Assembly: GCA_018883125.1 (NCBI GenBank)
Contig: VEQR01000013.1
Location: 1 to 51,610, forward strand
Length of the DNA stretch: 51,610 nt
Direction: 5' to 3'
Source: Candidatus Kapaibacterium sp.
Lineage (GTDB): Bacteria; Bacteroidota; Ignavibacteria; Kapaibacteriales; Kapaibacteriaceae
Part shown: positions 1 to 51,610 of the stretch, one piece after another
Layout: the number at the start of each line of letters is the position of its first letter
Position numbering within the stretch: position 1 is the stretch's first letter
Made by a program: the position numbers and the translations under genes
The notes under the pieces: generated by a model
The model's database searches: none
What the model was told of the DNA's origin: nothing
What the model saw: only the letters and a program-made list of their open reading frames with translations

Positions 1-521
1 TAATGGGAATCGAGACCATGGATCTTAATGATGACAATGCCATTGATATGATCATCGTGGGCAATATGTACGGTGCAGAGGGCGATATCATTCGCTACGA
101 TGCGGGTAAGGGGCTTGTGTTGTTCGGCAATGGAGACGGGAAATTCATCCCGGTCAGTCCGGTTGTGAGCGGTTTCGTGTCGCAATACGACACACGAGGA
201 CTTGTCTCGGTAAAGCGTAGCGGAAGCAAGGAAGAACCGACGGTGACGTTCATTACTGCCGTAAATCAAGGCAAGGCAACAACCTACACCCTCGGAAAGA
301 ACATTGCCGAACACCTCAAAGTTGTGCCTGTGGACCCCTCCGTAGCATCGTCATTCATGGTAAAACTTGGCGACAAAGTGCGAAAAGTTGAGCCGTACTG
401 TGGCAGCTCGTACAGGAGCCAAACCAGCTGCAATCTCGTGCTGCCGAAAAATGCCGTGGTTCTGACCGGCAAGCAGAACTCGAAAACAGGAGCCCAGAAA
501 CAGCGGAAATCAAAATCATGA
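1..521 (+). CDS. FG-GAP/VCBS repeat protein, 3' end only (CRTAC1-like)
   Basis: This is the C-terminal 170 or so codons of a gene that begins before the window. The ATG at position 3 is internal and is not taken as the start. Near the N-terminal end there is a calcium-loop pattern of the DxNxDNxxD type, then a run with NMYG, RYDAG and FGNGDGKF. That order is typical of FG-GAP/VCBS beta-propeller blades in CRTAC1-like proteins of Bacteroidota, which are usually exported and bind calcium. The tail is basic (Lys/Arg/Ser-rich), and I do not see a T9SS sorting domain. No hairpin terminator is visible after the stop. The next gene has its own promoter about 30 bp downstream. The function of this protein is unknown beyond the fold. 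A decayed piece of a similar reading frame may survive between the two giant genes downstream. Confidence 0.75.
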   Translation, partial: MGIETMDLNDDNAIDMIIVGNMYGAEGDIIRYDAGKGLVLFGNGDGKFIPVSPVVSGFVSQYDTRGLVSVKRSGSKEEPTVTFITAVNQGKATTYTLGKNIAEHLKVVPVDPSVASSFMVKLGDKVRKVEPYCGSSYRSQTSCNLVLPKNAVVLTGKQNSKTGAQKQRKSKS

Positions 522-551
522 AGCATGGAGAAAACTTTTTCACACGAACCA

Positions 552-583
552 TTTGACAATGTTGCCATGGTGTCGTATGTTAC
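552..583 (+). promoter_or_regulatory. Promoter of first giant gene
   Basis: TTTGAC begins at 552 and TATGTTAC at 576, with 17 bases between TTGACA and TATGTT. This fits both a sigma-70 -35/-10 pair and the Bacteroidota TTTG ... TAnnTTTG pattern. It is supported by conservation: the same elements with identical spacing lie exactly 5966 bp downstream before the second copy, although the surrounding leader has diverged. The start codon is about 120 bp further on, so the transcript would have a long leader ending in GGGGTGA just before ATG. Confidence 0.6.
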
Positions 584-704
584 TCGAACGTGCATAGAGG
601 CTCCTCTTTTGTTGGCCAAGTAAGGCCACTTTGAGGGGGCTCTGCCGCCGTCGATGAGTCTGAATCTGAGAACAATCAAAACTTTCATCTTTTTGGGGTG
701 ACCC

Positions 705-3700
705 ATGTTCCGATTTTACTCTGTTGCCGTTAAGGCAATGATTCTTTTGGTGCTGCTGGCATCGGGCGGAGAGCTCTATGCCCAGTACTGCAGGCCCACG
801 CAGCCAGCCCAGGCGTGGACAGGAACGACGTTCATCAGCGGCGTTACGATCGGGAGTAACTATTCCCGCACATCGGGCGTAGGTGCGGGCGGGTATGAGT
901 ACCTCACCAGTACGGGTGCTCCAATCCCGCGTGGTGCCAACGTCAACGTCACGATTCAGATGGGAACGGCCTTCTTCGGCGTCAGCTATTCCGTATGGTT
1001 GGACGTCAATCAGGACGGTCTGTTCGCGCCGACGGAGCGCTTAGTGTGTATTCTCAACGGTGGAGCGACTGCTACGTTCACGATGAACCTCCCGTGCGAT
1101 ACCAGGATTGGCCGAACACGCATGCGCATAATGACCGCAAGTTATTATGGCGGTATGCCGTGCCCGACCGACCCGTGTCAGTTATTGGATTTCAACTATC
1201 CAGATTGCGAAGACCACGATGTTGATATCCTCGGATCATTTTCCGGTACGTCATTCCCGAATGACACTCCGGACAGCTCTGCTATCCTCGTGAAGGGTAA
1301 CATCTACGACGGACTTTCGGCAAACCGCCCAGCCCCAATGATCGCTGTGCGGGCTTCGCAAGCGGGTCAGTCAACGCAGCTGCAGTATCGGATCTTCGGT
1401 CCATTGCCAAGCACCGATACGGTGTACTCTGCAAGTTGGACCTTCGTTGCTCCTTCTGCTGGCATTTTCAACATCAACCCTCCAACCGCAACAGGCCGCC
1501 TTGCTGGGCCGGGCAATGCCCTCAATACGACCAATGCCATTGGTGGTGAGTATGCCCTGCTTGTTCGCGCACCAGCTGCGCCTGGTTCGGCTTGTCCTGA
1601 CGAATACTCAAGGGCGTTTACGATCGCTGTACAGCGTGACATATCCACTCGTCAGATCCGTTCGCCACAGAACAACGACGCTCCGCGTCGTTTCAAGTAC
1701 CCAAACACAACTCAAATCCCTGTTGAAGCGGTGTTCCAGAATTCGGGCCTTGATACCGTAAAGAATTTCCGAGCTCGCGTCATGCTGTATGCACCGTCGG
1801 GTGCTATTGAGTATGCAGACACCGTCAATGTGGTAGATCCACTGGCATCAACAGTGCGTTTGACGCAAACGTTCGCCAACTTTATTCCAAGTCCTGGCGG
1901 CCACCCTGTTGGTATTCACCGTGCGGTTGGTTGTGCGGATCTGGTTGATCCATTCCCGGATGAGAACTCGTTCAACGATTGCTTCCCACGTCCGGGGTCG
2001 CCAAACCTCAATTTCGAGATTGGCTACAACGAAGAACCAGCGGTCAGTTCTGTCAACGTTCCGGTACCAAATCCGACCAACCTGACTCAGGTCCTGATTC
2101 AAGGACGTTCGTTCCGTCCGGAAGGCATTTTTGAGAACAATGGTATTCAGGATCTCTCGAACGTTCCAGTTCGTCTGATCATCACCAAGCTTCCTCAGAA
2201 TACGGTCGTCTATAACCAGACTGGTATTGTCCCGGACATCGCCGCTGGCCAGTTCAACAAGGCGATCTTTACGTTCCCAACATTCACACCGGTTGAAGGC
2301 GGCGACTACCGCTTCTGCTTCCGTGTTGAGTATCCTGGTGACCCGGTTACGACGAACAACGAGATCTGCATCACGCGAAATGTTGAGGCAAATTTCAATG
2401 GTACATACACGATCGGTAGCACGGTAACCGGCCCACGGAACTTCCCAACGATCGACTCGGCTCTCAACGCCTTGTACTTCCGCGGTGTTAGCGGTCCGGT
2501 TGTGTTCGAATTCACGGACAACACCTACACTGTAACAAAGGTTGGTGTTGCAACACCCGCGATCGACCTCTCGTCGCGCATTATTGGTGTAAGTGCAACG
2601 AACACCATCACATTCCGTCCGTCAACAGAGCGCTCTATCTCCAAGGGTGCTGTAACGATCAACATGGAAACGCAGTCCGGCCTTGGTGTTCTGTTTGGTC
2701 AGAATACGTCACCTTCGAACTTGTACGCGATCCAGCGTGCACAGTACTTCGCCAACGCCCAGAATGCCAATTCTGCGGGTAACATCACATTTGATGGTGG
2801 AATCCAGAAGGCACTGCGCTTTACGATGCGGAAGACGACAACGACGTCACCGTTTGTGTCCGTCTTCTATCTCTCCTCTGGTTCGTCGAACATTTCGATC
2901 CAGAACGTCTTGGTTGAGAACGCAACCGGCGTAACGCCAACGTATGCCACGTCGCTTCCTCAGGTACAGTTCAACTCCGGTTCGAACCAGTACCGCTTCG
3001 AGACGAACACGCGTAACAACACGGTGTCGTTCACGGCCGGTATCGTCAACCGCGACACGATCAATCCTGACAACCTTGGTAACCTCGATACGCTGATCAA
3101 CACCAACAACAAGTTCATTGGTAACGAAATCAATGGCTTCGGCTATGGTATCGTATCGATCGGTATCGGCTCGCTCATCAAGAGCGGTATCAATGAGTTC
3201 CGTCCGTACTACAATGCCGGCACGGAAATCCGCGACAACCTGATCTTCAACGTTCGTCGTGCGGGTATCTTCGCTGCTTACGAAGACGGTGCCCAGATCA
3301 CGGGCAACCGCATCTACAATGTTGGTGCAGTAACCGGTGGAACGCCAACGGATGCCTCCGGTATCCTCGCCGGTGGTGAGCTTCGCTACAACAACATGAA
3401 CCTGTTCATCGCACGTAATGAGATCAGCGGTGTATCAGCTTCGGCATGGGTTCGTGGTATTACCGTTGAGCAGGCTCGCAATGATTATCAGTCGGTTGCC
3501 GGCGGTAGCGGCAGCGCACGCGTACTCTTCCCGAACAAGGCCGAGCGTACATACGTCACCAGCAACATGGTTTGGGGTCTGACCCGTACGGGAGCAGCAG
3601 CAAACGTTGCCGGTATTCACCTGTACACGCGCCGCGTCACGTCGTCCGTACCAACTACAGCACTTCTGACACCAAACACTGTCGAGTACTTCACGGCTCA

Positions 3701-6176
3701 AGACTCCGTTGTGAACAACACGGTTGTGATCACAGCTGATGGTCTTAGCGGTACAGGCGCCCTGGTTGGCGTAGGTCTTCAGAATGCCAATGCACCTGTT
3801 GTGATGAACAACGCGCTGGCGATGCTGACGGACTCCAACACGGCAGCCATCACGAACTCGGCAATCTTCTATCAGGGTACGATCTTCCGCAATGGCCGCG
3901 TTAACACCTGGTACCTGCCAACAACGGCACCTGGTGCTCTGATCTCGAACAAGAATGCCTTCTGGACGCCAAACGCCGGTATCGGACGTGTTGTGGAAGT
4001 GTCGCACGTGAGCGAACTGGTATCGGCCGGTTCACAGACAGAGTTTGCAACACTTGCACAGTGGCGCAACTGGACGGGACAGGACATCAACTCACCGTAC
4101 GGAAACTTCGTCGCTGATCATGCCTTTGTCGGTACAGCTCCGAATCAGAGTCTGCGTGTTGTCGTGACGCCACAAGTGCCAATCGGCTCGATTCTGAACA
4201 ACAATGGTGAGCGACTCAGCGGTACAAAGCTGGACGTCGAAAACAACATCCGTGGCGAAGCCGGTCTTGGCTACGACATCGGCGCTGATGAATTCAATGG
4301 TCGTCTCTATGTGAGCGATCTTGAAGTGATCGACGTTCTGAGTCCAGCCGCGTATCGTGATGCGGTAGGCCCGACGAGCGATGCCGAGTATATCATGACC
4401 ACAGCACCAGTTGATGTGCGTGCACGTGTCCGTAACAACGGAGCACTTGCCACGACGCGTTCACGGGTCCGCGTTCGCGTCTTCATCGAAACACCGGCTT
4501 CGAACAATGCGGTGATGAATCCTGCACAGTACAGCAGCTTCCCGCTGGTGGACCGCGTGATCACGACGAGCCTGACGTCAGGTCAGTCAAAGGACATTCA
4601 GTTTGCTATCCCATCATGGTCACCACAGCCATACCTTGGTATGACCGGGTATAACGTGCCTGCGCAATTCGCTTCGATGAGCGCCAACGTTACCCCACGG
4701 TACCGTGTTGAAGTATCGGTTGATGCTGACGAGTTCAACAACAACAATGTGTTTGCCAAGGATGTTCGATTCTTCATCCGCAAGTCAACACTTCGTCTTC
4801 TGCTGAGCGTTGAAGGCACGAACCTTGACATTCTTTCCGGTACGCCAACTCAGAACCAAATTGCTGCTCGTCTGAATGCTGACAGTGTTCAGAAGGCCTT
4901 TGGTGATCTTGGCTACATCAATGATCCATCGAATGGTCGTTTTGATTTCGACGTACTTGACCGCTACAGCTGGGCAACTCGCTCGGTGGACTACACGATG
5001 TATCAAACGATCTTCTGGGGTCAGGACCTGAACCCACTTACGCGCAGTGAGCGTGATGATATCCGCAACTACATCGCCGCTGGTCAGCCGGGCATGAAGA
5101 AGAACTTCGCGATGTCGGCTTCAACGGTTCCATCGCAGCACAACGGTGCGTCGATCGTGTCTGACCTCAACTTTGTTCAGACAACTCTTCGTTGCCAGCT
5201 TCGTGCACCGGGAACTCCATTCTCGCCAACGTACAGCGGACGGAATATCGATGGACGCGCGATCGCACGTGGCAATGGCGAAACAGTTGTTCGCACCGGT
5301 TTTGCCGGTGACGCCGAACCGACACCGGCTCTGGTTTCGATGTATTCGGATGGTACAACTTCAGGTGTTGTGAACGCTGCATATACCTACCGCCGTGCTG
5401 ATCGCTCTACACCGAACGACTCGATCATGGGTACGGCAACGGCCGGCATCACGGCCAACTCCGTGTACCTTGGAGTTGACTGGCGTCACTTCGCACGTTC
5501 AACATCTGCTACGGTTCTTCGCACAGGTATCGAGCGTGTTGTCCGCGGTATCCTTGACTTCTTCGAAACAAACGGTGGCGGCCTTGTTCCAGTACAGCTG
5601 ACGTCGTTTGATGCTAAGGCTCGTGGTAAGAATGTTGACGTCTTCTGGTCAACAGCCTCTGAAGAAGGCCTTCGTCAGTACGAAGTTGAGCGCGCTTCCG
5701 TCAACAACGTCAAGGCTGGTGACATCACTGGTGATGCATTCAGCGTTGTCCGCACAGTCGAAGCCAACGGATCGTCAACGACACCGAAGGATTACTCGAT
5801 CACAGACGAGAAGCTTGTACCTGGCACATACACCTACCGTTTGACGACTGTTGACAAGGATGGCGCGCGCTCGACATCAGAAAATGTTAACGTCACGATC
5901 GATGGTGAAGGCTCGGGTCTGTGGATCAACACCATTGCTCCGAACCCGGTTGTCGATGGTGCAGTTGTCTCCTTTGGAATGGAAACAGCAGGTCTGGTCG
6001 AAGTGATCGTCGTGAACAGCGCCGGTCAGGAAGTTGGCACGCTGCTGAGCGAAACCCTCACAGCAGGTGAGCACACTGTCCGCATGTCGGCAGCACAACT
6101 TGCTTCAGGATCATACACGCTGATCGTCCGCAGCAATGGCTTCTCGGTCTCGTCTTCGGTGACGGTAACCAAGTAA
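705..6176 (+). CDS. Giant secreted surface protein, copy 1 (GEVED + beta-helix + T9SS sorting domain)
   Basis: This gene encodes an 1823-residue exported protein. Residues 1-27 form a signal peptide ending ELYAQ. Residues ~50-175 form a GEVED-type domain (YSVWLDVNQDG, then RTRMRIM). Two CARDB-like beta-sandwich stretches follow (~310-560), then an Asn-rich right-handed beta-helix region (~570-1190), another CARDB-like unit (~1200-1370), a globular segment with FWGQDLN, an FN3-like segment beginning VPVQLTSFDAK, and a T9SS type A sorting domain (~1735-1823, with APNPV and SGSYTLIVRS). It should therefore be secreted by T9SS and anchored on or released from the surface. GGGGTGA before ATG acts as the Shine-Dalgarno and fixes the start. 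Codon choice is strongly biased (GGT, CGT), which suggests high expression. The second copy has the same length. A structural or adhesive coat role is my inference; no catalytic motif is seen. Confidence 0.8.
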   Translation: MFRFYSVAVKAMILLVLLASGGELYAQYCRPTQPAQAWTGTTFISGVTIGSNYSRTSGVGAGGYEYLTSTGAPIPRGANVNVTIQMGTAFFGVSYSVWLDVNQDGLFAPTERLVCILNGGATATFTMNLPCDTRIGRTRMRIMTASYYGGMPCPTDPCQLLDFNYPDCEDHDVDILGSFSGTSFPNDTPDSSAILVKGNIYDGLSANRPAPMIAVRASQAGQSTQLQYRIFGPLPSTDTVYSASWTFVAPSAGIFNINPPTATGRLAGPGNALNTTNAIGGEYALLVRAPAAPGSACPDEYSRAFTIAVQRDISTRQIRSPQNNDAPRRFKYPNTTQIPVEAVFQNSGLDTVKNFRARVMLYAPSGAIEYADTVNVVDPLASTVRLTQTFANFIPSPGGHPVGIHRAVGCADLVDPFPDENSFNDCFPRPGSPNLNFEIGYNEEPAVSSVNVPVPNPTNLTQVLIQGRSFRPEGIFENNGIQDLSNVPVRLIITKLPQNTVVYNQTGIVPDIAAGQFNKAIFTFPTFTPVEGGDYRFCFRVEYPGDPVTTNNEICITRNVEANFNGTYTIGSTVTGPRNFPTIDSALNALYFRGVSGPVVFEFTDNTYTVTKVGVATPAIDLSSRIIGVSATNTITFRPSTERSISKGAVTINMETQSGLGVLFGQNTSPSNLYAIQRAQYFANAQNANSAGNITFDGGIQKALRFTMRKTTTTSPFVSVFYLSSGSSNISIQNVLVENATGVTPTYATSLPQVQFNSGSNQYRFETNTRNNTVSFTAGIVNRDTINPDNLGNLDTLINTNNKFIGNEINGFGYGIVSIGIGSLIKSGINEFRPYYNAGTEIRDNLIFNVRRAGIFAAYEDGAQITGNRIYNVGAVTGGTPTDASGILAGGELRYNNMNLFIARNEISGVSASAWVRGITVEQARNDYQSVAGGSGSARVLFPNKAERTYVTSNMVWGLTRTGAAANVAGIHLYTRRVTSSVPTTALLTPNTVEYFTAQDSVVNNTVVITADGLSGTGALVGVGLQNANAPVVMNNALAMLTDSNTAAITNSAIFYQGTIFRNGRVNTWYLPTTAPGALISNKNAFWTPNAGIGRVVEVSHVSELVSAGSQTEFATLAQWRNWTGQDINSPYGNFVADHAFVGTAPNQSLRVVVTPQVPIGSILNNNGERLSGTKLDVENNIRGEAGLGYDIGADEFNGRLYVSDLEVIDVLSPAAYRDAVGPTSDAEYIMTTAPVDVRARVRNNGALATTRSRVRVRVFIETPASNNAVMNPAQYSSFPLVDRVITTSLTSGQSKDIQFAIPSWSPQPYLGMTGYNVPAQFASMSANVTPRYRVEVSVDADEFNNNNVFAKDVRFFIRKSTLRLLLSVEGTNLDILSGTPTQNQIAARLNADSVQKAFGDLGYINDPSNGRFDFDVLDRYSWATRSVDYTMYQTIFWGQDLNPLTRSERDDIRNYIAAGQPGMKKNFAMSASTVPSQHNGASIVSDLNFVQTTLRCQLRAPGTPFSPTYSGRNIDGRAIARGNGETVVRTGFAGDAEPTPALVSMYSDGTTSGVVNAAYTYRRADRSTPNDSIMGTATAGITANSVYLGVDWRHFARSTSATVLRTGIERVVRGILDFFETNGGGLVPVQLTSFDAKARGKNVDVFWSTASEEGLRQYEVERASVNNVKAGDITGDAFSVVRTVEANGSSTTPKDYSITDEKLVPGTYTYRLTTVDKDGARSTSENVNVTIDGEGSGLWINTIAPNPVVDGAVVSFGMETAGLVEVIVVNSAGQEVGTLLSETLTAGEHTVRMSAAQLASGSYTLIVRSNGFSVSSSVTVTK

Positions 6177-6207
6177 GCTTCGACGATCTAAATCAGCCGA
6201 TAATCAG

Positions 6208-6249
6208 ACGGCTCCTGTGCGCAAGCGCAGGAGCCGTTTGTAGTTTTGT
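6208..6249 (+). terminator. Rho-independent terminator after giant copy 1
   Basis: A 10-bp stem (ACGGCTCCTG pairing with CAGGAGCCGT, 6208-6217 with 6228-6237) is followed by a T-rich tail (TTTGTAGTTTTGT). The loop is about 10 bases and can partly pair itself. The same structure lies 5966 bp downstream after copy 2. Confidence 0.85.
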
Positions 6250-6517
6250 GCCAATTCGGTGAAACGATACCAAACTGTCACTCGGGATTTCATACGGGAA
6301 ATGAGCTCGTTGTGTTTGGTGTTGACGGGAACTTCCATTCAGTCAACCCGGTTGATTGTCATGCAACTTTGCCACCCCGTACAGGAGTAAAAAAAGAAGC
6401 AATCTGGTGTTTCCCAGAAATGCAATGTTCTGATGGGCAAGCAGAGAGAATAATCAGCCAATAAGTGACAAAGGGGAAAAATTCATCAATAATGAGGATA
6501 CTTTTTCACATGCACCC

Positions 6518-6549
6518 TTTGACTATCTAGCCACGGTGCCGTATGTTTC
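6518..6549 (+). promoter_or_regulatory. Promoter of second giant gene
   Basis: TTTGACT at 6518-6524 and TATGTTTC from 6542 repeat the copy 1 promoter with the same 17-base spacer and at the same 5966-bp offset. The downstream leader is much less similar until the last ~25 bases before ATG. That pattern suggests selection on the promoter and on the ribosome binding site. Confidence 0.6.
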
Positions 6550-6670
6550 AAGCACGTGCATAGGTGTAATTCCGTAGCAGGCCTATTGTGGATTTGAATA
6601 GGGACTTAACCACCGAACGCGACTCTACTTCTGACAACTATCAAAACTCTCATCTTTTTTGGGGTGACCC

Positions 6671-9600
6671 ATGTTCCGATTTTACTCTGTTGCCGTTAAG
6701 GCAATGATTCTTTTGGTGCTGCTGGCATCGGGCGGAGAGCTCTATGCCCAGTACTGCAGGCCCACGCTACCAGCCCAGGCGTGGTCCGGAACGACGTTCA
6801 TCAGCGGCGTTACGATCGGGAATAATTACTCCCGCTCCTCGGGCGTTGGCGCCGGTGGATACGAGTACCTTACTAGCTCGGGTGCTCCGATCCCGCGTGG
6901 GTCCAACGTCAATGTCACCATTCAGCTTGGAACAGCGTTCTTTGGTGTGAGCTATTCGGTGTGGTTGGACCTCAACCAAGACGGTCTGTTCGGGCCAACG
7001 GAGCGGTTACTGTGTCTCGCCAACGGCGGGTCGAGTGCGTCGTTCACTCTCAATCTCCCGTGTGATACCAGGATCGGCCGTACACGGATGCGCATTATGA
7101 CCGCCAGCTATGTCGGTGCCTTGCCATGCCCGCCCGATCCATGTCAGTTGCTCGAGTTCAGTTACCCGGACTGCGAAGACCACGACATTGACATCCTTGG
7201 ATCATTTTCCGGTACGTCGTTCCCGAACGACACACCAGACAGCTCTGCTATCCTCGTGAAGGGTAACATCTATGACGGACTTTCGGCAAACCGCCCAGCC
7301 CCAATGATCGCTGTGCGTGCTTCACAGGCAGGTCAGTCGACGCAGTTGCAGTACCGAATTTTCGGTCCATTGCCGAGCACAGATACTGTGTACTCAGCAA
7401 ATTGGACGTTCGTTGCTCCATCAGCCGGCATATTCAATGTCAACCCTCCAACCGCAACTGGCCGCCTTGCTGGGCCGGGCAATGCTCTCAATACGACCAA
7501 TGCCATTGGTGGTGAGTATGCCCTGCTTGTTCGCGCACCAGCTGCGCCGGGTTCAGCGTGTCCTGATGAATACTCGAGGGCATTTACGATAGCTGTACAG
7601 CGTGACATTTCCACTCGTCAGATCCGTTCGCCACAGAACAACGACGCTCCGCGCCGCTTCAAGTACCCAAACACGACGGCGATCCCTGTTGAAGCGGTGT
7701 TCCAGAATTCGGGTCTTGATACCGTAAAGAATTTCCGAGCTCGCGTCATGCTGTATGCACCGTCGGGTGCTATTGAGTATGCAGACACCGTCAATGTGGT
7801 AGATCCACTGGCATCGACAGTGCGTTTGACGCAAACGTTCGCCAACTTTATTCCAAGTCCTGGCGGCCACCCTGTTGGTATTCACCGCGCAGTTGGCTGT
7901 GCGGATCTGGTCGATCCATTCCCGGATGAAAACTCGTTCAACGATTGCTTCCCACGTCCGGGGTCGCCAAACCTCAATTTCGAGGTTGGCTACAACGAAG
8001 AACCAGCTGTCAACTCTGTCTCTGTGCCGGTTCCGAATCCGACCACGCTTACTCAGGTTCTGATTCAGGGCCGTTCGTTCCGTCCAGAAGGCATTTTTGA
8101 GAACAATGGTATTCAGGATCTCTCGAACGTTCCAGTTCGTCTGATCATCACCAAGCTTCCTCAGAATACGGTCGTCTATAACCAGACTGGTATTGTCCCG
8201 GACATCGCCGCTGGCCAGTTCAACAAGGCGATCTTTACGTTCCCAACATTCACACCGGTTGAAGGCGGCGACTACCGCTTCTGCTTCCGTGTTGAGTATC
8301 CTGGTGACCCGGTTACGACGAACAACGAGATCTGCATCACGCGAAATGTTGAGGCAAATTTCAATGGTACATACACGATCGGTAGCACGGTAACCGGCCC
8401 ACGGAACTTCCCAACGATCGACTCGGCTCTCAACGCCTTGTACTTCCGCGGTGTTAGCGGTCCGGTTGTGTTCGAATTCACGGACAACACCTACACTGTA
8501 ACAAAGGTTGGTGTTGCAACACCCGCGATCGACCTCTCGTCGCGCATTATTGGTGTAAGTGCAACGAACACCATCACATTCCGTCCGTCAACAGAGCGCT
8601 CTATCTCCAAGGGTGCTGTAACGATCAACATGGAAACGCAGTCCGGCCTTGGTGTTCTGTTTGGTCAGAATACGTCACCTTCGAACTTGTACGCGATCCA
8701 GCGTGCACAGTACTTCGCCAACGCCCAGAATGCCAATTCTGCGGGTAACATCACATTTGATGGTGGAATCCAGAAGGCACTGCGCTTTACGATGCGGAAG
8801 ACGACAACGACGTCACCGTTTGTGTCCGTCTTCTATCTCTCCTCTGGTTCGTCGAACATTTCGATCCAGAACGTCTTGGTTGAGAACGCAACCGGCGTAA
8901 CGCCAACGTATGCCACGTCGCTTCCTCAGGTACAGTTCAACTCCGGTTCGAACCAGTACCGCTTCGAGACGAACACGCGTAACAACACGGTGTCGTTCAC
9001 GGCCGGTATCGTCAACCGCGACACGATCAATCCTGACAACCTTGGTAACCTCGATACGCTGATCAACACCAACAACAAGTTCATTGGTAACGAAATCAAT
9101 GGCTTCGGCTATGGTATCGTATCGATCGGTATCGGCTCGCTCATCAAGAGCGGTATCAATGAGTTCCGTCCGTACTACAATGCCGGCACGGAAATCCGCG
9201 ACAACCTGATCTTCAACGTTCGTCGTGCGGGTATCTTCGCTGCTTACGAAGACGGTGCCCAGATCACGGGCAACCGCATCTACAATGTTGGTGCAGTAAC
9301 CGGTGGAACGCCAACGGATGCCTCCGGTATCCTCGCCGGTGGTGAGCTTCGCTACAACAACATGAACCTGTTCATCGCACGTAATGAGATCAGCGGTGTA
9401 TCAGCTTCGGCATGGGTTCGTGGTATTACCGTTGAGCAGGCTCGCAATGATTATCAGTCGGTTGCCGGCGGTAGCGGCAGCGCACGCGTACTCTTCCCGA
9501 ACAAGGCCGAGCGTACATACGTCACCAGCAACATGGTTTGGGGTCTGACCCGTACGGGAGCAGCAGCAAACGTTGCCGGTATTCACCTGTACACGCGCCG

Positions 9601-12142
9601 CGTCACGTCGTCCGTACCAACTACAGCACTTCTGACACCAAACACTGTCGAGTACTTCACGGCTCAAGACTCCGTTGTGAACAACACGGTTGTGATCACA
9701 GCTGATGGTCTTAGCGGTACAGGCGCCCTGGTTGGCGTAGGTCTTCAGAATGCCAATGCACCTGTTGTGATGAACAACGCGCTGGCGATGCTGACGGACT
9801 CCAACACGGCAGCCATCACGAACTCGGCAATCTTCTATCAGGGTACGATCTTCCGCAATGGCCGCGTTAACACCTGGTACCTGCCAACAACGGCACCTGG
9901 TGCTCTGATCTCGAACAAGAATGCCTTCTGGACGCCAAACGCCGGTATCGGACGTGTTGTGGAAGTGTCGCACGTGAGCGAACTGGTATCGGCCGGTTCA
10001 CAGACAGAGTTTGCAACACTTGCACAGTGGCGCAACTGGACGGGACAGGACATCAACTCACCGTACGGAAACTTCGTCGCTGATCATGCCTTTGTCGGTA
10101 CAGCTCCGAATCAGAGTCTGCGTGTTGTCGTGACGCCACAAGTGCCAATCGGCTCGATTCTGAACAACAATGGTGAGCGACTCAGCGGTACAAAGCTGGA
10201 CGTCGAAAACAACATCCGTGGCGAAGCCGGTCTTGGCTACGACATCGGCGCTGATGAATTCAATGGTCGTCTCTATGTGAGCGATCTTGAAGTGATCGAC
10301 GTTCTGAGTCCAGCCGCGTATCGTGATGCGGTAGGCCCGACGAGCGATGCCGAGTATATCATGACCACAGCACCAGTTGATGTGCGTGCACGTGTCCGTA
10401 ACAACGGAGCACTTGCCACGACGCGTTCACGGGTCCGCGTTCGCGTCTTCATCGAAACACCGGCTTCGAACAATGCGGTGATGAATCCTGCACAGTACAG
10501 CAGCTTCCCGCTGGTGGACCGCGTGATCACGACGAGCCTGACGTCAGGTCAGTCAAAGGACATTCAGTTTGCTATCCCATCATGGTCACCACAGCCATAC
10601 CTTGGTATGACCGGGTATAACGTGCCTGCGCAATTCGCTTCGATGAGCGCCAACGTTACCCCACGGTACCGTGTTGAAGTATCGGTTGATGCTGACGAGT
10701 TCAACAACAACAATGTGTTTGCCAAGGATGTTCGATTCTTCATCCGCAAGTCAACACTTCGTCTTCTGCTGAGCGTTGAAGGCACGAACCTTGACATTCT
10801 TTCCGGTACGCCAACTCAGAACCAAATTGCTGCTCGTCTGAATGCTGACAGTGTTCAGAAGGCCTTTGGTGATCTTGGCTACATCAATGATCCATCGAAT
10901 GGTCGTTTTGATTTCGACGTACTTGACCGCTACAGCTGGGCAACTCGCTCGGTGGACTACACGATGTATCAAACGATCTTCTGGGGTCAGGACCTGAACC
11001 CACTTACGCGCAGTGAGCGTGATGATATCCGCAACTACATCGCCGCTGGTCAGCCGGGCATGAAGAAGAACTTCGCGATGTCGGCTTCAACGGTTCCATC
11101 GCAGCACAACGGTGCGTCGATCGTGTCTGACCTCAACTTTGTTCAGACAACTCTTCGTTGCCAGCTTCGTGCACCGGGAACTCCATTCTCGCCAACGTAC
11201 AGCGGACGGAATATCGATGGACGCGCGATCGCACGTGGCAATGGCGAAACAGTTGTTCGCACCGGTTTTGCCGGTGACGCCGAACCGACACCGGCTCTGG
11301 TTTCGATGTATTCGGATGGTACAACTTCAGGTGTTGTGAACGCTGCATATACCTACCGCCGTGCTGATCGCTCTACACCGAACGACTCGATCATGGGTAC
11401 GGCAACGGCCGGCATCACGGCCAACTCCGTGTACCTTGGAGTTGACTGGCGTCACTTCGCACGTTCAACATCTGCTACGGTTCTTCGCACAGGTATCGAG
11501 CGTGTTGTCCGCGGTATCCTTGACTTCTTCGAAACAAACGGTGGCGGCCTTGTTCCAGTACAGCTGACGTCGTTTGATGCTAAGGCTCGTGGTAAGAATG
11601 TTGACGTCTTCTGGTCAACAGCCTCTGAAGAAGGCCTTCGTCAGTACGAAGTTGAGCGCGCTTCCGTCAACAACGTCAAGGCTGGTGACATCACTGGTGA
11701 TGCATTCAGCGTTGTCCGCACAGTCGAAGCCAACGGATCGTCAACGACACCGAAGGATTACTCGATCACAGACGAGAAGCTTGTACCTGGCACATACACC
11801 TACCGTTTGACGACTGTTGACAAGGATGGCGCGCGCTCGACATCAGAAAATGTTAACGTCACGATCGATGGTGAAGGCTCGGGTCTGTGGATCAACACCA
11901 TTGCTCCGAACCCGGTTGTCGATGGTGCAGTTGTCTCCTTTGGAATGGAAACAGCAGGTCTGGTCGAAGTGATCGTCGTGAACAGCGCCGGTCAGGAAGT
12001 TGGCACGCTGCTGAGCGAAACCCTCACAGCAGGTGAGCACACTGTCCGCATGTCGGCAGCACAACTTGCTTCAGGATCATACACGCTGATCGTCCGCAGC
12101 AATGGCTTCTCGGTCTCGTCTTCGGTGACGGTAACCAAGTAA
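6671..12142 (+). CDS. Giant secreted surface protein, copy 2 (GEVED + beta-helix + T9SS sorting domain)
   Basis: This is a tandem paralogue of the gene at 705-6176, with the same length (1823 residues) and no net insertion or deletion. The signal peptide and leader end are identical. The GEVED head (~33-175) differs at about 25 residues, for example WLDLNQDG for WLDVNQDG. Residues ~176-470 carry only a handful of substitutions plus silent changes. From about residue 473 to the stop I find no difference, and the identity continues at the DNA level to just past the stop codon. Domain order and T9SS sorting tail are as in copy 1, so both are presumably surface-exposed through T9SS. Its own promoter and terminator make it a separate transcription unit. 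The pattern points to recent gene conversion of the 3' two-thirds with divergence kept in the head. Confidence 0.8.
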   Translation: MFRFYSVAVKAMILLVLLASGGELYAQYCRPTLPAQAWSGTTFISGVTIGNNYSRSSGVGAGGYEYLTSSGAPIPRGSNVNVTIQLGTAFFGVSYSVWLDLNQDGLFGPTERLLCLANGGSSASFTLNLPCDTRIGRTRMRIMTASYVGALPCPPDPCQLLEFSYPDCEDHDIDILGSFSGTSFPNDTPDSSAILVKGNIYDGLSANRPAPMIAVRASQAGQSTQLQYRIFGPLPSTDTVYSANWTFVAPSAGIFNVNPPTATGRLAGPGNALNTTNAIGGEYALLVRAPAAPGSACPDEYSRAFTIAVQRDISTRQIRSPQNNDAPRRFKYPNTTAIPVEAVFQNSGLDTVKNFRARVMLYAPSGAIEYADTVNVVDPLASTVRLTQTFANFIPSPGGHPVGIHRAVGCADLVDPFPDENSFNDCFPRPGSPNLNFEVGYNEEPAVNSVSVPVPNPTTLTQVLIQGRSFRPEGIFENNGIQDLSNVPVRLIITKLPQNTVVYNQTGIVPDIAAGQFNKAIFTFPTFTPVEGGDYRFCFRVEYPGDPVTTNNEICITRNVEANFNGTYTIGSTVTGPRNFPTIDSALNALYFRGVSGPVVFEFTDNTYTVTKVGVATPAIDLSSRIIGVSATNTITFRPSTERSISKGAVTINMETQSGLGVLFGQNTSPSNLYAIQRAQYFANAQNANSAGNITFDGGIQKALRFTMRKTTTTSPFVSVFYLSSGSSNISIQNVLVENATGVTPTYATSLPQVQFNSGSNQYRFETNTRNNTVSFTAGIVNRDTINPDNLGNLDTLINTNNKFIGNEINGFGYGIVSIGIGSLIKSGINEFRPYYNAGTEIRDNLIFNVRRAGIFAAYEDGAQITGNRIYNVGAVTGGTPTDASGILAGGELRYNNMNLFIARNEISGVSASAWVRGITVEQARNDYQSVAGGSGSARVLFPNKAERTYVTSNMVWGLTRTGAAANVAGIHLYTRRVTSSVPTTALLTPNTVEYFTAQDSVVNNTVVITADGLSGTGALVGVGLQNANAPVVMNNALAMLTDSNTAAITNSAIFYQGTIFRNGRVNTWYLPTTAPGALISNKNAFWTPNAGIGRVVEVSHVSELVSAGSQTEFATLAQWRNWTGQDINSPYGNFVADHAFVGTAPNQSLRVVVTPQVPIGSILNNNGERLSGTKLDVENNIRGEAGLGYDIGADEFNGRLYVSDLEVIDVLSPAAYRDAVGPTSDAEYIMTTAPVDVRARVRNNGALATTRSRVRVRVFIETPASNNAVMNPAQYSSFPLVDRVITTSLTSGQSKDIQFAIPSWSPQPYLGMTGYNVPAQFASMSANVTPRYRVEVSVDADEFNNNNVFAKDVRFFIRKSTLRLLLSVEGTNLDILSGTPTQNQIAARLNADSVQKAFGDLGYINDPSNGRFDFDVLDRYSWATRSVDYTMYQTIFWGQDLNPLTRSERDDIRNYIAAGQPGMKKNFAMSASTVPSQHNGASIVSDLNFVQTTLRCQLRAPGTPFSPTYSGRNIDGRAIARGNGETVVRTGFAGDAEPTPALVSMYSDGTTSGVVNAAYTYRRADRSTPNDSIMGTATAGITANSVYLGVDWRHFARSTSATVLRTGIERVVRGILDFFETNGGGLVPVQLTSFDAKARGKNVDVFWSTASEEGLRQYEVERASVNNVKAGDITGDAFSVVRTVEANGSSTTPKDYSITDEKLVPGTYTYRLTTVDKDGARSTSENVNVTIDGEGSGLWINTIAPNPVVDGAVVSFGMETAGLVEVIVVNSAGQEVGTLLSETLTAGEHTVRMSAAQLASGSYTLIVRSNGFSVSSSVTVTK

Positions 12143-12173
12143 GCTTCGACGATCTAAATCAGCCGATATTCAG

Positions 12174-12215
12174 ACGGCTCCTGTGCGCAAGCGCAGGAGC
12201 CGTTTGTAGTTTTGT
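12174..12215 (+). terminator. Rho-independent terminator after giant copy 2
   Basis: This is the same 10-bp stem and T-rich tail as at 6208-6249, shifted by 5966 bp. The lnt start codon lies only about 20 bp beyond the stem. lnt must therefore depend on read-through or on a promoter hidden in or near this hairpin. Confidence 0.85.
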
Positions 12216-12224
12216 GCCCATTCG

Positions 12225-13889
12225 ATGAAACGATACGCCGATATCCTGCTGCCAGCGGTGAGTGGACTACTTGCCGGGGCAGCGTATTGCCATGAGAGCC
12301 TGCCTGTTCCGGCGGAACTCATGCTGATCGGATGGGTACCATTGCTGTGGACGCTGTTCGGCCCAACCGTGGATACTCGTGCTGGCAGCGGTGTGTTGCT
12401 GCCGCTGTACGTTGCATTCTTTGTGTTTCACGGCGTATCTAACTGGTGGATTAGCAGCTGGCAGGAGCAGACGGATCCGTATCTCATGGCTAGTGGCATA
12501 GCCGTCTGGCTTGGACATCCGTTCTTTCTCATGCTTCCGTGGCTTGTTCTTCGGTGGATCGACAAAAAACTATCGCGCAGGATTGTGCTCGTACTTGTTC
12601 CGTTGGTGACAACAGCATTTGAATGGTTGCATGGTCAGACGGATCTCTCGTATCCGTGGCTGAGCCTTGGTTACTCGCTCGTCGATCGGCCTCTTGCTCA
12701 AGTCGCTGATGTGGTAGGAGTCTATGGGCTAACATTCTTGATCATGATCATAAATGTGCTCGCATATTCTGCTCTGCAGCGACGTAGTGACGGTCGCGGA
12801 ACACTGTTGCCCGTGTCACTTGCCCTCGTTGGTTGCGCTGTGTGGACGGTTTGGGGCTTTGCACGGCAAAGAGAATGGACGGATTCACGCCCAGCGGTCA
12901 AGATGACGGTGGCCGTTGTCCAGCCAAACATCAATCCATGGGATAAGTGGTCAGCCCCTTCCGAACAACTTGTGATCCATCGACAGATCACGGACTCGCT
13001 TGTTCGTGCGGGGGAGTCGTTCGATCTGGTCGTATGGAGCGAAACGGCCATTCCGTATGTGATCCGCAATTACCGATATATGGGCGACTGGGTGAATCTT
13101 CGAACATGGATCGACACATCGGGCTGTAGTCTGCTGACCGGATTTGCCGACATGATGGTGTACGAAAATGGATCAGCACCGGCATCAGCCAGATCACTTG
13201 TCGTTGATCCATCAGTGAAGTACGATCACTTCAATGCCGCAATGCTCCTCAACCCCGGCGAGACTGGTCCTGTTGTTCACCGGAAAACCATGCTGACGCC
13301 GTTCGCTGAGCGACTGCCGTTTGCTGATCAGCTGTCCTTTGCCATGCAATGGTTTGAGTGGGGTGTTGGCATCTCGTCATGGGGTAAGGGGCGAGAACGA
13401 GTACCGATGCAGGTGCGCAGCGGCTGTGTGATCAATGGAAATGTCGGACCGATCATCTGCATTGAATCGATCTATCCGGATGTTGCCCGAGACATGGTGA
13501 ATAATGGTGCCGATGTTCTCGCCATCATCACCAACGACGCGTGGTACAACGGTACATGGGGTCCACGGCAGCATTATGACATTGCCCGCATGCGGGCCAT
13601 CGAAATGCGCCGCTACGTCATCCGATGTGCCAACTCGGGAGTTTCCGGAATCATTGGTCCGACGGGACACTCTACACTTGAGCTGCCCGAAATGCGCCGA
13701 ACGGCCGCCGTCGGAACGGTGACCTGTTCCACGAACAAGACATTCTACGCTCTCAATGGCGACTGGCTCCCGATCATCTGCGCTGCAATAACGCTTTTGG
13801 CAGCATTGCTTGCACGATTTCAGCTGTTCCTTCGTATTCTACCCGCCTCATTCGTACGGCAATCTTCTCACATCTCACACGGCACATGA
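12225..13889 (+). CDS. lnt: Apolipoprotein N-acyltransferase
   Basis: Lnt adds the third acyl chain to the N-terminal cysteine of lipoproteins in the inner membrane, the last step of lipoprotein maturation. The protein has 554 residues: an N-terminal half with several hydrophobic segments, a C-terminal nitrilase-type (CN hydrolase) domain, and a final membrane segment near 510-530. The catalytic Glu-Lys-Cys triad is visible as E273 (VVWSETAIP), K354 (RKTMLTPFAERLP) and C412 (IICIESIYP), spaced as in the E. coli enzyme. No Shine-Dalgarno precedes the ATG, which sits just after the copy 2 terminator. The stop overlaps the next start (ATGA), so it is translationally coupled to the M16 peptidase. 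A remnant of this start lies after giant copy 1. Confidence 0.95.
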   Translation: MKRYADILLPAVSGLLAGAAYCHESLPVPAELMLIGWVPLLWTLFGPTVDTRAGSGVLLPLYVAFFVFHGVSNWWISSWQEQTDPYLMASGIAVWLGHPFFLMLPWLVLRWIDKKLSRRIVLVLVPLVTTAFEWLHGQTDLSYPWLSLGYSLVDRPLAQVADVVGVYGLTFLIMIINVLAYSALQRRSDGRGTLLPVSLALVGCAVWTVWGFARQREWTDSRPAVKMTVAVVQPNINPWDKWSAPSEQLVIHRQITDSLVRAGESFDLVVWSETAIPYVIRNYRYMGDWVNLRTWIDTSGCSLLTGFADMMVYENGSAPASARSLVVDPSVKYDHFNAAMLLNPGETGPVVHRKTMLTPFAERLPFADQLSFAMQWFEWGVGISSWGKGRERVPMQVRSGCVINGNVGPIICIESIYPDVARDMVNNGADVLAIITNDAWYNGTWGPRQHYDIARMRAIEMRRYVIRCANSGVSGIIGPTGHSTLELPEMRRTAAVGTVTCSTNKTFYALNGDWLPIICAAITLLAALLARFQLFLRILPASFVRQSSHISHGT

Positions 13890-15220
13890 AACGAACTCTT
13901 GCCTGCGGCTTTGCCGCGGTAGCACTCTTCTGCAGCATGCAGACGAGCCTGCTGGCGCAGTACAAGCCCCTTGCCTTTACTGAATATGATCTGCCCAATG
14001 GGCTACACGTAATCCTCCACGAGGATCATTCTGCACCTGTCGTGGCAACGGTGCTGCATTACAAGGTCGGCTCGCGCGATGAAGACCCGGCACGTACAGG
14101 CTTTGCCCACTTCTTTGAGCACCTGATGTTCGAATCGACCGATAAGATCGAACGTTCGACGATCGACAAAATGGTCAACGGGGCAGGGGGCGAGCTGAAC
14201 GCTTTTACGAGCAATGATCAGACGGTGTACCACTTTGTGCTGCCGTCAAATCAAGTTCGGCTTGGACTCTGGATCGAAGCGCAGCGCATGCGCAAGCTCC
14301 AGGTAAACAGCATCGGCGTCGAAACGCAGCGCGGCGTGGTCAAGGAAGAGCGCAAGAATCGCTACGATAATGCCCCGTATGGCGGATGGCTGGAAAAGGC
14401 GCAGAAGGCGCTCTTTACAGGTACGCCGTATGAGTGGGCACCGATCGGATCGGCGCAGCACATCGATAGTGCCACCATTGCCGAGTTCAAGGCGTTTTAC
14501 GATCAGTTCTATCAGCCGAACAATGCGATTCTGGTTGTCAGCGGTGACTTCGATGACAAGCTGGTCCGCGAGACGATCGAGGCATACTTCGGCGGATACC
14601 CAATGGCACCGGAACCGAAGCGTCCGGTGATTGGTGCATTGCCGCCCCTTGCCGGGGAGATTCGCGAGACCGTCAACGATCCAAAGGCGCAGCTACCGGC
14701 CATCTTCATGGCCTATCGTTCAATGCCGCAAACTGATGAGGACGTTTACGCCGCTGATCTGATCACGACCATCATGTCCAACGGAGAATCGTCACGCATG
14801 TACCAGTCACTTGTGGACAGCACGCAGCTTGCCGTGCAGGCGAGTATGTCGTTGTTTCCGCGGGAGTACATCGGCATGGCGTTTTGCATCGGCATAGTAG
14901 CGCCCGGCAAGGACGCAGGAGCGGTTGAGAAGGGGATCGATGCCGAGATCGATCGTTTGATGGCCGGTGGAGTAACAGAGGCCGAGCTGACAAAGGCAAA
15001 GAATATCACCGAGATGAACTTTGTGCAGGGTCGCATGGGCGTCTATCAGAAAGCTCTGGCACTTTCCGACTCCTATCGTTTTGATGGGAAGACCGAAGCC
15101 ATCAATGAGGAAATGACGAAGTACATGAAGGTCACAACAGACGACATCAAGCGGGTCGCACAGAAGATGTTCGGATCAAAGCAGCGTGTTGTTCTCACCT
15201 ATCTGCCATCGAAAGGATAA
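13886..15220 (+). CDS. M16 family zinc peptidase, catalytic subunit
   Basis: This is a 444-residue exported metallopeptidase of the pitrilysin/insulinase family (M16B, processing-peptidase type). Residues 1-25 look like a signal peptide (ending LLAQ). The inverted zinc motif HFFEH is at residues 75-79 (H75, E78 catalytic, H79), and the third zinc ligand is E155 in VVKEERKNRYDN, at the family spacing of about 76 residues. The C-terminal half is the usual non-catalytic M16 repeat. The start overlaps the lnt stop by four bases. The next gene, 5 bp downstream, encodes an M16 protein without the zinc motif, so the two probably form a heterodimer in the periplasm. The substrate is unknown; peptides or misfolded fragments are the usual targets. 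Confidence 0.92.
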   Translation: MKRTLACGFAAVALFCSMQTSLLAQYKPLAFTEYDLPNGLHVILHEDHSAPVVATVLHYKVGSRDEDPARTGFAHFFEHLMFESTDKIERSTIDKMVNGAGGELNAFTSNDQTVYHFVLPSNQVRLGLWIEAQRMRKLQVNSIGVETQRGVVKEERKNRYDNAPYGGWLEKAQKALFTGTPYEWAPIGSAQHIDSATIAEFKAFYDQFYQPNNAILVVSGDFDDKLVRETIEAYFGGYPMAPEPKRPVIGALPPLAGEIRETVNDPKAQLPAIFMAYRSMPQTDEDVYAADLITTIMSNGESSRMYQSLVDSTQLAVQASMSLFPREYIGMAFCIGIVAPGKDAGAVEKGIDAEIDRLMAGGVTEAELTKAKNITEMNFVQGRMGVYQKALALSDSYRFDGKTEAINEEMTKYMKVTTDDIKRVAQKMFGSKQRVVLTYLPSKG

Positions 15221-15225
15221 GAACC

Positions 15226-17400
15226 ATGCGCACACCACTGAATATCATTATCGCTCTTCTCTTGCTTTCGTGCGTAGCTGTTGAGCCGCTATTGGCGCAG
15301 ACATCGAAGAAGAAGCCAACGAAGCCGAAGAAGGGAACGCCAGCGGCCGTTACGCCGACTAAGGCTCAGGATCCACAGCCTGTGCAGGATGTGAAGCCAA
15401 ATCTTGACGTGCGTCCTCAGCCCCTTGCCGCAACATCCTTTGAGTTTCCAAAGTACCAGGAGTTCAATCTCCCGAACGGCCTGCACGTGTACGTGATCGA
15501 GAATCATGAGCAGCCGATGGTCACCATGTCAATGGTGATGCGAGGCGGCGAGGCCTATGATCCCGCTGGCAAAGAAGGTACGGCCGCCATTGCCGGAGAT
15601 ATGCTTGGGAAAGGCACCAAGAAGCGCACAGCATTGCAGATTGCTCAGGCACTTGATGGCGTTGGCGCAGGCATCAGCGTCAGCACAGCCGGTGAGTCCA
15701 TGACGATCTCGGCATCGTGCATCAAGAAGCACGCAAATCTGGTAATGGACATCTTCGGTGAGCAGCTTCGTGAACCGATCTTCGATGAGAAAGAGTTGGA
15801 GAAGCTCAAGCAGCAGTATGTCGCCTCTGTTGCGTCGCGCCGTTCACGGCCGATGGAAATTGCCGGTGCGCTTTCTCGGAAGGTCATTTACGGAATGGAC
15901 AACCCCCTTGCTCGGCGGACGCTCGAGTCGACAATCAAGGCCGTCACTCGTCAGGATGTGATGAATTTTCACGCCAACTACATCCGTCCGAACTCCGCCT
16001 CGCTTGCCATTGTGGGTGATGTCACCCTGGACGAAGCGCGTCAGCTTATCACGAAGTATCTCGGCAATTGGGAGAAGGGGGCTCGCCCTGAGGTAGAGAT
16101 CCCGGATATCAAGACCGAGCCTGCAGGCGTGTACTTTGTTCCGCGGAAGGGCTCTGTGCAGAGTACGATCATCGTCTGCGCCGCCGGTCCGCCGGTGCGC
16201 GCTGCCGACTTTGATGCAACATCGACAATGGCCAGTTACGTTGGTTCCGGCTTCGGAAGTCTTCTCTTCAACACCCTGCGCGAGACGTACTCGTACACAT
16301 ACTCGCCGTTTTCCGTACTCACGCGTGGCCGCCGGTACAATCGCATTGCCTGTGGTGCGGAAGTGCGCTCGTCGGTAACGGACTCTGCGCTGACGGTGAT
16401 CATTCGCGAGCTGCGCAAGCTTGCCGATGAGGGTCCGGAAGAAGATGCCCTTGCACGCCGCATTGCGCTGGAGGTTGGACAGTACCGCATTGCCTTTGAA
16501 CGCCCGTCAACCGTGGCGGCAGTTCTCCAGAACTCCTGGCTGAACGAAGTGCCGATCGATGACGTCGTCAATTACACCCGTCGCGTCGAAGCACTCACAT
16601 CGGGCGATATTCAGCAGGCAGCCGCGAAGTACCTCGGCATGTTTGACCTGCGTGTTGTTGTTGTTGGCAGTCCGGACGTGCGCTCGAAGCTCGAGTCATT
16701 CGGCACGATCCGTGAATACACTCTTGACCTTGAGCCCCTCAAGGAGTCAGCCCTTGAGAACGCCGGTATGACGGTGGACGAACTCGTTGCCAAGCACCGT
16801 GCGGCCATCGGTAATGTCGATGCCGTGCGTACCATCAAGACGGTTGGCAAGGGCAAGATGGTCTTCCAAGGCAAGGAATACCCGGGTTCGATGACGCGTT
16901 TTCGCATGGCTCCTGACAAGGACTACATCGAGCTCGACTTCGGCGTGATGAAGCAGCAGCAGTGGGTGAATGCTCCAAACGCGTGGACGGCGCTCATGGG
17001 CGGCCCCGCTGGCGAAGTACCGGTAGAAGAGCGTCCTCTCCTGTTCCACGAATCGAAGCTCTTTCCGCTGCTTTCAGCCGTCAGCGATGGGTACAAGGTT
17101 GATATCAAAGGCAAGCGCGATGGACAGATCGAACTGGAGCTCACCAAGGAAGGGGGCTCTGCAGGCCGATATTATCTCGATGCAACCACGATGCTGGTAT
17201 CCCGACGCGAGAAGGACGAGACAACGCCGCGCGGCACCGTCACCACAACTGAGAGATTCAACGGCTATGCCGACAACGGTGGTGTGAAGCTGCCGTCGAA
17301 GTATCTGATACAGAGCATCATCTACTCGCTGGATTTCGATCAGACGCACGAGGTGAATGCCCCCATCGAGGAGTCAACTTTCCGTCCGGCCGGACAGTAA
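15226..17400 (+). CDS. M16 family peptidase-like partner subunit with LolA-like C-terminal domain
   Basis: This 724-residue exported protein has a signal peptide (ending LLAQ) followed by a Lys/Pro-rich linker (~25-65). Two M16 repeats follow (~70-500). The position of the HxxEH motif reads GTAAIAGDM, so zinc binding and catalysis are lost, while the partner-subunit signature RETYSYTYSP (~350) is kept. This is the usual split of M16B heterodimers, where the preceding gene supplies the active site. After residue ~525 comes an extra ~195-residue domain. It has alternating strands and a MVFQGKEYPGSMTRFRM stretch, and resembles the LolA/LolB half-barrel fold of lipoprotein carriers. I infer that this domain binds a lipid or lipoprotein. 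With lnt upstream, this hints at a role in lipoprotein turnover or quality control. The domain call is by pattern only. Confidence 0.85.
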   Translation: MRTPLNIIIALLLLSCVAVEPLLAQTSKKKPTKPKKGTPAAVTPTKAQDPQPVQDVKPNLDVRPQPLAATSFEFPKYQEFNLPNGLHVYVIENHEQPMVTMSMVMRGGEAYDPAGKEGTAAIAGDMLGKGTKKRTALQIAQALDGVGAGISVSTAGESMTISASCIKKHANLVMDIFGEQLREPIFDEKELEKLKQQYVASVASRRSRPMEIAGALSRKVIYGMDNPLARRTLESTIKAVTRQDVMNFHANYIRPNSASLAIVGDVTLDEARQLITKYLGNWEKGARPEVEIPDIKTEPAGVYFVPRKGSVQSTIIVCAAGPPVRAADFDATSTMASYVGSGFGSLLFNTLRETYSYTYSPFSVLTRGRRYNRIACGAEVRSSVTDSALTVIIRELRKLADEGPEEDALARRIALEVGQYRIAFERPSTVAAVLQNSWLNEVPIDDVVNYTRRVEALTSGDIQQAAAKYLGMFDLRVVVVGSPDVRSKLESFGTIREYTLDLEPLKESALENAGMTVDELVAKHRAAIGNVDAVRTIKTVGKGKMVFQGKEYPGSMTRFRMAPDKDYIELDFGVMKQQQWVNAPNAWTALMGGPAGEVPVEERPLLFHESKLFPLLSAVSDGYKVDIKGKRDGQIELELTKEGGSAGRYYLDATTMLVSRREKDETTPRGTVTTTERFNGYADNGGVKLPSKYLIQSIIYSLDFDQTHEVNAPIEESTFRPAGQ

Positions 17401-17413
17401 TCGGAGCTCCTGC

Positions 17414-18133
17414 GTGCGCGTTATTGCAGCCATTCGAGCAATGTGGTTCGGCCTGGTCGATCCCACACGTATCAGCGAAATATCTCGAGAAGCGGCCGCG
17501 GCGGTTTTCGCCGTGGCCGTTCTGCTTGTATCCATGACCAATACCCTGTGTGCCCTCTGGGAGCAAGGAGACCTGGCGCTGGCCACAGAATCACGGATTC
17601 TTCTGCAGCATTCGGCCACAAGCCCCGTAAAGACTTCTCAGCTTGATCTTTCAACGCCGCAACGCCAGTTTACCGCGGCCCTTGGCGGCGCCCTGATCGT
17701 TACGATCGTCTCAACGGTTGTTATTGCCGGACTTTTCATGATCCTGGTCAGGTTCATGACCGATCGTTCCGTCACATTCTCGCAATGCATCATCGCAGCA
17801 TCGGCAGCATCGTCCGTGATGATCGTCGATACCTTTTTGGGTAGCGGGTTGCATCTCTGGTTCGGAACCGCACGGGCTGGCCTGCACGCCGGCGTGTTTC
17901 TGAGTCCGATCGATGCACCAATGCTCTTTACCTGGTTGCAGCGGATCAGCCTTTTGTCGTGCTGGCAGTATCTGGTCATCGCCATTGCCTTGGTCCGCTG
18001 GGAGGGACTGAACTGGCGATTCGGAATTGTTACCGGATCCGTTGTGTGGATCATTACGCGCCTGCTCTTCGGTCTTCTGACCCTTGTCAGTTGGATCGTA
18101 AGCCTTCAGGGGGCTGGCACCTCCGGCCATTGA
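17414..18133 (+). CDS. Yip1-like integral membrane protein
   Basis: I place the start at GTG 17414, which has GGAG eight bases upstream; this gives 239 residues. An earlier ATG at 17357 lies inside the preceding gene, and ATG 17441 is a later option. The protein begins with FGLVDPTRISEI, a common opening of Yip1/YIP1-family membrane proteins. It has about five hydrophobic segments (around residues 30-48, 95-118, 130-150, 180-200 and 205-230) and no catalytic motif. The gap after the M16 partner is only 13 bp, so it ends the lnt operon. Function is unknown; an inner-membrane accessory to the upstream envelope proteins is possible. Confidence 0.65.
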   Translation: MRVIAAIRAMWFGLVDPTRISEISREAAAAVFAVAVLLVSMTNTLCALWEQGDLALATESRILLQHSATSPVKTSQLDLSTPQRQFTAALGGALIVTIVSTVVIAGLFMILVRFMTDRSVTFSQCIIAASAASSVMIVDTFLGSGLHLWFGTARAGLHAGVFLSPIDAPMLFTWLQRISLLSCWQYLVIAIALVRWEGLNWRFGIVTGSVVWIITRLLFGLLTLVSWIVSLQGAGTSGH

Positions 18134-18148
18134 CCTGTGGAACCGTGG

Positions 18149-18189
18149 GATTACCAAAGATGTTACCATTGATGTTACCCGTGGGTAAC
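18149..18189. promoter_or_regulatory. Iterated GATGTTACC boxes plus inverted repeat (candidate operator)
   Basis: GATGTTACC occurs at 18159-18167 and 18171-18179 (12-bp period), preceded by a related GATTACC at about 18150. The last box runs into GTTACCC-GT-GGGTAAC (18174-18189), a 7-bp perfect inverted repeat. CCGTGGG also occurs twice (18144 and 18179). The site lies about 90 bp before the propeller gene start, inside a 141-bp gap with no other gene. I take it as a regulator-binding site; I cannot name the regulator or a clear promoter. Confidence 0.45.
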
Positions 18190-18274
18190 TCGTCACAATA
18201 TCAGGTCTTGAATCCGTTGTATATTGTACGGCTAACCCCATCCCCATTCACGAATGAATGACCTTGAGGACATC

Positions 18275-20278
18275 ATGAACATTTCTCGACTTCGTACAAC
18301 TGTTCTCGTCTGTTTTCTGGCGCTGGCCGTCGGTGAGCTGTCAGCACAACGGACGCGGTCAATGATTGCCGTTTCGCCATCTGCGGCGACTCTGCTGCCA
18401 TCCAATGTTCAGGTTGCTGAGCCCCGTCTCAATGCCCTTGGTGAGCTCGAAGCCCGTCCGGTGGGCTCCAGCGCCGTCTTGCGCACCCGCATGCCGAAGC
18501 TCCTTGACGCCGTTCAAGCTGAGCTGCCGGGCGTTCAGGTGGGTTTCACCTACTACGATTTCCAGACGAACGGTGGAATGGCCAATCGCCTTGTCTACAC
18601 CCAGGACGGTGCCGACAAGTACGTTCAGATGGTCTGGATGGTATCGAAGGACTCCACTCGCGATGTGACAACGCGGATTCCGGGCTTTGCCGGCAACTTC
18701 CGCGGAACGCACTATACGTTCCTCGACGTGAGCAATCCTGACCAACCGCAGCTTGGTATCGAAAACTGGGAAAAGGTCGAAGATACACGTTCAGGTTGGC
18801 CTTCGATCGTTCAGTACAAGGACGGTGTGATTGGTACCCCGTCGCACCCGCCAATTCGATTCTTCACCAACGGTGGCGTTGGTGATCAGCCGGTGATGAC
18901 GACAGAAGTGACCGATGCGTCTCAGCTCTGCCTGTGGCCACGTGCCGCGGCTGATGGTGACGGAAACACCCACCTGATCTACAATCACAACCTTGGTAGC
19001 GATCAGCAGCCTCAGAATCAGGTTGGCTATCGTCGCTCCACCGATGGTGGCTTCTCATGGTCAGAGGAAACTCTCTTCACTGGTGCCAACGCTCCGGAGG
19101 GTAATCTTCCTGTAGGTCTTGGTGGTGATACCTATGCAGTGACGGCCCGTGACAAGAAGGTTGTTGTTGCCTATACAGACAACTCGCTGCGTCTTCTTAC
19201 GCGGACATCAACGGACGGTGGCGCTACGTGGCCATCAGAACTTGCCCGTGTTGTATTTGCCCCGAATTACCAGGACGTTGACTCTTCCGACAACGAGTGG
19301 GGCACATTCGAAGTCCGCTCCGACACTGTCCCAACGCCGAACGGACATATCGACGTGATCATCGACAGTGAAGGAACAACTCACGTGGTTGTAGGCGTGG
19401 TTCCATCGTACGTTGTCCGCAAGGACACCAACGGCACTCGCCAGGGCACCATCTTCGTCATGAACGATCGCGCAACACAGCGCACTGCTGGCATGGGGTA
19501 TATCAAGGAGGGTGTTAACAACATCTTCTTTATGGCACCTCCGGCAGGGGGCGAGTGGGACGGTAAGGGATATCCGATGAACCTGCGGTTCTTCGACAAT
19601 GCCAGCCGTTGGCCACAGCTCGGACTTGACGCAGCGAACACTCTCTACTGCGTGTATGGCTCGTGGAAGAACGGCGACGTGAAGAACATTCTTGCCGACA
19701 CGACCGGCGGCAATCAGCAACAAGAGCCAGACACCACAGCCGCAGTTGACGCTCTCAACGGACACATCTGGGTGACATCGCTCAAGGCCGGCACAACTCA
19801 GTGGTCAGCCCCGTACAACATGACTCCGGATGGAGTTAACTGTCAGTACCCATCGCTGTGCGATGACGTTGTGAACGACCGTCTGTATATCGGTTACAGT
19901 GCCAGCGCAACCCCTGGTGACCGCGTGACGAATCTTGAACTGCCAGCAGAGCCAACCAAGGTGATGATGGTGGCATTGGACAAGAAGCTTCTTCCGGTGA
20001 GTGTGGACGAAGAACTCCCGCTCGACGCAGATGTTGTTATCGCTCCGAATCCTGCACAAGGGGCATCAACGGTTCGCATTATTTCGAACACTGATGGTGT
20101 GATAACCGTAACACTGATGTCGACGCTCGGCGAGCGCGTTGCTGTCTCCACGAGCCCAACGAACCTTGGTTCTTGGGATGTCACGATTCCAACGGACGGT
20201 CTGGCTGCCGGCATGTACCACGTTGTCGTGGAACAGGCTGGCCGTCGCACGGTTCGCCCGCTTTCGGTGGTTCGGTAA
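18275..20278 (+). CDS. Secreted Asp-box (sialidase-like) beta-propeller protein with T9SS sorting domain
   Basis: This is a 667-residue exported protein. ATG 18275 is chosen because GAGG lies six bases upstream and the protein then opens with a clean signal peptide (ending ELSAQ). An in-frame ATG at 18254 is less likely. The middle is a six- or seven-bladed propeller with Asp-boxes STDGGFSW and STDGGATW, as in sialidases and BNR-repeat proteins. I do not see the sialidase catalytic arginine triad clearly, so glycan binding or a structural role is as likely as hydrolysis. Residues ~590-667 form a T9SS type A sorting domain (APNPAQG, then GMYHVVVEQ). The TonB receptor gene follows after 45 bp, possibly in the same operon. 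An unusual iterated site upstream may control it. Confidence 0.8.
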   Translation: MNISRLRTTVLVCFLALAVGELSAQRTRSMIAVSPSAATLLPSNVQVAEPRLNALGELEARPVGSSAVLRTRMPKLLDAVQAELPGVQVGFTYYDFQTNGGMANRLVYTQDGADKYVQMVWMVSKDSTRDVTTRIPGFAGNFRGTHYTFLDVSNPDQPQLGIENWEKVEDTRSGWPSIVQYKDGVIGTPSHPPIRFFTNGGVGDQPVMTTEVTDASQLCLWPRAAADGDGNTHLIYNHNLGSDQQPQNQVGYRRSTDGGFSWSEETLFTGANAPEGNLPVGLGGDTYAVTARDKKVVVAYTDNSLRLLTRTSTDGGATWPSELARVVFAPNYQDVDSSDNEWGTFEVRSDTVPTPNGHIDVIIDSEGTTHVVVGVVPSYVVRKDTNGTRQGTIFVMNDRATQRTAGMGYIKEGVNNIFFMAPPAGGEWDGKGYPMNLRFFDNASRWPQLGLDAANTLYCVYGSWKNGDVKNILADTTGGNQQQEPDTTAAVDALNGHIWVTSLKAGTTQWSAPYNMTPDGVNCQYPSLCDDVVNDRLYIGYSASATPGDRVTNLELPAEPTKVMMVALDKKLLPVSVDEELPLDADVVIAPNPAQGASTVRIISNTDGVITVTLMSTLGERVAVSTSPTNLGSWDVTIPTDGLAAGMYHVVVEQAGRRTVRPLSVVR

Positions 20279-20323
20279 TACTCAGAAAATTTACGTTCTC
20301 TAGCGATCCTCAAGGAGTATCTC

Positions 20324-23300
20324 ATGGTGCGTCAGTACCTCCTCTTTTTGATCATTCTCTGCGCGACTGCCTCCGTGTCGATTGCCGGTATTACCGGTAT
20401 TCTTGCCGGTAAGGTCACAGACAAGGAAGGCAATCCGGTTGCGGGAGCCACCGTGCGCGTTGTTGGAACAACACGCGGTGCAATGACAAAGCTTGACGGT
20501 AAGTACACCGTCATCAACATCAACGCCGGTTCCTATGATGTGCGTGTGACAGCGGTTGGTTTTGACACGGTCACGAAACGGATTACCATTGTTTCTGATC
20601 AGACGTTAACGATCGACTTTACACTCAACGCTGGCGGCATTACGATGAAGACTGTAGATGTCTCCGCTGAACGCGAGATGGTTCGACCGACTGACGTGGG
20701 CACGAATCGTGTGACGAAGGGGTCCGACATTACCAAGATCGCACGAGACAATGTGGCATCCGCGCTATCATTATCTGCGGGCATTCGTGCCAGTGGTCAG
20801 GGGTTCACCGTCCGCGGCGGGCGGCAAAACGAAACTCAGATTCTTGTTGACGGGCTACCTGTTAATGATCAGTTTGTGGGTGCACTTGGGAACGTCGGAT
20901 CTACAATCTCCGCTGCACTCCCGAGTACCTTTGCAACTGAAGAGGTGCAGGCGCAAACCGGAGGATACAGCGCGGAATATGGCAATGCAGTATCTGGTAT
21001 TGTGAACACCGTTGTTAAGACGGGTCGCACGGACAGGTATGAGGGCTTGATGCGCTGGAGTAAGGACATCCCAGCTTTGTTTGGTAAAGCTGGCAACGGG
21101 CTTCAACTAGGTGGGTTTTATCAGGATGTCGTAGATGCCAACGTCAGTGGACCACTTGGACTCGGAAGGTCAACTTTCTTCATTCACGTGAACAATGAGT
21201 TCAAACTGTTTCGGAATCCGGGCCTGCAGGTCATAGACCCGATTGGGAATAACTGGGGACAACTGCCGAACAATCGAACTTGGAAGCGCACCATCAACGG
21301 TCGTCTGCGATTTGCGCTCTCAGATGAGTCCGCTATACTGGTCGGAACAAACTGGGGCATGGGAGTTTTCGAAGTTAGTTCGCTCGCTTGGCTTTACGCC
21401 ACCGATGAAGGCGTTCGGGTGGGCTTACGTGGTGAACCCATCAAAGATGCCAACGGGAACTATATTACAAACGGAGTCCCGGAGCGCATGGCGAAGCAAC
21501 AAATTATTCAAGACATTCAATCGCAAAATTTTGTGCAATTGAATCAGACGCTTGGCGAAAATACATTTTTTGACATCAAGGTGTCTTATAACACGAAGAT
21601 TAATGAGGTTGGAAAGAGGAGTTCCTTCACTGGGCCTGGCTTGTTCAGTGGTATCGACCTTTACAAATCAACGGATTCTTTGAATGTTAATGATGTTAGC
21701 TATGTCGGGTCCAGTTCTAATCAGATCCTTGATGAGTATGATGTACTGCGCGCTCCAGCAAACACTGTCGACGCTCAGTATGATGTCTTAAGGCGCACGC
21801 AGTCTTTCCGAAATCCTATTACAGGATATATTGAAGGAACAGTCGACAACCAGTCTACGAAGAATCCATTTGGACTTGAGGGCCTCTTTTTCAATTCGCA
21901 TGGAAATACCGCAGGGGTTGAACTGAGACGCTCTCCTTCGATACAGGTAGATGGCAACATCACACATACTATGGAGTTGGGCAATGCCAGACACGTGCTC
22001 AAGGGTGGTTTCGAATTCCGCACAAATGATCTGTCGCTGTACCAAAACAACGCTCCGTGGACCGGTGAGTTGTATGCCCAATCATACGGATATAAGAACA
22101 TAACAAGCCCTGCCAACACCAAACCGGCACGAACACCTACGACAGCGGCAGCCTTCGTTCAAGACCAGATTATCTTAAAGGGTCTGGTTTTGACAGCTGG
22201 TATGCGAATGGACTACCTGTCACCAAATGCACAGACGTTTGATATTGGGGGGCAAGACTCGTTAGCTGTCGATGCATCTGCCAAGGTCAACTTCGGTCCG
22301 CGAGTTTCGATCACGTATCCTGCAAGTGATGACGGGCGGCAAAATTTTCAGTTGTCTTACGGCGTGTATTATCAGAATCCGCCGTTTACCAATTTGTTCG
22401 ATGGAATCTATTCCAATCGTGTCTTTGAGAACTTTTTCGGCAATCCGGATCTGCAGCCTCAACGTACCAACCAGTTCCAGGCATCATACAACCACCAGCT
22501 AACAGATGAGCTCGCGATTTCGGTCACTGGCTACTTCAATGACATTCGTAATCAGCCGTCGATTCGTATCGACACCTTTCAGAACGAACCGAAATACCAG
22601 TATGCTCTGACCTCATATGGCAACTCTAGAGGACTGGAATTCACGTTTATGAAGCGCTTGGCAGATAATTGGTCGTTCAATGTGAACTATACCGCGTCAA
22701 CGGTTCGCGGCAACGTTCAGAGTGCAGTAAGTCTACCCCCTGTTGATCCTGCGACAGGAGCTCTGCAATTCCCAATAGTCGACTTCCTTCTTGGAAACGA
22801 CGTTCCTCATCGATTGAATGTGATCTTTGGTTTTCAGTGGGGCAAAGACGAGGGGCCAACGATTGCGGGAATCCCGATTTTTGAAAACCTTTCTATCAAT
22901 GCCTCAGGTTTTTGGCAGTCAGGTACTCCCTACACACCAGTGAATATCCGTGGTCTTCAAGCAGGGCAAATAAACTCGGCGCGCTTCCCTTCGTTTTGGC
23001 AATCAGAGCTCCGAATTGTCCGAACGATTCCACTTGACGGTGTTTTTGGTGGAAGGACAGCCCTTGATCTTACGCTCGATATGACGAACATATTTAATTA
23101 CACAGAAGCCATTTCTTTCTATACGACAACAAGAAACCCTGATTTTGACGGGAATAATCTGAACCTTCAGACTGGAAATTTCACAAGTCAGACTTACTAC
23201 CGTGAAGCCGATATCACCAATAAGGCATCCCTAGCTGTAGACCAATATGACCGGTATGGAATGAGGAAGTATCAGCCTTTGGCCGACCGCAATCGCGATG

Positions 23301-23422
23301 GCCGTGTGACGGCAGAAGAACGCTATCAGTCATACCTTGACTACGTGAGTTTGTTCGTTGCTCGACGAGTCAACTACCAAGCGCCACGCACCGTATTCTT
23401 TGCCGTAGCGTTCAGGTTCTAA
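20324..23422 (+). CDS. TonB-dependent outer-membrane receptor with carboxypeptidase-regulatory-like N-terminal domain
   Basis: This 1032-residue outer-membrane protein has a good Shine-Dalgarno (AAGGAG, eight bases before ATG). A signal peptide (~1-21) is followed by a CarboxypepD_reg-like beta-sandwich (~25-105: GKVTDKEGNPVAGATV), a TonB plug (~115-240: FTVRGGRQNETQILVDG) and a long beta-barrel ending in aromatic AFRF, as expected for BAM-assembled barrels. It should import a ligand with energy from TonB, though no SusD-type partner is present. Near the C-terminus (~986-997) lies a 12-residue EF-hand-like loop, DRNRDGRVTAEE. It is followed closely by a very large secreted protein and a PorV-like barrel, so it may work with them rather than as a simple nutrient importer. 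From about 21.0 kb on, base composition looks more AT-rich than in the first 600 bp. Confidence 0.9.
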   Translation: MVRQYLLFLIILCATASVSIAGITGILAGKVTDKEGNPVAGATVRVVGTTRGAMTKLDGKYTVININAGSYDVRVTAVGFDTVTKRITIVSDQTLTIDFTLNAGGITMKTVDVSAEREMVRPTDVGTNRVTKGSDITKIARDNVASALSLSAGIRASGQGFTVRGGRQNETQILVDGLPVNDQFVGALGNVGSTISAALPSTFATEEVQAQTGGYSAEYGNAVSGIVNTVVKTGRTDRYEGLMRWSKDIPALFGKAGNGLQLGGFYQDVVDANVSGPLGLGRSTFFIHVNNEFKLFRNPGLQVIDPIGNNWGQLPNNRTWKRTINGRLRFALSDESAILVGTNWGMGVFEVSSLAWLYATDEGVRVGLRGEPIKDANGNYITNGVPERMAKQQIIQDIQSQNFVQLNQTLGENTFFDIKVSYNTKINEVGKRSSFTGPGLFSGIDLYKSTDSLNVNDVSYVGSSSNQILDEYDVLRAPANTVDAQYDVLRRTQSFRNPITGYIEGTVDNQSTKNPFGLEGLFFNSHGNTAGVELRRSPSIQVDGNITHTMELGNARHVLKGGFEFRTNDLSLYQNNAPWTGELYAQSYGYKNITSPANTKPARTPTTAAAFVQDQIILKGLVLTAGMRMDYLSPNAQTFDIGGQDSLAVDASAKVNFGPRVSITYPASDDGRQNFQLSYGVYYQNPPFTNLFDGIYSNRVFENFFGNPDLQPQRTNQFQASYNHQLTDELAISVTGYFNDIRNQPSIRIDTFQNEPKYQYALTSYGNSRGLEFTFMKRLADNWSFNVNYTASTVRGNVQSAVSLPPVDPATGALQFPIVDFLLGNDVPHRLNVIFGFQWGKDEGPTIAGIPIFENLSINASGFWQSGTPYTPVNIRGLQAGQINSARFPSFWQSELRIVRTIPLDGVFGGRTALDLTLDMTNIFNYTEAISFYTTTRNPDFDGNNLNLQTGNFTSQTYYREADITNKASLAVDQYDRYGMRKYQPLADRNRDGRVTAEERYQSYLDYVSLFVARRVNYQAPRTVFFAVAFRF

Positions 23423-23471
23423 TTCAAGGAAGATGATCATGAATCTACAACTCCCTCCCCGAGGCACGACA

Positions 23472-26400
23472 ATGATCAACACGATGAGAATCTTCATCAG
23501 TCTCGCGACTTTGTTTGCTATGATGTCGACGACGGCATTTGCAGACATAAACCGTGATGTGAAGAACCGGAAAGACAAAGACGTTGACGATATTCAACGC
23601 ACTCCGACGGGTGTCTTTGATCAGCAGAAGAATTCTAAATCAAAGGTAGACTTTATCACGACCAACTACGGGATCTTCGGATTCGACGTTGTTAATGGTC
23701 AGGGCGGAACATTTTGGCCACGTGGTAAAGGAAACCAGTATCTCTTTGCCGGTGGTGCTTGGTTTGCCGCCCGGAAGCGACCTACTGGTTCCGATACTCT
23801 GCGTCAGCGGGTGGTGATCACGTATAACCCCAACTCAGGTAAGTCGTGGATGGTACCGGGAGCTCTAGAAGACGGGCTCCTACTTGACCAATCAGACGCA
23901 GCCAAGAGCAAGAATCGCATTTATTTTTCGACCGACTTTTCCGACGAAACAGGAATCGAAAAGATCAATCCCGAATTGCCTAACTGGCCAATCTGGGATA
24001 ACGATCCAACTAAAATTCTACGACAGAACAACTATTTTGGCAACTATATAAACAATGTCAATGAGCGTAGAAAAGTAACTCCCCGTGATCTGCCGGCCTT
24101 TGTATCTGGAGAAGACATTTTTTCCATATACAAGGACACCGATCTTTCACGTTACGAGGGAGGGGCTTCACGTAGAAAGAATGAGGGCTATCCGTTAGGC
24201 CTTCAGATTGAGCAGATCGTTTACACGTGGGGTTTCGGAGACTACGGAGACCTAGTTTTTATGAAGTACCTGTTCATCCATCCATGCTCGTATCCAGACA
24301 CATTGTTTGACTGTTGGATGGGGGCGGTTCAGGACGTTGATATTGCGCCGCGGACCAATCCGGCCGGCGGTGCACAAAATGATCGTGCTCGCTATTTCTC
24401 AGAAGCTCCTGAGTTGAATCTGGCCGTGCAATGGACAAACGGAGATCGCGGAGAAGCAGGTCAAGGATTCGGTTATTTGGGCTTCAACTTCCTCGAATCC
24501 CCCGCCATTGATGCTGACAAGTTCCTCCGGAAGGATAAGCTCAAGTATGATGTTTCTGAGCAACTCGGCATGCGTACCATGCGAAACTGGCCCATAACCG
24601 AAGATCCTCTTGAGAGTGAAGACCGATATCAGTTCATGTCCGCGCAACGACGCGATGGAGATTTGGGACCTGGTGATCGACGTCTCATGATGGCGACGGG
24701 CCCATTTCACATGAAACCGTGCGACTCAGCCCGAATTGTGGTCGGTATTGTTTTGGCTACAACAACGAAGGGTGGAGATGCCGACGGTACACTGGAGGAC
24801 ATGGCCGAACTGGTTCGAAAGGTTCGTTTCGCACAAAGTGTGTATGACAACAACTTCATCGCGCCAAAGGCGCCTCGTGAGGCGAACTTCCGTTTTAATC
24901 GCGGTGATGGGAACACCCTGTTAGACATCGGCAACGATGGATGGATGCCGCTCAACAATGGTGTCGCTATACAGTGGGATTCCACATCTGAGCTTTCCGT
25001 CGATACACTTGAGCAAGGTCTTGACTTTATGGGTTATAGGCTATACAGGGCTAGGCGTAAAGATCTTGACACCTTTGATACCGACTTCCGTTCCAATGCC
25101 CGTAAGGGCCCACTTGGTTGGAAGCAAATCGCCCAATACGCTGTGCCCTCGCCTTTCGTGAAGTTTGGCGAAAACGTTCCCACGGTTGAGGGAGTCAAGA
25201 TCGATCAGTTTAAAGTTATTGACGTCGTTAAGCCAGGTAGCCGTCGGGCCCTGGTTCTGCGTACGCTTAGTTTCGCCGAACCATGGGGCTCCTACTTTGC
25301 ACAGTTGCAACGTCAACGTGATTCTCGACATAGGTACCTCATTAGCGCAGACGGTACGATCCAAACGCGGGGCTCAACAAATGGCATCCCCAATTTCTAT
25401 AAAATAGATTCGATACAATTCTGTTACATGCGGAGTAAGCTCGATACGATACCGGTCGTAACACGAGGTGCAAATCAGCAACTAGATGCCATTCAAGCTG
25501 CTCGAGCGACTGATACGCTCGTACGATTTATTCTCAAGCGACAGGTGGTTCTGGAGCCGTTTCTTTTTCCTGACATTGATGAGTCAACCCAGCAAACCCG
25601 ATTTCGCCCATTTGAAGAGTTGAATGAAGTACGTCGTGGGCTAATTGCGAAGCATATCAATAGAATCACACGACGACGCACATTTGTTGATTTGGGTGAC
25701 GACGATCGCAATGGTGATGTTTCGTACAGCTCTAATCCAGAAAAGTCTGAAAAGCTTATTAATAACGTCGATTACTATTACGCCATTCGTGCATACGATG
25801 AAGGAGACTATTCCTCAGCTACGGAGTCGAAGCTCAATGATAGGTCGTCATCGAACATGATTACGACATCACCAAGAGCAGCCCGACCGGGTTTGAACGC
25901 CTCGTTCACGCTTGTCACAGACGAAGAAAACCTAAAGAAGATCGGGGGCGTTTACAACATCCGCCTCCTTGTGCCAGACGAACAGAAGTTCAATCAGATG
26001 TTCGCTGGAAAGACACTAGATCTAACCTTTAATAGGATATGGGCTGGTTGGCCACTTCAGCGTGACCAAAATGACATTATAGGCCTTTACGGCTTACAGA
26101 TGACTCTCTCCGATTCTGCCACAGGAGACGTGATATCCCAGTGGTCTTCCTTCTTGCCTCCAGTAGAGTGTCCCAATTCGGATACGTTGGAAGGGTTCCC
26201 GTATGGAGTGTTTACTGAGCAAGCTAGATCATACGTTAACTCCAAGACAGGAATTGAAGTAGTAATTGGAGAAAGCGGAGATACGATACGAATTGATGAT
26301 CTGACAGGGTTCGTTGGAGACTTCTCTAAAACGCGAATCAAACGAGGTGGGAGCTTTGTGAGCAATGCGCGGTGTTTGCCGAATAAATATGCTCTGGGTA

Positions 26401-27773
26401 CTGTCGGAATAGGCATGGATTACACGATTCAGCAGTTTGGTGGAATCTATAGGGCGGACACGGCATACAGTCTAAGCGACCAATCCACCGGTCAGCCCCG
26501 AGTATCGGTTGGTAATTCCACGGCTGGCCTGTTTAATCAGACCAGCGAGCTAAATCTGCCTCCGTCTGATGTAGAACTACCATTCCCCGGTTTCGTGCCG
26601 CGAGTTCCCTGGCCTAATTCCTACAATAACGGTCCCGGAACGTACGAGGTTACTTTCAAGGCAGGGGGTCGAGAGACAATTACGACGAAATTCGCGCTAA
26701 ATACGACGGATGATGTTGGCAAAGATTCAACCATGACTTTCCCGGATGTCGAGTACCTAGAATACGAGATCAGAAATGTTCACTCATTCAAGAGACCGGA
26801 GTTGAAACCTGATGGGTCTGTTGACTCGATAGCCGTTTCCTACGACTTCAATCTTGCCCCGCAGGAAATCAGTTTTTCGAGCGTTCCTGTTGCTGAGCAA
26901 CGCAATTTCCCAAACATCGAATTGATCAAGCCAGGTCATTACGGAGCGGCCTCCTATGGTTGGCGCAACTCGCGCAATGGAGAATGGAGCCCGGCACGAC
27001 TGCGGTTCTACTCCGCAGAGACAAATGGAGCTCGTCCGCTTGGCAAACAGCTACGCTATTATAAATCGAGGAACCTGTCTTCCACGATGAAGGACACACT
27101 GGATTTCGTCAATATCGTTACTATCGGCGGTGCCCAATTTGTACTTGACGCATCACTGCGTGGTCGCCGTTCTTCGTCAATTGTTGCGGCACTCAATGCC
27201 CCAACGACATCGAATCCACCAACTTCCTATCCTTCGAAGGATTTCGAGCCAGGAGACAAAGTCGTATTTGTCACTTCAGGCGGAGCATTTGGATTTCCAT
27301 TTGATGGCACAAAAGCGCGCATCAAGGTGCTTCCTTACGACAAGTATGACTCGAAAACCGATCGAGAAAGCTTTACTGACGATGATTTGGAGCAAGTTCA
27401 AGTAGTGCCCAACCCGTACTACGTCTCGCACGAAGGTATGCGATCACCATTCGAGGGCAAGATATTCTTTACTCGATTGCCGCGCGTATGCACGATCAGT
27501 ATATACACGGTGAATGGTGAGCTGGTATCAACACTTGAACACAATGAGTTGGACGTCAAGACTGTATCAACCTTGAACTCGCGGCAAGATGACTACGAAC
27601 GGTCGCAACTGGGAGCAGAAGTTTGGGACCTTCTCACCAGAAGTCAGACGAGCAAGCGTCGCGTTAACAGCCAAATGTTCGTGGCCAAGATTGAGACGCC
27701 AGCTGGTGCCAGCGTAATTAGAAAGTTTTCGGTTGTCGTAGGACCGGCACGCTTTCCCGGCGAAGGGGAATAA
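23472..27773 (+). CDS. Very large exported protein of unknown function with PNPYY-type C-terminal domain
   Basis: The protein has about 1433 residues. I prefer ATG 23472 (GAGG seven bases upstream, then a compact signal peptide ending TAFA). ATG 23439, with AAGGA eight bases upstream, is a real alternative and adds 11 residues. No enzyme family is recognised. The N-terminal part is rich in Gly/Trp/aromatic motifs (TFWPRGKG, AGGAWFAARK). The centre has FN3-like stretches (FMGYRLYRARR). The C-terminus has VVPNPYYVSHEGMRSPFEGKI and ISIYTVNGELV, which look like the T9SS-type or flagellar FlgD-like fold seen in exported proteins of Ignavibacteria and relatives. It sits between the TonB receptor and the PorV-like gene, with 49-bp and 11-bp gaps. 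I infer that it is a surface or secreted partner of those two. Codon use is more AT-rich than that of the flanking operons. Confidence 0.7.
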   Translation: MINTMRIFISLATLFAMMSTTAFADINRDVKNRKDKDVDDIQRTPTGVFDQQKNSKSKVDFITTNYGIFGFDVVNGQGGTFWPRGKGNQYLFAGGAWFAARKRPTGSDTLRQRVVITYNPNSGKSWMVPGALEDGLLLDQSDAAKSKNRIYFSTDFSDETGIEKINPELPNWPIWDNDPTKILRQNNYFGNYINNVNERRKVTPRDLPAFVSGEDIFSIYKDTDLSRYEGGASRRKNEGYPLGLQIEQIVYTWGFGDYGDLVFMKYLFIHPCSYPDTLFDCWMGAVQDVDIAPRTNPAGGAQNDRARYFSEAPELNLAVQWTNGDRGEAGQGFGYLGFNFLESPAIDADKFLRKDKLKYDVSEQLGMRTMRNWPITEDPLESEDRYQFMSAQRRDGDLGPGDRRLMMATGPFHMKPCDSARIVVGIVLATTTKGGDADGTLEDMAELVRKVRFAQSVYDNNFIAPKAPREANFRFNRGDGNTLLDIGNDGWMPLNNGVAIQWDSTSELSVDTLEQGLDFMGYRLYRARRKDLDTFDTDFRSNARKGPLGWKQIAQYAVPSPFVKFGENVPTVEGVKIDQFKVIDVVKPGSRRALVLRTLSFAEPWGSYFAQLQRQRDSRHRYLISADGTIQTRGSTNGIPNFYKIDSIQFCYMRSKLDTIPVVTRGANQQLDAIQAARATDTLVRFILKRQVVLEPFLFPDIDESTQQTRFRPFEELNEVRRGLIAKHINRITRRRTFVDLGDDDRNGDVSYSSNPEKSEKLINNVDYYYAIRAYDEGDYSSATESKLNDRSSSNMITTSPRAARPGLNASFTLVTDEENLKKIGGVYNIRLLVPDEQKFNQMFAGKTLDLTFNRIWAGWPLQRDQNDIIGLYGLQMTLSDSATGDVISQWSSFLPPVECPNSDTLEGFPYGVFTEQARSYVNSKTGIEVVIGESGDTIRIDDLTGFVGDFSKTRIKRGGSFVSNARCLPNKYALGTVGIGMDYTIQQFGGIYRADTAYSLSDQSTGQPRVSVGNSTAGLFNQTSELNLPPSDVELPFPGFVPRVPWPNSYNNGPGTYEVTFKAGGRETITTKFALNTTDDVGKDSTMTFPDVEYLEYEIRNVHSFKRPELKPDGSVDSIAVSYDFNLAPQEISFSSVPVAEQRNFPNIELIKPGHYGAASYGWRNSRNGEWSPARLRFYSAETNGARPLGKQLRYYKSRNLSSTMKDTLDFVNIVTIGGAQFVLDASLRGRRSSSIVAALNAPTTSNPPTSYPSKDFEPGDKVVFVTSGGAFGFPFDGTKARIKVLPYDKYDSKTDRESFTDDDLEQVQVVPNPYYVSHEGMRSPFEGKIFFTRLPRVCTISIYTVNGELVSTLEHNELDVKTVSTLNSRQDDYERSQLGAEVWDLLTRSQTSKRRVNSQMFVAKIETPAGASVIRKFSVVVGPARFPGEGE

Positions 27774-27784
27774 GGATTTTAGCC

Positions 27785-28858
27785 ATGAAACATCTCAATA
27801 CAGCTCAACTCACAGCTACAATGCTGGCTGTAGTAGCAATAACGTCAGTTGGCCTATACGGGCAGGCTGTGGTTGCTTCGTCGGATTTTACGAAGGTTGG
27901 CCTTTCAGGAGGTCAGTTCCTCAAGATTGGTGTTGGTGCGAGGGCGACGGCCATGGCCGGGGCGCATTCCGCTGTTGCCGATGACCTATCGTCGATTTTC
28001 TGGAACCCTTCTGGTTTAACCGCTATGAAGCGCTATGCGGTTGACTTCAGTCAGACCTTCTGGTTTGCCGGAATGACGCATAATTTCGCTGCGGCTGTTA
28101 TCCCAATTGGCCAGAAGTACCGAGTAGCAGCCAGCTTCGCGAACTTTACCAGTGGTGATATTAAGATCACAACCATGGATCAGCAGGAAGGCACTGGGGG
28201 GCTGTATCAAGTCAGTGACGTTGCAATCGGCCTCACCTTGGCAGGGCAACTGACGGACCAGTTTTCATTTGGCATTACAGCTAAGTACATCTCAATGGGC
28301 TTTACCAACATGAATGCGAGTTCAGTCGCCATTGACGTAGGAACCCGCTATGCGACGAATTTTGAGGGTATCGTTCTCGGTTTCAGTATGAATTCCCTTG
28401 GTTCTCAAACCGAATACAACGGGGCCGACGCTGCGCGTTCTCGTGACCCGATATCAGGTATAAATACCCTACCAGTTGAAATGCGGATGCTGACGTCGCC
28501 TTTTGATCTCCCTCTATCTTTCCGATTGGGAGCTTCTACCGATCTTTGTAAGAACGTACTGTTCGACTCGGAGGTGAATGAGAGGGGAATTCTGAAGCAT
28601 TCTCTTGTTGCAGCTGTTGACTTCGAAACCTTCTCTGATGTTGGTGAGCAATATTCGTTTGGCGCAGAGTACACGTGGGAGGAGTTTGTGAGCGTTCGCG
28701 CCGGGTATCGTATGGGTTCAGATCAGTTCGGTTTTGCCGGCGGCGTTGGTATCCGATACGTAAGCGAGGAGTTCTCAGGCCGTATCGATTACTCACTCAA
28801 TCCTACGACAAATCTTGGCCTCATTAATCGGGTCAGCATTGCGATGCGATTCGACTGA
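27785..28858 (+). CDS. PorV/PorQ family outer-membrane barrel protein
   Basis: This is a 357-residue protein with a signal peptide (~1-27). The family's conserved N-terminal run follows: GGQFLKIGVGARATAMAGAHSAVADD and WNPSGL, at residues ~40-80 (read here in two pieces). The rest alternates short amphipathic strands and ends in AMRFD, as in FadL/PorV-type outer-membrane barrels. PorV in T9SS shuttles cargo from the translocon to the attachment complex; PorQ and related proteins share the fold. The start is 11 bp after the giant exported protein. I infer that this copy is dedicated to that protein or to its TonB partner, although it could serve T9SS cargo generally. A terminator hairpin follows the stop. 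Confidence 0.85.
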   Translation: MKHLNTAQLTATMLAVVAITSVGLYGQAVVASSDFTKVGLSGGQFLKIGVGARATAMAGAHSAVADDLSSIFWNPSGLTAMKRYAVDFSQTFWFAGMTHNFAAAVIPIGQKYRVAASFANFTSGDIKITTMDQQEGTGGLYQVSDVAIGLTLAGQLTDQFSFGITAKYISMGFTNMNASSVAIDVGTRYATNFEGIVLGFSMNSLGSQTEYNGADAARSRDPISGINTLPVEMRMLTSPFDLPLSFRLGASTDLCKNVLFDSEVNERGILKHSLVAAVDFETFSDVGEQYSFGAEYTWEEFVSVRAGYRMGSDQFGFAGGVGIRYVSEEFSGRIDYSLNPTTNLGLINRVSIAMRFD

Positions 28859-28885
28859 TTAAGGTACGATGTGCAAGACGTTTTC

Positions 28886-28920
28886 ATGCCGTCGATCGTC
28901 CTGATCGGCGGCATTGTCAT
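28886..28920 (+). terminator. Hairpin terminator between PorV-like gene and GWxTD operon
   Basis: A 12-bp stem (28886-28897 with 28903-28914, one G:U pair) with the five-base loop GTCCT is followed by TTGTCATTTCT. The T-tract is weak, but the stem is strong and well placed, 27 bp after the PorV-like stop and about 30 bp before the next start. Confidence 0.65.
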
Positions 28921-28942
28921 TTCTGACTAACTCTTGGTTGAC

Positions 28943-30349
28943 ATGAAGGTTCTCGCAATTATCGTATCTCTTGTCTTTCTGGGCCTTGGTTTGCTCCACG
29001 CCCAGGATTTATCCGACATAACGGTGGATGAGATCCAGTTTCGAAACATCAATGGGTCTGTAAAGTGGGAGTTCCACTATTCATTCCCCGATACGTGTTT
29101 GCGATACATAAAAGCTCCATCGGGGTTCGTCGGTGAAATGTACTGCCGAGTAGAACTGTCAACAGATACTGGAATCGTCTACAGCGACGAGTGGATCGCT
29201 GCGGCGGCAAGTATCACACCCACTCCGTCCCATCGGCAGTTTTACTCCGGTATTCGTTCGCTTGTCGTCAGCCCCGGAATGTACTCGGTTCTTTTTGTTA
29301 CCCTCGATGTCAACGACACAATGAAGACCACGCGCAGGGTATTCAAGACCGTCGTGCCGGTCTCCGGGATGCGCCCAGCCTTGTCTGATGTGATGTTCGT
29401 TATGCCTTCTGCTGCATCTACGAAGTTCCAGCGCAACGGAGTCGCTGCGGAGCCCAATCCGCGGCACGAGGTCATCGGAAGTGATCCGCTTCTGTGTTTA
29501 TACTTCGAAGTCTACAACGCGAAGAGTGCCGGACTCGGCGATTTTTACATCGGCGTCTCAGTTTTGAATAATGTGATGGAGGAACAGTTCACGACGTTCA
29601 TTCCAATGTCCAGTCAAAGTGATGGTCTGATCGTCCGCGAAGAACTCGCTATGCTGGGCATTCCCACCGGTGTCTACACTTTGCGTGTGCAGATTCTCTC
29701 AAAGGATCGCCAGACGGTGCTTGACACGAGGGAGGAACGATTCTTTCTCCTGAACCCCGATGCTCCGGCAGTCTCCGGTCGTATGCTGTCGGAAGATGAG
29801 CAATTCCAGGTCTCAGAGTGGCCAGTTACAACGGGAAGCAAATTAGAGCTCGAGCTTGAGCTCTCCGATCTACTCGCATCGAAGACAGAGATTGACGTTC
29901 GCAATGGCTGTTCTGATGAGCGGGCCAAGCAACGGTATCTGTTCCGTTTTTGGAAGATTAGAGATCCGGATCAGACGACGCAGGCTAATGAGAGGCTGGA
30001 TCGGTTTCGCTCCGACTTCAAACGGGCGCAGACATTTTATCGTAGTCCGACATACAAGGACGGCTGGCGCTCGGACCGTGGTGTTACCCTTCTGAAATAC
30101 GGACCGCCTACGCAGATCCAACGTGTTGATCATGCAACAGATGCAAAGCCCCATGAGATATGGTTCTATCAGGATATACAGGGTGGCGTGTACTTTTACT
30201 TCGTCGATATGATGCTTCAGCAGAATTATAAGCTGGTGCATTCGACAATGATCGGGCAGGTCCGTGAGCCCAACTGGTTTAATCTGTACGCCAGGGCCTT
30301 TAATCCTAATCCGAATCCGGTGAATCAACAACCTGGAATTTCCCGGTAA
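28943..30349 (+). CDS. GWxTD domain-containing exported protein
   Basis: The protein has 468 residues from ATG 28943; a TTG nine bases earlier is in frame but unlikely. The signal peptide is MKVLAIIVSLVFL and ends LLHAQ. The middle (~30-290) looks like two or three beta-sandwich units. The C-terminal part carries the GWxTD signature in the variant form GWRSD (G374-D378). It is followed by RGVTLLKYGPP and EIWFYQD, which are typical of the family. GWxTD proteins are common in Bacteroidota, Chlorobi and Acidobacteria, and their function is unknown. The stop overlaps the acyltransferase start (TAATG), making it the first gene of an eight-gene run devoted mostly to the envelope. No clear Shine-Dalgarno is visible. 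Confidence 0.85.
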   Translation: MKVLAIIVSLVFLGLGLLHAQDLSDITVDEIQFRNINGSVKWEFHYSFPDTCLRYIKAPSGFVGEMYCRVELSTDTGIVYSDEWIAAAASITPTPSHRQFYSGIRSLVVSPGMYSVLFVTLDVNDTMKTTRRVFKTVVPVSGMRPALSDVMFVMPSAASTKFQRNGVAAEPNPRHEVIGSDPLLCLYFEVYNAKSAGLGDFYIGVSVLNNVMEEQFTTFIPMSSQSDGLIVREELAMLGIPTGVYTLRVQILSKDRQTVLDTREERFFLLNPDAPAVSGRMLSEDEQFQVSEWPVTTGSKLELELELSDLLASKTEIDVRNGCSDERAKQRYLFRFWKIRDPDQTTQANERLDRFRSDFKRAQTFYRSPTYKDGWRSDRGVTLLKYGPPTQIQRVDHATDAKPHEIWFYQDIQGGVYFYFVDMMLQQNYKLVHSTMIGQVREPNWFNLYARAFNPNPNPVNQQPGISR

Positions 30350-31251
30350 TGTCTTTTATTGGTCGACTGACGGCGGGTCTGCTCCGAGCACTTGGTGGAG
30401 CGTCTCGTTGTCTTTCCTGGTCCGGCCGAGGGTATTTCGGCTCACTTATCGGCGCTGTTCTGCGTGGTGCATCAGCAAAGCGAGCTGGCATCACGGCGAA
30501 GAACATTAGAATGTCTTTTCCTGAGCTCAGCGAGTCGGGTAAAAGGGCTATTCTTAAGGAGTCCTATCAAAACTTGGGCATCGTTCTCGCCGAGCTCGTT
30601 GCTGTGCCTTCGGTGACAACGGAAGATCTGCTTGATCGTGTTGTTCTCATTGGTTTTGAGGCAATCATTGAGCGCCAGCGCAGTGGTCTTCCAACAATAC
30701 TCCTAACAGCGCATTATGGGAACTGGGAGTATGGTGCAATGGCTGCTGGCGCCGCACTTGGTGCGCCGATTTCGATCGTTTACCACCCACAGTCCAACGC
30801 GATAGCCGATCGCATTCTGAACTCCTACAGGACCAAGTTTGGTAACGAGCTGATCCCTATGGGTAATGCGGCACGGACAATGGTGAAGCTCCTTGCCAAT
30901 GGCGGCACCATCGGCATTATCGTTGATCAGCATGGCGTTGCGGAAAAGGATCCGTGGATCACCTTCATGGGTAGGCCCACGCCCACCTACGAAGCTCCGG
31001 CAGCTCTGGCATTGCGGTTCAATGCGCCGATCTATTACACGGTCTGCGATCGTCGTGATGATGGTCGATACGTTGTTGAATTCACATCTGTACCGATGAG
31101 CGATCTGCAGAACGACAGGCATGGTGTTGTCGAGCTCACTAAGCGTCACGTGCGGATGCTCGAAGACTCGATCCGCAAGCGGCCTGGCTTGTGGTCATGG
31201 CAGCATCGCCGCTGGCGACACGATCCACCGCCGGGTGTGGTTGTTGAATGA
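30349..31251 (+). CDS. LpxL/HtrB-type lipid A (lysophospholipid) acyltransferase
   Basis: This 300-residue protein belongs to the lauroyl/myristoyl acyltransferase family, which adds secondary acyl chains to lipid A at the inner membrane. The catalytic HxxxxE motif is HYGNWE, with H122 and E127. The following family features are present: GTIGIIVDQHG and FMGRPTPTYEAPAALA. The N-terminus has a short hydrophobic stretch (ALGGASRCLSWSGRG is weak, so membrane contact is peripheral). It starts one base after the GWxTD stop region and overlaps the heptosyltransferase start by four bases. Together with that gene it implies an LPS-bearing outer membrane. The exact acyl chain and acceptor cannot be read from sequence. 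Confidence 0.9.
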   Translation: MSFIGRLTAGLLRALGGASRCLSWSGRGYFGSLIGAVLRGASAKRAGITAKNIRMSFPELSESGKRAILKESYQNLGIVLAELVAVPSVTTEDLLDRVVLIGFEAIIERQRSGLPTILLTAHYGNWEYGAMAAGAALGAPISIVYHPQSNAIADRILNSYRTKFGNELIPMGNAARTMVKLLANGGTIGIIVDQHGVAEKDPWITFMGRPTPTYEAPAALALRFNAPIYYTVCDRRDDGRYVVEFTSVPMSDLQNDRHGVVELTKRHVRMLEDSIRKRPGLWSWQHRRWRHDPPPGVVVE

Positions 31252-32306
31252 GCACGCCCGACCGTGTCATCATCGTCCAGACGGCATTCCTCGGTGATGT
31301 TGTACTCACATTGCCGCTCTGCGCAGCCGTGCGTGAACGTCTGCCCAATGCCGAAGTTGTGCTCGTGACCACTCCTGCTGCCGCAGAGTTTGTAAGGGGG
31401 CTGGATGTTGTGCATTCGGTTGTGGCCTTTGACAAGCGAGGCCACCACCGATCGCTTGCCGGGCAGGGGGCACTTGCCCGTTCGCTCTCAAGCGGTGGGA
31501 CTACCGTTGTTCTGGTGCCGCATAAGAGCTTGCGCACGGCGCTCTTCGTTCGATCGATCAAGGCAGCACGAGTTGTAACCTTCAAGGATGCTGCAAGCCG
31601 CTGGATCGCAACGGATGTTATCCCGTATCCGAGTCATCTGCACGACACGCAGCGTCACATGGCCCTGCTTGCCCCCTTGCTGAGCAAGGATGAGGCACTT
31701 CCGACGGTAGAGAGTCTTCTTCCACTTCGATTTTCCGAGGACCTGCCGCACGACCTGCAGCCATGGAGTGATCTGGATGGGGCACCTCGTGTAGTTCTCG
31801 CGCCATCCACCGTGTGGCCTACGAAGCAGTGGCCCGTTGAGAAGATGCGCGAGATGGCCATGCGTCTTGTACACGAGGGGATGCAGGTGGCCGTCATCGG
31901 TGACGCCAGCGTTCGGGGGTGTATGGATGGCATTGTGGGTGTGCGTGATCTCATCGGACGCACCACACTGCGTCAGGCAGCCGCGGTGATCGCCTCTGCG
32001 GATTGTCTTGTTGCAAACGACAGTGCTCCCGTGCATCTTGCCTCTCTTCAGAACTCTGGTGTTGTTGCCATCTTCGGTCCAACGGTTCCGGAGTTTGGTT
32101 TTGGTCCGCTCGGAACCCGAGCTCGCGTTGTGCAGCAATGCGACCTTGAGTGCCGCCCGTGCAGCGCTCACGGTGGCAGGCGGTGTCCACTGGGCACTCA
32201 TGCCTGCATGATGGGGATCGACGTTGAAACCGTTCGAAATTCTGTACAATCCATTCTTGCTCACGATGTGAATCGCCATGCCAAGCCCCAAGAACCGATC
32301 ATCTGA
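31248..32306 (+). CDS. ADP-heptose:LPS heptosyltransferase family protein (GT9)
   Basis: This is a 352-residue glycosyltransferase of family 9 with two Rossmann-like domains (GT-B). The N-terminal domain opens IIVQTAFLGDVVLTLPL, the usual GD-containing loop that positions the acceptor. The C-terminal domain has VVLAPSTVWPTKQWPVEKM (donor site) and ASADCLVANDSAPVHLA, followed by VAIFGPT, all classic WaaF/WaaC features. It should transfer heptose (or a related sugar) to the LPS inner core on the cytoplasmic face. It is coupled by overlap to the acyltransferase before it, and its last 29 bp overlap the pseudouridine synthase gene. The Cys-rich tail (CDLECRPCSAHGGRRCPLG) is often seen in this family. 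Confidence 0.9.
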   Translation: MSTPDRVIIVQTAFLGDVVLTLPLCAAVRERLPNAEVVLVTTPAAAEFVRGLDVVHSVVAFDKRGHHRSLAGQGALARSLSSGGTTVVLVPHKSLRTALFVRSIKAARVVTFKDAASRWIATDVIPYPSHLHDTQRHMALLAPLLSKDEALPTVESLLPLRFSEDLPHDLQPWSDLDGAPRVVLAPSTVWPTKQWPVEKMREMAMRLVHEGMQVAVIGDASVRGCMDGIVGVRDLIGRTTLRQAAAVIASADCLVANDSAPVHLASLQNSGVVAIFGPTVPEFGFGPLGTRARVVQQCDLECRPCSAHGGRRCPLGTHACMMGIDVETVRNSVQSILAHDVNRHAKPQEPII

Positions 32307-33318
32307 TCGACGAGGAAAGACTTCGTCGACATCACGCACCACCTCCGAGCGGTCTTCTTCAACACGAAGCCGACGTTCAGATGGCCCTGCACCTGCGGCA
32401 CGTTCTGCGTCACCACGAAGCCGACGCTCAGATGGCCCTGCACCTGCATCACGTTCCTCTTCGACAAGAACCCGACGCTCAGACGGCCCAGCACCTGCAT
32501 CACGTTCCTCTTCGACAAGAACCCGACGTTCCGACGATCCGGCTCCAGCCGCCAAGCAGCGACAGTCCCGTCCGAAGCGCAGCGACATTGTCGAACCATC
32601 GCAACCGGTGCGCCTTAACAAGGCCATTGCTGATGCTGGTGTTGCATCGAGGCGGCGTGCCGATGAACTCATCAGCAGCGGATGCGTCCGTATCAACGGT
32701 GCTATAGTTGTCGACCTTGGCACAAGGGTCGAGATCGACGATGTGGTAACCGTGAACGGTGAGCCGATTACCCGTCAGAAGCACCTGACGTATATCCTGC
32801 TGAACAAGCCCAAAGATCTTATCACCACGTCGCGCGATGAGAAGGGGCGAGCCACAGTGTTTGATATTGTGCGTCTGAAGACCCGCCTCTTCAGTGTGGG
32901 GCGGCTTGATCGCAACACTACGGGCGTGCTGCTGCTGACCAATGACGGTGACCTTGCCAACCGACTGATGCATCCACGATACGGCGTTACGCGCGTGTAC
33001 CGTGCATCACTTGACCACCCGCTTCGCACGGACCACATGAGGCGCATTGCCTCGGGTGTGGAGTTGGAGGATGGCCCGACGCAACCTTGCGATGTGATCA
33101 TCGATCCCGAGGATAAAACGGTGGTTGTTCTTGCTATTCGCGAAGGACGCAACCGAGAGGTCCGGCGCATCTTTGAACACGTCGGTTACGAAGTGAAGCG
33201 TCTCGATCGGAAGGAGTATGCCGGACTCTCGACGCGTGGATTGAAGCGTGGTGAATACCGTCACCTGACGCGTGACGAAGTGGATCAACTCTACCGTTTG
33301 GTGAATCTGACGCAATGA
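32278..33318 (+). CDS. RluB/RsuA-type rRNA pseudouridine synthase with repetitive disordered N-terminal tail
   Basis: This 346-residue enzyme should make pseudouridine in 16S or 23S rRNA. Residues ~111-170 form an S4 RNA-binding domain (RLNKAIADAGVASRRRADEL). The catalytic domain has the RsuA/RluB motif GRLDRNTTG with catalytic D211, then LTNDGDLANRLMHP and the NREVRRIFEHVG stretch. Residues 1-110 are an extra Arg/Ser/Pro/Asp-rich tail made of four 17-residue repeats beginning RRSDGPAPA, and they overlap the previous gene by 29 bp. Disordered basic tails on RluB homologues occur in Bacteroidota, but the tandem repeat here is striking. RluB (U2605 of 23S) is more likely than RsuA from the motifs, though this is not decided. 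It sits in an envelope operon. Confidence 0.88.
   Translation: MPSPKNRSSDRRGKTSSTSRTTSERSSSTRSRRSDGPAPAARSASPRSRRSDGPAPASRSSSTRTRRSDGPAPASRSSSTRTRRSDDPAPAAKQRQSRPKRSDIVEPSQPVRLNKAIADAGVASRRRADELISSGCVRINGAIVVDLGTRVEIDDVVTVNGEPITRQKHLTYILLNKPKDLITTSRDEKGRATVFDIVRLKTRLFSVGRLDRNTTGVLLLTNDGDLANRLMHPRYGVTRVYRASLDHPLRTDHMRRIASGVELEDGPTQPCDVIIDPEDKTVVVLAIREGRNREVRRIFEHVGYEVKRLDRKEYAGLSTRGLKRGEYRHLTRDEVDQLYRLVNLTQ
32371..32574 (+). repeat. Coding tandem repeat, 51 bp x 4
   Basis: Four in-frame 51-bp units encode RRSDGPAPAARSASPRS-type 17-mers; units 2 and 3 are identical in protein, and unit 4 is degenerate. The repeat forms the N-terminal tail of the pseudouridine synthase. Because the unit is a multiple of three, the other strand also stays open, which explains a spurious long antisense frame across 31488-32723. 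Confidence 0.85.
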
Positions 33319-35411
33319 ACCTGCTGAATCCACTGGCCCTGTTCGGACTTGCGGCGGCGGGTATTCCGCTGCTGCTGCACCTGCTGAATCTTCGGAAACT
33401 CCGCGTTGTCGACTTCGGCAGTATCCGATTCTTGCTTGAACTGCAGCAGAAGCAGGTCCGGCGTTTGAAACTTCAGCAGATCCTTCTGCTGATCCTGCGC
33501 ACACTCATTGTTGTCTTTGCTGTGCTGGCTCTTGCCCGCCCCACCATCGAAACGTCTTTGCCGGTTCTCTCCTCTGCTGCGCGTGCGAGTGTAGTGATTC
33601 TCGTTGACAACTCCGCAAGCATGGAAGGTGCCGATGGACGCGGTCCCCGGCTCGATCAGGCAAAAAAGGCTGCCCGCCAGATCATTGACGGACTGCGCGA
33701 TGGCGACGAAGTTGTTGTCCTGCCGATGGTAGGGGGCGATGCAGACCGCAGACGCGATTTGACCCGCACCTTTGACGCCGCGCGCCAGCAAGTGGAACGA
33801 CTTTCGGTTTCCGATGGAACGGCCAACATCATTGATGCATTGCGATCGGTGCGTTCTCTGCTCGATAATGCGCTGCACGCTCACCGTGAAGTCTACGTTA
33901 TCAGCGATGCTCAACAATCTCAGACGATCCGTCGGCAGAACGACACCGGACGTGTACTCGAGAAAGATGTCACGGTCTTTCTGGTGCGCATCGGCGAGGG
34001 CGAGAGCGGACTTGAGCAGAACATGAGCGTGGATTCAGTTGCCGTGATGACCAAGCTCCTTCAGGCTGACAAGCCCGTCGAGTTCGAGGCCGTGATTCGC
34101 AACGGCAGTTCCCGTGATGTTTCTGGGGCACTGGTGTCCTTGTCCTTCAACGGCACGCGGGTTGCACAGAAGGCCATCGACGTACCTGCCAATGGTACGC
34201 GTACGGTCGTGCTGGCCGCCATTCCAAATCGTCAGGGCGCGTTTGCCGCAGCCATTGAACTTGAGTCTGACGCGATCGATCGCGACAATGTGCGTTGGGC
34301 CGGAGTAACGATCCCGCGTCGCTCAAGGCTCTGTCTGGTGGGCCCAGGTGATCGCGTACAACTGGCGCGCACCGTGCTTTCACTACCGGGCGTTGGCGCC
34401 ACAGTTGGCACAATTGCTTCGTACGAGAGTATTACGTCCGCGTCGTCGGCACTCTCCGACGTGGATGTGGTGATCGTCTGTGGCGGCGCCGTATCCTCAT
34501 CGGACGCATCGGTGCTCCGGCAGTTTGTTGAGGCCGGCGGAGGTGCCGTGGTCTTCGCATCGCCAACAGCGCAGGCGCTGCTCTCGTCCTGCGGTCTTCA
34601 GCCCCTTGACGAAAATCAGACGTCTTCTGATGCTCCATTCGTGATCACCTCCGTTGAGCGATCGCATCCGCTGTATCAGGGTGTGTTCCGAACAAGCGCC
34701 GATGAGCGTGCCGGAACCGAAGGAGTGCGGATCACGCGTCAGACCCCCGCCGCAGGTGGTTTTGATATTGTCCGCACAGGAGCGGGTGGACTTGTCACGG
34801 AGGCATCTCTTGGTCAGGGTCGGGTGGTGTACATCGCCGTGGCGCCGGACATGAGCTCTGGCACGTTCCCGCTGAGCGGTCTGTTTGCGGCCACGCTCGT
34901 ACGAAGCACGCTCTACGTTGTTGCGCCACGCGATCAGGGCGTGAATGTTGCTCTTGGCGAATCGGTGAGTATTCCCATACCGCCGCGACTTGCCGGACGT
35001 GAGGCATTTGTGGTGAAAGATCAGAACGGTATCACCTCGGTCGTTAAGCCCATCCGCATGAGCACCGCAACACTTCTTGCTGTGCCCCCGCAGTATTCGT
35101 CTGGTGTAACCATTGTGACAACAACGGACTCAGTGCCCGTGATGACCATTGCCGCGAATGCTTCCACGCGGGAATCGCGTCTCGAGTTCTTTGCCGATGC
35201 GCAATGGAAGGGGGCTGTGGATCCGCTTGTGCTACGTCCGGATCACGTTGCCGAGATATCCGCCGGTTCATCTGTTGCCAATGCGATACGTCAGGCCCGC
35301 ACTGGTTCGGAGTTGTGGCCACTGGCGACGCTCCTTGCCATCGTCTGCGCGTTGGCGGAAATGTTCGTGGCACGGTACTTCGTGCAGGATGCCGCACCGG
35401 AGGCATCGTAA
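33315..35411 (+). CDS. BatA/VWA domain membrane protein
   Basis: This is a 698-residue inner-membrane protein. The N-terminal BatA domain (MNLLNPLALFGLAAAGIP and LLLHLLNLRKLRVVDFGS) has two hydrophobic segments. A von Willebrand factor A domain follows, with the metal-ion-dependent adhesion motif DNSAS (D98, S100, S102). Beyond it comes a CARDB-like or GATase-like region (~230-640). A last transmembrane helix lies at ~670-690 (WPLATLLAIVCALAEMF). Such proteins resemble the aerotolerance (Bat) family but are usually found singly in Bacteroidota; their substrate is unknown. It overlaps the pseudouridine synthase by four bases. I see no MoxR or BatB partner in the window. Confidence 0.85.
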   Translation: MNLLNPLALFGLAAAGIPLLLHLLNLRKLRVVDFGSIRFLLELQQKQVRRLKLQQILLLILRTLIVVFAVLALARPTIETSLPVLSSAARASVVILVDNSASMEGADGRGPRLDQAKKAARQIIDGLRDGDEVVVLPMVGGDADRRRDLTRTFDAARQQVERLSVSDGTANIIDALRSVRSLLDNALHAHREVYVISDAQQSQTIRRQNDTGRVLEKDVTVFLVRIGEGESGLEQNMSVDSVAVMTKLLQADKPVEFEAVIRNGSSRDVSGALVSLSFNGTRVAQKAIDVPANGTRTVVLAAIPNRQGAFAAAIELESDAIDRDNVRWAGVTIPRRSRLCLVGPGDRVQLARTVLSLPGVGATVGTIASYESITSASSALSDVDVVIVCGGAVSSSDASVLRQFVEAGGGAVVFASPTAQALLSSCGLQPLDENQTSSDAPFVITSVERSHPLYQGVFRTSADERAGTEGVRITRQTPAAGGFDIVRTGAGGLVTEASLGQGRVVYIAVAPDMSSGTFPLSGLFAATLVRSTLYVVAPRDQGVNVALGESVSIPIPPRLAGREAFVVKDQNGITSVVKPIRMSTATLLAVPPQYSSGVTIVTTTDSVPVMTIAANASTRESRLEFFADAQWKGAVDPLVLRPDHVAEISAGSSVANAIRQARTGSELWPLATLLAIVCALAEMFVARYFVQDAAPEAS

Positions 35412-35422
35412 CTTTGTTGCCA

Positions 35423-36331
35423 ATGTCCATTACGGTGCATCCTGATATCGCCCACTTGCGAGAGCACGTGCGCGAGCTGCGACGTGAGCTTCGGAGCGTG
35501 ATCGATGACTGGCATCGACTTTCTACTGAGGTGCGGCCCAGGCTTCACGCTATCTACCATGCGCATTTTGGTGAGCTGGAGCGCGAGCTTCAACAGTCGG
35601 CATTGTCTGCTGCCGAGATGTTCCGTCGGGTGGAGCTCCTGAGCATCAAGCATGAACGGGGCGAGCAGCTCACGCAACAGATCGTTGATCTGATCAACGA
35701 GGTTGTTGATAAGGAGTATGCGCGCTTTGCCATGCGTGTGAAGGAGGCATTTGAAATGGATCAGCGTCAGCGCGACGATGCCGAACGCACCCGAACGGGT
35801 CAGACGTCGGATCATGAACTTGTGTCGATGTATCGCACGCTCGTCAAGCAGCTGCATCCCGATGTGGCGGATACTTCCAAGAACGATGCCGAGGACGGTG
35901 GCGTCTGGCATCAGGTCCAGACGGCCTATGCAAGCCGCAATGCCGGACAGCTGCGCTCTCTACTGGCGGTGTTGGGGGCTGATGAGGCGCTCACGCGGGA
36001 AGCCGATGACTGGGGCATCGATCGCTGGCGTCATGAGGCGGAGGAGATGGAACGCCGGCTCGGTCTTGAACAGCGCAAGCTGCGACGTCTGCGCGCAGAA
36101 GAACCATTCACGATGGAGCGTGATCTTGAGGACGAGGGATGGCGCAATCGACATCGTGATGAGCTTGTGCGCGTCATTGCCCGGAAGAAGGATGAATTGC
36201 GGGAGTCGGAGAGGCGTTATGCCGAGCTGACGGAGGGTCTTGTGCCCCGTGGACAGAATCCCACCAAGAGCAAGGAAGAACGATCGTTCGACGAGGATTT
36301 CATGACGAATACCTACTTTGGACAGCGCTGA
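35423..36331 (+). CDS. Coiled-coil protein with a DnaJ-like J-domain segment
   Basis: I start this at ATG 35423 (302 residues). The longer open frame from 35204 runs through the end of the BatA gene and encodes a Cys/Gly-rich stretch unlike a real protein. The N-terminal ~130 residues are charged and helical (coiled coil: LREHVRELRRELRS). Residues ~137-190 resemble a J-domain with YRTLVKQLHPDVAD, containing the essential HPD (145-147), and then a helix. The C-terminal ~100 residues are again a Glu/Arg-rich coiled coil. It should therefore recruit and stimulate an Hsp70 (DnaK). The target is unknown. It is in the middle of the envelope operon: 11 bp after BatA, and its stop overlaps the M61 start by one base. 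Confidence 0.75.
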   Translation: MSITVHPDIAHLREHVRELRRELRSVIDDWHRLSTEVRPRLHAIYHAHFGELERELQQSALSAAEMFRRVELLSIKHERGEQLTQQIVDLINEVVDKEYARFAMRVKEAFEMDQRQRDDAERTRTGQTSDHELVSMYRTLVKQLHPDVADTSKNDAEDGGVWHQVQTAYASRNAGQLRSLLAVLGADEALTREADDWGIDRWRHEAEEMERRLGLEQRKLRRLRAEEPFTMERDLEDEGWRNRHRDELVRVIARKKDELRESERRYAELTEGLVPRGQNPTKSKEERSFDEDFMTNTYFGQR

Positions 36332-38175
36332 TGTACTCTATTGAACAACGCGACGAACAGCTCGCCAACACAACGGCAGATATCGTCTACGAACTCGGGT
36401 TTGACCGCGCTCCACAGCATCTGGTCTCAGTCCGCATGCGCATCAGTCGCGTTGCCGGATCCGAGCTCACGCTGGTGATGCCATCCTGGTCGCCCGGCAG
36501 TTACAAGATTCGTGACTATGCCGGCTGGCAGGGGAACGTCCGATGCTATTCCGTGAATGGATCGCAGCGTGCCGAGCGCCAATATTCCTGGCGCGACAAG
36601 GCATCAATGGTGATCGACACCGGCGGTGCCGACACCATCGAGGTGGAGTACCTTGTGTACGCTCACGAGCGAACCGTGCGCACCAGTCACGTGAATCGAT
36701 TTCACGCCTTTCTTATGCTCACCTCGATCTGCATGTACGTCGAGGGACGCACGCAGGAGATCCACCACGTGGTGCTTACGCACGATCAGCAGCGGTGGAC
36801 GTCAACATCAACGGCGCTATCGGCTGTGCAAGCCCCCTCTCAGGGACGCATGATCCTGGGGGCACTGAATTACGACATTCTGGCTGACTCGCCGATCGAG
36901 ATCGGTGATCATCGCGTAACGACATTTTCGGCTGCCGGTGCCCTTCACGAAGTAGCCCTGCCAACGAACTATGACCTCGATATCGACTGGCTTACCGAGC
37001 GGGTGAAGCGTATCGTGGAAGTGGAGACCACCCTCTTTGGTGGCAAGGCTCCCTATGACCGATATGTCTTCATCATTCAGGCATATCCCGGTGCAGGAGG
37101 AGGCCTGGAGCATGCCCGCTCAAGCGTGAACGCTGTTGACCCATCGGCGTTGCTGGACAAGTCCAAGGCCATCGGATTGCTGTCGCTCCTATGCCATGAG
37201 TACTTCCACCTGTGGAACGTCAAGCGCATTCGCCCTGTGGAGCTCGGCCCGTTCGACTACACCCGTGAAACCTATACGCCGATGCTCTGGTTGGCTGAGG
37301 GCCTTACGTCGTACTACGACAACCTGCTGGCGTATCGGTGCGGATTCACAACGCAGAAAGAGTATGTCGAGTCGATCTCCCGTGACGACATTGCTAAACT
37401 TGATGATGTTAAGGGGCGGTTCGCGATGTCCACCCGCGACAGCTCAACGCTTGCTTGGTTGAAGTTGTATTTGCAGAGTCCGGATGGATCAAATCGCTTC
37501 CCATCATACTACCTGAAAGGGGGCATCATCATGATGCTCCTGGACGTTTACATCATCGACCATACCGACGGGAAGTACTCACTTGATGATGCCATGAAGG
37601 CAATGTGGAGGCGCTATTTGGAAGACCCGGCCAAGGGTATGACGGAAAGTGAGTGCATTGCGATCATCGAACAGGCAACAAAGGTGCAGGTCCGCGAGCG
37701 TCTTATGAGTTGGCTCGGCGGCACGACTGAACTTCCGTATGACGAGATCTTCCAGGCGGTTGGTTACTCGGTCAAGCGATCTCCCAAGAAGATCGAAGCC
37801 GGCACGTTCGGTGAAAAGGTTCCGGCTGCTGCCGTTGCGCCGACGCCATACATCGGTTGGTCTTTGGCCGATGTGAGCGGGAAGATCATCGTTCGTTCGG
37901 TCGACGACGGATCGCCGGCGCAGCTTGCCGGGGTGGGGATCGATGACGAGATCGTTGCCATCAATGGCATCCGAATTCTGACTCCTGCCCAGGCAGACCA
38001 CGTTCTTGGTGGACGCATCGGCAAGGAGGCCACGCTCACCGGCCATTGTGATGGTCGCGTGTACACAACGTCTATAACGGCAGCCGAGCGGATCGTTCCG
38101 GCCCTCGTTGAAATAGACAAGCCTTCGGCGCGTCAAGTCGAAATGCGTAACCGATGGTTGCAACGGACCCTGTGA
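36331..38175 (+). CDS. M61 family (glycyl aminopeptidase-type) peptidase with PDZ domain
   Basis: This 614-residue metallopeptidase has the zinc motif HEYFH (H289, E290, H293) followed by WNVKRIRP, and the third ligand E323 in WLAEGLTSYYD, as in M61 enzymes. The N-terminal ~190 residues form the family's beta-sandwich (MPSWSPGSYKIRDYAG). The C-terminal ~90 residues are a PDZ domain (VRSVDDGSPAQLAGVGIDDEI, split here at the glycine turn). I see no signal peptide, so it may be cytoplasmic, as are many M61 proteins. Glycine- or alanine-initiating peptides are the known preference in the family; the specific substrate here cannot be inferred. The start overlaps the previous stop, and the next lipoprotein overlaps by four bases. 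Confidence 0.92.
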   Translation: MYSIEQRDEQLANTTADIVYELGFDRAPQHLVSVRMRISRVAGSELTLVMPSWSPGSYKIRDYAGWQGNVRCYSVNGSQRAERQYSWRDKASMVIDTGGADTIEVEYLVYAHERTVRTSHVNRFHAFLMLTSICMYVEGRTQEIHHVVLTHDQQRWTSTSTALSAVQAPSQGRMILGALNYDILADSPIEIGDHRVTTFSAAGALHEVALPTNYDLDIDWLTERVKRIVEVETTLFGGKAPYDRYVFIIQAYPGAGGGLEHARSSVNAVDPSALLDKSKAIGLLSLLCHEYFHLWNVKRIRPVELGPFDYTRETYTPMLWLAEGLTSYYDNLLAYRCGFTTQKEYVESISRDDIAKLDDVKGRFAMSTRDSSTLAWLKLYLQSPDGSNRFPSYYLKGGIIMMLLDVYIIDHTDGKYSLDDAMKAMWRRYLEDPAKGMTESECIAIIEQATKVQVRERLMSWLGGTTELPYDEIFQAVGYSVKRSPKKIEAGTFGEKVPAAAVAPTPYIGWSLADVSGKIIVRSVDDGSPAQLAGVGIDDEIVAINGIRILTPAQADHVLGGRIGKEATLTGHCDGRVYTTSITAAERIVPALVEIDKPSARQVEMRNRWLQRTL

Positions 38176-40277
38176 TACGACCACGCCTCATATCGATCCT
38201 CGTAATCATTACCGGCATTGCCGGGTTTTCGGGGTGCGCGTGGTACGACAATAAGATCACGTACTTCAACACGTACTACAACATGCAGCGCATTCGTGGT
38301 GAAGTTCTCGATGAGTTCGACTACCAGGAAGAGCTCAAGCGGAACCGTCCACGTGTGTTGATCCCCGGCATGGACAGTCTCAAGCTCACCTCCGGTCCGC
38401 CGAAGAATGCCACCTACCAGTTTCTCAAGGCGTTACAGATCGACCGAACCAAGCTGCAGCCGGTGGCTCAGAAGGTGGACTCGATGCTGATCAAAGGCTC
38501 GAAGGTTGTTGGCCTGCATCCCAAATCCGAATACGTTGAAGGCGCACTGTTCCTCATGGCTGAGGCATACTTCTTCCGTTCGGAATGGGTGCCGTCGCAG
38601 CAAAAGTGCATTGAGCTCATTGAGCGCTATCCTGATGGTGAATATTCACCTGATGCGCACATTCTTCTGGCCAAGGTCTACCTGATGCAACGGAAGGTGT
38701 CGCAGGGAACGCAGATGCTCTCGCGGGCCATCGATGTGGCGTGGTATCGGGATAGGTATGACGTGGCCAGCGAGGCATATCGCATCCAAGCCGAAATGGC
38801 CATAGAGGATGGCGATATCGAAAAGGCCGTAATGCCGTACAAGCAGGCTCTGGTTATGTGCGACGATCCGCTGCAGCGATCCAAGTGGCAGATCGAGATC
38901 GCCTCGATCTATTACCGGATCGGTAAGTTCGAGCTTGCTCAGGCGGCATTTCAGAAGGTCCTCGACGATGAAGAGCCCGATGCACTCGGCCAGTTCGAAT
39001 CACTGCTCTACATTGCTTCGTGCCGTGCGCGTTTAGGTCATTACGACGAGGCCAGTGGACTCTATGCGAAGTTGGAAGATCGCAAGGCCTTTACTGAATG
39101 GGCCTCATTCATCCAGGCGGAGCGTTTGTCACTGGATCGACTGCGTCAGGAAAACAACAAAGACAAGACCTTGCTGGCACGCGAGCGTTTTGCCGATACG
39201 TCGTTTGTCGGGAAACCCGAGTTAATGGCCCAGTCGTTCCAAAAGGGAATGTCCCTGTATAAGATCGGCGACTATCCCGAGGCCATAAAGTATTTCGCGA
39301 AGGCCAAGATCATCCGCACGCCGGTCTATGATGTGGCTGGAAAGTACTACACAGCCCTGCGGACCTGGGATGAGTCGAAGCGGAAGGTGCTCATTCTGGA
39401 GCAACATCTGAACGTTGATACCTCGCGTCGAGATTCGATCATGCGTGTGAAGGCCAACGAACTCTACACGATCGGCAGGGTACATGAACAGCTCGATGTG
39501 CAGGACAGTGCTCTTGCATACTATCGACTGGCGTGGCAGGCAAGTGACCCCAAGTCCGAGGATGCCGGACGCTACCTGTTTGCCCAAGCACGACTGCTGC
39601 GCGATAAGGATCCGGATGTTTCCGACTCACTGTTTGAGTACGTCTCGATCACTTGGCCCAGAAGCCCCTTTGCCAAAGAAGCGGCAGCCAGCCTTGGTTA
39701 CACGGCAGATGCGAGTATCGACGATGCTGCTGAGCTGTATGCCTCGGGAACAAAGTTCCGTTTGATCAAGGATTACGCCTTTGCGGCGCGTCAGTATAAG
39801 TCTGTTGCCAGCCGGTTCCCGGAAAGCGATATGGCCCCGAAGGCATTGTATGCACTCGGGTGGATGTTTGAGCGTGACGTACACAAGAATGACAGTGCGC
39901 TGTTCTACTACGGACAGTTGATTGAACGGTATCCGCGCTCTGAGTATGCAAGGGAGGTGCGGGCAAGCGTGGAGTTCGCGCTGGCGAAGATCAATGGTGT
40001 AGAGGTGTCGGACTCTACACTATTGAAGGATCTTGACAAGGACCTTCTCCGCCGCGGTACCGAGCAGGACAAGAACGTCATGCAGCAGCTCATCGACCGC
40101 AACGCCAACGCTTTGCAGGTTTCAGGTCCCAACGCAACAGTTCCTCAGATCCCGGGACTGACCAATGGTGGCTCAATAAATACCATGCTGCAGGATCAAC
40201 TGCGTGATGCTCAGGGCAACGTACTTGGCAAGCGGGACTCGACCAACATTGTGCCCCCGCCGCTGCCGAAGCCGTAG
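38172..40277 (+). CDS. TPR-repeat lipoprotein (possible PorW/SprE-like T9SS factor)
   Basis: The protein has 701 residues from GTG 38172, which overlaps the M61 stop as GTGA; ATG 38154 is in frame but lies inside the previous gene. The N-terminus is a lipoprotein signal with lipobox GFSGC (C22). Just after it comes CAWYDNKITYFNTYYNMQ, similar in spacing to the Cys-(x)n-YHN-TAKYN motif of PorW/SprE, the T9SS periplasmic lipoproteins. The rest is about ten to twelve tetratricopeptide-like helix pairs (AEAYFFRSEW, ALYALGWMFERD, ALFYYGQLIERYP). The last ~70 residues are disordered. It ends the eight-gene operon. A BamD-like or generic TPR lipoprotein is the alternative. Presence next to T9SS cargo genes favours PorW/SprE, but I rate that as inference. 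Confidence 0.8.
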   Translation: MIRPRLISILVIITGIAGFSGCAWYDNKITYFNTYYNMQRIRGEVLDEFDYQEELKRNRPRVLIPGMDSLKLTSGPPKNATYQFLKALQIDRTKLQPVAQKVDSMLIKGSKVVGLHPKSEYVEGALFLMAEAYFFRSEWVPSQQKCIELIERYPDGEYSPDAHILLAKVYLMQRKVSQGTQMLSRAIDVAWYRDRYDVASEAYRIQAEMAIEDGDIEKAVMPYKQALVMCDDPLQRSKWQIEIASIYYRIGKFELAQAAFQKVLDDEEPDALGQFESLLYIASCRARLGHYDEASGLYAKLEDRKAFTEWASFIQAERLSLDRLRQENNKDKTLLARERFADTSFVGKPELMAQSFQKGMSLYKIGDYPEAIKYFAKAKIIRTPVYDVAGKYYTALRTWDESKRKVLILEQHLNVDTSRRDSIMRVKANELYTIGRVHEQLDVQDSALAYYRLAWQASDPKSEDAGRYLFAQARLLRDKDPDVSDSLFEYVSITWPRSPFAKEAAASLGYTADASIDDAAELYASGTKFRLIKDYAFAARQYKSVASRFPESDMAPKALYALGWMFERDVHKNDSALFYYGQLIERYPRSEYAREVRASVEFALAKINGVEVSDSTLLKDLDKDLLRRGTEQDKNVMQQLIDRNANALQVSGPNATVPQIPGLTNGGSINTMLQDQLRDAQGNVLGKRDSTNIVPPPLPKP

Positions 40278-40311
40278 GAAGGGGGCGTGCCATTCCCAGC
40301 TGCGACGCACC

Positions 40312-40617
40312 TTAGCAGAGGATCTGTGTGTGCAGCTCGATCTCTTCGAGAATACCGGACACGCGCAGGCAATCATTGAAGTCGCCATCGAACACAATGG
40401 CCTTGCCGAAGTGATGCACCTCTAGCGTCAGGGCCTCGGCTCGATCCGGCGAACAGCCGGTTGCCTCGATGATCTGGTCGATCACCTCGTCGAACGTGTG
40501 AACCTCGTCGTTGAAGAGCAACACCCTGGCCGAGAGTTCCGTCTCGACCGACTCAAAAAGGTCGTGCTGATGGCTGGGGTCATGCTGCCCCAGAAAAACC
40601 GCGCTGATAATGTCCAT
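40312..40617 (-). CDS. clpS: ATP-dependent Clp protease adaptor ClpS
   Basis: This 101-residue protein delivers N-degron substrates (with bulky N-terminal residues) to ClpAP. The ClpS core is clear: [15 protein letters not shown], then [17 protein letters not shown], then an [10 protein letters not shown] helix. Those include the Asn-Asp-Asp/Glu-type pocket and the conserved His near the N-end binding site. The N-terminal ~30 residues are a poorly conserved tail, as usual. It is transcribed away from the CADD gene, and its stop lies close to the end of the TPR lipoprotein gene on the opposite strand (34-bp gap). No ClpA gene is in the window. Confidence 0.92.
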
Positions 40618-40645
40618 GTGTACGGCGCGAAATTACGAAATGACC

Positions 40646-40653
40646 TATCTTTG
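40646..40653 (+). promoter_or_regulatory. Bacteroidota-type -7 element before the CADD gene
   Basis: TATCTTTG is a perfect match to TAnnTTTG, located 45 bp before the ATG of the CADD-type gene in the 80-bp divergent gap with clpS. I do not see a convincing -33 TTTG at the right distance, so the call is tentative. GAGGA (40685-40689), eight bases before ATG 40698, is a good ribosome binding site. Confidence 0.4.
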
Positions 40654-40697
40654 CCCTCTGAACACTTGTCTATTCACGCCAACCGAGGACCGTTAAC

Positions 40698-41390
40698 ATG
40701 ACCACGGAAGAATTCCTCCTGAAGCTCGACGAGATCGTCTCCGAGCGCCACATGCTTCAGCACCCGTTCTACCTCATGTGGAACGAAGGAACACTCACGG
40801 TTGATATGCTCCGCGAGTATGCCAAGGAGTACTATCACCAAGTACACCTGTTCCCGACGTACGTCAGCGCCACGCATGCAAACTGCGAGGACATGGAAGT
40901 GCGTCAGATGCTTCTCGAGAATCTTATCGAAGAAGAGCACGGTCCGGATAACCACCCGGAGCTATGGCTCCGCTTTGGTGGTGCACTCGGCGTGAGCCGT
41001 GAGGAAATGAAGGAGCGTCGCTACCTTCCTCATACACGTGAGTCTGTGCGCATCCTGAAGGAGCTGGCCGGACGCAAGAATGCTTATGAAGGTCTTGCTG
41101 CTCTGTATGCCTACGAGTCACAGATCCCAGAGATCTCAACCACGAAGATTGCGGGACTGAAGAAGTGGTATAACCTCGACACCAAGGATGCTCTGGAGTT
41201 CTTTGCCGTTCACGAGCATGCTGATGAGATCCATCGCATCGTAACACGAGAAGCGCTTGTGCGCATGTGCGAAACGGACGAGCAGAAGCAGGCAGCCCTT
41301 GATTCAGCTCGCGAAGCAGCTGATGCCTTCAATCTGTTGCTTGATGGCGTCTACAACACGTGGTGTGCGGAAAAGGCAGCGCTGAACTGA
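40698..41390 (+). CDS. CADD-type self-sacrificing para-aminobenzoate synthase (TenA/PqqC fold)
   Basis: This 230-residue all-helical protein belongs to the CADD family, the chlamydial 'folate-related' branch of TenA/PqqC-like diiron or Mn/Fe oxygenases. In Chlamydia trachomatis CADD cleaves one of its own tyrosines to make pABA for folate. With a constant offset of two, the residues known there are all here. The metal ligands are E79, H86, E140, H172, D176 and H179 (for 81, 88, 142, 174, 178 and 181), the sacrificed tyrosine is Y25 (for 27), and the lysine is K150 (for 152). Visible motifs are HPFYLMW, EEEHGPDNHPE, AYESQIPE and HEHADEIH. Numbering is recalled, not computed. It stands at the head of a short run with a glutamine amidotransferase and nuoL. 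No pabABC gene is in the window, so pABA supply through this protein is plausible. Confidence 0.88.
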   Translation: MTTEEFLLKLDEIVSERHMLQHPFYLMWNEGTLTVDMLREYAKEYYHQVHLFPTYVSATHANCEDMEVRQMLLENLIEEEHGPDNHPELWLRFGGALGVSREEMKERRYLPHTRESVRILKELAGRKNAYEGLAALYAYESQIPEISTTKIAGLKKWYNLDTKDALEFFAVHEHADEIHRIVTREALVRMCETDEQKQAALDSAREAADAFNLLLDGVYNTWCAEKAALN

Positions 41391-41402
41391 TCACCAAGCG
41401 TC

Positions 41403-42311
41403 ATGTGTCGCTTTATCGCTTACATAGGTCCGTCGATCCTTGCCGATGATCTGCTCTACAAGCCGAAGTTTTCGCTTGTAACAGCGCAGACCATGAATGC
41501 TGGTGAGATGTCCGTGTCTGTCAATGGTGACGGGTTCGGTGTGGGTTTCTATGCACCGGAGCTTGACAACGAGCCCTGCGTGTTCCGAAGTATCAAGCCG
41601 GCTTGGAGCGATAACAACCTGAAGAACCTGGCGAAGAAAATTCACTCTCCCTGCATGTTCGCCCACGTTCGGGCGGCGTCGCCGGGATTGGCCGTCGAAG
41701 AGCTGAATTCGCATCCGTTCGCCTGTGGCAAGCTGATGTTCATGCACAACGGCGTGGTAGGGGGCTTCAAGTCCATCCGCCGTAAGCTTCTTCGAATGCT
41801 CAACGATACGGCCTACGACGCGATCCAGGGAAGCACTGATTCGGAACACCTCTTTGGTCTGCTGCTGAATCATATTGCCGATCCGTACGGCCATGTTACG
41901 TGTGAAGAGCTCGTGCAGGCCATGTATGGAATGTTTGCTGATCTGAATACGCTTCTCATGGATTCAGACGTCAGACAGCATTCGTATTTGAACCTTGCTG
42001 TTACCAACGGAACGTGTCTTATCACTGTCCGCTACACAACGAATCCGAACGTTCAACCGGCTTCGCTGTACTACATGCACGGACGCGAGTATCGATGCGT
42101 GGGAGATAACTGCATGATGGAGCAGGCGTATGGAAAGCCAAGTGCCATCGTGGTAGCATCGGAGCCGTTTACGGCCCGTCGCGCTGACTGGATGAAGGTT
42201 GAACGGAACGCGATGATGGTTGTTGATGAGACAATGACCATTGCGTTTCACCATGTTGAGATGGACGTCGAAAAATTAGATTTCGAGACAATAGCCCCGG
42301 AAATCGGATGA
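41403..42311 (+). CDS. Class II glutamine amidotransferase (YafJ-like)
   Basis: This is a 302-residue Ntn-type amidohydrolase. The start MCRFIAYIG puts the catalytic Cys at position 2, which becomes N-terminal after Met removal, so ATG 41403 is well supported. Further family motifs are NGDGFGVGFY, FAHVRAASPG, HPFACGKLMFMHNGVV and DSEHLF. Proteins of this class hydrolyse glutamine or gamma-glutamyl compounds; YafJ-like ones have no known acceptor domain, and none is attached here. It follows the CADD gene by 12 bp, and its stop overlaps the nuoL start (ATGA). Whether it acts in folate or pABA metabolism with CADD is open; the neighbouring location is the only hint. Confidence 0.85.
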   Translation: MCRFIAYIGPSILADDLLYKPKFSLVTAQTMNAGEMSVSVNGDGFGVGFYAPELDNEPCVFRSIKPAWSDNNLKNLAKKIHSPCMFAHVRAASPGLAVEELNSHPFACGKLMFMHNGVVGGFKSIRRKLLRMLNDTAYDAIQGSTDSEHLFGLLLNHIADPYGHVTCEELVQAMYGMFADLNTLLMDSDVRQHSYLNLAVTNGTCLITVRYTTNPNVQPASLYYMHGREYRCVGDNCMMEQAYGKPSAIVVASEPFTARRADWMKVERNAMMVVDETMTIAFHHVEMDVEKLDFETIAPEIG

Positions 42312-44257
42312 ACTACGCAGCCCTGATACCGCTTTTTCCCCTAGTGGGATTTGTGATCGTTGCTCTCTTCGGGCGACGCATCAATAATGAGAAGCTCGTT
42401 GGCACGATAGCCAGCGGGGCCATCCTGGCAAGCTTCATCACGGCGGTATCCGTGTTCATGGGGCTTTCGGCCCATGCACCGGAGGAGCGCTCATTCGTGC
42501 ACGAGGTGTACACGTGGATTGCCACAGGCGATTTCAAGGTGAATATCGCTTATCAGTTCGATCAGCTCTCGATTCTCTTCACGCTGATCATCACCGGAAT
42601 TGGCTTCCTTATCCACGTGTACTCGATAGGGTATATGCATGGCGACAAGAGCTTTCCGCGCTTCTTTGCCTACTTGAACCTGTTTGTGTTCATGATGCTC
42701 AACCTTGTGCTTGCCAATAACATGCTTCTTACCTTCTTGGGTTGGGAAGGTGTGGGCCTGGCCTCGTACCTGCTGATCGGATTCTGGTACGATCGCAAGT
42801 TTGAGGGGACCAATATCACGTGGACCGGTGACGCAGCCATGAAGGCTTTTGTGGTGAATCGGATTGGTGACTTCGGCGTACTTCTGGCAATGTTCTTGTT
42901 GTTCACCAACTTCGGCACGCTCGACTACGCCGCCATCAACAGCAACGCCCAATCTGTCCTGTCCACGGAAAAAGCAACGCTGATCACCCTGTTGCTGTTC
43001 CTCGGCTGCACGGGTAAGAGCGCGCAGATTCCGCTTGGCGTTTGGCTGCCTGATGCTATGGCGGGTCCGACGCCGGTATCAGCTCTGATCCACGCCGCAA
43101 CAATGGTTACATCGGGTATCTTCCTCATCGCCCGTACCAACGTCCTCTTTGCAATGTCGCCAACTACCATGGCTGTGGTGACGGGTATCGGTATTACCAC
43201 GGCACTTCTTGCCGGACTCGTGGGCCTTGTACAGAACGACATCAAGAAGGTGCTTGCCTATTCGACGGTATCGCAACTCGGATTCATGTTCGTTGCGCTC
43301 GGCGTTGGTGCCTTTACTGCCGGCGTGTTCCACGTGATGACACACGCCTTCTTTAAGGCCCTGTTGTTCCTCGGCTCCGGAAGCGTTATCCATGGTATGC
43401 ATGAAGAGCAGGACATCCGCAAGATGGGTGGTCTGAAGAAGTATATGCCGATCACCTATCGGACGTTCCTCATCGGCACACTAGCGATTGCCGGTATCCC
43501 ATTCTTCTCGGGCTTCTTCTCGAAGGACGAGATCCTGTGGTTTGCCTGGCTGAACGGAAGTCCGGTGTTGTGGGGCGTTGGGGCACTTGCTGCTCTCACA
43601 ACAGCGTTTTACATGTGGCGATTGACCACGCTAACCTTCAGCGGTGAGGAGCGTTTTGATCATCATCACGTTCATCCGCATGAGTCGCCGGCAACGATGA
43701 CCATTCCGCTGATCGTTCTTGCCGTGCTCTCAGCCGTTGGTGGCCTTCTTGGAATCCCGCACGTAATCGGTCATGCTCTGCACTTGCCAAATCTTCTCGA
43801 AGGCTGGCTTGAGCCGATCTTCGCCAACGGCCATGCTCTGTTGCCAAAGCACGAAGGAGATCATGCTTCGTTGGAGATCACCCTGATGGCCGTGTCATCC
43901 GTTATTGCTGTTATCGGCATTCTTGCTGCCCGCTCGGTGTATAGCAAGGGTATGGGCACGGCAAATTCCATCGCCGGCAAACTCTCCGCCGGATACAAGC
44001 TTCTGCTGAACAAGTATTTTGTCGACGAAGTGTATAACCTGCTTGTAGCTGGTCCGATCATGGCTGCATCACGCGATTTTCTCTGGAAGATCGTCGATGT
44101 GCTCGCAATCGACGGACTAGTCAATGGATCTGCACGTTCGATGGGTGCATTGTCGGGTACACTCCGAAAAATCCAAAGTGGTGTGGCGCAGAACTATGCG
44201 CTGATCATGATGATCGGCATTGTTGTACTGCTTGGAATGGTACTCGGACCATGGTAG
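42308..44257 (+). CDS. nuoL: NADH-quinone oxidoreductase subunit L
   Basis: This 649-residue inner-membrane antiporter-like subunit of complex I has about 16 hydrophobic segments. Its signature blocks are present: GWEGVGLASYLLIGFWY (with the conserved Trp-Glu), TGKSAQIPLGVWLPDAMAGPTPVSALIHAATMV (split here, Lys and His in the proton path), KKVLAYSTVSQLGFM, and the C-terminal long lateral-helix and closing helix region. The C-terminal ~50 residues are as in true NuoL rather than in Mrp or DabB proteins. No other nuo gene is in the window, so it is separated from the rest of complex I, or is a stand-alone copy. It is preceded by an overlapping glutamine amidotransferase gene and followed by a hairpin that runs up to the SRAP start codon. 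Confidence 0.9.
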   Translation: MNYAALIPLFPLVGFVIVALFGRRINNEKLVGTIASGAILASFITAVSVFMGLSAHAPEERSFVHEVYTWIATGDFKVNIAYQFDQLSILFTLIITGIGFLIHVYSIGYMHGDKSFPRFFAYLNLFVFMMLNLVLANNMLLTFLGWEGVGLASYLLIGFWYDRKFEGTNITWTGDAAMKAFVVNRIGDFGVLLAMFLLFTNFGTLDYAAINSNAQSVLSTEKATLITLLLFLGCTGKSAQIPLGVWLPDAMAGPTPVSALIHAATMVTSGIFLIARTNVLFAMSPTTMAVVTGIGITTALLAGLVGLVQNDIKKVLAYSTVSQLGFMFVALGVGAFTAGVFHVMTHAFFKALLFLGSGSVIHGMHEEQDIRKMGGLKKYMPITYRTFLIGTLAIAGIPFFSGFFSKDEILWFAWLNGSPVLWGVGALAALTTAFYMWRLTTLTFSGEERFDHHHVHPHESPATMTIPLIVLAVLSAVGGLLGIPHVIGHALHLPNLLEGWLEPIFANGHALLPKHEGDHASLEITLMAVSSVIAVIGILAARSVYSKGMGTANSIAGKLSAGYKLLLNKYFVDEVYNLLVAGPIMAASRDFLWKIVDVLAIDGLVNGSARSMGALSGTLRKIQSGVAQNYALIMMIGIVVLLGMVLGPW

Positions 44258-44263
44258 GCGGAC

Positions 44264-44298
44264 TGTTCAGCCCCCTATCTCGAGATGGGTTCTGAACA
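44264..44298 (+). promoter_or_regulatory. Stem-loop ending exactly at the SRAP start codon
   Basis: TGTTCAG (44264-44270) pairs with CTGAACA (44292-44298). Inside, CCC and GGG with ATC/GAT continue the stem after a small internal loop and a bulge, with TCGA as the loop. The 3' arm ends one base before ATG 44299, and no T-tract follows, so this is not a normal terminator of nuoL. It occupies the place of the ribosome binding site; no Shine-Dalgarno is visible. Confidence 0.55.
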
Positions 44299-45006
44299 AT
44301 GTGTTATACGGTTTCCATTTTTGCGCAGACACATGTTATCGAGACTGACCTCGGTCGGTTGTTTGAGGACGCGTCAGAGTTTGTACCGTACGTACACGTC
44401 TCCGGCTTTGCCCACCCCATTCTGCCGATTGCAGCAGGCGAAAGCGATCTGCGGTTGATGCAATGGGGCTTGGTGCCACGCTGGGTCAAGACGTTGGAAC
44501 AGGCGCACGAAATGCAGCAGCGCACCTTGAATGCCCGCGCGGAAACGGCATTTGAAAAGCCATCGTTTCGCGATGCGATTCGAAAGCGAAGAGGACTGTT
44601 ACCTGTAAATGGTTTCGTCGAATGGCGTCACGACGGAAAGCTGAAGATTCCCTACATGGTGCGACTACGGGATCACGAGATCTTTACTCTTGGATGTATC
44701 TGGGAGGAGTGGATCCAACCGGAAACGGGTGAATGCCGTGCGACGTTTTCGATTCTGACAAGTGAAGCGAATATGCTGATGTCGTATGTTCACAATTCCG
44801 CAATGCGCATGCCGGTGGTGATCCCTCGCGAGGACCGCCCTACATGGTTGTTCGCCGAGGACAGAGAAGAGATTCAGCCGCTGATGCGGCCGCTGGAAGA
44901 CGGGTTTCTGGAGGCCTATCCTGTGACGAGAGAAGTATCACGAATCCGCGTGAACACCAACGAGCCACAGCTGTTGGAACCCGTCGGTGAGATCATTGTG
45001 GCATGA
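44299..45006 (+). CDS. SOS response-associated peptidase (SRAP, YedK/HMCES-type)
   Basis: This 235-residue protein crosslinks to abasic sites in single-stranded DNA through Cys2, shielding them until repair. ATG 44299 is fixed because the nucleophile must be Cys2 (MCYTVSIF). The other active-site residues are N78 (LNARAE, E82), E108 (NGFVEW) and H165 (SYVHNSAMRMPVVI), near-identical in spacing to E. coli YedK (N75, E105, H160). The gene ends ATGA, overlapping the thioredoxin-like gene, so they are coupled. A hairpin immediately upstream of the AUG suggests control of translation. No LexA-type box that I can recognise precedes it. Confidence 0.92.
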   Translation: MCYTVSIFAQTHVIETDLGRLFEDASEFVPYVHVSGFAHPILPIAAGESDLRLMQWGLVPRWVKTLEQAHEMQQRTLNARAETAFEKPSFRDAIRKRRGLLPVNGFVEWRHDGKLKIPYMVRLRDHEIFTLGCIWEEWIQPETGECRATFSILTSEANMLMSYVHNSAMRMPVVIPREDRPTWLFAEDREEIQPLMRPLEDGFLEAYPVTREVSRIRVNTNEPQLLEPVGEIIVA

Positions 45007-45476
45007 TTCTTTATTCGCTGTTGATGCTGCTTGGACTCTCGTCTGCTGGTGTTGACGAGGTGAATCTGGCACAGTTACAGTCGCGTATTTATCGAGGTGC
45101 TGACACCACCTACGTTGTGAATTTCTGGGCAACATGGTGTCGGCCATGTATTGAAGAGCTACCAGCGTTCGAAGCACTTGCGCGCAAACGGAGCAAGGAG
45201 CCGGTGGTGGTACTTCTCGTCAGTCTTGATGCACCGATCGACCGGGAAACCAAAGTGGAGCCGTTCATCCGCAAAAAGGGTTACGATCATTGTCAGGTTG
45301 TGATTCTGAACGAACCTAAGCCCCATCTCTGGATTGATAGAGTTGATCAGTCGTGGAGTGGCTCAATTCCCGCAACGCTGTTCGTGAAAGGTCAGCGCCG
45401 ATTGTTTGGTGAGTTTCAATTCAACGAAGAGTTACTTGATTCAACGTTTACTGCATTTCATAAGGAAGAAAAGTGA
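45003..45476 (+). CDS. TlpA/ResA-like thioredoxin-fold protein
   Basis: This 157-residue protein has a short hydrophobic N-terminus (MILYSLLMLLG, a probable signal or anchor) and a thioredoxin domain with active site WCRPC (W45, C46, C49) in FWATWCRPCIEELP. This is the TlpA/ResA type of reductant, usually facing the periplasm, that delivers electrons to disulfides of exported or haem proteins. The start overlaps the SRAP stop, and the stop overlaps the next GTG start, so translation is coupled on both sides. The specific partner is unknown. Confidence 0.88.
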   Translation: MILYSLLMLLGLSSAGVDEVNLAQLQSRIYRGADTTYVVNFWATWCRPCIEELPAFEALARKRSKEPVVVLLVSLDAPIDRETKVEPFIRKKGYDHCQVVILNEPKPHLWIDRVDQSWSGSIPATLFVKGQRRLFGEFQFNEELLDSTFTAFHKEEK

Positions 45477-46102
45477 ATCGTGTCTTTCAGTGGTGTGTCA
45501 CTGTGCTGATCGTCGTTACGACGCTCTCAGCAATTGCACGCGCCAATGGCAACGAAGGGGGAGTGAATGTGGGCGACAGCGCTCCGGTATTCTCGCTGAT
45601 GAACGTCGATGGCAAGAAGGTTGCTCTCTCGGATTTCTCATCCGCGAAGGGGGCTATCATTGTCTTCACCTGCAACCATTGCCCGTATTCGGTGAAGTAC
45701 GAAGACCGAATTATTGCCTTGCACCAACAGTTCGCATCGCAGGGATACCCTGTGATCGCAATCAACCCGAACGATCCGGTAACTGTCCCGGAAGATGCAT
45801 ACGATCAGATGATCGTGCGCGCAAAGGAGAAGAAGTTTCCGTTCCCGTACCTGGTCGATGAGACCCAGGAGATCGCAAAGGCATACGGTGCCAAGCGGAC
45901 GCCGCACGTGTATGTGGTGGCGAACACGAAGGACGGATCAAAGGTTGCGTACATCGGTTCAATCGATGACAATGCTGCTGATGCATCGGCTGCAGAGTCG
46001 TTTTTTGTGAGCGATGCCGTTACCGCACTGCTTGCCGGAAAACTTCCGACAACGCCCCTTACCAAAGCAATTGGCTGCACAATAAAGTGGAAGAAGAAGT
46101 AA
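45473..46102 (+). CDS. Redoxin/peroxiredoxin-like thioredoxin-family protein
   Basis: This 209-residue protein starts at GTG 45473, overlapping the previous stop (GTGA). A signal peptide (~1-25, ending IARAN) precedes a redoxin fold. It opens VGDSAPVFSLMNVDGKKVALSDF and has the CxxC pair C67-C70 in FTCNHCPYS, followed by VIAINPND and YGAKRTPHVYVV. This TCNHCPY branch of AhpC/TSA-like proteins is common in Bacteroidota and Planctomycetes. It is probably a periplasmic thiol oxidoreductase that works with the upstream TlpA-like protein. The Arg/Gly-rich gene starts directly after its stop (TAAATG). Confidence 0.85.
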   Translation: MNRVFQWCVTVLIVVTTLSAIARANGNEGGVNVGDSAPVFSLMNVDGKKVALSDFSSAKGAIIVFTCNHCPYSVKYEDRIIALHQQFASQGYPVIAINPNDPVTVPEDAYDQMIVRAKEKKFPFPYLVDETQEIAKAYGAKRTPHVYVVANTKDGSKVAYIGSIDDNAADASAAESFFVSDAVTALLAGKLPTTPLTKAIGCTIKWKKK

Positions 46103-47185
46103 ATGGATGATCGCAAAGGAAGAGGTTCGCGTGGAGGCAGCTGGAGTGGCCGCCAAGATCCGGAACGTCAGCCGCTGACGAACGAATCAGCGCTCGGACG
46201 TCCGGGACATTCCGGGAAGCCCCGTGGGGACCGCGATGATAGGCCGCCGCAAAGGCCGAAGTATGATGATGAGCGTCAGCCGCTGACGAGTGAGAACCCC
46301 TATACATCGCGTGGACGTCAAGGGCGTCCTCCGGCAGGGGGCTCCTCTGGCGGTCATCGAGACGGTGGTGGCGGACGCCGCGGTGGAAGGTCTGACGGAC
46401 GCCCAGGCGGAGGACGTCCGGATGGACGCCAAGGCGGAGGACGTCCGGATGGACGCCAAGGCGGAGGACGTTCGGATGGACGCCAAGGCGGAGGACGTTC
46501 GGATGGACGCCCAGGCGGAGGACGCCCTGATGGACGCCCAGGCGGCGGACGCCCTGATGGACGCCAAGGCGGAGGACGCCCTGATGGACGCCCAGGCGGC
46601 GGACGCCCTGATGGACGCCCAGGCGGCGGACGCCCTGATGGACGCCAAGGCGGAGGACGTCCGGATGGACGCCAAGGCGGAGGACGCCCGGATGGACGCC
46701 AAGGCGGAGGACGCCCGGATGGACGCCAAGGCGGAGGACGTCCGGATGGACGCCAAGGCGGAGGACGTCCGGATGGACGTGGGCCGCGCCCTGATCGTCG
46801 GGGTGGTGGCGGACCACAGCGTCCGTATGGACAGCAGCCCCAACGCCGGGAGGATGGTGACTTTGAGCGCCGTCGGCCGTTTGCCGGTGACGACCGTCAG
46901 CCCCTTACCAACGAATCTCCGTCCTTGCGCGGTGGACGCGGTGGTAAACCCCGCGGTAAGGGGGCTTCTCAGCCCCGTGGGCGAGGTGGACGACGTCCAA
47001 GTGCTGGTGGAGGCATGGGAACGCCTCCGTCGCGTCGGAAGGACCAAGACGCACGTCGTCGTTCAACAGCCTATGTGTCAGACGCCTTTATGTACCGGGA
47101 AAATCTCGACGAGAACAAGCCGAAAGAGCGAAAGATGCGTAGTAGACGAAACAAACCGTCGAGTGGGGATGTCCAAGGCGAATAG
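46103..47185 (+). CDS. Arg/Gly/Asp-rich disordered protein with 9-residue tandem repeats
   Basis: This 360-residue protein of unknown function starts right after the redoxin stop. Residues 95-220 are 14 full copies and one partial copy of a nine-residue unit of the type GRPDGRQGG (P/S and Q/P vary). It has no hydrophobic core and would be disordered. RGG-like and highly basic, it could bind nucleic acid, but I see no folded RNA-binding domain. Three copies of RQPLT(N/S)E occur, at residues 22-28, 58-64 and in the 270s, flanking the repeat. The C-terminal ~45 residues (TAYVSDAFMYRENLDENK and a basic end) look non-repetitive and probably carry the conserved function. The reading frame is chosen by the upstream coupling, by the repeated motifs and by the stop. 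Two antisense frames and one offset frame are open only because the unit is 27 bp. Confidence 0.75.
   Translation: MDDRKGRGSRGGSWSGRQDPERQPLTNESALGRPGHSGKPRGDRDDRPPQRPKYDDERQPLTSENPYTSRGRQGRPPAGGSSGGHRDGGGGRRGGRSDGRPGGGRPDGRQGGGRPDGRQGGGRSDGRQGGGRSDGRPGGGRPDGRPGGGRPDGRQGGGRPDGRPGGGRPDGRPGGGRPDGRQGGGRPDGRQGGGRPDGRQGGGRPDGRQGGGRPDGRQGGGRPDGRGPRPDRRGGGGPQRPYGQQPQRREDGDFERRRPFAGDDRQPLTNESPSLRGGRGGKPRGKGASQPRGRGGRRPSAGGGMGTPPSRRKDQDARRRSTAYVSDAFMYRENLDENKPKERKMRSRRNKPSSGDVQGE
46385..46780 (+). repeat. 27-bp minisatellite, 14 full units and one partial
   Basis: Units of the form GGACGTCCGGATGGACGCC plus AAGGCGGA are repeated head to tail from 46385 to 46762, with a partial unit to about 46780. Variation is limited to CC/GG and a few codons (Pro/Ser and Gln/Pro). 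Later units are more uniform than earlier ones, which suggests recent slippage or expansion at the 3' end. All units are in frame with the 46103 gene. Confidence 0.85.
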
Positions 47186-47266
47186 TTTGCGGAATCTTCC
47201 ACGGCCTCTGTGTTCCGCTAATGAATATCTTCACTCAACTTTGAACAGTTAACGAAGGTGACCTTT

Positions 47267-48229
47267 ATGAGATGGTATGCAGTGCTTGCCTGTTTTGTGA
47301 TTTCCAGTGCGACTGTTCCACAAATCATGGTGGCGCAGGATAGCGACAGCGATACTGTGGGGCGTTCTGCGGATATCATCGATAGTATGCTCGATGATTT
47401 TGATGTTGATGACTCCTTGAAGCTAGACAACGACCGTCGGCGTTCTACTCTCAAGTCGATACGTCGTCCACGTCTTGCCGCCACGTATGGACAGGCCGAG
47501 TTTACCCGCATGGGACTGTCAGACATGACCCACGGAATGACCATGTACGGCGGATCCATCGGTATGGAGCAGTACCGCTCGTTGATTGTTGATCGTGATA
47601 TCGTGAGGGTAAAGAACGACGGTATCTTTTTGCAGGTGGGCCAAGCAGGCTCGATGCCAACGCTTGACTCGTCGTTCGATGGGGTTCCACTTGCTGCGCA
47701 TACATCGATGAATGTGCTCGTGTTTGGGCTGGTCGACGAAAGCGGTTATGGATATGCGCTCGGAGAGAATTCCTCTCTGCGTTTCCTTGTCTCCGATCAT
47801 ACGACGTGGACGTCGGTTAAGCCACAGACGTATGCTTCCATGGATACTGCCGGCTGGCAGCAGATTCGTGACTTCGCCGGTACGGTGCGATTCGGCTCAA
47901 CGATGGCTCCAACAATTGAATGGAAGTTGGGGTCGGCGCTGAGTCTTCGAGGAAGCTACACGTGGACTCAGGTACTGCCGCGTCACATGTTCTGGTACTG
48001 GGCAGGAAGCGAGATCATTGAAGGCGTAGCCGATGGAATTGCCGGCATGGTGGTTCGGTCATTCGGCCGTGCTTCGACCAAATCCTTGCCGATCTTCAAC
48101 TTCATCTTGCGCAACGCTGTCGCGTATGGCTTCAAGGAGCTTCGCCGAGAGAAAATGAACTGGCCGTTTGATACTGTCGCGCCGCTGAACATAACGTCCT
48201 GGAACGTGGGCCTGAGCGTTACGTTCTAA
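47267..48229 (+). CDS. Orphan exported or outer-membrane protein
   Basis: This 320-residue protein has no family I recognise. ATG 47267 is chosen because GAAGGTGA lies upstream at the right distance; a GTG at 47258 is in frame but lies inside that motif. A signal peptide (~1-25, ending MVAQD) is followed by an acidic stretch (~27-55) and then by many short alternating strands, with the C-terminus LSVTF. That pattern suggests an outer-membrane barrel or a secreted beta protein. It faces lysA with a 10-bp gap between convergent stops. The 81 bp upstream contain an imperfect inverted repeat (GCGGAA / TTCCGC) that may end the preceding transcript. Confidence 0.7.
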   Translation: MRWYAVLACFVISSATVPQIMVAQDSDSDTVGRSADIIDSMLDDFDVDDSLKLDNDRRRSTLKSIRRPRLAATYGQAEFTRMGLSDMTHGMTMYGGSIGMEQYRSLIVDRDIVRVKNDGIFLQVGQAGSMPTLDSSFDGVPLAAHTSMNVLVFGLVDESGYGYALGENSSLRFLVSDHTTWTSVKPQTYASMDTAGWQQIRDFAGTVRFGSTMAPTIEWKLGSALSLRGSYTWTQVLPRHMFWYWAGSEIIEGVADGIAGMVVRSFGRASTKSLPIFNFILRNAVAYGFKELRREKMNWPFDTVAPLNITSWNVGLSVTF

Positions 48230-48239
48230 CAGAGCACCG

Positions 48240-49457
48240 TTACGATTCTATCTCTGTCCGCACCAGATCCTCCAGCGTTTCACGTCGGCGAATGAGGTGT
48301 GCGGACCCGCCGCGCACCATCACCTCAGCAGGACGCAGGCGACTGTTGTAGTTGCTGGCCATGGAAAAGCCGTACGCTCCTGCATTCGCAAAGGCCAGGA
48401 CGTCGCCCTCCCGAATTTCGGCGATCTTTCTGTCCCAGGCGAAGGTGTCTGTTTCGCAGATGTACCCCACAATCGAGTACACGCGATGCACACCGTTGGG
48501 ATTCGAAAGATTGGTGATATGGTGATAGGCGTTGTACAGCATGGGTCGGATCAGGTGGTTGAACCCTGAATCCACACCAGCAAAAACCGTAGAGGTTGTC
48601 TGCTTGACAACGTTGACGCGCGTAAGGAACGTGCCGCTCTCGCTAACGAGAAACTTGCCGGGTTCAAGCCACAATTCAACCGGCCGCTCGCGGGTTGCAT
48701 TGAATTCCGAAAGGCGACCGCAGAGCTTTGCGCCTAACTCCTCAACGTCGGTTGCAGTATCATCCGGCTTATACGCAACCTTGAATCCACTGCCGAAATC
48801 AAGAAAGGTGAGGTCGGGGAACGACTCGGCGATCTCGAAAAGGAGTTCAGCCCCCTGAAGGAAGACATCTGCATTCAGAATATCACTGCCAGTGTGCATG
48901 TGTAGACCATTGATGCTCATATTGTGGGAACGCACAACGCGAAGCACATGCCGTATCTGGTGAATGGAAATGCCAAACTTGGAGTCGATATGGCCAGTGC
49001 TGATACGATCGTTGCCTCCGGCCATGATGTGCGGATTGATGCGTATGCAGACAGGAATTGATCCACCGTAGGTGGTGCCAAAACGTTCGAGAACACTGAT
49101 CGTGTCAATGTTGACCTGTACGCCCATTTCGGCTACTGCGCAGAGCTCTTCAAACGCTATCATGCTCGGCGTGAAGAGAATGTTCCGAGGTGAAAAACCC
49201 GCACGAAGGCCCAGCTGAACTTCCTGAAGGGAGACGGCATCAAGGCCAGTCCCTAGTTCATTCATTAGTCGCAGAACAGCCCCGTTTGTGAGTGCCTTAC
49301 AGGCATACATGATGCGAACCGGCGAACTGGCGAAGGCATTTCGCAACCGCGCAAGTTTCTGTTCGATGATGTCCGCCTGATAGACGTAGACGGGTGTGCC
49401 GGCAAGTTCTATGATAGCGTCAACGGGCAGCGTGCCGTCTTGGCTGACGTCAACCAT
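48240..49457 (-). CDS. lysA: Diaminopimelate decarboxylase
   Basis: LysA makes L-lysine from meso-diaminopimelate, using PLP. I start it at ATG 49457 (405 residues), which overlaps the upstream DUF3098 gene by eight bases; the TTG at 49499 is unlikely. The PLP lysine is K54 in YACKALTN. Other family motifs follow: NIDTISVLERFG, HIDSKFGI, HMHTGSD, DFGSGFK and the CETDTFAW segment (substrate-contact Cys and Asp region). The protein has the usual alanine-racemase-like barrel and C-terminal beta domain. The downstream end faces the orphan exported gene. Confidence 0.93.
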   Translation of the reverse strand: MVDVSQDGTLPVDAIIELAGTPVYVYQADIIEQKLARLRNAFASSPVRIMYACKALTNGAVLRLMNELGTGLDAVSLQEVQLGLRAGFSPRNILFTPSMIAFEELCAVAEMGVQVNIDTISVLERFGTTYGGSIPVCIRINPHIMAGGNDRISTGHIDSKFGISIHQIRHVLRVVRSHNMSINGLHMHTGSDILNADVFLQGAELLFEIAESFPDLTFLDFGSGFKVAYKPDDTATDVEELGAKLCGRLSEFNATRERPVELWLEPGKFLVSESGTFLTRVNVVKQTTSTVFAGVDSGFNHLIRPMLYNAYHHITNLSNPNGVHRVYSIVGYICETDTFAWDRKIAEIREGDVLAFANAGAYGFSMASNYNSRLRPAEVMVRGGSAHLIRRRETLEDLVRTEIES

Positions 49458-49719
49458 TATCCTGGCCTGTGCCGTTCGAGCGGCTACGCATGATAGCAAG
49501 TGGTATTACAACGCAGTAACCGATCACGAGAACAACTGGTGCAACGCTCACAGAGAGTGGGTTGTCCCACTCATTCATCCCCATTGCCAGGAGGACAAAA
49601 CCGATGACGATCACGGCAACACCAATGCCGAGCATCGTGTAGTTCTCGGAGGTCCAAGGGCTAGACCAGAGTGAAGTGTTGCGGGACGTCGAAGGTGTGC
49701 GTTTCGTTGGTGCGGCCAT
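49450..49719 (-). CDS. DUF3098 small membrane protein
   Basis: This 89-residue inner-membrane protein has two hydrophobic segments (LGIGVAVIVIGFVLLAMG and VAPVVLVIGYCVVIPLAIM) separated by a short polar loop. It matches the DUF3098 pattern common in Bacteroidota and relatives, where the N-terminus and the loop (NEWDNPLSV) are polar. Function is unknown; homologues are often next to cell-division or lipid genes. Its stop overlaps the lysA start. A 106-bp gap separates it from the LuxR-type gene upstream, with nothing clear in it. Confidence 0.75.
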   Translation of the reverse strand: MAAPTKRTPSTSRNTSLWSSPWTSENYTMLGIGVAVIVIGFVLLAMGMNEWDNPLSVSVAPVVLVIGYCVVIPLAIMRSRSNGTGQDNG

Positions 49720-49825
49720 GGTATCAGTTGTCGTGGTATAGTGAAACGTCTTGCCTCCGACCAGGAACGGCCAAAGGCAAGACGAATCTACAAAGAATCT
49801 TTTGACTCGTTAGGAGCCGAGGTGC

Positions 49826-50302
49826 TCACACGCGCGATGCCAAGAACATTGTCAGGCTCTCGTGCGGCGAAAGATGGAACTTTTTCCGCATGCGCTCACG
49901 GTGCTTCTCGACGCTGCGAACCGAGCAGGAGAAAAGCGATGCGATCTCTTTTGAGGGCATTGGAAGACGAAGAAACGCAGCCATTCGTAGCTCTGTTGGT
50001 GTAAGAGATGGGAAATCCTGTGCAAGGCGCCGCAGATAGCCGTCGTGCATAGAGTCCATGATGTGCTCTACGTGGGCAAGACCATCTGATTCAAGAACCT
50101 CTCCCACCTCTCGCTGGAGGCGCTTGGCAGTGGCCCGATGTTCGGGAGGGAGGGCAGATTCCATCTTGGCAAGGTCTTCCGCAACGTGTTTTAGCACGCC
50201 GGTATAGCGCATTTCGCGGAGCATGGATGTGCGTGACATTTGCTGATCCGCTGGGATGATTGGAGCCGTCTCATACGGTGGTGCAGTGGGAATAATCCGC
50301 AT
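49826..50302 (-). CDS. LuxR-family helix-turn-helix transcriptional regulator
   Basis: This 158-residue protein has an N-terminal ~110-residue helical part without a receiver domain. A C-terminal LuxR/GerE DNA-binding domain lies at ~112-158 (LTPTELRMAAFLRLPMPSKEIA, then VRSVEKHRERMRKKF). The recognition helix is RSVEKHRERM. The sensor region is not a known type. It probably binds DNA as a dimer; the target is unknown. The 265-bp region upstream contains an inverted repeat at 50493-50514. Confidence 0.8.
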   Translation of the reverse strand: MRIIPTAPPYETAPIIPADQQMSRTSMLREMRYTGVLKHVAEDLAKMESALPPEHRATAKRLQREVGEVLESDGLAHVEHIMDSMHDGYLRRLAQDFPSLTPTELRMAAFLRLPMPSKEIASLFSCSVRSVEKHRERMRKKFHLSPHESLTMFLASRV

Positions 50303-50492
50303 ATGAGGAACCCTTTCGGATTGGATTGTGGGAAGAATTATACATGTCGATCGCGATGTTGCCGCGGTGCTAGCTTCCGCGGTGTGCCGTTATCGATAAG
50401 TGACGCACCGAACTCGTCCGCTGTTCATCTGTATCACTGTGATGCCAATTTCGCGGTGTACGTATAGAGAATAAATGACAATCATCAGGGTC

Positions 50493-50514
50493 TTGTCTGA
50501 TTGTTGTCAGACAA
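50493..50514. promoter_or_regulatory. Inverted repeat with Crp/Fnr-like spacing
   Basis: TTGTCTGA - N6 - TCAGACAA is an 8-bp perfect inverted repeat. Its inner TGA-N6-TCA has the half-site spacing of Crp sites. It lies about 190 bp upstream of the LuxR-type start and about 55 bp after the stop of the Crp/Fnr gene. No T-tract follows on either strand, so it is more likely an operator than a terminator. Which gene it serves is not proved. A second weak palindrome (ATTAT ... ATAAT with CGTACG) lies nearby at about 50532-50549. Confidence 0.5.
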
Positions 50515-50567
50515 CAAACTGATAAAAGTCATTATTGCGTACGATAATAGCGCCCCACATGCGCATC

Positions 50568-51269
50568 TTAACTCTGGATATTCGCAACGTGAACCAACCC
50601 ACGGATATTCAACAATTGAATTGACCGACCGTTCGTAGCAATGAGCTTGTCACTGCGAAACTCCGAGAGGGTGCGAATTACACTCTCTGGAGCCGTACCA
50701 ACAATGCCGGCGATCTCCTCACGAGTCAGGGGGCTACGCAAGGTGATGCCATCGCTGTCTACGCCGAAAGCTTCCTTCATGATAAGGAGGGCTTCGGCAA
50801 CACGTTCACGTATTGACTTGTGAGTGAGCTCGACGATCCTTCTGCGTGTATGCCGGACCTCAGACGCAAGATGCTGCATCACGTGCAATGCCATGAGCGG
50901 ATTCTCACGAATGTTGCGGAAAAAGATCTCCGAGGGAATCAAGCAGACGGAAGAATCCTGCACAGCAATGCAGCTAATGGAGTAGGTTTCTGCGGAAAGC
51001 AACGAGCTGTATCCCACAACGTCCCCAGTCCCGGCAAAGTTGATGATGTGCTCTCTGCCATCGGGACCGATCTTCGAGATCTTCACATGGCCCTTGTGAA
51101 TGCAGTAGATTCCGCGCGGATACTGTCCTTCCGCAAAGATGTACGAGTTCCTTGTGTAAAGCTGACTGTGCTTCTCTTGGGAAACCTCCAGCACCTGAAG
51201 TGGTGCTAGTTCTATCAGACACGTCGATAGTCGCGAGCTACATGTGTCGCACTCCGGCTGCTTGAACAT
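50568..51269 (-). CDS. Crp/Fnr-family regulator, probably FNR-type iron-sulfur sensor
   Basis: The protein has 233 residues from ATG 51269 (GGAG nine bases upstream); ATG 51329 is in frame but less likely. An N-terminal Cys cluster C7, C10, C17 (ECDTC, then TCL) and C109 (SVCLIP) match the spacing of FNR Cys20, 23, 29 and 122, which hold a [4Fe-4S] cluster; C100 is an alternative. A cyclic-nucleotide-type beta-roll domain (~25-120: EGQYPRGIYCIHKGHVKI) is followed by a long dimer helix and a helix-turn-helix (~175-200). Its recognition helix APESVIRTLSEF keeps the Glu and Arg of FNR/Crp but has Ile where FNR has Ser. It probably senses oxygen or nitric oxide and binds a TGA-type half-site. Confidence 0.85.
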   Translation of the reverse strand: MFKQPECDTCSSRLSTCLIELAPLQVLEVSQEKHSQLYTRNSYIFAEGQYPRGIYCIHKGHVKISKIGPDGREHIINFAGTGDVVGYSSLLSAETYSISCIAVQDSSVCLIPSEIFFRNIRENPLMALHVMQHLASEVRHTRRRIVELTHKSIRERVAEALLIMKEAFGVDSDGITLRSPLTREEIAGIVGTAPESVIRTLSEFRSDKLIATNGRSIQLLNIRGLVHVANIQS

Positions 51270-51610
51270 TGTTCTGCACTCCCAAATTGTTCTATAACTA
51301 CTTGATGACCGAATAACAACAGACAACATACCGCTGCTTACCTATCCGGCCCCGTACTGACCGACAAAGACCGCAGTAAATGCGTGTGCAGGACGCATCA
51401 ATGTCGCAGGGAACGCCAAAGTCACACCAACATGCAACAATGGTGGAGCAACAGTTGACGCCTCATTCAATGTGGCTGGCCTATCCCCTGTGACATAACC
51501 AAAATACTCTGTAAAAAGTTACATAATCAGAAATGATAGTACGTACTTATTCACATGGACTATGTGCAACCCGGCCCTAAACAGATGTGCGGGAATAAGC
51601 ACAGGATCAC
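51270..51610. other. Upstream region of the Crp/Fnr gene, no gene seen
   Basis: These 341 bp at the window edge hold no convincing open frame. They are rich in small palindromes: AGTACGTACT near 51537 and CACAT-N5-ATGTG at 51552-51566, plus a TGTGACATAAC stretch near 51488 that resembles part of a Crp site. They probably carry the promoter of the Crp/Fnr gene (minus strand), with possible autoregulation. A real promoter could not be fixed. Confidence 0.35.

Follow-up and report, generated by a model that had tools for sequence, protein, structure and literature searches.

Two proteins, CADD (CT610) of Chlamydia trachomatis and NePabS (NE1434) of Nitrosomonas europaea, are called self-sacrificial in a 2026 review (PMC13108848). 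CT610 was tied to folate genes, with which it clusters, in a 2007 analysis (PMC1971073), and NePabS, which has the same residues, has been proven biochemically to make p-aminobenzoate (pABA) from itself (PMC11965152). The NePabS paper also describes the roles of CADD residues Y27 and K152, confirms a CADD metal site of three histidine and three carboxylate residues, and names the relay residues Tyr41, Tyr45, and Trp99 as important in NePabS. The two enzymes differ at a pair of metal-selector positions: Y141/Y170 in CADD, which prefers Mn/Fe; and F148/F177 in NePabS, which prefers Fe/Fe. An engineered NePabS variant, F148Y, has similar activity with either cofactor (PMC11965152). Homologues outside the Chlamydiae are mentioned by the same authors for Wolbachia, Rickettsia, Chloroflexi, and Sphingomonas (PMC11965152).

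The window, a stretch of 51,610 nucleotides from Candidatus Kapaibacterium sp. (contig VEQR01000013.1), contains an intact open reading frame at positions 40698..41390 of the forward strand (stop codon included), which begins with ATG and encodes 230 amino acids. On the evidence of a family model, alignments, and an AlphaFold2 model, its product is predicted to be a CADD-type self-sacrificing pABA synthase. The NCBIfam model TIGR04305 (fol_rel_CADD) matches the protein over its full length with 280.1 bits (E 1.1e-83), above the cut-off of 200. PqqC, TenA, BesC, and UndA share its heme-oxygenase-like fold, the UndA likeness being one of fold only. Models for three of these score far under their cut-offs and rule out such identities: PqqC (TIGR02111), 68.3 bits versus 240; TenA thiaminase II (TIGR04306), 17.1 versus 130; and BesC, 33 versus 500.

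Structures point the same way. A phmmer search of the PDB with the window protein returns 9pj4, named 4-aminobenzoate synthase, as the first match and 1rcw, which is CADD itself, as the second. The AlphaFold2 model (25 own and related sequences; pLDDT 94.5, pTM 0.90) adopts the heme-oxygenase-like fold of 1rcw, and Foldseek places two CADD structures at the top of its PDB matches: 1rcw (E 1.8e-15; TM 0.88/0.94) and 8va9, with an rmsd of 1.5. The CADD-type identification made in an earlier note on this DNA was thus right. That note also stressed an occurrence outside the Chlamydiae, which is true of this gene but no novelty, given NePabS (PMC11965152) and the NCBIfam model. As judged from its sequence, the window gene is a genuine member of the known CADD/NePabS enzyme family, within the superfamily of heme-oxygenase-like dimetal oxidases.

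The alignment of the window protein with 1rcw is free of gaps between query residues 5 and 179, at an offset of +2. The earlier note had listed eight key residues at this constant offset, and all eight are identical: Y25 (CADD Y27), E79 (E81), H86 (H88), E140 (E142), K150 (K152), H172 (H174), D176 (D178), and H179 (H181). They comprise the sacrificial tyrosine, Y25; the lysine, K150, which corresponds to K152 of CADD and K159 of NePabS; and three histidines and three carboxylates (E79, H86, E140, H172, D176, and H179) at the CADD positions that we take to be the six metal ligands. Alignment with the NePabS-like 9pj4 (42% identity) again pairs Y25, the lysine, and all ligands, and it equates the relay residues Tyr41, Tyr45, and Trp99 with Y41, Y45, and W90 of the window protein, from which a 9-residue insertion of 9pj4 is absent. 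Since 9pj4 has Lys where a NePabS peptide (PMC11965152) has Gln before HPF, it may come from another species. The host of NePabS, like that of the window protein, is free-living.

Conservation was followed through 294 genomes of the same class, 77 of which encode a protein over the TIGR04305 cut-off and were counted as CADD-positive. The 13 checked positions, with position 168 set apart, are all kept in 75 of these 77 long forms. The two exceptions are L082 (Y25F, Y45F, H86F, and H172R) and L081 (E140K and D176E); the trimmed alignment set holds one more, L073, which is without its N-terminus. L081 (4968-5669; family f9) combines its two ligand changes with a retained tyrosine and lysine. Over the whole set only one of the 77 long forms has lost the sacrificial tyrosine and none the lysine, and neither residue is a metal ligand.

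The metal-selector pair of the window enzyme, Y139/F168, fits neither described subtype: Y139 agrees with the Mn/Fe enzyme CADD (Y141/Y170) and F168 does not, whereas NePabS, the Fe/Fe enzyme, has Phe at both positions. The hybrid is the rule rather than an oddity of this locus, being present in 72 of the 77 long forms (the other five are Y/Y), in all 52 other named loci, a set that overlaps the survey, and in all 28 cyanobacterial loci. Y139/F168 is also the selector pair of the engineered NePabS F148Y, so the window enzyme is predicted to be cambialistic, by analogy with a single mutant described for a distantly related orthologue.

Signals for expression lie close to the gene. A Shine-Dalgarno-like GAGGA (40685..40689, forward strand) starts 13 nt 5' of the ATG, with the words GAGG and AGGA at −13 and −12. 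Further upstream is a promoter-like box, TATCTTTG (40646..40653, forward strand), of the form TAnnTTTG, which we take to be the Bacteroidota type of promoter element. It recurs upstream of orthologous genes: among 31 of them, that of the window counted in, 28 have such a box 20-75 nt 5', whereas 500 mononucleotide shuffles gave a mean of 0.6 and a maximum of 5. A sigma-70-like promoter was looked for in 40280-41480 and rejected, with no site found there. The earlier note expected a good ribosome binding site and promoter to suit the making of many copies; the box is of another type than sigma-70, and copy number cannot be read from it.

The divergent neighbour (40312..40617, reverse strand) encodes ClpS, the Clp protease adaptor (PF02617, 52 bits; cut-off 23). 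In 24 of the 77 survey loci, from five families (f1, f3, f8, f9, and f10), ClpS is encoded close to CADD on the other strand, also where the downstream neighbours differ. This suggests a link that possibly serves disposal of the spent enzyme, or possibly reflects shared ancestry only. CADD clusters with fol genes (PMC1971073); none was found among the eight scanned neighbours of the window gene (36331-46102), and clustering with folate genes was rejected for this locus. Weaker folate hints come from other loci: GcvP is encoded 5' of CADD in family f15 and in a single case of a compact gene, and a gene for pterin-4a-carbinolamine dehydratase lies nearby at some loci, long and compact alike. Elsewhere in the window, positions 705-6176 and 6671-12142 encode tandem GEVED-domain proteins of 1823 residues each that are 98% identical (1793/1823); in an alignment viewed to about residue 1500, the two differ within the first ~460 residues.

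If this enzyme makes pABA, what else in the host could do so? The host assembly comprises 2.90 Mb in 199 contigs, with completeness of 98.97% and contamination of 4.07%. No match in this genome was obtained with PF00425, a model that takes in pabB, trpE, and isochorismate synthases, or with the model for chorismate synthase (aroC, PF01264); both match in 14 of 14 control genomes. Dehydroquinate (DHQ) synthase (aroB, PF01761) matches in none of the 23 genomes of the window's family, its own included, versus 11 of 14 controls. The two class-IV aminotransferases found are both IlvE over curated cut-offs, so neither is PabC, and folP is present. Without chorismate synthase and DHQ synthase the chorismate route is impossible in this host, whatever pabA does. 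The earlier note had made its proposal depend on a lack of pabABC; for pabB and pabC that lack is confirmed, and it extends to aroC and aroB. CADD would thus stand in for pabABC here, and with DHQ synthase, chorismate synthase, pabB, and pabC all missing, no other candidate source of pABA was found in the host.

The same association appears across the class. PF00425 and aroC were counted at E 0.001 (one of the 201 aroC matches falls under the curated cut-off). Of the 77 CADD genomes, 13 have PF00425, compared with 173 of the remaining 217, a difference whose Fisher P value (9.9e-23) overstates the case because the test ignores ancestry and the genomes are related, not independent. Counted per genus by majority, the figures are 9 of 38 versus 88 of 113 (5.3e-9, subject to the same caution). 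Chorismate synthase is found in 24 of 77 versus 177 of 217. The window's own family carries CADD in 15 of 15 surveyed members, its own included, with PF00425 and aroC in none. Among named genomes, of unstated completeness (45 of 80 named loci were taken in; these overlap the survey and are not independent of it), 23 of 24 of the Kapabacteria type are without PF00425.

Eighty-four genomes have neither aroC nor PF00425, and 64 of these encode a CADD-type protein: 53 long, nine compact, one intermediate (G186), and one fragment (G220), the last two counted only under "any CADD-type." (Weak TIGR04305 matches, G073 and a second one in G133, were left uncounted; the split match of G216 was counted as compact.) A TIGR01496 (folP) match occurs in 63 of the 64, although folP is useless as a discriminator, with matches in 281 of the 294 genomes.

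Much of this pattern follows family lines. PF00425 is entirely absent from families f1, f2, f3, f6, f9, f15, and f22. By comparison, 143 of 145 genomes of families f11-f14, f16, f18, f20, f23, and f28-f30 have PF00425, and none has a long CADD. Families f15 and f22 offer no internal contrast, since PF00425 is missing in 44 of 44 genomes and long CADD occurs in 25 of them. Family f19 does show one: PF00425 is absent from nine of nine CADD genomes and present in three of the four without CADD. The 13 CADD genomes that have PF00425 belong to families f5, f8, f10, f24, f25, and f31.

Five of those 13 genomes had their PF00425 genes typed. Four with intact CADD (G136, G146, G223, and G249) have a single such gene, which is TrpE over cut-off and falls under the PabB cut-offs. 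The fifth, G278, has TrpE together with a gene that passes the cut-off for PabB (TIGR00553, 354.1 versus 328.4) and adjoins a class-IV aminotransferase gene whose product resembles PabC and IlvE without passing any cut-off. Its CADD is the decayed L082, the single case in which the sacrificial tyrosine is lost where the chorismate route remains. The two loci of G278 lie at L082:4914-5672 (decayed CADD) and L106:750-2930 (PabB with the adjoining PabC-like gene). The survey thereby holds natural experiments of two kinds: several CADD lineages that have lost pabB and aroC, and one decayed CADD where pabB is retained.

How far might these patterns mislead? The absences could be artefacts, with pabB and shikimate genes hidden in assembly gaps or the contig itself a contaminant, and the 199 contigs and 4.07% contamination of the assembly lend this some colour. 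Set against it are the 98.97% completeness and two relatives, G027 and G037, whose CADD genes lie on contigs that span nearly whole genomes (2,193,228 and 2,841,677 bases) in which PF00425 and aroC are absent, so assembly gaps are not the cause. Moreover, CADD genes 96% identical to that of the window occur in three metagenome-assembled genomes (Bacteroidetes UBA10438, Ignavibacteria RE-18aug17-124, and Candidatus Kapaibacterium ZLKRG33; L116-L118), where the neighbouring genes are again those for ClpS, a TPR protein, a class-II amidotransferase, and NuoL. An artefact is extremely improbable. Uptake of pABA or folate from outside, with the enzyme as a dispensable or conditional supplement, is a less remote idea and still a very unlikely one. 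It draws on the 20 of 84 chorismate-free genomes that encode no CADD-type protein (for example, G179, G210, G221, G127, and G151); 17 of the 20 have a folP match, so a genome with folP and no pabB need not have CADD, and pABA uptake or another enzyme may serve. Supplements of that kind do not sit well with the presence of CADD throughout the window's family (15 of 15 genomes surveyed, all devoid of both PF00425 and aroC) or with the conserved promoter-like box.

The remaining rival grants the presence of a functional enzyme and changes its reaction: a CADD-like dimetal oxidase that acts on some small molecule, in lineages that lost chorismate by coincidence of ancestry. The heme-oxygenase-like superfamily is catalytically diverse (PMC13108848), and the survey is phylogenetically structured. 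In addition, folP over cut-off is missing from five of the 77 CADD genomes: G087 (92% complete), with no folP match at all, and all four CADD genomes of family f5 (G148, G240, G276, and G282), in which chorismate genes are present. Yet an oxidase of that sort would have to account for a tyrosine and a lysine, neither of them a ligand, kept in 76 and 77 of the 77 long forms; for the only tyrosine-less copy residing in a genome with pabB; and for NePabS, in which the same residues yield self-derived pABA (PMC11965152). It is unlikely. A CADD/NePabS-type pABA synthase that is the sole pABA route found in the host, feeding folate, is by analogy with NePabS the reading that we hold with considerable confidence.

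A second, smaller form of the enzyme emerged from the survey. Compact relatives of ~185 residues occur in 15 of the 294 genomes (L084-L087 and L089-L099; for example, L087:4992-5546:+). They fall below TIGR04305, whose description goes no further than putative folate metabolism: none of the 15 exceeds the cut-off, and the four scanned score 75.6-96.1 bits versus 200. Profile A1 separates them cleanly, with at least 262 bits for compact forms versus at most 99 for long ones, and its PDB matches at E 0.001 or better are CADD (two sequences) and 9pj4 only. Invariant in all 15 are Y13 (in HxFY), K121, Y29, Y33, W72, E65, H68, E111, H142, E145, and H148. The clade therefore retains the tyrosine, the lysine, the relay, and six ligand-type residues, as assigned by alignment. 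Its spacings, E-x2-H and H-x2-E-x2-H, differ from those of CADD; variable spacing of such ligand motifs is known in the heme-oxygenase-like superfamily (PMC11363339). The host genomes lack PF00425 in 10 of 15 cases and aroC in nine. On these sequence features the compact clade is a candidate second form of self-sacrificing pABA synthase. One 212-residue protein (L083:4986-5621; 150.9 bits; selectors V/Y) is intermediate in form, and the gene after it looks, by eye, like a biotin carboxylase gene.

The compact selectors are F/Y in 15 of 15. Together with the Y/F pair of 72 long forms, they supply the two cells absent from a comparison of CADD (Y/Y) with NePabS (F/F). Natural proteins now complete that comparison, so the model of metal choice can be tested with them.

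Close relatives of the window enzyme also occur far from its class. Cyanobacterial sequences are 59-65% identical to it, compared with 39-46% for same-class members of families such as f15, f19, and f22. In a FastTree phylogeny (from which L101, L073, L080, and L176 were omitted as fragments, cut, or odd), the 28 sequences from cyanobacteria group together as a single clade nested among those of the Kapabacteria type, surrounded by nodes of low support (0.66 and 0.47). Horizontal transfer involving cyanobacterial CADD, in one direction or the other, is likely on these grounds. Each of the 21 cyanobacteria tested has retained between one and three PF00425 genes, so CADD in these hosts supplements chorismate rather than making up for its loss. 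Filamentous genera with close CADD proteins are Trichodesmium, Okeania, Microcoleus, Planktothrix, and Spirulina (L166-L170, L172-L175, and L177-L195). One cyanobacterial CADD gene (L182) lies near those for an ABC-3 permease, an ABC ATPase, and a ZnuA-like metal-binding protein.

What is observed here is the sequence family with its residues, the fold of the model, the absence of genes, and the anticorrelation across the class; the chemistry, the pABA product, and its flow to folate would follow by analogy with the described enzymes. The dimetal site (E79, H86, E140, H172, D176, and H179) would react with O2, and the oxidising hole would travel to Y25 by way of aromatic side chains, W90, Y45, and Y41 among them. 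The Y25 side chain would then be severed from the backbone (Tyr to Gly), and the fragment, oxidised with two oxygen atoms of O2 and aminated by K150, would yield one pABA per protein. FolP would couple pABA to the pterin. Tyrosine would be supplied from outside, and the cost would be one 230-residue protein for each pABA.

Among the listed titles and abstract openings of an open-licence library, none deals with CADD in Kapabacteria, chorismate-free folate synthesis, or the compact clade. Three things are new here: a CADD whose host is missing the shikimate pathway, the hybrid pair of metal selectors, and the compact forms. The joint proposal, that lineages of Kapabacteria and Ignavibacteria make folate chorismate-free from protein tyrosine, that the hybrid enzyme accepts both Fe/Fe and Mn/Fe, and that the compact clade performs the same chemistry, has in our estimate a little better than an even chance of holding in full.

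The host appears to have lost the normal pathway to the aromatic ring of folate, and very probably cuts that ring from a protein that destroys itself. Such a single-use enzyme looks wasteful. The proposed gain is that folate becomes uncoupled from chorismate, so that a cell that imports amino acids may drop the shikimate pathway and yet make folate.
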